Source of the DNA: Bacillota bacterium
Lineage (GTDB): Bacteria; Bacillota; Limnochordia; DTU080
Length of the DNA stretch: 45,705 bases
Direction of reading: 5' to 3'
Assembly (NCBI GenBank): GCA_012840225.1
Contig: DULU01000020.1
Span: forward strand, 1 to 45,705
The position numbers and the translations under genes were made by a program. Below, one piece after another: positions 1 through 45,705 of this stretch. The notes below the pieces were generated by a model. That model was not told where the DNA came from. It worked only from the letters and a program-made list of their open reading frames with translations, and ran no database searches. The first letter of the stretch is position 1; each line of letters begins with the position of its first letter.

Positions 1-312
1 CAAATCGATATTATCCAGAGCCACCAACGGGCTTAAAGGTATTAGCCAGCCCCGCAGAGCAGCCTGGGCAGCACGTCCCGTATCACAACGCAGCAGGTCC
101 AGTTGCTGTCCGGTAGCTATCATCAAGGCCGCTTTTTCTTCCCAAAGGATCCATGAATTAACGACTATAGCCTCCACCTCAATGCCGGTTGCTTTAGTAA
201 ACTCGGCAAAGGCTTTCTCCGTACCAGCGACGCCACTCATGTTTAATGCCACAAGTTGTGCCGCCCTGCTGCCCGCCGTGGCAAAAAAATGGCAGCCCCC
301 TATCAATAACAT
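1..312 (-). CDS. ABC sugar-binding protein, N-terminal fragment (runs off window)
   Basis: Reading leftwards from ATG at 312-310 the frame stays open to the window edge (104 codons). After a short hydrophobic start it contains NMSGVAGTEKAFAEF, TGIEVEAIVV and a segment ending GQQLDLLRCDTGR. This is the first lobe of a family-1 extracytoplasmic solute-binding protein: first beta strand, helix, then the 'binding to a target still being defined' loop. The protein would bind a sugar or oligosaccharide outside the cytoplasmic membrane. The start is uncertain. The ATG at 312 gives an unusually short signal sequence (MLLIGGCHFF...) with no basic residues and no clear ribosome-binding site; ATG at 240 would lack a signal altogether. 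The region upstream is occupied by a long inverted repeat, so the 5' end may be damaged. The family assignment is good; the start and intactness are not. Confidence 0.7.
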   Translation of the reverse strand, partial: MLLIGGCHFFATAGSRAAQLVALNMSGVAGTEKAFAEFTKATGIEVEAIVVNSWILWEEKAALMIATGQQLDLLRCDTGRAAQAALRGWLIPLSPLVALDNIDL

Positions 313-379
313 CAGGTTAGGGAGAAATGAGCTGGGCTTTTATGCAGTGGGGCAGAGGGGCAGCCACTTTTTTGCCACG
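277..379. repeat. 23-bp imperfect inverted repeat
   Basis: Arms at 277-299 and 357-379 match at 21 of 23 positions as reverse complements (CGTGGCAAAAAA..TGGC.GCCCC), separated by 57 bases. The left arm overlaps the first codons of the binding-protein fragment. It could be a cruciform, a remnant of a small mobile element, or a duplicated segment that disturbed the 5' end of that gene. The bases from 380 to 562 show no gene or other structure that I can support. Confidence 0.6.
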
Positions 380-562
380 CAGGACTGGAAAGTATTACCA
401 GCCTGGTATCATCCCGCAGCGTGAGCAAATAGGTCCAACAGCAGCAACAGTGGAAAGCTGAGTCACATTTAATGAGATCATCCAGCTAAAAACGCTACAA
501 TACCAGGCCGTGGTGTGAGATGCCCGCCAATTAATTCCTTCCCGCCCCCAGCAAAAATGCTA

Positions 563-591
563 TTGCCATACCTAGTACTGTTAGGTATAAT
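563..591 (+). promoter_or_regulatory. padR promoter with overlapping palindromic operator
   Basis: A -35 box TTGCCA (563-568) and a perfect -10 box TATAAT (586-591) are 17 bases apart. Between them, and overlapping both, is the perfect inverted repeat ATACCTA-N7-TAGGTAT (568-588). The PadR start codon at 598 lies 7 bases after the -10 box, where transcription should begin, so the mRNA is probably leaderless. A dyad covering the core promoter of a PadR gene fits autorepression. Confidence 0.75.
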
Positions 592-597
592 CTGACC

Positions 598-960
598 ATG
601 AGAATCGATAAGGAATTAACAGCCGCATCAGTGGTCCCGCTATTGCTCCTCTTGCTTGAACAAGAAGAAAGCTATGGCTACCGGATCATCAAGCGCATCC
701 GGGAGTGTTCGCAAGGGCATTGGCAGTGGTCCGAAGGGATGCTGTACCCTGTCCTGCACCGCCTGGAGCAGCGCAAATGGATTGAGTCCTTCTGGCACAT
801 GGCCGAGAGCGGGCGCCGGCGCAAATATTACCGGCTGACCGCACTCGGGCGCAAAGAATTACATAGGCAACTGGAACAATGGCGGATGATATACGGTACT
901 TTGTCGCAATTGGGGTTTGAGCACCAAAGTCAAGAGAAACAAGACGAGAGAGAGGAGTAG
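598..960 (+). CDS. PadR-family transcriptional regulator
   Basis: This 120-residue protein has the PadR winged-helix layout: an N-terminal helix followed by the motif ESYGYRIIKRI (about residues 24-34), then EGMLYPVLHRLEQRKWIES (about 47-65) as recognition helix and wing lead-in, the wing GRRRKYYRLTALGR (about 72-85), and a short C-terminal dimerisation helix. PadR proteins are small repressors, often autoregulated and responsive to small molecules or envelope stress. No ribosome-binding site precedes the ATG, because the -10 box ends only 6 bases before it, which supports a leaderless message. The gene ends at TAG 958-960, 4 bases before the start of the next gene, a membrane protein with which it must form one operon. 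It likely binds the dyad at 568-588. The family is clear; the effector is unknown. Confidence 0.9.
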   Translation: MRIDKELTAASVVPLLLLLLEQEESYGYRIIKRIRECSQGHWQWSEGMLYPVLHRLEQRKWIESFWHMAESGRRRKYYRLTALGRKELHRQLEQWRMIYGTLSQLGFEHQSQEKQDEREE

Positions 961-964
961 TCAC

Positions 965-2338
965 TTGGGGTCGGATATTGATATCGAACAGGAAATAACC
1001 AACTGGAAGCAGGCCCTTAAGGAGCAGGCCGGTTTATCGGCCGATGATTTACAGGAATTAGAAGACCATCTGCGGGACCAGATGGATGAGCTGGAACGGG
1101 GAGGATTGGCCAAGCGGGAAGCTTTGTTGATTGCCATGCTGCGCCTGGGTCAGCCGCAGAATCTGATTGCCGAACTGTCCAAAGTGCATAGCGACCGCCT
1201 ATGGAAGCAGCTCTTTGCCCCTTCCCACACCACGGCGCAAGCAGCCGGCCACAGCCGCCGGGAGTTGGTACAGGTTATCCTGGCCGCTGTTCTGGCCGCC
1301 CTGTTAGGCAAAATCCCGCTCCTCTTCGGCATCAGTTTGAGCGACCCGACCGGCGGCGGTGAGGAGTTTTACTTCCGCAACCTAAGCTTATTCGTTGCTC
1401 CCGTGCTCCTCTGCGGCTTTTATTTCTGGCGCCGCTTCTCCACCCCGCTTGTGGCCTGGCTCGCCGGCATGCTCCTCATCACCGCCCTGACCGCCAATCT
1501 TTATCCCTTCCAGCCGGGCAGCAACACCTCCGGCCTCGTGGCTTTGCACATGCCCCTGTTGCTCTGGCTGGTGATAGGCGTGGCCTATTGCGGCGACGAC
1601 TGGCGCAGCACGAGGGCGGTATGGGATTTCACCCGCTACTCCGGGGAATTTTTCATATACTCCGTCCTTATCGCCGCCGGCGGGATGGTCTTCATGGCTT
1701 TGGCAACGGCCTTCGCCGAAGCGCTGGGCATACAGGCGGAAAACTTCCTGATGGAATGGGTAGGTTTCAGCGGTCTCCTGGGTGTGCCCATCGTTGCCGC
1801 CTACCTCGCGGAAAAGAAGCGCAGCTTAATCGCTAACATGGCACCGATGCTGGCCAAGATATTTATCCCGCTCTTCCTCCTCCTCATGGTAGCTTTGATC
1901 CTCACCATCACCGTTCTCGGGCAAGACCTGATGCAGGACCGGAACACCCTCATTCTCATCGACATCCTGCTGATGCTGGTGGTGGGTATGGTACTCTACG
2001 ACCTCTCCGCCAGGGATGAAGCCGCTCCCTTCGGACCGGCAGATACCCTAAATCTGGCGCTGATGCTCGCCGCCATCATCATCGACTGCTACGCTTTAGC
2101 CGGGATCGCCGGCCGCCTGGGACTCTATGGCTTCAGTCCGAACAAGACGGCAGCTTTAGGGGAGAATATCCTCCTCTTGGCCAACCTGGCTGGGTTGGCG
2201 GTAGGTTACATCAAATACGCCCTCCGCCAGGGAAGTCTGCAGCATTTATTATCCATCCAGACGCGCTTCTGGCCGTTTTACCTGGTTTGGCTGGCCTTTG
2301 TGGTCTGGATAATGCCGCTGCTCTATAACTTCCGCTGA
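965..2338 (+). CDS. Polytopic membrane protein, PadR partner (permease-prefix type)
   Basis: I start this 457-residue protein at TTG 965 because AGAGGAG (951-957) sits 7 bases upstream; an in-frame TTG at 917 lies inside padR and lacks a site. The first 90 or so residues form a soluble helical region (DIEQEITNWKQALKEQ, LEDHLRDQMDEL, ALLIAMLRLGQPQ). This matches the 'permease prefix' or DUF1700-like segment usually found next to PadR regulators. About ten or eleven hydrophobic membrane segments follow, ending in WLAFVVWIMPLLYNF. PadR plus prefix-membrane-protein pairs are common in Bacillota; their biochemical role is not established. It could be a DUF4153-like membrane protein. Its convergent neighbour ends 11 bases downstream. 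Topology is clear from the sequence, the precise family less so. Confidence 0.7.
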   Translation: MGSDIDIEQEITNWKQALKEQAGLSADDLQELEDHLRDQMDELERGGLAKREALLIAMLRLGQPQNLIAELSKVHSDRLWKQLFAPSHTTAQAAGHSRRELVQVILAAVLAALLGKIPLLFGISLSDPTGGGEEFYFRNLSLFVAPVLLCGFYFWRRFSTPLVAWLAGMLLITALTANLYPFQPGSNTSGLVALHMPLLLWLVIGVAYCGDDWRSTRAVWDFTRYSGEFFIYSVLIAAGGMVFMALATAFAEALGIQAENFLMEWVGFSGLLGVPIVAAYLAEKKRSLIANMAPMLAKIFIPLFLLLMVALILTITVLGQDLMQDRNTLILIDILLMLVVGMVLYDLSARDEAAPFGPADTLNLALMLAAIIIDCYALAGIAGRLGLYGFSPNKTAALGENILLLANLAGLAVGYIKYALRQGSLQHLLSIQTRFWPFYLVWLAFVVWIMPLLYNFR

Positions 2339-2349
2339 CTGACTAAAAG

Positions 2350-3324
2350 CTATACTGTTGCCGTCTCTCCGTTCTTGTTCAGGAGAGAACGGGCGGCGGT
2401 CACTATTTTCTCCGCCGTCATGCCATATTTGGTCAAAAGCTCTTCCGGAGTGCCCGACTCGCCGAAGCTGTCGGGCATACCGATCATGCGCATCGGCACC
2501 GGGTATGTTTGCACGACCACTTCGGCCACCGCCGCCCCCAGGCCGCCCGCCAACTGGTGTTCCTCGGCGGTGACAATCCGTCCCGTCTCCTTGGCCGCCC
2601 GGATGATTGCTTCCCGGTCCAGCGGCTTCAGGGTGTGCATATTTATCACTCTGGCTTCGATTCCTTCGCCGGCCAATATTTCGGCGGCATCCAACGCCTG
2701 GCTCACCATATAACCGTTGGCGATAAAGGTGATATCGCCCCCCTGGCGCATCACCAGAGCTTTGCCCAGCTCAAACGGCGTATCTTCATTGGTGACGACT
2801 GGGACCTTCTCCCTCCCGTAGCGCACATAAGCGGGGCCATACATCTTGGCAACCGCCAAGGTGGCCTTTCTGGTTTCATGATAATCGCATGGCACCACCA
2901 GGGTCATGTTGGGCACCACCCTCATCACGGCACAATCCTCCAGCGCCTGGTGGGTGGCGCCGTCCGGCCCCACGGAAATGCCGCCGTGCGCTCCGGCCAT
3001 CTTCACATTTAGATTCGAATAGCAAATGGTAGTGCGGATCTGATCCCAGGCCCGCCCGCTCAGAAACACGCCGTATGAGGAAACGAAAGGAATCAGGCCG
3101 GCTAAAGCCATACCGGCAGCGGCACACAGCATATTCTGTTCGGCGATGCCGAAGCTGAAGAAGCGTTCGGGATATTTCTCTTTAAACCATAAAGCCCGGG
3201 TGGATTCCGATAGATCCGCTCCCAGCATCACCACCCGCCGGTCCGTTTTGCCCAGTTCAATGATGGCATCTCCAAAACCATCTCGGCAGAGCCGCCACTC
3301 ACGCTTACCCGTCGACGTTTGCAC
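2350..3324 (-). CDS. Transketolase, C-terminal subunit
   Basis: This half of a split transketolase carries the pyrimidine-binding and C-terminal domains. After the start come VVMLGADLSES, FFSFGIAEQNM (the catalytic-glutamate motif of the pyrimidine domain), GISVGPDGATHQALED, and a C-terminal Rossmann-like domain with DITFIANGYMVSQALDAA and TAEEHQLAGGLG. With its partner it transfers two-carbon ketol units in the pentose phosphate pathway, using thiamine diphosphate. I prefer GTG 3324 (324 residues), because GGAGG lies about 11 bases upstream; the longer ATG at 3363 has no site and falls in a tandem duplication. It follows the N-terminal subunit by 77 bases on the same strand. In this locus it would convert pentoses released from polysaccharides, and such split transketolases frequently sit in sugar-utilisation clusters. 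Confidence 0.92.
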   Translation of the reverse strand: MQTSTGKREWRLCRDGFGDAIIELGKTDRRVVMLGADLSESTRALWFKEKYPERFFSFGIAEQNMLCAAAGMALAGLIPFVSSYGVFLSGRAWDQIRTTICYSNLNVKMAGAHGGISVGPDGATHQALEDCAVMRVVPNMTLVVPCDYHETRKATLAVAKMYGPAYVRYGREKVPVVTNEDTPFELGKALVMRQGGDITFIANGYMVSQALDAAEILAGEGIEARVINMHTLKPLDREAIIRAAKETGRIVTAEEHQLAGGLGAAVAEVVVQTYPVPMRMIGMPDSFGESGTPEELLTKYGMTAEKIVTAARSLLNKNGETATV

Positions 3325-3352
3325 GCTTATTTCATCCTCCAACCGAAACCAG

Positions 3353-3378
3353 AATAGTTGCATCTAATAGTTGCATCT
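3353..3378. repeat. Perfect 13-bp tandem duplication
   Basis: AATAGTTGCATCT occurs twice head to tail (3353-3365, 3366-3378) between the two transketolase subunit genes. The duplication supplies an extra in-frame ATG upstream of the C-terminal subunit gene, with no ribosome-binding site. It is probably replication slippage and is recent, since the copies are identical. Confidence 0.85.
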
Positions 3379-3401
3379 ACATGGATTTTTCCACATCGGG
3401 A

Positions 3402-4223
3402 TCAGTAAAGCTGAGATAAAGCCAGCTCCAGCTCTTGAGCGTTGGGAGCCTTGCCGTGCCAGGCGGCCTTGTTTTCCATAAACGGCACTCCCTTACCCTT
3501 GATGGTGCGGGCCACTATAACGGTGGGTTTATTTTTGACGGAGGCTGCTTCATCATAAGCGGCCACCACCTGGGCTATGTCATGGCCGTCGATCTCGATG
3601 ACATGCCAGTTGAATGCCCGCCATTTATCGGCGCACGGATCGAGCATCATCACGTCTTCCGTGCTGCCGTCGATTTGCATGTAATTGCGGTCGACAATGC
3701 CGCAGAGATTATCGAGCCGGTAGTGGCCGGCGCTCATAGCTGCTTCCCAAATCTGGCCTTCCTGGATTTCGCCGTCGCCCATCAGGACGTAGGTGCGCCA
3801 GGGGTAGCCGCACAACTTGGCCGCCACCGCCAAACCGACGCCGATGGAAAGGCCTTGGCCCAAAGAACCGGTGGACACTTCGATCCCCGGAGGCCTGCCT
3901 TTTGCCGGGTGACCTTGCAGGCGGCTGCCCAGTTTGCGCAAGGTGAGAAGCTCCTCGCGAGGGAAATAGCCGGCATGGGCCATAACGGCATATAAGGCCG
4001 GGGCTATATGGCCCTTGGACAGGATAAACCTGTCGCGCTCCGCCCAGTCAGGCTCGGCAGGGCGATGCCGCAGGCGGGAAAAATAGAGGCCGACCAGGAT
4101 TTCTACGGCGGAAAGAGAGCCGCCGGGATGCCCGGACCCGGCCGCCGCGATCATGCGCAGGATATCTTCACGGACCACACGACACATTCTCTGCAACTTT
4201 TCCAATTCCGACATTTCCGACAT
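3402..4223 (-). CDS. Transketolase, N-terminal (TPP-binding) subunit
   Basis: This 273-residue subunit holds the diphosphate-binding domain: GSGHPGGSLSAVEIL (about residues 30-44), ERDRFILSKGHIAPALYAV, and the TPP/metal motif GDGEIQEGQIWEA (GDG at 149-151) followed by the DRN at the expected distance. It pairs with the C-terminal subunit downstream to make a complete enzyme. I start at ATG 4223, preceded by AAGGAG about 12 bases upstream. A longer reading frame to 4268 would run through that Shine-Dalgarno site and into the terminator of the upstream operon. Because that terminator lies just before it, the two transketolase genes probably have their own promoter in the short gap, or depend on read-through. 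Function is clear from the motifs. Confidence 0.92.
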   Translation of the reverse strand: MSEMSELEKLQRMCRVVREDILRMIAAAGSGHPGGSLSAVEILVGLYFSRLRHRPAEPDWAERDRFILSKGHIAPALYAVMAHAGYFPREELLTLRKLGSRLQGHPAKGRPPGIEVSTGSLGQGLSIGVGLAVAAKLCGYPWRTYVLMGDGEIQEGQIWEAAMSAGHYRLDNLCGIVDRNYMQIDGSTEDVMMLDPCADKWRAFNWHVIEIDGHDIAQVVAAYDEAASVKNKPTVIVARTIKGKGVPFMENKAAWHGKAPNAQELELALSQLY

Positions 4224-4268
4224 GAATGATAAGCACTCCTTGTCACTGGCTCGCAAGCATGGTAACAC

Positions 4269-4294
4269 AAAAACCCCCTGGAGGAAATAGGGGG
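4269..4294 (-). terminator. Rho-independent terminator (minus strand)
   Basis: On the minus strand CCCCCT (paired with AGGGGG) closes a 9-base loop and is followed directly by TTTTT (4273-4269). It lies after the sugar isomerase gene (4373-5275) and before the transketolase pair, so it separates the two transcription units. Confidence 0.75.
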
Positions 4295-4372
4295 AATTGG
4301 TGATGACTAATTATTACTATCGTAATAAAAGTAATGTGATTGTGAACGCGATAGCAGATGTCGGAATCTGAG

Positions 4373-5275
4373 TTAGTGGTGGTCACCATCCTGGGGCAGC
4401 TGCCGGAGAATGTATTCCTTCGAGCGGAGCAGTGCGGCTACTATGGTATCCCAGGGTAAGGGAGGCGAGGGTGGATAGGCTCTTTTTTGCCTGTCGAATT
4501 CCATCCCCAAGGGCATTTCTACCGTGAGAAGATCAGGCAGCCCGGTTATGGCCAGATGCTGGAAGACAGCCTCATAGTCAACCTCTCCTTCCCCGATAGG
4601 CATGCTGCGCAAACGGTCCCGCACGATGGAGGTATCCTTGATGTGCAGGTTGACCAGGGCTGGGAACAACGGCTGCAGGCGAGGTAGCGGCTGAATGGCG
4701 CCGAAGGAAGCATTGAAAACGTTTCCGCAATCAAAGTTGACGGCCACCGGACTGCCTTTCATCGTTGCCAACAGATCGCTATAGACTTCCGGTGCGGGAA
4801 GGTAGTTGCCGGGATTTTCCAGGCCAATGACCAAGCCCAAATCGCCGGCCAAACCGGCCAGATGCTGTAAATTGGTCATAAAAGCAATCCAATCCGCCGG
4901 CGGACTAATATTGGTGATGACGATGCGGCAACCCAAATCCCGGGCAAATTGCATTCGCTTGGCGAAGCGAACCGTGGCGCCGGGAGAAGCCAGATCCATG
5001 TGCGCGGCGAAGGCTACCGTCTCAAGTCCGCATCTCTCCAGCAAGGAGCGGATCGCCTCCGCTTGCGCCGGGTGCATATCGCTGTCTGTTAAGTGCTCCA
5101 CGTATTTATCGATTGCCGCCAACTCCACATAACGATAGCCGGCAGCAGCCACACCCTGCACAGCTTCCTCCAGGCTATAGCCGATAAAAGCAAGGGTACC
5201 GGCCGCCAGCTTGACGGATGTGGCCGGGCGGTGGGTTCGGTTAACCGGCAAGGCAGTCATGGCTTGGCTTTTCAT
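4373..5275 (-). CDS. Sugar phosphate isomerase/epimerase (xylose isomerase-like TIM barrel)
   Basis: This 300-residue protein shows the AP-endonuclease-2/xylose-isomerase-like barrel: SLEEAVQGVAAAGYRYVEL near the N-terminus, AFAAHMDLASPG, GLVIGLENPGN (metal-ligand glutamate), VAVNFDCGNV, ALVNLHIKDTS (ligand histidine), GEGEVDYEAVFQHL and LLTVEMPL. These strand-end Glu, Asp and His residues bind the divalent metal. It likely isomerises or epimerises a keto- or aldo-sugar in the cytoplasm; the substrate cannot be told from sequence. The ATG overlaps the stop of the upstream cupin gene (ATGA), so the two are translationally coupled. It is the last gene of the serine hydrolase-DUF4185-cupin-isomerase operon, before the terminator at 4269-4294. 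Family certain, substrate open. Confidence 0.85.
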   Translation of the reverse strand: MKSQAMTALPVNRTHRPATSVKLAAGTLAFIGYSLEEAVQGVAAAGYRYVELAAIDKYVEHLTDSDMHPAQAEAIRSLLERCGLETVAFAAHMDLASPGATVRFAKRMQFARDLGCRIVITNISPPADWIAFMTNLQHLAGLAGDLGLVIGLENPGNYLPAPEVYSDLLATMKGSPVAVNFDCGNVFNASFGAIQPLPRLQPLFPALVNLHIKDTSIVRDRLRSMPIGEGEVDYEAVFQHLAITGLPDLLTVEMPLGMEFDRQKRAYPPSPPLPWDTIVAALLRSKEYILRQLPQDGDHH

Positions 5276-5703
5276 GCTTCCCCACCTTTGGGAGTGACGC
5301 CGGCGGCACCGGCTTTTGCCACAGCAGCGGCAGCATCCAGGCAGCGTTTGTAGTTTTCCTCCGCCGTATAGCCCGGTACAAATACAGTGACGAAGGTCAT
5401 GTCGTTATCAGCCGTGTTGATCATCTGGTGCATTTCCTCTTTGAGCACCCAATAGACATAGTTGGGAGCGATCGGGTATTCCTTTCCCTCCACCTTCATT
5501 ACCCCCGCGCCGGATAAGATGAAGATCAGCTCAGGGCGATCGTGCTTGTGATAATCCGTTTGGCTCCTGGCATGCAAGACCACATGGCTGAAGGTGAGCT
5601 CTTTTACATCATTTTTATCCGGAGCCAGCAAAACCTTGATGGTGCGGTGAAATGGAGCACCGATGGTGACGCCTTTTTCCTCATTGGTGTGAACGATTAC
5701 CAT
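5272..5703 (-). CDS. Cupin-domain protein
   Basis: This 143-residue single-domain cupin has motif 1 DYHKHDRPELIFILSGAG (residues about 50-67, metal ligands H-x-H and the Glu) and a second motif ending EEMHQMINTADND. No signal peptide is present. Small cupins in sugar clusters act as sugar isomerases, mutarotase-like enzymes or ligand sensors; here nothing decides among them. The gene starts 2 bases after the DUF4185-type gene, using a Shine-Dalgarno (AGGAGAAGAG) inside that gene's last codons. It overlaps the isomerase downstream by 4 bases, so it is made stoichiometrically with both. The second cupin gene at 9111-9491 is a distant relative, not a recent duplicate. Confidence 0.8.
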   Translation of the reverse strand: MVIVHTNEEKGVTIGAPFHRTIKVLLAPDKNDVKELTFSHVVLHARSQTDYHKHDRPELIFILSGAGVMKVEGKEYPIAPNYVYWVLKEEMHQMINTADNDMTFVTVFVPGYTAEENYKRCLDAAAAVAKAGAAGVTPKGGEA

Positions 5704-5705
5704 GT

Positions 5706-6683
5706 TTACTCTTCTCCTGTCAATATAAATTTAGCTTGACGCACGCAGAAATTATCCCAGGAGGATGAGACCAGGTAGCAGGTTTTACCGTCCGCGCTCA
5801 TCCACTTGGTGGGGAAAGAATTGGTCTCACCCGGGGGCATATCCCATTCCTCCACGCTCCATACTTCCGTCCAGGGTCCCCATGGCTCGGGAGCGTCATA
5901 AATGGCTAAACCTCCCTTGAAACGGGCATCCTCCCCCGGTAGCATCCTTGTCTGGCACCATAAATAGCGCCCCAACCCTTGGTTATATGAGACCGTCGAG
6001 CGATAGCACCTGCCTGGTAAAGTAAAGACAGGGCCATGCTCGGCGAAGTCCTTGGTCCAGACCGGCCGGCCGTCCTCAGCCAACCGGACAAAAAACTCGT
6101 AGGCCTCCCTATCGGCTATGCTCTGTTTGGGCACCCTGGCCAGGATCATACCGTCGGCAGCATCATAGGCAGTCTCCTGGTCGGGCGAATAAATATAGAC
6201 ATAATTATCACGGGCACCGGCATAGTTAGGACCATAATTCAAAAAGGTGGGACAGCCGAAACTCTGGGTAAACTTCCAGTTCGCCCAGGTCCAGGTGCGG
6301 CTGTGGTCGGTGGACCAGGCCAGGATGGAGTTCGCCATATTGCGCACCAGTATATACAATATCCCATCGACCATCAGCATGCCGCTTGGCTTCCCTCCGC
6401 GAGGCCCATGGCCTACAGTCTCGCCGCTGGCGGAGCGGATATTCACGCCTTTGATATCCGGCGGCGACCCTTCCACCCGGGCAAATCCCATGCTCAACTT
6501 GATATCGATGATCGGATCAAAGCCGCGGCCGTCGCCGTAGGCCGTGTATAAGTGCCCGTCGTCGGCCCAGGTATTCACCCAGATATCGCTGCCGTCTTTT
6601 CCGGTACCTCTGGCCAGGCGGATCACTTCATCCAAAGGCGCCCATTCGATCTTCTTGATTACCGGGCTGGGTGCGTAATCCAA
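5706..6683 (-). CDS. DUF4185-like beta-propeller protein, paralogue 1
   Basis: This 325-residue protein has repeated Trp/Gly/Asp-rich strands typical of a five-bladed propeller. Marker motifs are NTWADDGHLYTAYGDGRGF (about residues 37-55), SFGCPTFLNYGPNYAGARD, YVYIYSPD, a PEPWGPWTEV strand near the C-terminus and FPTKWMSADG. The same motifs recur in the proteins at 15397-16581 and 16611-17684. I assign them to the DUF4185 group by pattern, not by a search; some members of that family are endo-D-arabinanases (CAZy GH183). No signal peptide is visible, which is unusual for an endo-acting polysaccharidase and suggests oligosaccharide cleavage in the cytoplasm. The start is TTG 6683, with GAGGAG about 9 bases upstream, inside the end of the serine hydrolase gene (25-base overlap). 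Confidence 0.65.
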   Translation of the reverse strand: MDYAPSPVIKKIEWAPLDEVIRLARGTGKDGSDIWVNTWADDGHLYTAYGDGRGFDPIIDIKLSMGFARVEGSPPDIKGVNIRSASGETVGHGPRGGKPSGMLMVDGILYILVRNMANSILAWSTDHSRTWTWANWKFTQSFGCPTFLNYGPNYAGARDNYVYIYSPDQETAYDAADGMILARVPKQSIADREAYEFFVRLAEDGRPVWTKDFAEHGPVFTLPGRCYRSTVSYNQGLGRYLWCQTRMLPGEDARFKGGLAIYDAPEPWGPWTEVWSVEEWDMPPGETNSFPTKWMSADGKTCYLVSSSWDNFCVRQAKFILTGEE

Positions 6684-7738
6684 GAACGGTTCTCCTCTCT
6701 CCCTACCGCCGCAATAAGCGGGGCGAACAGCTTCTCCCTCAAGTCAAAACCGTCGTCACGACCATTGCGCACCAGGATCAGATCCAGGCTGGGAACCACG
6801 AACAGCACCTGTCTGCCGGCACCGAGGCCATAAAAGGCATCCCGCGGCACCTCCGGCCAGCGCCCGTCGCTGTTGCCGTACCAGCACAGGGCGTATTTTG
6901 GATCGGCGGGAAGAACGCTGCCGGCAAGCATCTGCTCAACCACTTCACTTGATATAATCGTTTGCCCTTCCCAGTCTCCTTTGCGCAGCATCAGCCGTCC
7001 AACAGCAGCTATGGCCCGGGCGGTGTAGGCACCGCCGCCCCAGTTGGCCACGAGCGGCAGGCCGTGGAGATAAAACGTTTTCCCATAGCCGACCGACCAT
7101 TCCTCAGGTGGAACCCCGATCTTGTCCATGATGCGCTGTTTCAGGAGGGTGCGTATATCCTGGCAATCATGGCCGGCCTTGCGCAGGCTGGCGGTAACCG
7201 TATAGGCCAGGACAGCCATGCCCGGATTGCTGTATAAATGAGCGGTGCCGGGAGTGAAGAGCACCGGTACTTCATTCAGCGAAATGGAGAAGGGATCGGG
7301 CTCCTGGCGCCAGAAGGCTCCTTTCCATCCCGGCAACTCGGCGTGAGGTAAATCATCCTGTTCAGCATCGTCCAGTCCGGAGGAATGCGTCGCCAGATGC
7401 CTGATGGTGATCTGAGATTTGAGCGGATCATCCTGCCAGGAAGGGATGAAGGCGGCCGCCCGGTCGTCCGGTGCGATGAGACCGTCATCCATCGCCAGGG
7501 CGAGGGACAGGCCGCCGACCATAGCTTTGGCCAGCGAAGCCGTATAATTCTTGACCTGCCTGCCGTGGTCGGGAGCATACCATTCCCATACGATACGGTC
7601 ATGCCTGGCCACCAAAAGGGCTTTGGTTAAGTGGCGCGCCATTTCCTCCTGCCAGGCAGCCAAGCGGGCGGCGTTCATGCCGACTTCGTCCGGAGCAGCA
7701 TTTTTCCAGCTAAAGGTGGCATTTTGTTCATCCCCCAA
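6659..7738 (-). CDS. Serine hydrolase, beta-lactamase/penicillin-binding fold (family S12-like), 1
   Basis: This protein of 359 residues has the class C beta-lactamase/esterase signature: nucleophile motif SLAK at 68-71 (NYTASLAKAM), the tyrosine motif YSN at 169-171, HLATHSSGLDD (114-124), and a final glycine-rich strand. Such proteins are esterases, amidases or transacylases as often as lactamases. With no signal peptide and neighbours that act on sugars, an esterase removing acyl groups from imported oligosaccharides is a reasonable guess. The start is TTG 7738 with GGAGG 7 bases upstream. It is the first gene of the four-gene operon running to 4373. An identical 14-bp operator at 7790-7803 and 9045-9058 places it under the LacI protein encoded just upstream. 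A paralogue lies at 9494-10531. Confidence 0.82.
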   Translation of the reverse strand: MGDEQNATFSWKNAAPDEVGMNAARLAAWQEEMARHLTKALLVARHDRIVWEWYAPDHGRQVKNYTASLAKAMVGGLSLALAMDDGLIAPDDRAAAFIPSWQDDPLKSQITIRHLATHSSGLDDAEQDDLPHAELPGWKGAFWRQEPDPFSISLNEVPVLFTPGTAHLYSNPGMAVLAYTVTASLRKAGHDCQDIRTLLKQRIMDKIGVPPEEWSVGYGKTFYLHGLPLVANWGGGAYTARAIAAVGRLMLRKGDWEGQTIISSEVVEQMLAGSVLPADPKYALCWYGNSDGRWPEVPRDAFYGLGAGRQVLFVVPSLDLILVRNGRDDGFDLREKLFAPLIAAVGREENRSWITHPAR

Positions 7739-7757
7739 GGGAACCCCTCCATTTGCC

Positions 7758-7786
7758 GAGTCAGTCGGTTTTGCTGAGTCAGTCGG
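7758..7786. repeat. Direct repeat in operon promoter region
   Basis: GAGTCAGTCGG occurs at 7758-7768 and again at 7776-7786 (18-base period), just beside the operator at 7790-7803 and upstream of the serine hydrolase start. It may be an activator site or a slippage duplication. Confidence 0.55.
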
Positions 7787-7789
7787 CAG

Positions 7790-7803
7790 TGTAAACCATT
7801 ACA
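7790..7803. promoter_or_regulatory. LacI-type operator
   Basis: TGTAAACCATTACA has TGTAA/TTACA arms around a 4-base centre. Its exact reverse complement lies at 9045-9058, on the other side of the LacI gene. It sits 52 bases before the serine hydrolase start codon. Confidence 0.65.
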
Positions 7804-7865
7804 TTTACAACCAATAACTTCGGGCTGCCGGCACCAAATCCTCTACCTTATATCCTATTTTCCCT

Positions 7866-8939
7866 TCAGTTTATAGACCTCAACTTTAGCGGCTGCCGAC
7901 GCGGCGGCCCCACCGAAGCTCTCTCTATCAACCGGCAAGGCAGCCTGGTTATGCTCGACAGTTTTTCCAAACCGGAATCCCACATGTCTGCGGGTAAATC
8001 GATCAGCTCCAGCAATTTATCCGCGGCCAGCCGGCCCATCTGTTCCGCAGGCTGGGAGATGACGGTCAATGGCGGTGTTAAAAGGGCTGTCCATTCGTGA
8101 TCGTCATATCCGACCACCGATAATTCCTCAGGTATCTTGATACCCAACTTTTGCAGGCCCCTCATCATATCAAGGGTGGTGTAAAAACCGCCGGCTATCA
8201 AAGCAGTGGGTGGATTTGCGCCCTCTAATACCCGCCTCACCTCGACCTCGGTCATACGCTTTTCAGTCTCAATGGTCTGAAAAGCGTCGGCATCATAAGG
8301 TAAGCCCCGTCTCGCCAAGGCCTCTTTGAAGGCTTCCAACCGTTCCCTACCGGTAGAATAACCAACCACATTGCATAGAAAACCAATCCGCTTATGGCCA
8401 CGACTTGCCAGATAATCTACAATCGTTTCCATTGCCTGGCGGTGATCGGCCAGTATCACCGGTCCTTCCACATCAACCGGCCACCGGTTAACGAAGACGC
8501 GGGGAATGCGGCTGTTGCGCCATATATCCAGATGGCGCCCTTTTTCCTGGGCTACCGAGATGATAAAACCGTCCACCTTGCGTTGCATCAGAAGATGAAT
8601 TTGCTGGGCCTCTATCAGGGGATCTTTTTGCGTATTGCACAAGATGACATGATAACCTTTCTCTCTCAGCATCTTCTCGACGCTGTGTACCACGGAGGTG
8701 AGGAATAGGTTGGCGCTGTCGGCTACCAAAATGCCGACGACGGAAGTCTGCCGGCGCCGGAGCGAGGCTGCCAACATGTTGGGTCTGTAGTTAAGCAACC
8801 GGGCGCACTCCAGCACCCGGCGGGCCGTGTCTTCTTTCACCCGGCTTGAGCCGTTTAGGACGCGGGACACTGTGGCGGTGGATACTCCCGCAAGTTGGGC
8901 TACATGCTCTATAGTTGGGCTGGATTGCCCTTTGGCCAT
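7866..8939 (-). CDS. LacI-family transcriptional regulator 1
   Basis: The N-terminus carries the canonical LacI helix-turn-helix and hinge (TIEHVAQLAGVSTATVSRVL, then NYRPNMLAASLRRRQT). It is followed by a periplasmic-binding-protein-like sensor domain with VVGILVADSANLF, DGFIISVAQE, ALIAGGFYTTLDMM and VVGYDDHEWTALLTPPLTVI. I start at ATG 8939 (357 residues), since AGGAGG lies 13 bases upstream and the helix-turn-helix follows normally; the frame extends to 8972. The protein should repress until a sugar ligand binds. Identical dyads at 7790-7803 and 9045-9058 flank the gene: one before the downstream four-gene operon, one before the divergent cupin gene and its own start. It therefore probably controls both directions and itself. 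Confidence 0.92.
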   Translation of the reverse strand: MAKGQSSPTIEHVAQLAGVSTATVSRVLNGSSRVKEDTARRVLECARLLNYRPNMLAASLRRRQTSVVGILVADSANLFLTSVVHSVEKMLREKGYHVILCNTQKDPLIEAQQIHLLMQRKVDGFIISVAQEKGRHLDIWRNSRIPRVFVNRWPVDVEGPVILADHRQAMETIVDYLASRGHKRIGFLCNVVGYSTGRERLEAFKEALARRGLPYDADAFQTIETEKRMTEVEVRRVLEGANPPTALIAGGFYTTLDMMRGLQKLGIKIPEELSVVGYDDHEWTALLTPPLTVISQPAEQMGRLAADKLLELIDLPADMWDSGLEKLSSITRLPCRLIERASVGPPRRQPLKLRSIN

Positions 8940-9044
8940 AACTACCCCCATCCCTCCTGGACTATTCCTCAAGGTTATTCTTCAGGTCTATTTCTCAATT
9001 TAAATATGGCTTCCTGCTTCTGGCAGGATATGGCCGACACAAAG

Positions 9045-9058
9045 TGTAATGGTTTACA
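9045..9058. promoter_or_regulatory. LacI-type operator (second copy)
   Basis: TGTAATGGTTTACA is the exact reverse complement of the operator at 7790-7803. It lies between the divergent LacI gene (start 8939) and the cupin gene (start 9111), so one bound repressor could silence both. Confidence 0.65.
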
Positions 9059-9110
9059 ATCCCGGATTGGTTCTATCGGGCTACAATTGATTCCATGGGA
9101 GGTAACCGGT

Positions 9111-9491
9111 TTGAAGTATTTTATAAGCGTTGATGATGTAACCGCTGTAATAAAATCGCACGGACGTCGTTCGCGCCTGCTTCTGACCGAAGAGGAACTG
9201 GAAGCGAGAGGATTTGCTCTTGGTGAACACACCATGGCACCAGGCGGCAGAGCCCCTGCCCACACCCATGAAGTGGAACAGGAAGCCATGTATTTTTTTG
9301 CCGGCGAAGGTGAAGGGCGGGTTGGGGAGGAACGCTATGCACTGCACCCGGGTGTTTTGATGTTTGCCCCGGCCGGTGTTGAGCATGAAATAATCAATAC
9401 AGGTAGCGAGCCGTTGCGGTTTGTGTGGGTGTATTGCCCGCCCCTCCCCTCTCATGTTAGCCAGAAGGCTTATCATGAGGCGAATAAATAA
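9111..9491 (+). CDS. Cupin-domain protein 2
   Basis: This 126-residue cupin shows ALGEHTMAPGGRAPAHTHEVEQE (metal-binding H-x-H-x3-5-E; motif 1 at about residues 40-62), then MYFFAGEGEGRVG and motif 2 PAGVEHEIINTGSEPLRFVWVY. I start at TTG 9111, because GGGAGG lies 9 bases upstream and the family's first strand begins there; an open frame to 8895 crosses the operator and the LacI start. It is divergent from the LacI gene with the shared operator between them, and its 3' end is only 2 bases from the convergent serine hydrolase gene. It is likely a small sugar-binding or isomerising cupin in the cytoplasm; the reaction is unknown. Confidence 0.82.
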   Translation: MKYFISVDDVTAVIKSHGRRSRLLLTEEELEARGFALGEHTMAPGGRAPAHTHEVEQEAMYFFAGEGEGRVGEERYALHPGVLMFAPAGVEHEIINTGSEPLRFVWVYCPPLPSHVSQKAYHEANK

Positions 9492-9493
9492 AG

Positions 9494-10531
9494 CTATCGG
9501 CATGACCTGCAGATTGGTGCCAGGAACGGGGAGAGCACCTCGTAAATAGAACCCCAATCATCGCTTTGCCAACCTTTCTCTCCGGCCCGAGCGACGACCA
9601 GGTCCAAACTGGGAACGACCACAATCAAACTCTCTTTAAGACCCCAAGACCAGTAGGCGTCTTTGGGCACATCGGTTATAGCACCATCGCCGTTGTTCCA
9701 CCACAACAAGCCGTAGTGTTGCGATGCCTTTTCAAAGCGGTGACTATTATCTCCCCTCACCGGCAGCTCCGAGATACCTGCTGCCGGCTTGCCGACTAAA
9801 GAGACGAAGTCCGGGGAAACAATCTGTCGGCCGGCATAATTTCCGGACCGCAGGTAGAGATAACCTATCCTGGCCATAGCCTCTACATTGGCAAAAATAC
9901 CTGCCCCCATAGGTCTCCGGTTGATGCCGTCCAACAGCGGCCCTCTGTCAAGTCTGTTGAAACCCCACCATAGATCTTCAGAACCGGAACGCTCATGGCC
10001 AACGGTGATGCCCAGCGGTTGGAAAACCCGCTCCGTCATCAAGGTTAACAGGTCCATTCCATACACTTTCGTCAAGCAGTCGGCCAACCAGTTGGCACCA
10101 CCGTCGCTATAAAGCCAACCCGTGCCGGGGCGAAATTGCAGAGCGCACCAACCCCGTGTTTTCTCAAATCCGGCTGTATGCGTTGCCAGATGAAACAAAG
10201 TGATCTCATCCAACCATCCGGTAGCGGCATTCTCCTCAGGAGGAATGCCGCCGTTGGGCAGATGGTCGACCATCCTGTCGCTTAACTTAACCTTCCCATC
10301 ATCGATGGCCAATCCCAGGGCGGTTACACCTATCGATTTGGTGGTTGAATAAAGATCATATTTTTGCTTTTGATCACCCCAGCTCATGACCATCCGCCCA
10401 TGCCGTATAATACAGCCGGAGCCTCCCGCCTTTTCGGCGTAGGCTACGGCGGCATTTAGCTCTTCGCTGTTCATCCCCCGTCTTTCCGGGATATCGGGTA
10501 TAAATGGGCAATCGGGATTTATCTTTATCAC
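9494..10531 (-). CDS. Serine hydrolase, beta-lactamase fold, 2
   Basis: This 345-residue protein has the S12-type nucleophile motif STTK (62-65) within DLYSTTKSIGVTALGLAIDDGK, FHLATHTAGF (113-122), and YSD (141-143) where the family usually has Y-x-N. The final strand region WSWGLKESLIVVVPSLDLVVAR matches that of the paralogue at 6659-7738 (GLGAGRQVLFVVPSLDLILVR). No export signal is visible. The start is GTG 10531, 3 bases after the stop of the upstream binding-protein gene, so the two are co-transcribed. A Tyr-Ser-Asp motif is known in some esterase or amidase branches, so activity is plausible but shifted from beta-lactamases. It likely hydrolyses an ester or amide on the ligand of the adjacent binding protein. 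Confidence 0.8.
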   Translation of the reverse strand: MIKINPDCPFIPDIPERRGMNSEELNAAVAYAEKAGGSGCIIRHGRMVMSWGDQKQKYDLYSTTKSIGVTALGLAIDDGKVKLSDRMVDHLPNGGIPPEENAATGWLDEITLFHLATHTAGFEKTRGWCALQFRPGTGWLYSDGGANWLADCLTKVYGMDLLTLMTERVFQPLGITVGHERSGSEDLWWGFNRLDRGPLLDGINRRPMGAGIFANVEAMARIGYLYLRSGNYAGRQIVSPDFVSLVGKPAAGISELPVRGDNSHRFEKASQHYGLLWWNNGDGAITDVPKDAYWSWGLKESLIVVVPSLDLVVARAGEKGWQSDDWGSIYEVLSPFLAPICRSCR

Positions 10532-10534
10532 ACC

Positions 10535-11860
10535 CTACTTCTGAGACTTTTCCCTGAGGTAGTTATTCACGATTTCGGTGATGCTCTCCAATACCGTCCT
10601 AGGTGCTTGCTGATTTTGCCAAATGGGGTTGAGCTGGATGAGGCTATTGATATCTCTTTGATCGGGAGACAGGAGACGTACCCTGTTTCCATTATTTGGC
10701 AGCATGGTCAATTCCATAAGCAAATCCGGGTTCACCAGATTGGACGGATAAACGCGATAAACGAGAGCCCCGGATCTGGTGGGCAGGCAAGTGTCTTTTA
10801 TTCCCGGTACAATTATTTGTCCTTCCCGACTGGAGATGAAGGCAATGAACTTCCAGGAAGCTTCCGGATGACGAGCATTCTTAGGAATGGCATACCCGGA
10901 GGTAGCAAAGTCGGCAGCATACCTTCCCCCTGAACTCGGGCCCTTGGGATAGGGTGCAATGCCGAAACGAAGGTGCTGCACTCTGCCGAAATCCGAAATG
11001 CCGTTGTCATAACGGACGATCATAGCCGCAGCGCCGTTACTGAAGGCCGAGGTATTGTTTTGGTTTCCGAAATCGGCAGTGGAGACGGCCATAACGCGGT
11101 CGGTATGCATTAAGTTTTGCAGGAACTCAAAAGTGGCCACTGATTCGGGCGCATCGTAAAGGCATTTTGTCGGCGCCATCATGTTATCGAATTCCGCCGC
11201 CCCATTGGTCCACATCCAAATTCTGTGTAATCCCCGTTCAGCGCCTATTACCTGCGGCTTACCATCAGGATCCCGGTGTGTCAACTTCATTGCCGCCTGC
11301 CGGAAATCAGACCATGTCCAACCGCCTTTTTTATATTGGGTGCTAGGATATTCGATTCCGGCATTATCGAACATATCGGCATTGAAGAAATAGATGTTAG
11401 GTCCGGCTCCGTACGGCATGCCCAGAAGTTTGCCGTTATAGGACATGATCTCAAGGGCATAACGATTCATCTCCTCAAAGCGGAAGCCGGGCTGACTTTC
11501 AGCCAGCGGGCGCAGGTCGATGGCTAAATCGTTTTGACCGAAATATTGTACCTCCTGCATATCGAGCATGAATATGTCGGGTGGTGAATCACTGGCCAAC
11601 ATTATTCTTATTTTGCCTGCATAGTCTGAGCTAATCGGCATCTGCTGCACCTTTATACCCGGATTTGCGGCTTCAAACTCAGCTATCAGCTGATCCCAAC
11701 CCTCTTGCTGCGAGGTACCGCTCCAATGCATAAACGTGAGTGTGATTTGTTCAGCTTGCCCTGCCATAGTCGTCATTGTCAACAAAAAACAAAAACACAA
11801 TACCTGAATCAATTTGCAAGTTGCCGAATTGCCCGGTCGTAATGCCAATCGCCTTGCCAT
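10535..11860 (-). CDS. ABC sugar-binding protein (family 1)
   Basis: This 441-residue protein has a Sec signal peptide (hydrophobic stretch at about residues 17-35, cleavage near AGQA-EQ) without a lipobox. It is followed by the family-1 solute-binding fold: LTFMHWSGTSQQEGWDQLIAEFEAANPGIKV in pieces from about residue 40, SPPDIFMLDMQEVQYF, YNGKLLGMPYGAGPN, NADMFDNAGIEYP, WTWSDFRQAAMKLT, then a C-terminal lobe ending TVLESITEIVNNYL. A good Shine-Dalgarno (AAAGGTGG) precedes the ATG. It would bind an oligosaccharide outside the membrane, but no permease genes follow; the next gene is a serine hydrolase. It is divergent from the AraC-type regulator at 12108, which is the likely controller. Confidence 0.9.
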   Translation of the reverse strand: MARRLALRPGNSATCKLIQVLCFCFLLTMTTMAGQAEQITLTFMHWSGTSQQEGWDQLIAEFEAANPGIKVQQMPISSDYAGKIRIMLASDSPPDIFMLDMQEVQYFGQNDLAIDLRPLAESQPGFRFEEMNRYALEIMSYNGKLLGMPYGAGPNIYFFNADMFDNAGIEYPSTQYKKGGWTWSDFRQAAMKLTHRDPDGKPQVIGAERGLHRIWMWTNGAAEFDNMMAPTKCLYDAPESVATFEFLQNLMHTDRVMAVSTADFGNQNNTSAFSNGAAAMIVRYDNGISDFGRVQHLRFGIAPYPKGPSSGGRYAADFATSGYAIPKNARHPEASWKFIAFISSREGQIIVPGIKDTCLPTRSGALVYRVYPSNLVNPDLLMELTMLPNNGNRVRLLSPDQRDINSLIQLNPIWQNQQAPRTVLESITEIVNNYLREKSQK

Positions 11861-12107
11861 TGAACAGCCACCTTTCTATAAATCTTCTTATACCTAACTG
11901 TGGTTATCTTTAATAATAAACAAAAACCTAATCAGCAGCTTGACTGTGGCTATCATATCTTTGACCCTCAGTAACACCTGACACCGGATCAGGCAGAAAG
12001 TCTATGTAAAGGTTTTCTCGTGCATGTCTATTTAAAAAGGAAAGCTATTCCTATCAACGAACTAGTTAATATGTCTACTTTATTTATGGCGGAAATGAGG
12101 TAGATCA
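11861..12107. other. Divergent intergenic region (binding protein / AraC)
   Basis: These 247 AT-rich bases separate the two divergent genes and must hold both promoters. On the minus strand TATAAG lies close to the binding-protein start. I could not pick out convincing AraC half-sites or a complete -35/-10 pair. Confidence 0.5.
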
Positions 12108-12998
12108 ATGAAATGGTTACCGCGTTGGGAGGGTAATCTGTGCCTGGAGATACAGGAGCAAGCCGTCAGCTGCGTACATGCAGTTTTTGAAAATGTTGTC
12201 GGTATGCCTCATTACCACCGTGGTCTGGAAATCCTTTACTGCCTATCGGGTAACGGCACTTTTTATTTCGGCAATCAATCTATTCCATACAATGCACCGG
12301 CTCTGTTGTTCTTCAATGGTTTAATACCGCATACTGCCCATATGGAAGGGCGTTATGAAAGGTGGAATATCTGGATCGAAACGTCCTCGTTTGAACAAGC
12401 GGTGCAAAGCAACATGCCGCCGCTCGCCAAACAGCTGATCACAGTTTCCGAAATTGCTGTCGGTACGGTACCGGCTGAACTTACGAATATTCTGTCGTCG
12501 ACCTGCGAAAGTGTTGCCTATGAGCTCAAGAACCGCTCCCCCTTTTACGAGGAAATCGTTTACTATCAACTTCTCACCATAATGCTGATCGCCGAAAGAT
12601 TAGTCGATATCCAGCACAAACGGCACAACAGCTTAGGCATGGAAGGCCCTCTAAACAAATCAAGAACCCTCGAACAGCTCTACTTGTTCAACTATATTGA
12701 TGCTAATCTAGCCGACGATCTTTCCGCCAAAGCCCTGGCCGATAAGTTCCACTACTCAGAGCAACATATCTATCGCACCATCAAGAAAGCTACCGGGAAA
12801 ACTTTGGGCGATTACATAAAACACCGGCGCATCGAAAGGGCCAAAGCTCTCTTACAAACCACCAATATGTCTATCACCAGCATCGCCGATATTGTGGGTA
12901 TTGCGGATATAACACAATTCAGCCGCACCTTTAGATCTATTGTCGGTTGTGCCCCAAGTCAATACCGCCGCTTGTTTGCCGACGCAGTGGTTTCATAG
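12108..12998 (+). CDS. AraC-family transcriptional regulator
   Basis: This 296-residue protein starts with a cupin-like arm (VGMPHYHRGLEILYCLSGNGTFYF in pieces, about residues 31-54, then GLIPHTAHMEGRYERWNIW). It ends with a double helix-turn-helix domain from about residue 195: LADDLSAKALADKFHYSEQHIYR, YIKHRRIERAKALL, MSITSIADIVGIADITQFSR, and the conserved final APSQYRR. Such proteins bind a sugar in the cupin and activate divergent or downstream transport and hydrolase genes. The weak Shine-Dalgarno GAGGTAG precedes the ATG. It is divergent from the binding-protein/serine-hydrolase pair and is followed 29 bases later by the fused esterase gene, so it may control both sides. Confidence 0.92.
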   Translation: MKWLPRWEGNLCLEIQEQAVSCVHAVFENVVGMPHYHRGLEILYCLSGNGTFYFGNQSIPYNAPALLFFNGLIPHTAHMEGRYERWNIWIETSSFEQAVQSNMPPLAKQLITVSEIAVGTVPAELTNILSSTCESVAYELKNRSPFYEEIVYYQLLTIMLIAERLVDIQHKRHNSLGMEGPLNKSRTLEQLYLFNYIDANLADDLSAKALADKFHYSEQHIYRTIKKATGKTLGDYIKHRRIERAKALLQTTNMSITSIADIVGIADITQFSRTFRSIVGCAPSQYRRLFADAVVS

Positions 12999-13027
12999 TT
13001 GTAAACGGCGAAAGGATGATTCCGGCC

Positions 13028-15400
13028 ATGAAAACCGATTCCGTATCCACCACATCCACATCCATAAATAAGCGAAAAGCATTTCTGGAGCATCTATTGA
13101 AGGTCTACTACTCGGACATGGATGCCAAACCTCGTTCTATACCCCACTGGCGCAAGTGGCTCAGAGAGACGGGTAATCTGCCTCCCGACTTTGACGAGAT
13201 GCCAACCTCTGCTTTTCCCCCGGATCTCCTCACCTTTCAAAACGGTGAAAGGGTGGACAAGGCCGCCCTCTGGGAAAAGCGCAAGGAAGAAATCCTCCAT
13301 ATACTGCGAGAAATAAACATTGGTGAATGGCCGGCGCCGCCGGATGAGGTGGCCGTCACCTTTAGAGAGGGGCGGGACGAAGAAGAAAACTATTACATAT
13401 ATTATGCGCAGATCCTCTTTTCTCCCGACGCCAAAGCTTTTGCCTATGCCAAAAAAACACCGTACGGCCGATTTGACTCCAGCCGCCGGGATGCCGCCGT
13501 GTTGCGGGTCAGGCTTTTAGTGCCCAAAGGAAGCGGCCCATTTCCGGCCTTCGTCAACTGCCACACAGGCTATCATGAACCGTGTATATGGGATCGTTTC
13601 GCCACCCGGGGCTATGTAGTCGGGCACTTTAGTCAAGATGATGCCGAAAAAGCAGCCCAGGTGTTCATAGATGCCCGCTGTAATCAGCTGGAATGGTGGG
13701 CTTTTGCCGCCGGACGGGTGCTCGACATGTTACACACCCTCCCCTATGTTGATGGCACGAAAATTGCCGTGGGAGGCCATTCCCGCGGGGGCAAGACCGC
13801 AGTTTTGGCCGGTATAATGAACCCCGGCTTCACTGCCGTGATCTCCAGTCATCCCGGCACCGGGTCGGGTAGTTTTTGTTTGTGGCGCTATGCCGGGGAG
13901 AAATTCGGCGCCGAAACCATTGAGGTGAGCTCCCGGCTATTTCCCTATTGGAACGATCCCCGCATGCGCTTTTTCAGTGGTCGGGAGAATAAGCTGCCTT
14001 TCGACGGGCATTTCCTGGCTGCTTTGCTTGCGCCGAGGCCTCTATTGATGGCCACCGGGGAACATGACATGGTGGGCGAACCGTGGGGCGATCAGCAATC
14101 ATATTTAGCTGTCCGGGCTGTCTACAGCCTGCTCGGCTGCGAGGACAGAATCGGTTTTCATGCCTCAAGCGGCGGACATGCTCTTGATCCTGCCATCATG
14201 GACGATTACATCCGGTGGACCGATATGCAGTTTGGGCGAGCGCCCAAAAGCGACCGCTTTAATAAATTGATCTACACCTATTCTTTCGATGCCTGGAAGT
14301 CACTGGCGGGTAACGAATTGAACATCTCCCAATTCCCGGAAAAGAGTATGGACGATATCCTGCACCGGCCAGGTGGGGGCATCATCGACAGCACAGAAGA
14401 TTGGGAGAGGAAAACTCACCTGATAAAGGAAAACATATGCCGGATCATCGGGGAATTGCCGCCCTATGTGCCGGTGGGCACCGCCTCACCCGCTGGCGCC
14501 TCGAAAGCCTCACCCAGTGCCGCCACTCCTGTCCTCACCCTCGAACCTCTACCCCGCTCACCTCACGGTTTTGAGACAGCACAGTTGCCCCTCCAAGGCA
14601 GCCTGAAAGCGCATATCACCTTCCCCAATCCCCAGGAGCGCCGCCTCCAAACCCAAATGCCGGTGGTGATATATTGCCATGCCTATTTGCACGCCACGGG
14701 TTATCACTGGTCCAGGGCTTATGGATGGGATATTTCAGTGGGCGAGATGATAGCCCGTCAGGGCATGGTAGCCGTCGGTTTCGACATGATCGGTTACGGC
14801 AGCCGAAACCGCGAGGCAGGAATAGAGTTCTTCCAAAAAAATCCTCAAACATCCATCCTCGGCGTCATGATCCAGGATGTCCGCCGCTTGGTCGATGCCC
14901 TTTCCCAACTGGATTTTATCGATCCCAGTCGCATGGCCGTCGCCGGATTCTCCCTGGGAGGCATGGTGGCTTTATATGCCGCGGCCTTCGACTCACGCAT
15001 AAAAGCAGTGGCTTCCACCTGCGGCTTCGCCTCGATGCGCCGGGATGTACACGGAAAGGTAACCGAAGGGTTGCGGCGCTACTCGCACTTGCATCCGACC
15101 ATACCGCGCCTCGGGCTGTTCATCGGCGAAGAAGCGAGAATCCCCTACGATTTTCACGAGATATTAGCCTTGATCGCTCCCCGTCCGCTCTTTATCCTCG
15201 CTCCCCGACTGGATCAGGATTTCCTGCTGGAAGATGTAGTGATCTGCGTGGAGGAAGCCAAAAAGGTTTACAGATTATATACGGCGGAAGAACGCCTCGT
15301 CTTGGCCACCCCCGACGATTTCAATAGATATTCGCTGGAATATCAGGAACAAGTGAATCTTTTCCTGCGCAAAGCTCTGGAAGAAGGGGATGAAGAATGA
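13028..15400 (+). CDS. Double alpha/beta-hydrolase: CE15-like esterase fused to a second esterase
   Basis: Two complete alpha/beta-hydrolase domains are joined in 790 residues. The first (about 90-410) has GGHSRGGKTA with nucleophile Ser252, resembling the G-C-S-R-x-G-K element of CE15 glucuronoyl esterases. It also has FDGHFLAALLAPRPLLMATGEHD and the His384 motif (SGGHALDP). The second (about 510-790) has VVIYCHAYLHATGYHW, GFDMIGYGSRNR, nucleophile Ser642 in AGFSLGGMVALYA, and APRPLFILAPRLDQDF. Its histidine is not obvious; TPDDFNRYS stands where a catalytic histidine is usual. No signal peptide is present. I start at ATG 13028 (GGA-type site 12 bases upstream); the open frame extends to 12947. 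Linked domains would strip two different ester types from the same imported oligosaccharide. The stop overlaps the next start (ATGA). Confidence 0.8.
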   Translation: MKTDSVSTTSTSINKRKAFLEHLLKVYYSDMDAKPRSIPHWRKWLRETGNLPPDFDEMPTSAFPPDLLTFQNGERVDKAALWEKRKEEILHILREINIGEWPAPPDEVAVTFREGRDEEENYYIYYAQILFSPDAKAFAYAKKTPYGRFDSSRRDAAVLRVRLLVPKGSGPFPAFVNCHTGYHEPCIWDRFATRGYVVGHFSQDDAEKAAQVFIDARCNQLEWWAFAAGRVLDMLHTLPYVDGTKIAVGGHSRGGKTAVLAGIMNPGFTAVISSHPGTGSGSFCLWRYAGEKFGAETIEVSSRLFPYWNDPRMRFFSGRENKLPFDGHFLAALLAPRPLLMATGEHDMVGEPWGDQQSYLAVRAVYSLLGCEDRIGFHASSGGHALDPAIMDDYIRWTDMQFGRAPKSDRFNKLIYTYSFDAWKSLAGNELNISQFPEKSMDDILHRPGGGIIDSTEDWERKTHLIKENICRIIGELPPYVPVGTASPAGASKASPSAATPVLTLEPLPRSPHGFETAQLPLQGSLKAHITFPNPQERRLQTQMPVVIYCHAYLHATGYHWSRAYGWDISVGEMIARQGMVAVGFDMIGYGSRNREAGIEFFQKNPQTSILGVMIQDVRRLVDALSQLDFIDPSRMAVAGFSLGGMVALYAAAFDSRIKAVASTCGFASMRRDVHGKVTEGLRRYSHLHPTIPRLGLFIGEEARIPYDFHEILALIAPRPLFILAPRLDQDFLLEDVVICVEEAKKVYRLYTAEERLVLATPDDFNRYSLEYQEQVNLFLRKALEEGDEE

Positions 15401-16581
15401 AAATGAGGGAAAATGGCTCACTCTCGCCATACCCGCCGAGCCCTTTGATTAAAAAGGTCGCATTCAGCCCTCCCCTTGTGCTCGATAGAGGCAACGGCGA
15501 TCAATGGTCCACCACCTGGGCCGACGACGACAATTTATATACTGCCTGGGGCGACGGCACAGGCTTCGGCTATGAAGTAGTGCGAATGCATGCCGATCGT
15601 GTTTTCCTCGGTTTGGCCCGTATTGACGGCACCCCCCCGCATTACCAAGCCGCCAACATATGGGGTGGATTTAAGCCGGAAAGCTCCACCCCCGCGCTAT
15701 ATGTGCACCAGGAACCTAAAACGGAAAACCTTAAACCCGGCCAGGGCTTAGTCTTTGCCAACGGCAAAATGTACCTTTTGGCCTTGGTTCATGGCCTCGA
15801 TAACAGGCGCAACCGCTTGTTAAGCTCGACCGATTACGGGAAAACCTGGCAGGATCATGGCTTTTTATTCGACCATGAACCGTATTACCGCTTTGCCGAA
15901 TCGTATATCATTCAGTTTGGCCGAAACTACTCCGGTGTGCCCGATCACTTGGCCGGGTATGTATATCTTTATTCGCTGTCCAAAAGCGACTGGGTATATT
16001 ATCAGGAAAACGGCAGACCGCAGAGCAAATCCACCAGATGGGACAATCCCTTGGTCACCAATCAGGATTTGGTTTTGGCTCGTGTGCCGCTGGATAAAAT
16101 TGAGCAGAGGAGTGCTTATGAGTTCTACTGCGGAAGCGGTGGCGGCAACGGCAATGGCTACACCGGGCCGGCGTGGAGCAAGGACATAAACGCTGCCACC
16201 TCCGTATTCCACGATCCAAATGGAGCCAACTGGCATCCATATTGCGTCTATAACCCCTGGCTGAAAAGGTTCATCTTAGTGGTTAAAAACACCTATAATC
16301 CCTATCCGCTGGAGAGGAATTATTTCAACTGCGACAGCGCCGGCTTAGGTATGTATGAAGCAGAAAATCCCTGGGGTCCCTGGCATACGTTTTTCTATAC
16401 CAGGCACATCGGCCGCTTTATCCCGGGATTGGATCTGGGTATCAGCTTTACCATTCCCCAAAAATGGATGGAAAACGACGGCCGCACCTGGTGGATGATT
16501 TTTGCCGGCCGGGGAACTTACGAAGGCAAAAGCATGTACGGCTTCAATCTGGTGAAGCTGGATCTGGAGTTAAGTTTATAA
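15397..16581 (+). CDS. DUF4185-like beta-propeller protein, paralogue 2
   Basis: This 394-residue protein is the longest of the three paralogues. It shows STTWADDDNLYTAWGDGTGF (about residues 37-56) and the paired strand motifs LLSSTDYGKTWQDHGF, IQFGRNYSGVPD, YVYLYSLSKSDW, AENPWGPWHTFFYTRHIG, and the terminal IPQKWMENDGRTWWMIFAGRG. The extra length relative to paralogue 1 is an insertion around residues 85-115 and a glycine-rich loop SGGGNGNGYTGPAW. No signal peptide is visible. It overlaps the fused esterase gene by 4 bases and is followed 29 bases later by paralogue 3, so esterase and two propeller proteins are made together. Glycoside hydrolase activity is likely by family, but the substrate is not known. 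Confidence 0.65.
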   Translation: MKMRENGSLSPYPPSPLIKKVAFSPPLVLDRGNGDQWSTTWADDDNLYTAWGDGTGFGYEVVRMHADRVFLGLARIDGTPPHYQAANIWGGFKPESSTPALYVHQEPKTENLKPGQGLVFANGKMYLLALVHGLDNRRNRLLSSTDYGKTWQDHGFLFDHEPYYRFAESYIIQFGRNYSGVPDHLAGYVYLYSLSKSDWVYYQENGRPQSKSTRWDNPLVTNQDLVLARVPLDKIEQRSAYEFYCGSGGGNGNGYTGPAWSKDINAATSVFHDPNGANWHPYCVYNPWLKRFILVVKNTYNPYPLERNYFNCDSAGLGMYEAENPWGPWHTFFYTRHIGRFIPGLDLGISFTIPQKWMENDGRTWWMIFAGRGTYEGKSMYGFNLVKLDLELSL

Positions 16582-16610
16582 AAGAGAAAAATGGAAGGGT
16601 GGCCTGGCAG

Positions 16611-17684
16611 ATGGCTGAAAAGGTTTTCAATGCCCGGGAAGAAGCGATCAGAATGGGCTTGGATATGGAATGCCCGGAACCTCCATACCCGGCTAGCACC
16701 CTGATAGCCCGCATGGATTGGGACGAAGAACCGGTGAGGATCGGGTTTGACGGTGTCGGCGACAACTGGCCCACCACCTGGGGCGATGATGATATCAACT
16801 ATACCACCTACGGCGACGGCCGCGGCTTCGGCGGGGAGAAACTGCCCCGGGAATCCTCCCTGAGCCTGGGATTTGCCCGTGTCCACGGCCACCCACCGCA
16901 CCATTGGGGAGAAGATCTAAAGACCGACGCCGATGTGCCGGTGGGTTGGGGAGAAAACGGCATCAAATCCAGCGGCTTGTTGATGGTGGACAGCGTGCTC
17001 TATTTATTCGTGCGCAACTACAAGGTGGAAGGAGACTGGCGCCACTCTCGCCTGGCCTGGTCTATAGATAAGGGAAAAACCTGGAAGTGGGCGGATTGGT
17101 ATTTCAGTGACTCCTTCGGCTGCCCGGATTTCGTCCAATGCGGCAAAAACTACGACCAAGCCAAAGATGAGTATGTTTACATAGTTTCACAAGACAGCAA
17201 CTCGGCATATGATTACACCCGCCATCTGGTGATGGCCCGCGTCCCCATCACTGCTATCACCGACCGCCGGCGTTATGAGTTTTTTGCCGGCACCGATAGC
17301 GCCGGCAATCCAATCTGGACGCCGGAAATAGCGGACCGTAAGCCAATTTTTACCGATGGCCGCGGTGTTTTTCGGGTCGGCATCACCTATAATCCACCCC
17401 TAAAGCGCTTTTTCTTAGCCACCTCGCACTGGGTGGCCGACTGGCCGGGTCCGCGCAAACACACCTCCGCCTTGGGTGTCTTTGAAGCCTCCAATCCTTG
17501 GGGTCCCTGGGCGACAGTTTATTACGATGACTGGTGGTTGGGCGATAAAACCTGTTTCCATCATAAATTTCCTGCCAAATATATCAGCGCCGACGGTCTG
17601 GAAATGTGGTGCCTCTTCTCGGGACAAGGGGGCAACTATACCTATACTCTGCGCAGAGCTTCTTTGGTAGTGAGTAGGCACTGA
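16611..17684 (+). CDS. DUF4185-like beta-propeller protein, paralogue 3
   Basis: This 357-residue protein has PTTWGDDDINYTTYGDGRGF (about residues 51-70), SLSLGFARVHGHPPHHWG, KSSGLLMVDSVLYLFVRN, LAWSIDKGKTWKWADW, SFGCPDFVQCGKNYDQAKDE, YVYIVSQDSNSAYD, SNPWGPWATVYYDDWW, and FPAKYISADGLEMWCLFSGQ. It is closer to paralogue 1 (SGMLMVDGILYILVRN; SFGCPTFLNYGPNYAGARDN) than to paralogue 2, so the tandem neighbours 2 and 3 are not simple duplicates of each other. I start at ATG 16611, with AAGGGTGG 8 bases upstream; the open frame extends back into paralogue 2. The motifs are shared with DUF4185-type proteins; a cytoplasmic location is inferred from the missing signal peptide. Confidence 0.65.
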   Translation: MAEKVFNAREEAIRMGLDMECPEPPYPASTLIARMDWDEEPVRIGFDGVGDNWPTTWGDDDINYTTYGDGRGFGGEKLPRESSLSLGFARVHGHPPHHWGEDLKTDADVPVGWGENGIKSSGLLMVDSVLYLFVRNYKVEGDWRHSRLAWSIDKGKTWKWADWYFSDSFGCPDFVQCGKNYDQAKDEYVYIVSQDSNSAYDYTRHLVMARVPITAITDRRRYEFFAGTDSAGNPIWTPEIADRKPIFTDGRGVFRVGITYNPPLKRFFLATSHWVADWPGPRKHTSALGVFEASNPWGPWATVYYDDWWLGDKTCFHHKFPAKYISADGLEMWCLFSGQGGNYTYTLRRASLVVSRH

Positions 17685-18172
17685 CGGCGTAATCCCGGGA
17701 AGAATGGCCATCCGGACGGGGCCCGTGAAATGTTTGATTATTTATTTCCCTTGATCGATGATATTTTTTGTTTTACATTTAAGGAGTGACCCGCAAATAA
17801 TTGCCAAGGGTAAACAAATAAAAGCATATAGACCGGAAGCTTCATAGCAGCAAAGGCTCTAACTCACCTACCAGAGATACCGGCTCACCAACCTTGCCCA
17901 TAGCATGCACCATGGCTATATGGCGGGTCTTTCTAGTCTGCCGGGTATGTGTCCAGGCATCCATATTGACCATCCCGCCGGTGGGGAGGTGAAGAGGCAA
18001 CAGGCAACCGGCAAAACGATTGTGAAGTGGTAATGACCATCGAGTCATTGTGGACACCGAGTCGGAGTCGTATCGAGCCACATCCAAATGTCTGAAACAA
18101 TCAAATGTCAGAAAACTGCGGAAAGATAGAGATTCGCTAAAGATTGAAGATAGCAAAGAGAGGGGTTTGCTG
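17685..18172. other. 488-base intergenic region with possible decayed coding segment
   Basis: No intact gene is present. On the minus strand the bases 18010-17842 read as a protein-like segment (LPTGGMVNMDAWTHTRQTRK, ..MVHAMGKVGEPVSLVGELEPL) that I do not recognise. It has no plausible start or Shine-Dalgarno and may be the end of a decayed gene. At 18085-18097 and 18102-18114 an imperfect direct repeat (CAAATGTC.GAAA, 12 of 13) precedes the binding-protein gene and might be a regulator site. Confidence 0.4.
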
Positions 18173-19450
18173 ATGAAACGCATGTCTCGTATGCCGGTTT
18201 TACCAGCCATTTTATTGGTGTTGTTGCTGATGGCGCTTTTCTCCTTCCCGGGCATGGCGGCAGAGAAGACCAAGTTGGTGTGGGGGCTATATACCAACAT
18301 CCCTGAGCGCGTGACCGTCTGGGAAGGCTGGGCGAAGAAGTTCGAGGCTTTGCATCCCAATGTGGAAGTGGAAATACTTGGCGCGGCTTCAGGCTGGTAT
18401 GATAAGTTGCTCGTCTGGATTGCCGGCGGGGTGGCACCTGATGTGGCTTGGATGGGCATGAATATGTATGTCAGCTTCACCGACCTGCTCTTGCCGCTCA
18501 ATCATTTGATAGATAAAGATCCGGCGATTAAGAGCATCCTTCCCCAGGCTCATATCAACATGACCTGGGAAGGACAGATCCTGGGCCTCACCTACGGGCT
18601 GAACACACACACGGTTTTTTACAACAAGGATATGTTCAACGAAGCCGGCCTGGCTTACCCGAAAGATGACTGGACCTGGGACGATGCCATGAATATGGCC
18701 AAACAATTCACCAAAGATACCAACGGCGACGGCGTCCCGGACCGCTGGGGTCTCAATGTTTACTGGCCATACACGGCCTGGAACTATGGCGGCGATGTCT
18801 TCAGTCCCGACGGCAGGACGATCTTGATCAACCGGCCCGCCACCATAAAAACCATGCAGCTATTTGCCGATCTAAACAACGGCAAAGCGGGTGTGCAGCC
18901 CCCGGCCTCCCTCAATCTGGGCGATTCCAAAGCTCAGGTGGCCAACGGGATTACCGCCATGGCCCCCCGCGGCGTATTTGACATCACCTACTTCCAAAAC
19001 AGCAGCAAATTCGATTGGGATGTGGTAGGCATGCCGGCCACGGTGGTGGACGGGCAAAGGTATCGGGCCACCTTCTTCAGCCCGGAAGCCTGGTGCATCC
19101 CGCGTGACGCCAAGAATCCCGATCTGGCGGCCGAGTTTATCAGATTTATATTGCAGCCTGAACAGACGGCCGAGTTTGCCGCTATAGGGGCCATTATTCC
19201 CTCGCAACCGCAGGTGGCGGCGGATGTTTTCTACAAAATTGACCCGTCGAAAAACCTCATGGCTTTCCTGCGGGCGTTGGATTACACCGCGCAGCAATAC
19301 TGGGCCCACCCGGCCTACAATCAGCTGGGCTTGACCAGCGGTCAATACTTCACCGACATGCTGAACGGGGCCATGGCAGCGCAGTTTGCCATACCTGAAA
19401 TCGCCAGGCAGGCCAATGAGATATTAAAACAATTTTATGCCGGCAAATAA
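18173..19450 (+). CDS. ABC sugar-binding protein (family 1)
   Basis: This 425-residue protein begins with a Sec signal (MKRMSRMPVLPAILLVLLL, cleavage near GMAA-EK) and no lipobox. The mature part has LVWGLYTNIPERVTVWEGWAKKFEALHP in pieces, VAPDVAWMGMNMYV, WEGQILGLTYGLNTHTVFYN, NEAGLAYPKDDWTWDDAMN, and a predicted calcium loop DTNGDGVPDRWG (about residues 182-193) typical of family-1 binding proteins. The start is ATG 18173 with GAGAGGGG upstream; an open frame to 18050 lacks a site. It should capture an oligosaccharide in the periplasm. It is followed 73 bases later by a creatininase-like gene, not by permeases. Confidence 0.9.
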   Translation: MKRMSRMPVLPAILLVLLLMALFSFPGMAAEKTKLVWGLYTNIPERVTVWEGWAKKFEALHPNVEVEILGAASGWYDKLLVWIAGGVAPDVAWMGMNMYVSFTDLLLPLNHLIDKDPAIKSILPQAHINMTWEGQILGLTYGLNTHTVFYNKDMFNEAGLAYPKDDWTWDDAMNMAKQFTKDTNGDGVPDRWGLNVYWPYTAWNYGGDVFSPDGRTILINRPATIKTMQLFADLNNGKAGVQPPASLNLGDSKAQVANGITAMAPRGVFDITYFQNSSKFDWDVVGMPATVVDGQRYRATFFSPEAWCIPRDAKNPDLAAEFIRFILQPEQTAEFAAIGAIIPSQPQVAADVFYKIDPSKNLMAFLRALDYTAQQYWAHPAYNQLGLTSGQYFTDMLNGAMAAQFAIPEIARQANEILKQFYAGK

Positions 19451-19523
19451 GCAGGTATATGAGTTATGCCGGTCAAATCTGATCTGAATCAAACAGACTA
19501 AGGTTCGGCAAGGCTGGTGTGGG

Positions 19524-20483
19524 GTGGTAGATGTGAGCGAAGACGGCAAGAGTTCCGCCTTGCGATATGAAGAGCTGCGCCTGCCGCAGCTGGCGGATCT
19601 GCCCCGGGAGCGGACGGTGTTCTTCATCAGCGTCAGCCCGCTGGAAGTGCACGGACCGCACCTGCCACTGGGGACGGATGTGGTGATCGCCGGGGAACTG
19701 GAGCGCCGCTATAGACAAAGCTTGGCGGAACGCCATGCCGATCTGATCATGGTCACATTGCCACCCCTCTACCTTGGCTCCGATGCCTTACCTATCAAAG
19801 GTTCCCTCTCCATTCCGGCCAGGGCGTTGGCAGCCGTGCTGGTGGCCTATGGCAAAGGGTTGGCCGCCCAGGGTTTCCGCTACCTCTTTATTGCCGACAA
19901 CCACGGTGGCCCCCGCCATCAACTGGCCATGGAAGCTGCCGCCCGCCGTTTGTGGCGGCGGTATAAATTTTACCTGATCAATCCTTTCAATCTCGACTTT
20001 CGCCTCATGGTACAGCATGATCCGGAATTTCTCAGGCGTACCGGCCTCAGCCCGGGCACTTGCGGGGATGACGCCGACAGCCATGCCGGCACCAACGAAA
20101 CATCGCTAATGCTGACCGCCGCCCCGGCACAGGTGGATAAAACCTATAATCAATTGCCGCCGGCGACGCCTCCATCTTTGAAAGGCGGAGCGGCTATTCT
20201 GGCTGCAGTAGCCGGTATATGCCGGGCCTGCGGCGGCCGTCGCCTGGCTGCCGATCTGCTTCATCTGGCCAACACTCTGGCCTGGGTCAACGACCCGCAA
20301 ATGACTCCATACATGGGGGCTCCGGCACTGGCCACCCCGGAAGCCGGGGAAGCCATGCTGAGGGAGCGTATCAGAAATGGTGTGGAGCTGTTCGAAAAAG
20401 CCCTGGCCGGTGAGGGGAAAGAACCTGTGCATTTACCGCCGATGCTGTGGCCGCTACGCATCTTAAGATACCTCCCCGAGTAG
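19524..20483 (+). CDS. Creatininase-family hydrolase
   Basis: This 319-residue protein has the creatininase metal site: VSPLEVHGPHLPLGTD (about residues 37-52; Glu, His, Asp ligands), LFIADNHGGPRHQ (about 121-133), and DADSHAGTNETSLMLT (about 183-198; His and Glu ligands). The family opens cyclic or linear amides, including creatinine and precursors in cofactor synthesis, and uses Zn or Mn. In a sugar locus it may act on an amide-bearing sugar, which is inference. The start is GTG 19524, with no strong Shine-Dalgarno. No signal peptide is present. It follows the binding-protein gene on the same strand and probably shares its transcript. Confidence 0.85.
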   Translation: MVDVSEDGKSSALRYEELRLPQLADLPRERTVFFISVSPLEVHGPHLPLGTDVVIAGELERRYRQSLAERHADLIMVTLPPLYLGSDALPIKGSLSIPARALAAVLVAYGKGLAAQGFRYLFIADNHGGPRHQLAMEAAARRLWRRYKFYLINPFNLDFRLMVQHDPEFLRRTGLSPGTCGDDADSHAGTNETSLMLTAAPAQVDKTYNQLPPATPPSLKGGAAILAAVAGICRACGGRRLAADLLHLANTLAWVNDPQMTPYMGAPALATPEAGEAMLRERIRNGVELFEKALAGEGKEPVHLPPMLWPLRILRYLPE

Positions 20484-20524
20484 ATTTGTCTTGAAGGAAG
20501 ATAGTCCCCCCACACAAATCATTT

Positions 20525-20714
20525 TGGCACTTTCCGTAAAAATGCCACAAAGTTTTCGGTTGAAGTTCGAAGAGGGTCGGAGGTATCCGGGAAGAGCCCG
20601 GAGAATCCGAAGTGCAGGGTTTAGTATTGCTTTAGGCTTATACTGGCAATACGATGAATAAATATTTGTTATTTCCGGAAAGGAGTTTAGGTTGATTCGG
20701 GATTGCGCCGAATC
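20525..20714 (+). promoter_or_regulatory. Structured 5' region before the GH20 gene
   Basis: Three hairpins can be drawn in this stretch. The first is TGGCA/TGCCA (20525-20547). The second is a two-part stem, TCGGA/TCCGA outside TCCGGG-AAGAG-CCCGGA (20577-20610). The third is GATTCGG-GATTGCG-CCGAATC (20694-20714), inside a short reading frame. It does not match a riboswitch class that I know. It may be a cis-acting RNA or attenuator for the hexosaminidase gene. Confidence 0.4.
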
Positions 20715-20727
20715 GATCGCTGATTAA
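20692..20727 (+). CDS. Possible 11-codon leader peptide
   Basis: TTG 20692 follows AAAGGAG with a 6-base gap, the best Shine-Dalgarno in the region, and opens an 11-codon frame (MIRDCAESIAD) ending at TAA 20725-20727. The GH20 ATG begins one base after this stop and has no site of its own. Translation of the leader could therefore deliver ribosomes to the enzyme gene, and its coding region covers the third hairpin. It may be a coupling device, not a functional peptide. Confidence 0.4.
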   Translation: MIRDCAESIAD

Positions 20728-20728
20728 A

Positions 20729-23320
20729 ATGTATGTCGGTCAACTAAATATGCAAAGTATCGATCCCAAAGGAAGTTATCAATTTCTACGGCGAGGAACA
20801 AAGAATCCTTTCCCACCCGATCTAATCTTTAACGCCAATAATGCGGGCAAGGCCAACTCCAACCCCACCGATACGGGCGAGATTCCCTTCGGCAGCGGTA
20901 GTCTCTGCCAAGGCTCCCCGGTGGGATGGAAATGGAATTCGCTGATGGATACCGGTGTTGATATCCGCATTAATTTCAGCAAAGAGTTTTTTATCGGCGC
21001 GGTCTGCCTGGAACTTACCGACTCTGCCGGCGTGGCTTTCGTTGAAGTTTTTTCTCTTGCCGGTGGTAGTAACAATGGTGAACTCACTTGTGTCGGTCGC
21101 ATTGATGCCCGCACCGGTGATTTGATAAAGGGTGAAATCACGGTTCCCATAGGAGTGCGGGCAGCAACACTTGTTGTGCGGTTACAGGCCGATCTTAAGG
21201 AGATTATCGTTGCTAAGCTGGCGGTTATTGGGGCTGAAGCCAACGAGCCGGATATATACCCCACCCCAAAGAGCGTCTGTTACCATGACGGCCAATATCC
21301 CCTTGAGGCTCTGAAAGCCATTGCCTTTTCGGCCTCTGTATCCGCCTCCGCAACTGCCGATATGGAATTTGCTGCAGGCTTTGTGCAGGAACGATTTAGA
21401 GAATGCTTAGGAATCGACTTACCAATAGTATCCTCGCCAACTTCGCCGATAACCACTTCTCCAGACACCGACTTCAAAGGCGGCTTCGTTGCCCTCACCC
21501 TTGACGAGAGCATCAAACCTAACGGTTATCGCCTTCATGTCCACGCCGGCGGAGTGGAAATCGCGGCTTCACAAAGAATCGGTCTGTTATATGCCGCCGA
21601 GACCCTTATTCAGCTCACCAAAAAAAGTGTATTGCCATATTGCGAGATAAATGATGAGCCTCGCTGCCCGGTGCGTGGTATACATTTCGGTCTCCCGCCT
21701 CGCGAAGGGCTTCCCTTTATGAAGCGCCTGGTCCGATATGTATTGATCCCCATGCGCTACAACACCATTTTCCTCGAATTTGCCGGCGGCATGCGCTTTG
21801 ACAGGCATCCCGAGATCAGCGCAGGATGGGTGCAAGCCAACCGTGATGCCAAAGCCGGCATTAAGCCACGCTTCCCCCACGGGGAGATAGTGGCCGGTGG
21901 CGAGCTGCTTGAGAAGTATGAGGTACGGGATTTTGTCGACTACTGCAAACAGTTCGGCATCGAAGTGATCCCGGAGGTGCAGTCTTTCGGGCATGTACAA
22001 TATATCACCTATGCCCATCCGGAAATTGCCGAGGTGGCAGAGGAGACCGCCCAAGAGAAGAAGTTGGATACCCGCCTGGCCGATCAGCCGCCGAGCACAG
22101 TTTACCACCACGTCTACTGCCCCCTGCACGAGAAAAGCTATGAAATCATTTATGATATCATCGACGAAATCATAGAAGTGGTCCGCCCGGAACGCTACGT
22201 GCATATGGGGCACGATGAGATCTACTATATAGGGCTTTGCCCTCGCTGCCGTGATAAAGATCACGCCGATCTGTATGAACTCCATGTCAGGCGCATGTAT
22301 GATTATCTAGCCAAAAAGGGCTTAAAAATGATGATCTGGTGCGACATGCTGCAGCCGACCGAACGGTTTAAGACTCATCCGGCCAGAGAGCGGCTGCCGC
22401 GGGATATAGTGTTGCTTGATTTTGTGTGGTATTACCATTTAGATCTCGATCTGGAGGATAATCTGCTGCCCTATGGCTACAAGATTATCATGGGGAATAT
22501 GTATTCCAGCCATTATCCCCGCTTTGAGCAGCGTATTGCCAAAGAAGGCATGATCGGCGGCGAGGTTTCCACCTGGTGTCGCTGCGACGAATATACCTTT
22601 GCCAAAAAGGGGAAGACTTTCGATCTCATTTATTCCGCCGAGATGTTCTGGTCGGAAACTTATGATTCCCGGGCTCGTCAGGTGTATAACGCCTGGATTG
22701 CCAAATTGATACCTCGGCTGCGGGATGAATTGCGAGGTATCGCCAAACCGTTCCATCAACCGGTCTCCACCAAGGCGCTGGCTTTACCCACGAGTTCTGC
22801 TCCGAGGTTACCTGTTGCCGTTGCCGAAGCTTTAAAACACAGCCCCAACAGATTGGAAGGTCGCACCTTTGACTTTACCAATGCGCAAAGGCTAACCACC
22901 ACCCCGATTGAGGTTCCTGTAGGAGAGAACTTCAGCAAAATCGTATTCCTGCACGCCACGGCCAACAACGCCGAGCGTATCGCCCGGAAACCGCTTAGGG
23001 AGATCGGACGGTACATCGTGCGTTATGCTGACGGTTCTCTGGCGGAAATACCCGTTGAATACGCCGGTAACATATGTGTGTACACCAGGCGGTATGGCGA
23101 ACCCATGAAAAATATTTATTATCGTCACCATGGATATATAGCCACTTATTGGGGAGATCCCTTGTTGCAGGCCAAAACTGAAGACGGGCGAGATGTAATC
23201 GCCCTCGGATATGAGTGGGTCAATCCCCATCCTGAGAGGGAAATCACCTGCATCCTCTGCCAAGGGAACGACGAAACCGATGCCGACATACTCTTACTCG
23301 GCATTTGCGGCATCCGGTAA
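20729..23320 (+). CDS. GH20 beta-N-acetylhexosaminidase-like enzyme
   Basis: This 863-residue protein has an N-terminal beta-sandwich (about 60-165), a GH20b-like alpha/beta domain (about 170-310, ending RIGLLYAAETLIQL), then the GH20 barrel: CPVRGIHFGLPPREGLPF, MRYNTIFLEF, DYCKQFGIEVIPEVQSFGHV, and the catalytic pair Asp496-Glu497 in HMGHDEIYY. WCDMLQPTE, FVWYYHLDL and GEVSTWCRC follow. In GH20 the Asp-Glu pair supports substrate-assisted removal of terminal GlcNAc or GalNAc. No signal peptide is visible, so it should act on imported oligosaccharides. The start ATG 20729 has no Shine-Dalgarno and is preceded by a possible coupled leader. The terminator at 23333-23363 ends the unit. The C-terminal 250 residues form an extra domain not needed for the barrel. 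Confidence 0.85.
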   Translation: MYVGQLNMQSIDPKGSYQFLRRGTKNPFPPDLIFNANNAGKANSNPTDTGEIPFGSGSLCQGSPVGWKWNSLMDTGVDIRINFSKEFFIGAVCLELTDSAGVAFVEVFSLAGGSNNGELTCVGRIDARTGDLIKGEITVPIGVRAATLVVRLQADLKEIIVAKLAVIGAEANEPDIYPTPKSVCYHDGQYPLEALKAIAFSASVSASATADMEFAAGFVQERFRECLGIDLPIVSSPTSPITTSPDTDFKGGFVALTLDESIKPNGYRLHVHAGGVEIAASQRIGLLYAAETLIQLTKKSVLPYCEINDEPRCPVRGIHFGLPPREGLPFMKRLVRYVLIPMRYNTIFLEFAGGMRFDRHPEISAGWVQANRDAKAGIKPRFPHGEIVAGGELLEKYEVRDFVDYCKQFGIEVIPEVQSFGHVQYITYAHPEIAEVAEETAQEKKLDTRLADQPPSTVYHHVYCPLHEKSYEIIYDIIDEIIEVVRPERYVHMGHDEIYYIGLCPRCRDKDHADLYELHVRRMYDYLAKKGLKMMIWCDMLQPTERFKTHPARERLPRDIVLLDFVWYYHLDLDLEDNLLPYGYKIIMGNMYSSHYPRFEQRIAKEGMIGGEVSTWCRCDEYTFAKKGKTFDLIYSAEMFWSETYDSRARQVYNAWIAKLIPRLRDELRGIAKPFHQPVSTKALALPTSSAPRLPVAVAEALKHSPNRLEGRTFDFTNAQRLTTTPIEVPVGENFSKIVFLHATANNAERIARKPLREIGRYIVRYADGSLAEIPVEYAGNICVYTRRYGEPMKNIYYRHHGYIATYWGDPLLQAKTEDGRDVIALGYEWVNPHPEREITCILCQGNDETDADILLLGICGIR

Positions 23321-23332
23321 AACGGTTTATTA

Positions 23333-23363
23333 AATGCGGGGTGCAAGATGGGCACCCCGCATT
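23333..23363 (+). terminator. Stem-loop terminator after GH20 gene
   Basis: A perfect 12-bp stem (AATGCGGGGTGC / GCACCCCGCATT) closes a 7-base loop 13 bases after the GH20 stop. The following sequence ATGTATTTG gives only a weak U-tract. Confidence 0.75.
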
Positions 23364-23484
23364 ATGTATTTGCCCCTCCCTTCCCGCCGGCCGACACTTG
23401 CTGCAATTCTACCGCAATGACTCCGCCCCACACCTTAGCATCTATAATCATCCAACCCAATCAATGCCATCTATCTGGAACTCG

Positions 23485-23651
23485 ATATCCAACGTAGATT
23501 TCCACAACCTCCGCCAATGCACTTACGAATTATTTGCCGAAAAAATACCGCCACGTGCAGGAGATGGAATACCCGTAACGTAATCCTTTGTTGCTACATC
23601 GACGAGGTGTATCAACCGTATCTGATGGAGCGATCTTCGGTGCGGTCAATA
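23485..23651 (+). pseudogene. Decayed C-terminal end of a LacI-family regulator
   Basis: Two frames preserve the tail of a LacI sensor domain. From 23491 the frame reads NVDFHNLRQCTYELFAEK, matching TVHIPLRQIGYETAKQ of the intact regulator at 27433-28437. Then after a frame change near 23580 the region 23595-23651 reads YIDEVYQPYLMERSSVRSI, matching CIDVVFQPHLVERASVRSI. The last bases CTTCGGTGCGGTCAAT are identical in both. The intact gene stops right after this point, whereas here the frame continues. The remnant sits directly upstream of a binding-protein gene, just as the intact regulator precedes the one at 28459. The rest of the gap (23364-23484 and 23652-23791) shows nothing that I can assign. 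Confidence 0.65.
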
Positions 23652-23791
23652 TACAAAAATCTAGGAGGTGCGCCATTTATCGATAACAATAGGCGGTAAC
23701 ATTGTGTTGTGTATGGGGTATGCATCAAAGTAGGAGTCGAGCTGTCGGTTAAGTTCTTTGTACGGATTAATCTCCAAAAGGGGTGGTTTAC

Positions 23792-25033
23792 ATGAAATCA
23801 ATGCGCATGGCTATAGTCATAGTCATGATATCGGCGTTATTCTGGCCTGCTGCTTATGCTGAACAGACGGAGATTACCTTCCTTTCTTACTTTATAGCCA
23901 AGGACGAAGCGCTGGGGCGGCAAATAATTGCCGATTTCGAAAGAGAAAACCCGGACATTAAAGTAAATCTAGAGGTATTCAAGGCCGACTATCCTCACGA
24001 ACAAACTATTTTGCGCATTGCTGCCGGCAATCCTCCGGATGTAATCGACGTACATCCCTCCCGGCTTTATGAGTTTATCAGCCAAGGCATCCTTGCCGAC
24101 ATCACCGAGTTTGCCTACAGGGATGCCGACTTAGCTGATTATTTCGATCCGATTATTGAATCCGTCAGTCTGAAAGGCCGCATTTACGCTTTACCCCAAC
24201 GCATCTCCACCTATGTGCTCTTTTACAACAAGGATTTGTTCGATAATGCCGGGCTAAACTACCCCAGCAGGAACTGGTTTGACAAATCCTGGAATTGGGA
24301 TACTTTCTACGAAGCCGCCAAGAGGTTACGGCGTGATACCAACGGCGACGGAGTTTACGACGTGTTCGGCGCCAGTTTCGATAGGAACATCCGGGGAAAA
24401 ATAATTACCTTTATATTCCAGTCGGGCAACCCAATTTTCGATGAAGACTACACCAGGTTTGAGCTGTTCAACGAGTCCGGACTGCGAGCTCTCAGCTTTG
24501 TGCAAAATGGTGTGCTTGAGGGAGCATTTTCCTCGGCCGGTTTTGCGAATAGTACATCGGCCATGCATATAGATATTCCTCCCTCCATGTTGACTTTTAA
24601 GGAGTCTGCAAGTTTCAATTTCGATGTAGCTGCTCTGCCGCAAGGACCGGCAGGTCCGGCGACCATCATTCAACCTGTACCATTCGGCGTAGTCGCCGCC
24701 AGCAAAAAACAGGAAGCCGCCTGGCGATTCCTCAACTACTTCACCAACAGAAAAAGCTCGGAGCTCTGGTCCAAAGCGGGGGTAATCGTACAACCTCGCA
24801 AATCGGTAGCTACCATTTTGAACAATTATCCGGATCTCGGCCTGCGTGATCTATCGCCATTCATCGGCGCCATGGAAGTGGGCAGGCCTATGCCTATCAA
24901 TCATATCAATTACACACAGATCACCGATATGATCAACAATGCTCTGAGACCGGTCTGGAAAGGCGAACAGGATGTCAGGAGAGCTTTAGAATCTATCAAA
25001 GGACCGGTGGAAGAGCTTTTAAAGGCTAGATAA
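23792..25033 (+). CDS. ABC sugar-binding protein (family 1)
   Basis: This 413-residue protein starts MKSMRMAIVIVMISALFW and is cleaved near AYA-EQ; no lipobox is present. The mature part shows ITFLSYFIAKDEALGRQIIADFERENPDIKV in pieces, GNPPDVIDVHPSRLYEFI, LKGRIYALPQRISTYVLFYN, DLFDNAGLNYPSRNW, the calcium-type loop DTNGDGVYDVFG, and WRFLNYFTNRKSSELW. The start is ATG 23792 with AAGGGGTGG upstream. It binds a sugar outside the membrane. The gene lies between a LacI remnant and a terminator hairpin at 25065-25101, so it is a one-gene transcription unit without permeases. Confidence 0.9.
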   Translation: MKSMRMAIVIVMISALFWPAAYAEQTEITFLSYFIAKDEALGRQIIADFERENPDIKVNLEVFKADYPHEQTILRIAAGNPPDVIDVHPSRLYEFISQGILADITEFAYRDADLADYFDPIIESVSLKGRIYALPQRISTYVLFYNKDLFDNAGLNYPSRNWFDKSWNWDTFYEAAKRLRRDTNGDGVYDVFGASFDRNIRGKIITFIFQSGNPIFDEDYTRFELFNESGLRALSFVQNGVLEGAFSSAGFANSTSAMHIDIPPSMLTFKESASFNFDVAALPQGPAGPATIIQPVPFGVVAASKKQEAAWRFLNYFTNRKSSELWSKAGVIVQPRKSVATILNNYPDLGLRDLSPFIGAMEVGRPMPINHINYTQITDMINNALRPVWKGEQDVRRALESIKGPVEELLKAR

Positions 25034-25064
25034 CGCACGGCCGGCAGTCTCTTCGCAAGGAGTT

Positions 25065-25101
25065 GGAAGCGAGCCGGAGGCTACCTTACCGGCTCGCTTC
25101 C
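25065..25101 (+). terminator. Stem-loop terminator after binding-protein gene
   Basis: A perfect 13-bp stem (GGAAGCGAGCCGG / CCGGCTCGCTTCC) with an 11-base loop begins 32 bases after the stop codon and is followed by TTCTACACTCTC. Confidence 0.75.
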
Positions 25102-25165
25102 TTCTACACTCTCTGCACGCTTTTCCGCACTGTTTAATGAAAACTTGGAAAGTAAGGTGATCGTA

Positions 25166-27256
25166 TTGACTAACCTGTCCCGGAACGCCAACGAGGAAAA
25201 AGTTGCACCACCGGAACCACTGGCCCCGTACCACCATCCCTATGTGCTTTCGCCCTACACCGTTGGACCTTTAGCCGAAGATGTATGGCCTCCGATATTT
25301 TGGGGTCCGGAACGCCTGGAAGAAGTGCGGCGCAAGCTGGAACATGTCGCCTGGGCTCGTGATATTTTCGATACCTTGTGCCGGGAAGCGCGGGAAGTGG
25401 TGACCACTGAAGAACCGCAACTGCCAATTGATCGCATCGGATGGCGCCACAGCTTCTTCTCGCCCGTCTCATCCGAACATCTCACCTTCGACCGGCGTAG
25501 CCCCCATCAGTATGTCGACCCACACGACCAGACCTTCTATACGGGCGAAGAATATCGTTACGCCTGGTTTTTACTGGCCCATGAGCGGACCTACAGGCTG
25601 ATGCGGACTTTGGCTCTACTATACAGGTTGACCGGAGAGAGCGCCTTCGCCGCCTGGGTGGTGAACGGCTTGGATAAGGCGATCACCATGTTCGCACAGA
25701 ATCATTTGCGGGAAGGTAACAATACGGAAGCCCTTTACTTCCAACCTCTCTACGATGCGCAAATTTTGTCTTTGCTGGCCAATACCTGTGCACTGCTGCA
25801 GGGCACTCCCGCATATCCGGATACACTGCACCAGCGGGTAGTCGAAGGCATTTTCAACCAGGCCATGCCGTACCAGATCCACTATATTGAAAAACGGCCC
25901 ATTCCCCACAATATGACCTGCTATGTGGATGCTTCACTTCTGTTTGTCGGAAAGCTCCTTGGACGGAAGGACTGGGTAGAGCACGCTTTATATCATCCTG
26001 TGAGTGGTTTCTATAACATGCTCGCCAACGGTCTGGCCCAAGATACAGACGGCAATATAGACGGTTTTTGGCACGAGGATACCCAGTTTTATCACTTCTA
26101 TTCGGTCTGCCCGCTATTATCCATATATGGACAACTGGCTGAGGGCGGGAATAGAAACGATGGTGGAATCCTACCTGCCGGATTAACCGAAAGCGAAGTG
26201 GCGTTTCGACTGAAGCGCATGCTGCTTGCTCCGGCGGAGATGGCCGACAGTCGACTCCGGCTGCCCGTCTTCGGCGATCTAGGCGCCCCCAAGGTGATGA
26301 AACTCAGCAGCTACGCTCATGTATACGAGATGGGCGCTGGACTGTTGGGCGGAGAGGAACTGCAGGAGGTGATGGCCGGTATTTATGGTGACGGCAAGCC
26401 GCGTGCCGGCCTCAGTGCCTTGGTGTTAGGGCCGGATTCCATAAAACAGGAGATCGCCAAACCCCGGAGCGTGATCCTGCCGGCAGCAAATGTGGTGTTC
26501 CTGCGAGAGAATGAATTTCAGGCCTATCTTAAAAGTGGTCCGATACCCAGAGGTCACGGCCATCACGATCGGCTTTCTTTCGGTTTGACTGCCTTTGGCC
26601 AGCCCATCTTGAATGATATAGGCACAGCGGGATACGCCGAACGTCCTTATGTCTTCTATTGCCGCAGCACCGTTTCCCAAAACACCGTACTTGTGGATGA
26701 TGCCGAAAAGCAACCGATTGCCGCCTCATTCCTAAAAGCAATGTTGCCTCAACAAACAGCAGTTGCCGGTATAACCTTGGAAGACGATACAGCACGCCTA
26801 CAGCGTCAGCTGAAACTGGCCCCGCCGCTCCTCCTTTTGGAAGATGCATATAGCAGCGAAAACTCCCGGGTATTTACCTGGACGATACACCCCTATGGAG
26901 CTGCAGTGTTGACCTGTCCCGGGCAACCGGCCGACATTTCACTGCCACCACTGCCTGAAGAAAGTGTTTTCCAATTTCTCAAAAATCGCCGCTATGGAAC
27001 CAGCACCACTCCCATTTGTGTCGACTGGCAGATAACCGAGAATCTATGGCTGCGCGTCTGGGTATGGGCAAATCAGCCGTTCGCCTATATACTGGCCGCC
27101 TCACCTGGAAACCCACGCCATGACAAGCATACTTCACTGCTGGTGCGTACAGCAGCCGACCAGGTAGCGATACGGGCGGCTTTTGAGGTGTATAAAGCAA
27201 CACCGACGCTCGTGACCTATCCGGGCGACTGCTTTCCCATGCCGCCGCTAGAATGA
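25166..27256 (+). CDS. Heparinase II/III-like polysaccharide lyase
   Basis: This 696-residue protein has the alpha-toroid plus beta-sandwich organisation of heparinase II/III-type lyases. The N-terminal helical half carries EEYRYAWFLLAHERTYRLMRTLALLYRLTG in pieces and NNTEALYFQPLYDAQILSLLA. The central region has IDGFWHEDTQFYHFY. The sandwich has GPIPRGHGHHDRLSFGL (His464, His466, His467, Asp468) followed by GQPILNDIGTAGY and YCRSTVSQNTVLVDDAEKQP, a strong match to the family element. Members are found in PL12, PL15, PL17 and PL21 and cleave uronic-acid polymers or oligomers. No signal peptide is present, fitting an exo-acting oligo-uronide lyase. I start at TTG 25166, where AAGGTGA lies upstream. 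It sits between two binding-protein units and next to a LacI regulator. Confidence 0.85.
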   Translation: MTNLSRNANEEKVAPPEPLAPYHHPYVLSPYTVGPLAEDVWPPIFWGPERLEEVRRKLEHVAWARDIFDTLCREAREVVTTEEPQLPIDRIGWRHSFFSPVSSEHLTFDRRSPHQYVDPHDQTFYTGEEYRYAWFLLAHERTYRLMRTLALLYRLTGESAFAAWVVNGLDKAITMFAQNHLREGNNTEALYFQPLYDAQILSLLANTCALLQGTPAYPDTLHQRVVEGIFNQAMPYQIHYIEKRPIPHNMTCYVDASLLFVGKLLGRKDWVEHALYHPVSGFYNMLANGLAQDTDGNIDGFWHEDTQFYHFYSVCPLLSIYGQLAEGGNRNDGGILPAGLTESEVAFRLKRMLLAPAEMADSRLRLPVFGDLGAPKVMKLSSYAHVYEMGAGLLGGEELQEVMAGIYGDGKPRAGLSALVLGPDSIKQEIAKPRSVILPAANVVFLRENEFQAYLKSGPIPRGHGHHDRLSFGLTAFGQPILNDIGTAGYAERPYVFYCRSTVSQNTVLVDDAEKQPIAASFLKAMLPQQTAVAGITLEDDTARLQRQLKLAPPLLLLEDAYSSENSRVFTWTIHPYGAAVLTCPGQPADISLPPLPEESVFQFLKNRRYGTSTTPICVDWQITENLWLRVWVWANQPFAYILAASPGNPRHDKHTSLLVRTAADQVAIRAAFEVYKATPTLVTYPGDCFPMPPLE

Positions 27257-27297
27257 TATCGATCGTAGTGCCGACATCATAACGACATTTATAGTGC

Positions 27298-27344
27298 GGT
27301 TGGTAGCAGCTTGCGGTTATTAGCCGGCAACACTGCTACCAACC
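27298..27344 (+). terminator. Stem-loop after lyase gene
   Basis: A perfect 12-bp stem (GGTTGGTAGCAG / CTGCTACCAACC) encloses a second small stem (TTGCGG/CCGGCAA with a bulge), 41 bases after the lyase stop codon. There is no clear U-tract, so it could instead stabilise the message end. Confidence 0.55.
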
Positions 27345-27432
27345 TGCCTAATAAATGCCGATACACACGGAGGAAAATATGCACCTATAAATGTATTTTA
27401 TTTTTGCACAACATTACAAGGAGCCCATGAGC

Positions 27433-28437
27433 ATGCGCGTCACTCTGCAAGATATTGCGCAGGCAGCCGGTTTATCTGCCAGCACCGTTTCCCGCGCTTT
27501 GAGAGGTTATGGAGACATTTCGGAAGAGACCCGCAAAAAAGTTTTGGAAATCTCCGCCCGCTTAGGCTATACTGTTCCCTCCGGGTGGAACACTGCAGCC
27601 ATGAAGCGTAAAAGGGACCAGCTCTTGGTGCTCTCCAGCAATAGTCATCAGCCATCTGCCACCCATGACCTGGTACTGTCGGGAGTACGGGATTTTGTCA
27701 CAGAAGTCGGTATCAGTTTGAACTTGCTCGATTTGGCCGGCGACTTGACCAACCAGACCTTGGACATGCTGAAATCACAGCAACTAGGCGTGTTATTCAT
27801 TATGCCCACTACCACTCATCCCATTATGGCCCGCTGCCGCAGCCACGGCATCCCCGTGGCGGTGGCCAACCGTTCGGCAGACATGTTAGCCCCTCAGCCG
27901 ATAGATATTGCGGTACATGCCAATGAGCGCAAAGTGGCGGAGCTTATCGTCAAATACCTAATAGATAAAGGCCATACTGCCATCGCCTTTGTGGCCACCG
28001 ATCCCAACAACTGCATGATGCGCATTCGCACCTTGATGATGAAAGACGCGCTCACAGAAGCCGGCTTACCGGTGCGAAACGACTGGTTACTGTTTGAAGC
28101 ACAAGCGCCTGAAAAATACCTTGTGCAAATGTTTCGGGCAGCCGAACCACCCACGGCGTTGGTCTGCGCTAGCGACAATGCAGCCTTTCGTAGCATCAGA
28201 GTGTTATCGGAAGCAGGTCTCCATGTTCCGGGCGATGTTTCCGTCATTGGCGTACACGATCTACCAATATCCAAATTATTCACCCCATCACTTACCACTG
28301 TTCATATACCGCTACGACAAATTGGCTATGAGACAGCCAAACAAGTGTATTACTGGCATCCCGGAAATGAAAACATCTGCATCGATGTGGTTTTCCAGCC
28401 TCATCTGGTAGAACGGGCTTCGGTGCGGTCAATTTAA
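27433..28437 (+). CDS. LacI-family transcriptional regulator 2
   Basis: This 334-residue repressor begins with TLQDIAQAAGLSASTVSRAL (helix-turn-helix), then GYGDISEETRKKVLEISARLGY as hinge lead. The sensor core follows with LLVLSSNSHQPSATHDLV, LGVLFIMPTTTHPIM, ALVCASDNAAFRSIRVL, VSVIGVHDLPISKLFTPSLTT and VHIPLRQIGYETAK. I start at ATG 27433 because AAGGAG lies 9 bases upstream; ATG 27427 would be only 3 bases from it. It is followed 21 bases later by the frameshifted binding-protein gene. Its last 50 or so residues match the decayed copy at 23485-23651, so an ancestral regulator/binding-protein module was probably duplicated. It likely controls the binding protein and sulfatase downstream. 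Confidence 0.92.
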   Translation: MRVTLQDIAQAAGLSASTVSRALRGYGDISEETRKKVLEISARLGYTVPSGWNTAAMKRKRDQLLVLSSNSHQPSATHDLVLSGVRDFVTEVGISLNLLDLAGDLTNQTLDMLKSQQLGVLFIMPTTTHPIMARCRSHGIPVAVANRSADMLAPQPIDIAVHANERKVAELIVKYLIDKGHTAIAFVATDPNNCMMRIRTLMMKDALTEAGLPVRNDWLLFEAQAPEKYLVQMFRAAEPPTALVCASDNAAFRSIRVLSEAGLHVPGDVSVIGVHDLPISKLFTPSLTTVHIPLRQIGYETAKQVYYWHPGNENICIDVVFQPHLVERASVRSI

Positions 28438-28458
28438 TCGCTGAAAGGAGCGATTGCT

Positions 28459-29717
28459 TTGAAGTCTTATTCGAGCAAAATATCATTTTTGTTTATTCAG
28501 GTTTTATTTATTGTGGCTGTTATGTCTCAACTAACGATGGCGACTACCGTTACCCTCTGGAACCTGAACGCCAATGTAGCTGCTCGCACCTGGTATAACG
28601 AAGTATTCAAACCTGCTTTTGAAGAAGCATTTCCTCACGTAACACTCGAAATGGCTTTTCATTCGACAAGTACATTCTATGATCGACTGATTGTGGCTAT
28701 TGCCTCGGGAGTAGCCCCAGACGTTATAACATCTAATAATCCCCTGTTCTATGTGGAAGGGTTGGTGATGGATCTTAATGACCTCATCGATTCCTGGCCC
28801 CTGGCTCAAGAGATGTATCCTCCCATTCTGAATATGCTCAAATACCAAGGTCACATATATGTATACCATTGGCTATTGCGCCTCGTACACTTGTGGTAAA
28901 CAAACGTATACTGGCAGAAGGCGGATACGATGCTGAAAATCCGCCGTATACCTGGGATAGTGTTGCCCAGGCGGTATCACGGCTGACTCGCTGGAATGCC
29001 GATCGGACACTCATTGAACAGAGCGGTATACAAAACGAGCTTACGGCTATTGGCGCTATTCATGGATTTATATATTCAAATGGTGGCGAAATCCTAAACG
29101 CTGACGGCACAGCCGCCTTTAACAGCGAAGAAGGCGTGGAGGCCTTCACGTTTTGGAGCGAGCTCTACCGTCAACATTTGCCATCCAGCGTAAGCAGACC
29201 CACATTTGTACAAGGTAAAGCGGCCATGATAGCATACCAAAACCCGTCTGTATTTGTAACAATAGCCAATAATGACCCGGATTTATTAAAAGAGGTTGCA
29301 GTGGCGCCAATGCCCATCACACAGAAACGAACGGGTGTACTCCTTTTTGGCGCCCCCTTGGGAATCACCCGCGCCTCACAGAATAAGGATCTTGCTTGGG
29401 AACTGATTAAATTTCATTTTGAACCCAAACTATTAAGTGCATATAACCAATTGCAGGGTTTCATTCCTCCCACCCGTTCAGCGTTGCTGAGTGATGTTTT
29501 ACGCACATCTCCCTGGATGAATGACTACATGTACCTAGCAGAAAGATTTGGAATAGCAACTTGGAGTTATCAGTCAACGGTATACCAGATGGTCTACGGC
29601 TTCCTGAATAATGCCGCCACTTTAGCCTATAAAGGTGAAGTGTCTCCCAGGCAAGCGCTGGATGAAGCAGCACGGGCATGGAACCAGGTGGTTATGGAAA
29701 GCAACAGCAGCAGATAA
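28459..29717 (+). pseudogene. ABC sugar-binding protein, interrupted by a frameshift
   Basis: The first frame (TTG 28459, site AAAGGAG) encodes a signal peptide (MKSYSSKISFLFIQVLFIV, no lipobox), VTLWNLNANVAARTWYNEVF, FYDRLIVAIASGVAPDVIT and, near 28859, YQGHIYVYHW before ending at 28899. The family normally has YQGHIYGIPLA here. Losing one base near 28861 produces exactly this. The other frame then continues as IPLAIAPRTLVVNKRILAEGGYD, TWDSVAQAVSRLTRW, GFIYSNGGEILNADGTAAFN and the usual C-terminal lobe to 29717. The gene is otherwise intact. Either it is a recent pseudogene, uses programmed frameshifting, or the base call is wrong. It lies between the LacI gene and the sulfatase gene. Confidence 0.85.
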
Positions 29718-29751
29718 TTGCGACAACCAATCCAGGAGGATGCAATACATC

Positions 29752-31230
29752 ATGTTAATCAGTGACAACATCGGTCGACCCAACATCGTGCTTATTGTGA
29801 CAGATCAATGGCGCGGCGATTGCTTGGGTGTTGAGGGGCGCAAGGGACTGGATACCCCCAACCTAGATGCCTTAGCAATTCAAGGGGTCAGATGCACGCA
29901 CGCCTACACTCCTTGTCCTTCTTGTATCGCAGCTAGGCGAACAATTCTCTCCGGTCAGTATCCATCCACTCATGGTTTGATTGGATATGTTGAAAAGCAA
30001 GAATGGATGATAAATGATACTCTGCCCGCCGTCCTAAAGCGGGCAGGGTACCATACTTACCTGGCAGGACGTCATATGCACCAATATCCTCTTACCAAAA
30101 GATTCGGTTATGACCATGTAGACGACTGGAATGTGCCGAGTCGTCCCAGCGCCTATCAACGATGGTTGGCAAAGAATGCTCCTGCAGATGCCGGCGACAT
30201 GTATGGACACGGCATTGGGTCAAACGATTGGGTAGTCCGGCCGTGGCATCTGCCGGAGTATATGACGGATACATACTGGACCACTGAACGTGCCCTTGAA
30301 TTTTTGGAGTGGCGAGATGCTTCATGCCCGTTCTTTATGACAGTCTCGTACTTTGCTCCACATCCACCTCTTGTACCGCCGGAATTTTACCTAAATCGTT
30401 ATCTGCGACGCGATCTTGGCAATCCAGTATGTGGCTCCTGGGCTTCTCCTCCCATTAACAATGGAATCGGCCAAAGAACAAATGCGAGTGAAGTTGTGTT
30501 AACAGGCACACGTTGGCAAGAATGTGCGGCAGGATATTACGGTTTAATTAATTATGTTGACGATCAGCTGCATCGCCTGCTAGCCAAGTTGCCTAAGAAC
30601 ACATATGTTCTGTTTACTTCGGATCATGGCGAGATGTTGGGCGATCATTACCGTTTCCGTAAAGTTGTCCCTTATGAGGGTTCTGCCCGTGTGCCTTTCC
30701 TGCTTTATGGCCCGGGAATACCGCCCAATACAGTGATAAATGAGCCTGTCTGCCTAACCGATATCATGCCGACCATTCTGGACCTGGCCGGCGTACCGAT
30801 TCCCCCTACGGTAGACGGACGCAGTATTCTGCCACTAATAAACAGGCCGGCAACGCCTCCCGAATTCGAATGGCGCCAATATGTGCACATTGAGCACTCG
30901 CCCTGTTACAGTCCTGATGAAGGTTACCAATGTATTACAGATGGCATCATAAAGTATATCTGGTGGACGGCAGACGGCAAGGAACAGCTTTTTCACCTGG
31001 AAGCAGATCCACATGAACTCAATGATCTGGCAGGAGATCCTGAAAATGAAGATATTCTAACCAAATGGCGCACCCGCATGATCACTCTGCTACAAGGGAG
31101 ACCGGAAGGATTTAGCGATGGAGATCGCTTAATTCCAGGTCGGCAACACAAAGGCACCCTGCCCTGGGTGATGGATGGTAAAAGAAGATCTGGCGGTGAG
31201 CAACTTGAACCGGTGAAAAGCATTACTTGA
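29752..31230 (+). CDS. Sulfatase (type I, formylglycine-dependent family)
   Basis: This 492-residue protein shows NIVLIVTDQWRGDCLG (metal-binding Asp18), the modification site CIAAR at 58-62 within CPSCIAARRTILSGQYPSTHG, VLFTSDHGEMLGDH (metal and active-site residues) and DIMPTILDLAGVPIP. The central Cys must be converted to formylglycine. Here the site is C-x-A-x-R in place of the commoner C-x-P-x-R. No signal peptide is present, so it acts inside the cell, on sulfated sugars brought in, or on phosphonate-type esters in some relatives. I start at ATG 29752; AGGAGG lies 12 bases upstream and an earlier ATG is directly adjacent to it. Its stop codon overlaps the -35 box of the typA promoter. 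Confidence 0.88.
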   Translation: MLISDNIGRPNIVLIVTDQWRGDCLGVEGRKGLDTPNLDALAIQGVRCTHAYTPCPSCIAARRTILSGQYPSTHGLIGYVEKQEWMINDTLPAVLKRAGYHTYLAGRHMHQYPLTKRFGYDHVDDWNVPSRPSAYQRWLAKNAPADAGDMYGHGIGSNDWVVRPWHLPEYMTDTYWTTERALEFLEWRDASCPFFMTVSYFAPHPPLVPPEFYLNRYLRRDLGNPVCGSWASPPINNGIGQRTNASEVVLTGTRWQECAAGYYGLINYVDDQLHRLLAKLPKNTYVLFTSDHGEMLGDHYRFRKVVPYEGSARVPFLLYGPGIPPNTVINEPVCLTDIMPTILDLAGVPIPPTVDGRSILPLINRPATPPEFEWRQYVHIEHSPCYSPDEGYQCITDGIIKYIWWTADGKEQLFHLEADPHELNDLAGDPENEDILTKWRTRMITLLQGRPEGFSDGDRLIPGRQHKGTLPWVMDGKRRSGGEQLEPVKSIT

Positions 31231-31255
31231 CAGCGGGCGACGGTTCAGCTAGTTT
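31227..31255 (+). promoter_or_regulatory. Putative typA promoter
   Basis: A consensus -35 TTGACA (31227-31232) lies over the sulfatase stop codon, with TAGTTT (31250-31255) 17 bases downstream as a weak -10. The TypA ATG follows 7 bases after that and has no Shine-Dalgarno, so the transcript may be leaderless. Confidence 0.5.
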
Positions 31256-31262
31256 ATTTTTC

Positions 31263-33101
31263 ATGGACCTTAGAAACGTAGCTATTCTCGCCCATGTTGA
31301 CCACGGAAAAACTACCCTTGTCGACGCCTTTCTGAAGCAGACCGGCGTCTTTCGCCCCGGAGAACAGGTGCAAGAGTGCGTCCTGGATTCCAACCCGCTG
31401 GAGAGGGAGCGGGGTATCACCATCCTCGCCAAAAATACCGCCATCTTTCACGGCCGCACCAAGATCAACATCGTGGATACTCCCGGCCATGCTGACTTCG
31501 GCGGCGAGGTGCAGCGCATCATGAGCATGGTCGACGGCGCCTTGCTGATCGTCGATGCGGCTGAGGGACCGCTGCCGCAAACGCGATATGTGCTGCAAAA
31601 AGCTCTGGAGCAACGGCTGCGGATCATCGTGGTGTTGAACAAGATCGATCGGCCCGACGCCCGACCGGCGGAAGTGATCGATGCTATTTTGGATCTATTC
31701 ATCGCCTTGGGCGCCGACGACAATCAACTGGACTTCCCTCTTCTTTACGCCTCAGCCCGGGCCGGCCTGGCCCACGAGGATCTGGATACAGCTCTGGCTG
31801 CATTGGCCGCCAGGGATTATTCATTCGGCATCACCCCGCTCTTGGACACTATTGTGCGCGAGTTGCCACCGCCGGGCGGAGATACGGCGAAACCGCTCCA
31901 GTTTTTGGTCACCAACCTCGATTATGACGATTATGTGGGCCGGATTGCCATCGGGCGGGTGCACAACGGCATTTTGCGCACCGGGGAAACGGTGGCTGTC
32001 GGCCGTCCCGACGAACAGCTGCGTCCGATCAAGCTGGGGAATCTTTACGTATTCGAGCGCCTGCGCCGGGTGGCCGTCAATGCTGCTCCGGCCGGAGAAA
32101 TCGCCGCCATCACCGGCATCTCCGACATCAACATCGGCGATACGCTGACGGACATAGAAAACCCCAAGCCTATGCCGCCGCTCGTGGTCGACGAGCCCAC
32201 GCTGACGGTAATGTTCCGCATCAACGACTGCCCGCTTGCCGGTCAGGAGGGCTCACTCGTCACCTCCCGGCAGCTGCGGGAGCGCTTATGGCGGGAGTCC
32301 CGTACCAATGTGGCTTTGCGGGTCGAGGAGACCGACAATCCCGACACCTTCAAAGTCTCGGGACGGGGTGAGCTGCATCTCGGCATACTGATGGAGACCA
32401 TGCGCCGGGAGGGTTATGAATTCACCGTCTCTAAACCGCACGTCGTCTGCAAAACCATCGACGGCGTACTGCACGAGCCGCTGGAAAACGTTTCCATAGA
32501 AGTGCCGCCGGAATATACAGGCACAGTGATGGAGCAACTCGGAGAGCGGCGCGGCGAGCTGGTGAATATGAAACAGCTGGCCGACAACACCGTGAGAATG
32601 GAGTTCATCGCCCCGACCCGGGGCCTGGTCGGCTTCGCTTCCCAGTTGTTGACCGAGACCAAAGGCTACGGGGTGATGCATGTCACCTTCCACGGCTGGG
32701 GACCGCACCGCGGCCCCATACCCGGCCGGCAGAATGGCAGCATGGTAGCCTGGGAAGCAGGCAAAGCCACAGCCTATGCCCTGGAAAACCTGCAGGAGCG
32801 GGGCGAACTCTTCATCAAGCCCGGCACCGACGTATATGAAGGGATGATCATCGGCGCCGCTTCCCGCCGCCAGGATCTGGACGTAAACTGCTGCAAGAAA
32901 AGGCATGCCACCAACATGCGGGCCAGCACCGCCGAGATAGATGTGAAGCTGGATCCGCCGCGCCGGTTCACCCTGGAACAGGCCCTCGCCTATATTGCCG
33001 ATGATGAGATGTTGGAAGTGACCCCTCTCTCCTTGCGCATGCGCAAAGCCATACTCTCCCGGCACGAGCGGGCGAAACAAGCGACGTCGGGTGCTCCCTG
33101 A
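31263..33101 (+). CDS. typA: GTP-binding translation factor TypA/BipA
   Basis: This 612-residue protein has the length of TypA/BipA. It has the G motifs AHVDHGKTT (10-18), [22 protein letters not shown] (G3) and NKID (G4), then the EF-G-like domains II, III and V, and the TypA-specific C-terminal domain with RHATNMRAS and MRKAILSR. The protein is a ribosome-binding GTPase linked to stress responses and ribosome assembly. The ATG lacks a Shine-Dalgarno and follows a putative promoter by 7 bases. This is a housekeeping gene inserted between sugar-utilisation genes and convergent with the 845-residue protein gene, so the surrounding loci were built around a core gene. Identification is certain. 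Confidence 0.96.
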
Positions 33102-33165
33102 AGGCGGGGGTGACGCCGGTGACCTCCCATTGGGACGGGTCAAACCATCTCAAGGCCGATAACAT

Positions 33166-35703
33166 CTACCAGATGATGCTCAGCTCTCCGGTGATGCCGG
33201 TCAGCTTGAGTCGCGTCTTCACCTGATCGGCATTTGCGGCCATGATGCGGGTGCCTTGAGTGCCGTTGCCGAAGGCATCGACGATCATGACGCCATGCTG
33301 GCCTTGCCGGATTTCGATCTCGTTCCAGCGCTCGGGCGGCGGGTAGATGGTCACATCGGCATCGACCAGGCCGGTGATGAGGAGATGCCGCACTTTGCCC
33401 TGGGGAAGGGGCGGCAGATCCCGGCAGTGGACCATGCTTTCCTCTTTTTGCCTGACCAGCACATGAGCGTGGACGTGGAACGACTTCTCCAGGTAATAGG
33501 TGGCCCCGTCCGCCGAGAGCACCGCTTCTTTCTGGGCAAATATGGGTGCTCCTTCAGGCAGGTCAAAGGTGAGCTGCACCGTCGTGTCGGCTTTGAACCC
33601 GGAGAAATAGAAGGCATTGTCGTGGCGATGGATGAAGACCAGCGCCCGCTTGGTGGCTGGGGTGCGGCATGTCTGCCGGAAGGTATAGCCATAGCGGCTG
33701 AGCATCTTCACCAGGAGGATGGAGGGCTCCCAGAATTCCGTCAGGGAGTGTTCCTTGGGCGCCCGCCGGCCTTCGGCATAGGTGTGAATGACAAAGGAGG
33801 AGGAGCCTCGCACCCAGGCTACACTGCCGCCCTGCCACTCCGGCAGGCTGCGCCACAAAGCATATACCCGCTTCTCGCCGCCCAGACCGGCCTCGGCCAG
33901 CACCTGGGTATGCGCTTCCTCGGCATCGGCCAGAACTTCGGTGAGGGGTCCTCCGGAGAGGGCGGAGACATGCCGCAGCTTCCGCTCCCCTTGCCAGGCC
34001 GTGAAGATGTCGTCGGGCAAGGTGGTGTGGAAATCGAGATCGCCCTCCAGCCCCGATACCTGTTTTAGATTAAGGAGCCGGGCGGCGGCGGCACAGGTGG
34101 CGCCGCATATAGGTCCGTAGAATACCACCTTACCGCCTTGCTCTACATGGCGCTGCAGGACATGCACATAATCGGCGTCTATAAACGGTGTGGGCGTGAA
34201 GATGACGGCAGCGGCCAGCGACCCAGCCCCAGTCTCTGCCCCTGACCCTGCCTTTGCCCCTGACCCTGCCGCTTTCCCTGCCGCCAGCGCCCCGGGGAAA
34301 TCGTCGGTGGAGATGACGCTGTTGAGCGGCAAGCCGTTGTTGAGGGCACCCCGGATGTACCAGTCGCCGAAATAGGCCAGATCGAGGAGCTGCGGCTGCT
34401 CTTTGGGGAGGCGGTGATACTCCCGGAAAGGATATAGCCAGACAAAGGGAGCCACGGCATCCGGTTTGTGGTCGAGCGCCCGGCGCACGTGAGGCACCAC
34501 TTCCAGCGCCGTGCTCTCATCCAGCACGCCCCGCTCGGTATCGATGGAGAGGAATTCCACCAGGCGCGGTGTCTCCACCTCACCCTTGGCATTCAGGCGG
34601 GCGGTGGAAAGCGGGATGTAAATGTCGAAAGGCTCTTCCCCATACCTGTTCCGCCAGGGGTTGGCCATAAACCAGGGGTCGTTGACATAATAGCGGAACG
34701 GGAAAACTGCTTCGGGGAGAAGGGCGATGCGGGTCATATAGCCGACCATCTCCAGGCCGAAATCGTAGTTTATGGCTCCGGAGGGATAGTTCGGCGGCGG
34801 CACGCGGATGAAGCCGCCTTCATATATGTCGACATAAGGCACGCAGTCCTTGGCCAGGTCGATCCCTGTGCTGAAGTTGGTGCCGCGCACCTCTATCGGG
34901 AAGTTGCATTCCTTCCCGAAAAGGCGCCAGAAGTCCAGAATCCGCTCGGAGAGGTGCTGATAACGCTCGGGGTAGAAGCGCTCGCCGTCAAAGCTCTCCC
35001 CCAACTCACTCCAGCCGAAATGCGAGAAGCCGAAGCCGTTGGAGAACCAGATGTAATCGAAGCCGAGGGTGGAGAGGAAGCTCCGGCACTGCCTGGCGAA
35101 GAACTCGCCGAAGGAAGTGCCCTCGGGGATGCCGTCGGGATAGGCGGCATACCTGGCCTTGTCGCCCCGCAGGCGGGACCAGGTGCGCACCATCCAGACC
35201 GTGGCGCCAATGTTCACTTCATCTCCCCGGCCCATGATTTCCGGATGCAGCTCAAATTTGAAAGGCGACTCGGCAAACTCCGGCCCCGGGTCGAAGGTGG
35301 CGCCCACCACGATGCGCAGGCCGAACTCCTCCCGCCCCACCCGACGGAAGGTATCGATGATGCGCCGGATATCGCCATATGTAAACTCCACCGGATTGTC
35401 GGTATACGGACGAGCCAGGCGCCGGGGATCTATGGTGTGGTTGTAGGGGCGGAACTTGGTGTTGCAGGTGCCTATGTAACGCGCCCACTCAAACTTCTCA
35501 GATAAATCGCCTTTCCAGGTGAGGATCTCGCTGCCGTCGGAGATCCAGAGGAGAAGGCCGCACTCCTTCGCCAGTTTGGCCAGGGGAAACCATTGCTGCA
35601 ACGCTTCCCGGCAGACGGCGGCAATCGACGCATCGTCCAGCGCCCGGAAAGGCTTGAAGCTCATCTCCAATACCACCCGGTCCAATTGTTTAGCAGGCGT
35701 CAT
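33166..35703 (-). CDS. Unclassified large TIM-barrel/GH42-like protein
   Basis: I do not recognise this 845-residue protein as a named family. The N-terminal ~430 residues look like a TIM barrel: VVLEMSFKPFRALDD, GLLLWISDGSEILTW, EFGLRIVVGATFDPG, DYIWFSNGFGFSHFGW, NFPIEVRGTNFSTGID, and DIYEGGFIRVPPPNYP. It is rich in Trp, Tyr, Glu and Asp at strand ends, as in glycoside hydrolases. Residues about 500-570 resemble the GATase-like middle domain of GH42 enzymes (AAAVIFTPTPFIDADYVHVL, GGKVVFYGPICG), introduced by an Ala/Gly/Ser-rich linker. A beta-rich C-terminal part follows. No signal peptide is visible. I start at ATG 35703 with GGGGAGG 8 bases upstream. By layout it may be a beta-galactosidase-like or new glycosidase; catalytic residues are not assigned. 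Two palindromes lie upstream. Confidence 0.55.
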   Translation of the reverse strand: MTPAKQLDRVVLEMSFKPFRALDDASIAAVCREALQQWFPLAKLAKECGLLLWISDGSEILTWKGDLSEKFEWARYIGTCNTKFRPYNHTIDPRRLARPYTDNPVEFTYGDIRRIIDTFRRVGREEFGLRIVVGATFDPGPEFAESPFKFELHPEIMGRGDEVNIGATVWMVRTWSRLRGDKARYAAYPDGIPEGTSFGEFFARQCRSFLSTLGFDYIWFSNGFGFSHFGWSELGESFDGERFYPERYQHLSERILDFWRLFGKECNFPIEVRGTNFSTGIDLAKDCVPYVDIYEGGFIRVPPPNYPSGAINYDFGLEMVGYMTRIALLPEAVFPFRYYVNDPWFMANPWRNRYGEEPFDIYIPLSTARLNAKGEVETPRLVEFLSIDTERGVLDESTALEVVPHVRRALDHKPDAVAPFVWLYPFREYHRLPKEQPQLLDLAYFGDWYIRGALNNGLPLNSVISTDDFPGALAAGKAAGSGAKAGSGAETGAGSLAAAVIFTPTPFIDADYVHVLQRHVEQGGKVVFYGPICGATCAAAARLLNLKQVSGLEGDLDFHTTLPDDIFTAWQGERKLRHVSALSGGPLTEVLADAEEAHTQVLAEAGLGGEKRVYALWRSLPEWQGGSVAWVRGSSSFVIHTYAEGRRAPKEHSLTEFWEPSILLVKMLSRYGYTFRQTCRTPATKRALVFIHRHDNAFYFSGFKADTTVQLTFDLPEGAPIFAQKEAVLSADGATYYLEKSFHVHAHVLVRQKEESMVHCRDLPPLPQGKVRHLLITGLVDADVTIYPPPERWNEIEIRQGQHGVMIVDAFGNGTQGTRIMAANADQVKTRLKLTGITGELSIIW

Positions 35704-35791
35704 CAATCATTCCTCCCCGCTCGCTGTTCATTTGTCCACATACTACACGATGATCATACACTTGATCTGCCTGCTTTGTCAATAAAATACC

Positions 35792-35827
35792 GGTTTACAA
35801 ACCAGCATATATCGCTTTACTAGTAAA
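35792..35827. promoter_or_regulatory. Two palindromes upstream of the unclassified enzyme
   Basis: GGTTTACAAACC (35792-35803, 10 of 12 symmetric) and the perfect palindrome TTTACTAGTAAA (35816-35827) lie about 90-125 bases before the start of the minus-strand gene ending at 33166. Both resemble LacI-type half-sites; the TTTAC element is shared with the operators near 7790 and 9045. Confidence 0.45.
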
Positions 35828-35854
35828 CCAATGCAACCGTTCGCCAGTGGTATC

Positions 35855-37129
35855 TCAAGGGGTCGGCTCCAGGCAGCTTGGATCATCGATAATATCCGTG
35901 GTGGATGAGGCGTTTATATAAGGTCCGCCCGGGTTGTGGCATATGCAGTTATTCTCGGAGATGAAATTATGCGTCTCCGGCAGGTTATTGTAGAGAGCCA
36001 CGCCCGGCCCGCCCGCAGGATGCGGCCGGGTGTTTTTGATTATGTTGTTCCGCACCAGCGTCACATAACCCGATCCGGGAGCGGGGCTGGAGTAAACGTT
36101 TTTATGAGCGATAGCCGCCCCGTAGCACCCGTCGAATATATTGTTTTCGATGAGCACGTTGTGAAAACCATTCAGCACTATGCCGCCGACCCAGTGGCCG
36201 CCACTCACCCCGGCATTGGTGATTTTATTATTATATATATGCAGATTCAGCGTCTGCTCTTTGGGATAGAGGCTGCCGTGCCCGAAGATCCAGATCCCGG
36301 CATAATTGGTGCGGTCGATGGTGTTGTTGTAGATTTTGATATCATCCATGGGATACCCGGCCGATTCCTTTTGCACCTCGATGCCGGAGCCGCCCTCATT
36401 TTGGGAGGTGATTATATTATCGTGCAAAGAGACATGATTGGTGTTATACACCCGCAAGCCGCTGTTCGTCCTGGTAGTGATGGTGTTGTTGTAGGCTTCG
36501 ACATAATTGGATCTGATGGCATATAAGCCGTCGTGACCCAGCCTGTATATGACGTTGTCGTGGTATTTCAGCTGGCTGCCGGTGTGGAATTTCAGGCCGT
36601 CGCCGTGGTTGTTGTGCAGATACATATGGTGGATGTCGACATTGGTGCAATAGCGCAGCGAGATCAGGTTATGATAGCCCTTGCCGCTCGTCACCTGGGG
36701 ATTGCCGTCCCTGTTGCCGTTGATTTCGAAACCCATGATGGTGATGTTGCGATCGCCGTCGATCAGCCGGACGGCATGGTATTTTTTGTTGGTGATCATA
36801 GCCTTCTCCGTCGGCCAGTTGACCCTGTCGGCCAGCTTCAGCACGGCCGTGGAGTCGCCAGTCAAGGTGGTGTCGCTGCCGATGACGACCGAGTCGCTGA
36901 TCACATAGGTGAACGGTCCCTTCAGATATACGGTGTGGTATTCAGGATGCTGCAAGACATATTCCAGAGCGGCGTTGATCTCCAACTGATCGTCCTGACC
37001 GTCGCAATTGTAGTCCCCCGTTCCGTCGCCGGCCACATACACTACCCCTCCGGACATAGCTTTGCTAAGCGCCGGAAACCAGCAGGAGATGATGAGCATC
37101 ACAAACAGCATTACAGTAATTCTGAACAT
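35855..37129 (-). CDS. Secreted right-handed beta-helix protein 1 (polysaccharide lyase/hydrolase-like)
   Basis: This 424-residue protein has a signal peptide (MFRITVMLFVMLIISCWF, cleavage near SKA-MS), then DGTGDYNCDGQDDQLEINAALEYVL, as in proteins that begin a beta-helix with a pectate-lyase-3-like cap. More than ten beta-helix coils follow, each about 22-25 residues with Asn-rich turns (VDIHHMYLHNNHGDGLKF, VEAYNNTITTRTNSGLRV, VSLHDNIITSQNEGGSGIEV, IKIYNNTIDRTNYAGIWI). Such folds occur in pectate lyases, alginate-type lyases and epimerases. No catalytic residue can be named with confidence. The start is ATG 37129 with GGAGG upstream. It is one of only two candidate extracellular depolymerases here and is divergent from a binding-protein gene. 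Confidence 0.82.
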   Translation of the reverse strand: MFRITVMLFVMLIISCWFPALSKAMSGGVVYVAGDGTGDYNCDGQDDQLEINAALEYVLQHPEYHTVYLKGPFTYVISDSVVIGSDTTLTGDSTAVLKLADRVNWPTEKAMITNKKYHAVRLIDGDRNITIMGFEINGNRDGNPQVTSGKGYHNLISLRYCTNVDIHHMYLHNNHGDGLKFHTGSQLKYHDNVIYRLGHDGLYAIRSNYVEAYNNTITTRTNSGLRVYNTNHVSLHDNIITSQNEGGSGIEVQKESAGYPMDDIKIYNNTIDRTNYAGIWIFGHGSLYPKEQTLNLHIYNNKITNAGVSGGHWVGGIVLNGFHNVLIENNIFDGCYGAAIAHKNVYSSPAPGSGYVTLVRNNIIKNTRPHPAGGPGVALYNNLPETHNFISENNCICHNPGGPYINASSTTDIIDDPSCLEPTP

Positions 37130-37166
37130 TGGTCGCCTCCTCCACACTTTAAATCACAATATTCTG

Positions 37167-37186
37167 CCGCTAGCGGTAATTATAAC
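37167..37186. promoter_or_regulatory. Palindrome and -10-like box between divergent genes
   Basis: The perfect palindrome CCGCTAGCGG (37167-37176) is followed by TATAAC (37181-37186) in the region shared by the beta-helix gene (minus) and the binding-protein gene (plus). It could be an operator controlling one or both. Confidence 0.35.
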
Positions 37187-37269
37187 ATACATTGGTTATT
37201 CAATGTTAGTGCATCTACACATCTCCTCTGCCGGTAAACACTTCTCGCACTTTATATCTCTCGTCGCAC

Positions 37270-38658
37270 ATGAAGGAAAATGCAAAACGCATAGTGAAAG
37301 TATTACTGTTAGTAACAGCGATGTTTATTTCAATTTTATGGAATGGGGGTCCAACATTGATTCAACAACAGGCTGTAGGCAAAGGTTTGATTGTTTTATT
37401 GGTGGCGGTCGCAGTGGTGGTTCTGGCGGCTGGTGGGGCAATGGCTGCATCCATCACTCATGCCGTCGATCCGGAGCATGGTGCGGCGTATATAACTTAT
37501 GTTACTAACAAAGCGAAGGAATTCTATCAGGAAACCGGACATCAGGTCAACATCATAAATGTCAGCGGACAGCGTACCCAGATAGCCGTGTGGGCGGCAG
37601 CCAACTCGTTGCCTGATGCTGTTGATGTGGTTTCGGATAATGCCTATTCTTACTTCGAGCAGGGCATGTTTGCCGATCTGCGGCCTTACTTCTCCCGGCC
37701 GGCAGCCGGCAGCCGCGTGCTCGACGATTTCCTGCCTTTGTCTTTAGTCGCCTTCACGGCACCGGAGAAATCCAGCTCACCCGGGGCGATATTCGCCTAT
37801 CCGTGGAACGTGCTGCACTTCATCGGCGCTTATAACACCGAACTGATGGCCAGATCAGGCTTAACCCCGCCCAATGAGCTGGGCGAAGAGTGGAACTGGG
37901 AGACCATGCGGCAATATGCCGGGAAACTCTCCGTTCAGGCCGCCCAGGTCAGCCAGAAGCGGTATGGTATACAAATCCCGAAGGTATGGCACCGCTGGGG
38001 TGTCTATTTCAGACATGCCGGCAATCCGATCTTCAACCGCGACATCGATCCGGATCAGGTGAACCTGAACACCACCGCCGCCCTGAATACCCTGCGTTTC
38101 CTGGTGAGCATGCGGGAAGAGGAACACCTCACCTGGGACAACTGGGTATTCAACCAGGGTCAGGCGGCGATCTCGTTTAACGCCAACCCCAACTTCGCCT
38201 TGACCATGAAGAACTATAACATCACCATCGACTTTATCCCCTTCGCCTATGGTCCCGACGGCGCCAACGGTGTGGAAGTGCAGGCCGCAGGGGTAGCTAT
38301 GAACAAAAAGACCACCAATCCGGACCTGGTCTGGCAATGGCTCAACTACCTGTGGGGTGACTATGAGCATATCGTAGAGTTCATTGAGACCACCTCGCGC
38401 ATCCCTGTGCTGAAGCGGGCGCAGACTGATTTCCTCAACATCAGCAAGAGCTGGGCGCCACATGCTCATTTGATCATCGAAGGCCTGGCAGGCAAAGGCA
38501 CCGGCTTGCGTCCGGTGGTGCGGGCCGGCGGTGTGGTCGGCATCGTGGAAAACTGGATCCACCAGGCGATGGATCTGAAAGTGATGCCGGCGGATGCTTT
38601 GTATCAAGCGCATCACCTGGCCAACGAAGCTCTGAAGGAGGACTGGGCGCGCAGGTAG
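37270..38658 (+). CDS. ABC sugar-binding protein with double hydrophobic N-terminus
   Basis: The 462-residue frame begins with one hydrophobic stretch (KRIVKVLLLVTAMFISILW), then a second, typical signal core (GKGLIVLLVAVAVVVLAAGGAMA) before the mature domain. That domain has EFYQETGHQVNIINVSGQ, SLPDAVDVVSDNAYSYFEQGMF, EWNWETMRQYAGKL, HAGNPIFNRDIDPD and NPDLVWQWLNYLWGDYEH. The ATG at 37270 lacks a Shine-Dalgarno. A TTG at the second signal core would give a normal signal peptide and may be the true start. No lipobox is present. It lies divergent from beta-helix protein 1 and upstream of beta-helix protein 2, which suggests that it binds their product. No permease genes follow. Confidence 0.82.
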   Translation: MKENAKRIVKVLLLVTAMFISILWNGGPTLIQQQAVGKGLIVLLVAVAVVVLAAGGAMAASITHAVDPEHGAAYITYVTNKAKEFYQETGHQVNIINVSGQRTQIAVWAAANSLPDAVDVVSDNAYSYFEQGMFADLRPYFSRPAAGSRVLDDFLPLSLVAFTAPEKSSSPGAIFAYPWNVLHFIGAYNTELMARSGLTPPNELGEEWNWETMRQYAGKLSVQAAQVSQKRYGIQIPKVWHRWGVYFRHAGNPIFNRDIDPDQVNLNTTAALNTLRFLVSMREEEHLTWDNWVFNQGQAAISFNANPNFALTMKNYNITIDFIPFAYGPDGANGVEVQAAGVAMNKKTTNPDLVWQWLNYLWGDYEHIVEFIETTSRIPVLKRAQTDFLNISKSWAPHAHLIIEGLAGKGTGLRPVVRAGGVVGIVENWIHQAMDLKVMPADALYQAHHLANEALKEDWARR

Positions 38659-38777
38659 CGGTACAGGATGTCGGCACGCAGATACAGATACGGTGCCGCC
38701 TGTTGGTGCAGGAGCATCGTTATGAAAATGCGCTGCCTTATGCTGCCATGTAACATGTAAAATGTAAGTTAGCCCAT

Positions 38778-38809
38778 GCCGGAGTCTCCTGTTTGCGGGA
38801 GACTCCGGC
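38778..38809 (+). terminator. Strong stem-loop between binding protein and beta-helix gene 2
   Basis: A perfect 12-bp GC-rich stem (GCCGGAGTCTCC / GGAGACTCCGGC) with an 8-base loop lies 120 bases after the binding-protein stop. The sequence after it (TATACATTA) lacks a T-run, so it may attenuate or stabilise as well as terminate. Confidence 0.65.
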
Positions 38810-38858
38810 TATACATTAAGCATGACAAACACAAGAAACAAAGCTAGGGGTGTCCGGC

Positions 38859-41126
38859 ATGTCCAGGTTGTCGATAGTTTTTATTACACTGCTCTGGATC
38901 TGCGTATTTTTCATTATTACCAGCATGCAGGTGTGGGCTGAGGCCGAGATCGGGGCCGGGACCGGAGCAGAGGCCGCCCAGGTCGCCACTCCTCGCCACC
39001 TGACACCGGAAGCCCAGGCCGCCCGCGAGCAGCTGCGGCAAGTGCAGTATGGCGAGGCACCTGAGAAAGTCTACGGCGCCTTTAATGAATTTGCCCGCAT
39101 CCACTTCGGTGCCGAAGCGGAACCGCTGGTTTACGAGCTTTACGGTGCCCAACTTGAGATACTGCCGGAGAGCGCCTGGCGCTATGTATCGGAGAATTCG
39201 GCCAGCTTGGCTTGGGAGACCAACATACCTGCCTACAGTTACGTAGAATACGGACCTACCAGTGAATATGGCCACCGCACACCCATCACCGAGCGCCAAT
39301 TTTATCTACACATCCACCGCCTTACCGGCCTGGAGCTTAATAAGACATATCATTACCGCTTGGTGGCCATAGACGAGCGTGGAAACAGGGTGACTTTTCC
39401 CGACCAGGTGCTCACCACCGCTCCCATTCCCGCGGCTGTTTATCTGACCAACACGGCCGACCGCCAGCCGCACAGGCTCACGCAGCCCAACACCACATAT
39501 ATACTTAAAGAAGATCTAACCGTCGACGGCAGTGCCCTAGTGGTTATGGCGAAGGATATCACCATCGACCTGAACGGCCACACCATCTCCTTCGCCCACA
39601 ATCCCACGGGCGGCGGCAACTATGCCGGCATCAGCATCATCAAGCAAGCCGGGAGCGGCGGGACCGGCGGAACTTCCGGGGCTCAAGCCCAGGTCCAGTC
39701 CCAGGCTAAAGCCTCATACACCGTAAAGGTGGTCAACGGCATCATCACCCAGGCGCCGCCAGGTGCCCACTTTGCCGGCAACACCAGCACCGAACGTTAT
39801 AATTGCTTATCCGCCGGCGGCGGCCACCTGGAGATAGCCGGCATCACCTGTATATATCATGCTCCCCAGGCCTGGGGCATGGTGCTGCAGGAAAACGACA
39901 TGCTGGACATCCACCACAATATCTTCCTGGACATGGGTACGGAAATCACCGATCGCCACGGGGCCGGCGTGAGACCACTGGGCATACAGCGGCCGGTGGA
40001 AACTCCCAACCGGTTCCAGCTGCATCACAACCTGGTGAAACGCACCCGGCAAAACGGCTTCAACAACGCCACCCGCATGTATAATAACGAAATATACGTC
40101 GACAGCTGGTCCACCAATTCTTTCGCCATCCAGCCTCTGTCTGTGGTCGGCGTGGCCGCCGGTGAATATTACAACAATAAAGTGTTCGGTACCGGATTCA
40201 ACCCCTACGGCTTCGGCTGGGCCCACGAAGATCTGCGGATACACGACAACTTCGTGCACATGCACGGCTTCGATCTGCGCCACCGCTGGTATGAGCGCTG
40301 GGGCGATATCAACATGCTGAGCGGCATGCGCATCACCAATTACGACAGCGGCGGTCAGGTGCGCAACAACCTGGAATACTGGAACAACACTATAGTGCTG
40401 CGCGGTGCGGAAGATGCCGAATTGCGCGGCATCGAATTCTTCAGCGACAACTCCATCACCGGCGTTGTTTTCCGTAACAACCACGTCAAGGCGGAAGCAC
40501 TGGACGAGCAGACCAAGCGGGTAGCAGCCGTAGTGGGTCAGGGACATTACAAAAAGTTGGACAGCCGTCCCGTCTATTACATCGACAACCTGCTGGAAAG
40601 CAACATTGCCATCATCCGCTTCGGCGATGCCTACGGCGTCGGCCACAACCACCGTTTCATCGGCAATACCCTGAAGAAGCTGGGCAACGACCCCTCTTTC
40701 CACACCTTCGTCTTTGACGGCGGCAATTACAGCACGGAGAACCTGGTCCAGGATACCATCTTCCTGCCCGGCACCGCCTATAATGATGTCCGCTGGCAAA
40801 AAACCCTTTCCAACAGCTCATACGCTGTAGCCTGGACGGTGGAGGTGGTCAGTTTACCTGAGACGCTGATCACCATCAGCGACAAGGACGGCCGGGAAGT
40901 GTTCCGCGGCTACACCGACGCCGACGGCCGGCTCGCCACGCCGCTCGTGCAGTGTCTTATCAGGCCTACCGAATGGATGCCGCCCTTCGACATTGTGGTC
41001 CTATGGGAAGATATGCATAAAGAGCACACCTTATATCCGTACACGATTACCGCTCAAAAGGATAATTGGACAGCCAGTCGTAGTATTAACGTAGTAGAGA
41101 AAACCGAAGTAACATTGTTGCCATAA
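38859..41126 (+). CDS. Secreted FnIII/right-handed beta-helix protein 2
   Basis: This 755-residue protein has a signal peptide (MSRLSIVFITLLWICVFFII, cleavage near VWA-EA). After an Ala/Glu-rich segment comes a fibronectin-III-like domain (ENSASLAWETNIPAYSYVEYG through LNKTYHYRLVAIDERGN, about residues 110-170). A long beta-helix follows (from ILKEDLTVDGSALVV through FRNNHVKAEALDEQ and LESNIAIIRFGDAYG, about 215-630), and then a small beta-sandwich (ITISDKDGREVFRGYTDADG). Such architecture is common in exported polysaccharide lyases and glycan-binding enzymes. The substrate is not evident. ATG 38859 with AGGGG 8 bases upstream is chosen over GTG 38850. It is the larger of two candidate surface depolymerases and precedes an esterase gene by 21 bases. 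Confidence 0.8.
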   Translation: MSRLSIVFITLLWICVFFIITSMQVWAEAEIGAGTGAEAAQVATPRHLTPEAQAAREQLRQVQYGEAPEKVYGAFNEFARIHFGAEAEPLVYELYGAQLEILPESAWRYVSENSASLAWETNIPAYSYVEYGPTSEYGHRTPITERQFYLHIHRLTGLELNKTYHYRLVAIDERGNRVTFPDQVLTTAPIPAAVYLTNTADRQPHRLTQPNTTYILKEDLTVDGSALVVMAKDITIDLNGHTISFAHNPTGGGNYAGISIIKQAGSGGTGGTSGAQAQVQSQAKASYTVKVVNGIITQAPPGAHFAGNTSTERYNCLSAGGGHLEIAGITCIYHAPQAWGMVLQENDMLDIHHNIFLDMGTEITDRHGAGVRPLGIQRPVETPNRFQLHHNLVKRTRQNGFNNATRMYNNEIYVDSWSTNSFAIQPLSVVGVAAGEYYNNKVFGTGFNPYGFGWAHEDLRIHDNFVHMHGFDLRHRWYERWGDINMLSGMRITNYDSGGQVRNNLEYWNNTIVLRGAEDAELRGIEFFSDNSITGVVFRNNHVKAEALDEQTKRVAAVVGQGHYKKLDSRPVYYIDNLLESNIAIIRFGDAYGVGHNHRFIGNTLKKLGNDPSFHTFVFDGGNYSTENLVQDTIFLPGTAYNDVRWQKTLSNSSYAVAWTVEVVSLPETLITISDKDGREVFRGYTDADGRLATPLVQCLIRPTEWMPPFDIVVLWEDMHKEHTLYPYTITAQKDNWTASRSINVVEKTEVTLLP

Positions 41127-41147
41127 ATGCGGCAGGTGCCATAAATC

Positions 41148-42338
41148 ATGCAAAAAAGAACCCACGATTTGCCCATGACCCGGAGGCCTCTGAACAGCTA
41201 CGGCTCGCTGGAAAACGCCATCCGCACTATGCGCAATCACCGCCCGCTGGACCTAAATGCCCAGGTCTGGCAAAGCCGGCACTCGCCGGCTGATTTCGCC
41301 ACCTGGCAGATGGCCGCTCGCCGGTGCCTTTTGGAAGGATTGCACTATAACCCGGGACCGGTGGATCTGCAGCCGACCACCCTCTACCGCGAGGAACGCC
41401 CGGACTTCTATCTGGAAAAGATCGAGTTCAACACCACGCCCTGGTTCCGGGTGGAAGGCTTTTTCCTGCTGCCGAAAGCGGCGACAGCAGCGAAACCTGT
41501 ACCGGGCTTGGTGGTGTGCCACGCCTGGGGCGGACCGATGCTCTTCGGCAAAGAGCGCATCGTGAACAGCGGGCGCGATCATCCCCTGCTCGCCGCTCAC
41601 CGGGACATTCATTATAGCGGCCGCTACCTGGCCGAGGTGTTTGCCTCTCATGGCTATGCCGTGGTGGTGATCGACGCTTTTCACTTTGGGTCGCGGGCAC
41701 CGCGCGGCCTACCGGGCCTCCCGGAAGAATATGATCCGTTTGCTCTATCGGTGGATGAATACAAAACCATCGAGAGCAAGGTGATCTCCTATTTATATCT
41801 GGGGGTGAAGCAGCTCAACTGGGCCGGCACCACCTGGATGGGGGTAAACTTCTGGGACGACAGCCGCTGTATCGACTACTTGCAGCAGCGACCTGAGGTT
41901 GATCCCGGGCGCATCGGCTGTACGGGGCTGTCGGGCGGGGGCTGGCGCACCAATATGTTGGCCGCTCTCGACGAGCGCATCAAAGCGTCCGTGAGTGTCG
42001 GCTGGATGACGACGGGAGATTACCAGCAAATATACAACGTACAGGGTGCGATAGGCACCTTTTGCCTCCTGCCGGGGGTGTGGGACAGGTTGGATGTGCC
42101 CGACCTCACGGTTATGACGGCGCCACGGGCCGCCATGGTAGTGAACTGCGCCGAAGACCCCCTCTTCCCCCCTGAAGCTCAGGCAGAGGCTGAGCGGCAG
42201 ATATACGAAGGCTACGCCTGGGCCGGCGCACCGGATAAAGCCTATGTAGCCAACCCCGTCAAAGGCCACTGCTACGACGCTGAGATTCAGGAGGAAGCGT
42301 TGGCGTGGTTTGATAAGCATTTGAGGGGTAGGGTTTAG
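41148..42338 (+). CDS. Alpha/beta-hydrolase esterase (acetylxylan-esterase/dienelactone-hydrolase type)
   Basis: This 396-residue hydrolase has a readable triad: Ser262 in IGCTGLSGGGWRTN, Asp337 in VNCAEDPLFP, and His374 in KGHCYDAEIQ. It also has LVVCHAWGGPMLFGKERI (oxyanion-hole strand) and YAVVVIDAFHFGSRAPRG. Its layout is that of the acetyl-xylan-esterase-like branch, which removes acetyl or aryl esters from sugars. No signal peptide is present, so it works in the cytoplasm. It follows beta-helix protein 2 on the same strand with a 21-base gap and a weak ribosome-binding site. It is the last gene before the CRISPR region, and its stop codon is 209 bases from the first repeat. Confidence 0.85.
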   Translation: MQKRTHDLPMTRRPLNSYGSLENAIRTMRNHRPLDLNAQVWQSRHSPADFATWQMAARRCLLEGLHYNPGPVDLQPTTLYREERPDFYLEKIEFNTTPWFRVEGFFLLPKAATAAKPVPGLVVCHAWGGPMLFGKERIVNSGRDHPLLAAHRDIHYSGRYLAEVFASHGYAVVVIDAFHFGSRAPRGLPGLPEEYDPFALSVDEYKTIESKVISYLYLGVKQLNWAGTTWMGVNFWDDSRCIDYLQQRPEVDPGRIGCTGLSGGGWRTNMLAALDERIKASVSVGWMTTGDYQQIYNVQGAIGTFCLLPGVWDRLDVPDLTVMTAPRAAMVVNCAEDPLFPPEAQAEAERQIYEGYAWAGAPDKAYVANPVKGHCYDAEIQEEALAWFDKHLRGRV

Positions 42339-42547
42339 CTAAAAGCGAAAATGACGACCAGGGATTATTGTTATTTCGGCGAGCACCTTGACAAATGCAT
42401 AGAGTTAGGAAGCGCTCGAAAGCGCATCCCGAAGGGGAATTTTTATTCTTCGCGACAAAAAGGCATGTATGCTATTAGGTATCATAGAGCCGGTGCTCGA
42501 AAAGGACAAGAAAATCTGGCTTGGGAAGCTGTTTTTTGGCATGAGCG
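42339..42547. other. Candidate CRISPR leader (left flank)
   Basis: These 209 bases hold no supported gene. They contain a small perfect hairpin GCGCT-CGAA-AGCGC (42412-42425) and an A/T-rich stretch (TTTTTATT at about 42440). I favour this side as leader because the repeats degrade at the opposite end and the repeat ends ATTGAAGC when read rightwards, like the 5' handles of type I/III crRNAs. Confidence 0.5.
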
Positions 42548-45384
42548 GTATCCGCAGCTAAAAAGCTGCGGCACCATTGAAGCCGGAAATGCTCCTGCGC
42601 TTAGCGCAGCCGGTCTTGACGAAGTATCCGCAGCTAAAAAGCTGCGGCACCATTGAAGCGTTGTGAAACCCTCAAGGTACGTGTCCCGCATCTTTGTATC
42701 CGCAGCTAAAAAGCTGCGGCACCATTGAAGCTCTTAACAGGCGGTCTATCAGCCTTTTGCTCACCGTATCCGCAGCTAAAAAGCTGCGGCACCATTGAAG
42801 CTTCTACTATTTGGCCTTGGTCTTCTGGAGCGTTTTTCGTATCCGCAGCTAAAAAGCTGCGGCACCATTGAAGCTCATGCACAGCGAGGCTCGTCTCACA
42901 TGGGGCAGGCCGTATCCGCAGCTAAAAAGCTGCGGCACCATTGAAGCCTGGTTTGCCAGGATGATGCAGATGAATATAAATGCGTATCCGCAGCTAAAAA
43001 GCTGCGGCACCATTGAAGCGTCAGCGTTCGTAACTCGCACACACTGTCAACGGTTAGGCGGTATCCGCAGCTAAAAAGCTGCGGCACCATTGAAGCTCCA
43101 GACTGGATCTGCTCAGTCCCTCCTCGATCATCTCGTGTATCCGCAGCTAAAAAGCTGCGGCACCATTGAAGCGCCTCAGCCAAGTCGGTATAGGGGGTAT
43201 CCGGTGCCGCGTATCCGCAGCTAAAAAGCTGCGGCACCATTGAAGCCCTATTTATCTGTCCCTACGGTATCATAATTTCGCCGTATCCGCAGCTAAAAAG
43301 CTGCGGCACCATTGAAGCGTTCAGAAAACCTATGATGAATATCAAAAATATCAGAGTATCCGCAGCTAAAAAGCTGCGGCACCATTGAAGCAGGAGGTGT
43401 TTGTAATGACTAACACAGAAATGATTAGCTGTATCCGCAGCTAAAAAGCTGCGGCACCATTGAAGCGGCTCAAATGCCGTCAGCGGATACCTGATACCGA
43501 TCGTATCCGCAGCTAAAAAGCTGCGGCACCATTGAAGCCCTCCAAAGACACGTCAGGAAAGTCTAAAGTTTTATATGGTATCCGCAGCTAAAAAGCTGCG
43601 GCACCATTGAAGCATTGTCCTTCCGGTCCCGTATTGTCTTGCTTTGCGGCAGTATCCGCAGCTAAAAAGCTGCGGCACCATTGAAGCGCGGACACGCTGA
43701 TAGAAGACGAGGACCTGTACCGATTCCTCGGTATCCGCAGCTAAAAAGCTGCGGCACCATTGAAGCGGTTCGTCGAGCTGATGATGACGCATCTGCTCAC
43801 GTGTATCCGCAGCTAAAAAGCTGCGGCACCATTGAAGCCAAAATGTTAGATTGGGGATGCGCGCCAGAAGAAGCAAGGGGTATCCGCAGCTAAAAAGCTG
43901 CGGCACCATTGAAGCTACTATCTGAACGGAGACTTTGTATTTCAATTCACAATGTATCCGCAGCTAAAAAGCTGCGGCACCATTGAAGCAACACGGACGC
44001 GCTAATTGTCCTTCCGGTCCCGTATGTATCCGCAGCTAAAAAGCTGCGGCACCATTGAAGCAGGAATTTTAGTCGCCGTAGCCGTCATGTGCATCCTCGT
44101 ATCCGCAGCTAAAAAGCTGCGGCACCATTGAAGCTGGATAAAGAAATAGCTTTTTTCGAGGAAAGCCTTGATCGTATCCGCAGCTAAAAAGCTGCGGCAC
44201 CATTGAAGCGCGACATTGACAAAATTCGTCAGCATACAACTGCGCTTGACCGTATCCGCAGCTAAAAAGCTGCGGCACCATTGAAGCCCTCGTAGCGTTC
44301 AACGTCAGGCAAAGAGTAGCCGGCTTTGTATCCGCAGCTAAAAAGCTGCGGCACCATTGAAGCGCAGCAGCAGCAAGTTCAGCAGCAGCAGCAGCCTTGG
44401 GTATCCGCAGCTAAAAAGCTGCGGCACCATTGAAGCGAGCGATCCACGGCCGGCGGCGGTTGCCTTTGAGCCTGTATCCGCAGCTAAAAAGCTGCGGCAC
44501 CATTGAAGCTCTGCCGGGGCTGATTCTTCCCGCAAGGCGGTGTCGGTATCCGCAGCTAAAAAGCTGCGGCACCATTGAAGCGTTCATAGGATTCCCTCCT
44601 AGTTAAAGGAGCCGGAGTATCCGCAGCTAAAAAGCTGCGGCACCATTGAAGCCGGAGAACGGCCCACACCGTCGACGCCGCGCCAGCGTATCCGCAGCTA
44701 AAAAGCTGCGGCACCATTGAAGCTGGCCTATGCTAACTCGCTCCGCGACAGCGCCATGCAGGCTAGTATCCGCAGCTAAAAAGCTGCGGCACCATTGAAG
44801 CTCCGGAACGAAAGAAACCGTCGGTGGCTTCCTCAACCACGTATCCGCAGCTAAAAAGCTGCGGCACCATTGAAGCCGGTGATTGACGAGGTTTTGCCAT
44901 TGGTGGTGGAGCGTATCCGCAGCTAAAAAGCTGCGGCACCATTGAAGCCCAGCAGCCGTACCTAAAGGGATACGGCATCGGTGGGTATCCGCAGCTAAAA
45001 AGCTGCGGCACCATTGAAGCAGTTCAGGATCGCCTGATACAGTCCACCGGTGAAAACCGTATCCGCAGCTAAAAAGCTGCGGCACCATTGAAGCGAATAT
45101 CCCGCTTAGATACCCAACTTGTGGTCTAAAGTATCCGCAGCTAAAAAGCTGCGGCACCATTGAAGCTTCCGCATTGCGCTTAGGTGGTGGCGGAGAATAG
45201 TGCGTATCCGCAGCTAAAAAGCTGCGGCACCATTGAAGCCACGCAGGAAGCCGTTCTTACTGACAACATTACCGCCGTATCCGCAGCTAAAAAGCTGCGG
45301 CACCATTGAAGGGGTATCTACCCGGATCCAGCCGGCACGGACATTCACTTTTCCGCAGCTAAAAAGCTGCGGCAACAAACGGGG
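42548..45384 (+). CRISPR. CRISPR array: 39 repeats of 36 bases, 38 spacers of 34-43 bases
   Basis: The 36-base repeat reads GTAT, then a perfect 8-bp hairpin (CCGCAGCT-AAAA-AGCTGCGG), then CACC and ATTGAAGC. Thirty-seven copies are identical by eye. The copy at 45277-45312 differs in its last base. The last (45349-45384) keeps the hairpin but loses both flanks, which marks the old, leader-distal end. Spacers average about 38 bases and vary over 10 bases, a pattern more like type I or III than type II. Transcription is probably rightwards. Spacers 15 (43614-43651) and 20 (43990-44025) share 21 bases; spacer 25 (44364-44400) is a CAG-rich low-complexity sequence. The frame encoding MVPQLFSCGY on the minus strand is only the repeat. 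No cas genes occur in the window, so the type cannot be fixed. Confidence 0.97.
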
Positions 45385-45705
45385 GGTCTTCACAATTTGG
45401 TAGAGGGAAAAGGGACATAAAGCACCTCCGTAAAGGCTTATAATAAAGATATTCACTCTACCAAATGGAAAACCCTGGCCGATGACCAAATATATGTATG
45501 TTATATACATTACATGATAATCAATATACTAGTTGGTAGAAAAATGCTCAAATCCGTTGTTTCCCAAATCGGTAGGAATAATACCTTAATGTATTATATT
45601 AGGATTTTTGCACTCGTAGTTTAGCTGGGCTTTTATGAATTTGAGGGTATTAAAAGTGTACAAAAGTCCATGTGAAACGAATGTTTGTCCCGATGTCTTA
45701 ATATA
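45385..45705. other. AT-rich right flank with inverted repeat
   Basis: No gene is supported in these 321 bases. ATTTGGTAGAG (45395-45405) and CTCTACCAAAT (45456-45466) form a perfect 11-bp inverted repeat around a -10-like TATAAT (45439-45444). A further TTGGTAGA lies at 45533-45540. This may be an operator/promoter for a gene beyond the window, or the alternative leader if the array is read leftwards. Confidence 0.4.

Follow-up and report, generated by a model that had tools for sequence, protein, structure and literature searches.

Split propeller and PF00144 hydrolase genes in a Bacillota genome and their fused counterparts in other bacteria

We found that a Bacillota genome encodes divergent DUF4185/GH183-like propeller proteins and PF00144 serine hydrolases as separate genes without leaders, and that in most of the P1-like relatives found in other phyla the two are joined in one polypeptide; the parts of the fusion thus occur split and leaderless in a phylum almost devoid of them. 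The window, i.e., the whole stretch of DNA analyzed, comprises 45,705 nt of contig DULU01000020.1 (GCA_012840225.1, positions 1 to 45,705, forward strand). We propose, with a probability of about 0.6, that the propellers are retaining furanosidases that act along with de-esterification in the cytoplasm, on imported oligosaccharides bearing ester groups.

Organization of the locus and predicted cellular location

The initial annotation had described three propeller genes sharing two motifs, and all of these open reading frames and motifs were recovered. P1 (5706-6683, minus strand, 325 aa) contains TWADDGHLYTAYGDG and EPWGPW, P2 (15397-16581, plus strand, 394 aa, with D35 and D53) contains TWADDDNLYTAWGDG and NPWGPW, and P3 (16611-17684, plus strand, 357 aa) contains TWGDDDINYTTYGDG and NPWGPW. 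A fourth paralogue, P4, 84% identical to P1, was found in the same genome at positions 25015-25893 of contig C18. The three window proteins resemble each other well above chance level, and P3 was indeed closer to P1 (E=1.7e-66, 42% identity) than to its tandem neighbor P2 (E=9.7e-34, 37% identity), as had been claimed.

On the minus strand, the gene of BL, a PF00144 serine hydrolase similar to family VIII esterases (6659-7738, 359 aa, with S68, K71 and Y169), overlaps P1 by 25 nt; after a gap of 2 nt P1 is followed by a cupin-domain gene (5272-5703, PF07883, sugar isomerase-like or ligand binding), and this overlaps by 4 nt the gene of an AP_endonuc_2 TIM-barrel protein (4373-5275, PF01261, sugar epimerase/isomerase-like). 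Downstream of this operon, a transketolase is encoded as two genes (2350-4268, minus strand), with the C-terminal part at 2350-3363 and the N-terminal part at 3402-4268. The same strand carries genes for a LacI-type regulator (7866-8972), a second PF00144 serine hydrolase, BL2 (9494-10531), both assigned with Pfam, and an ABC solute-binding protein with a signal peptide, identified by Pfam and hydropathy (10535-11860). The plus strand encodes an AraC-type regulator (12108-12998) and an 817-aa esterase without signal peptide, made of a GCE_fung glucuronoyl-esterase-like domain and an AXE1/alpha-beta hydrolase domain (12947-15400); its gene overlaps P2 by 4 nt, P3 begins 29 nt after P2, and downstream of P3 there is another ABC solute-binding protein gene (18050-19450), in which an internal ATG gives a signal peptide.

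The P1 start codon is TTG, preceded by a GGAGA-type ribosome site located within the end of the BL gene. The order LacI regulator, BL, propeller, and AP_endonuc_2 is present twice in the genome, and the second cassette lies on contig C18 (L187, 13618-18547). In this copy, the hydrolase ends earlier than in the window, and the propeller has an identical TTG start context. A sequencing frameshift behind the separation of BL and P1 is unlikely, because the second cassette shows the break at the matching place, with a differing intergenic sequence and the same TTG; the split is therefore genuine.

The window contains five solute-binding-protein genes (10535-11860, 18050-19450, 23783-25033, 28869-29717 and 37270-38658), and among the window proteins scanned no recognized ABC permease was encoded beside them. 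There are also GH20, heparinase II/III-like, and sulfatase genes at 20729-23320, 25145-27256 and 29635-31230, all without signal peptides, pointing to nearby functions in the intracellular degradation of a sulfated amino-sugar or uronic-acid glycan. A disaggregatase-related beta-helix protein is encoded at 35855-37147, and Pfam gave zero matches for an 846-aa ORF (33166-35706) and a 473-aa ORF (917-2338).

Export was assessed by crude hydropathy, not SignalP, with each frame extended back to the preceding stop. By this measure, no export signal was found in P1-P4, BL, BL2, the 817-aa esterase, or the GH20, heparinase-like and sulfatase proteins; signals were detected in the solute-binding proteins at 10535, 23783 and 37270. 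P3 has an alternative in-frame ATG upstream, at 16464 within P2, and this longer reading is also devoid of a signal. A cytoplasmic location of the window propellers is thus probable in this genome. The propellers had been described as lacking signal peptides, and this holds for the window copies; it does not extend to the subfamily, where leader-like N-termini occur in the majority of the fused relatives and in those P3 orthologues that were read.

Fold and candidate active site of the propellers

The proposed relationship to DUF4185/GH183 was upheld by Pfam, fold, and profile comparisons, although the PF13810 search by itself gave a mixed outcome: P1 passed with 49.1 bits (cut-off 39.5), P2 remained below it with 28.5 bits, and P3 had no DUF4185 match. 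The same family was matched at E<=0.01 by 38 of 40 relatives, and NCBIfam returned nothing for the propellers. AlphaFold2 models were generated with a pLDDT of 94.9 for P1 and 78.3 for P2, and the best solved match for both was EndoMA1 (Z 28.0, rmsd 2.6, 269 aligned for P1; Z 26.4, rmsd 3.0, 284 aligned for P2). The next families, GH62, GH43, N-acetylgalactosamine deacetylase and BACOVA_04882, followed at Z about 20. This comparison covers P1 and P2, and P3 is about 42% identical to P1. In agreement, a profile of 40 relatives matched four GH183-type sequences with a probability of 99.3 and E 1.7e-20, over the C-terminal two thirds. Sequence searches of solved structures with P1, P2 and the family profile gave weak sialidase Asp-box or chance matches, and EndoMA1 was absent from them, so that the link to GH183 requires fold or profile comparison.

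In EndoMA1, Asp33 is the nucleophile, Asp51 the acid/base, and Glu243 is essential, whereas Arg198 holds sugars at subsites -2/-3 and is braced by Glu243 (PMC10509167). The P1 residues D33 and D51 were invariant in 40/40 aligned sequences (31-64% identity to P1), and their spacing of 18 equals that of EndoMA1. P1 D51 aligned with the EndoMA1 acid/base Asp51 and was invariant in all groups; for D33, MAFFT set the column one position off EndoMA1 Asp33, across a variable turn, and automatic alignment leaves the placement of this column uncertain. We thus regard D33 as the putative nucleophile and D51 as the putative acid/base. The other two residues are replaced: the position of Glu243 is Arg228 in P1/P3-type proteins, His in P2, and His or Asn/Cys in P2-type proteins, and that of Arg198 is unconserved, with T/S/D in its place. 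In DgGH4185b from Dysgonomonas gadei, the same spacing of 18 separates the essential aspartates D170/D188, and the enzyme tolerates losing the glutamate (PMC10115798), so the loss of Glu243 lowers the likelihood of GH183 membership, and does not exclude it. Since an aspartate pair of matching spacing is kept and Glu243 and Arg198 are replaced, the catalytic chemistry has probably been retained in the window clade and substrate recognition altered.

Fused relatives and origin of the genes

Scanning named genomes yielded 377 confirmed relatives, of which 80, with 54-63% identity to P1, were kept; most belong to Planctomycetota and Verrucomicrobiota, and some to Bacteroidota, Acidobacteria, Omnitrophota and others. 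In 70 of 83 P1-like ORFs, the propeller shared a polypeptide with a homologue of the window PF00144 proteins, and several of the other 13 ORFs are truncated by contig ends or have their own leader. The fused hydrolase was of the BL2 type in 49 cases and of the BL type in 20, and one fusion had the reverse order, with the propeller first. Most of the listed BL2-type domains were 52-59% identical to BL2, and the listed examples of BL-type domains joined to P1-like propellers were 46-55% identical to BL; the two window hydrolases are the counterparts of the two fused types. When six fusions representing both orders were analyzed with Pfam, PF00144 was detected in all six and PF13810 in five; for BL and BL2 themselves, PF00144 scored 72.8 and 102.1 bits (cut-off 27). 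The hydrolase residues S68 and K71 (SxxK) and Y169 were retained in 67-69 of 69 sequences, and a signal-like hydrophobic stretch preceded the hydrolase in 58/70 fusions, so that most of the fused relatives are apparently secreted two-domain proteins. In Planctomycetota, the phylum of locus L017, a close P1 relative was present in 10/294 genomes, mostly in fusion-length frames.

The initial annotation had placed the propellers next to esterases; as other bacteria fuse the propeller to PF00144 hydrolases, this link is stronger than originally thought, and we consider the partnership real and well supported. That the halves are split in the window and joined elsewhere suggests that both act together on ester-bearing sugar chains. 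PF00144 is functionally broad, and the hydrolases could conceivably be amidases or peptidases. No conserved operon naming a substrate was found around the fused genes, where the recurring neighbor families were only general ones, and a paper on the DUF4185-PF00144 fusion was not found in the literature searched.

In the tree, P1, P2 and P3 each grouped with, or nearest to, a different subfamily, and the three genes are therefore not local duplicates. Together with P4 and the relatives, they formed a clade split off, with 100/99 support under midpoint rooting, from the group containing EndoMA1. Within this clade, P1 and P4 were nested in branches of other phyla, and P3 joined its own orthologues from such phyla; the latter were 49-57% identical to P3, with signal-peptide-like N-termini in all three that were read. 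A separate protein, L156, has tandem DUF4185-like domains, the first placed near the window clade and the second near GH183.

Of 398 genomes from the phylum, just 3 matched the propeller family at all; one of them is the source of the window, and the other two carry GH183-type proteins. In G351, a genome of the same phylum, the GH183-type protein of locus L155 has two repeated N-terminal domains, and a DUF2961 (GH172)-like gene lies immediately behind it; this pair is a probable D-arabinan locus. Binning contamination was rejected as the source of the window locus, because TypA on the same contig was 64-70% identical to that of the genome's own family and order, versus 43-51% to the Planctomycetota/Verrucomicrobiota-type genomes compared, and the contig is therefore genuine. 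Horizontal acquisition of three subfamilies, together with loss of the leader and splitting of the fusion, is the simplest account, and the reverse direction, with split genes giving rise to the fusion elsewhere, is also conceivable.

Proposed function and comparison with known systems

We infer that P1-P4 would act on a furanosidic glycan and cut it with the retaining mechanism of GH183, with D33 as the Asp nucleophile and D51 as the Asp acid/base, and that the PF00144 serine hydrolases would work in concert with them, taking ester groups off this glycan. Many bacteria would have both activities in one apparently secreted two-domain protein; the window genome probably gained the genes by horizontal transfer, and they are now separate, leaderless, and closely coupled. 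After capture by the solute-binding proteins and import, oligosaccharides would lose their ester groups through the action of BL, BL2 and the 817-aa esterase and would then be cut by P1-P4, the released sugars passing to the epimerase-like enzyme, the cupin, and transketolase. Weighing against this reading, an ABC permease was not recognized in any of the window proteins analyzed. The coupled genes, leaderless enzymes, and signal-bearing solute-binding proteins give the layout expected of such a pathway, and cytoplasmic action on imported, esterified oligosaccharides, as put forward in the initial annotation, is the reading we prefer; this preference concerns the present genome and does not extend to the entire subfamily. 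The odds are about even that the clade is a glycoside hydrolase group outside GH183, with its own furanoside specificity and obligate coupling to ester removal, cytoplasmic and split in the window lineage; we are equally divided on the part of this proposal that extends a bifunctional esterase-glycosidase form across Planctomycetota and Verrucomicrobiota.

The strongest competing explanation, though an unlikely one, is that these are ordinary GH183 endo-D-arabinanases acting on actinobacterial cell-wall D-arabinan, with the esterase stripping succinyl or mycolyl groups. Mycobacterial arabinan is acylated, EndoMA1 and AraH2 are the closest solved relatives by Foldseek, and a single GH172 gene and a single GH116 gene are present in the genome. 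Among named viral models, the nearest was the Gordonia phage GMA6 lysin, in which the DUF4185 domain has endo-D-arabinanase activity (PMC10115798). However, with R198/E243 replaced and a clade separate from GH183, this activity is not to be assumed. We also rejected a D-arabinan locus with GH172/GH116 here, as the single copies of each are on other contigs, and GH172 has no adjacent DUF4185 or esterase partner.

Distinctly less probable is a propeller that has lost catalysis and serves as a carbohydrate-binding or targeting domain, leaving the esterase as the sole enzyme. Such a role would agree with the loss of the third acid and with the second catalytic domain that accompanies most relatives, but both putative catalytic aspartates are invariant in 40/40 sequences as divergent as 31-64% identity to P1, and unfused copies, i.e., the P3 orthologues, occur. 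We give little credence to non-classical export of the window enzymes for extracellular action like that of their apparently exported relatives, since signals absent from them are present in three solute-binding proteins. Least probable of all is another chemistry on the shared fold, e.g., a GH130-like phosphorylase with R228 binding phosphate: the fold search did return GH130-type phosphorylases (Z about 18.7), phosphorolysis fits the cytoplasm, and an Arg replaces Glu in the cleft, but this Z is about 9 under that of EndoMA1, and phosphorolysis makes little sense for the fused relatives, most of which look exported.

For GH183, the literature searched gives one substrate, D-arabinan. The equally spaced aspartate pair, changed subsite, and joined esterase in environmental bacteria point to a natural ester-bearing furanoside glycan, and no description of the breakdown of such a glycan was found in the literature searched. 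The two-domain enzyme is available in the cultured species Chthoniobacter flavus (locus L072, 6876-8930) and Brevifollis gellanilyticus, and a simple genetic prediction follows, namely that esterase and propeller share a substrate.

Compared with GH183 (EndoMA1, 8hhv/8ic1; DgGH4185a/b; AraH2 from M. tuberculosis, 8an0; GMA6 lysin), the window proteins share the predicted five-bladed propeller, an Asp pair 18 apart, and similarity to PF13810, which exceeds the cut-off in P1. Unlike these, the window clade has Arg198/Glu243 replaced, is separate in the tree, and has PF00144 as fusion partner or neighbor; moreover, the window proteins are predicted to be cytoplasmic, and P1-P3 have no CBM domain. 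GH62, GH43, GH130-type and GH117 glycosidases share the overall fold (Z about 18-20), far below EndoMA1, and the acid arrangement of GH43 differs (PMC10509167). With PF00144/family VIII esterases, such as 6-aminohexanoate-dimer hydrolase (1wyb), Lsa45 (8dc1) and Pc15g00720 (6kjc), the window hydrolases share SxxK plus Tyr and the whole domain, but they score only about 30 bits against any solved member and are linked to a glycosidase-type propeller. The D-arabinan loci of Microbacterium arabinogalactanolyticum and Dysgonomonas gadei contain several divergent DUF4185 paralogues each, as the window does, and in Microbacterium GH183 is encoded near an ABC importer and an SBP_bac_8-type solute-binding protein, further likenesses to the window. 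In these loci, exported GH183 enzymes are encoded along with GH172 and GH116, whereas in the window the propellers are accompanied by esterases, and GH172/GH116 are located elsewhere.
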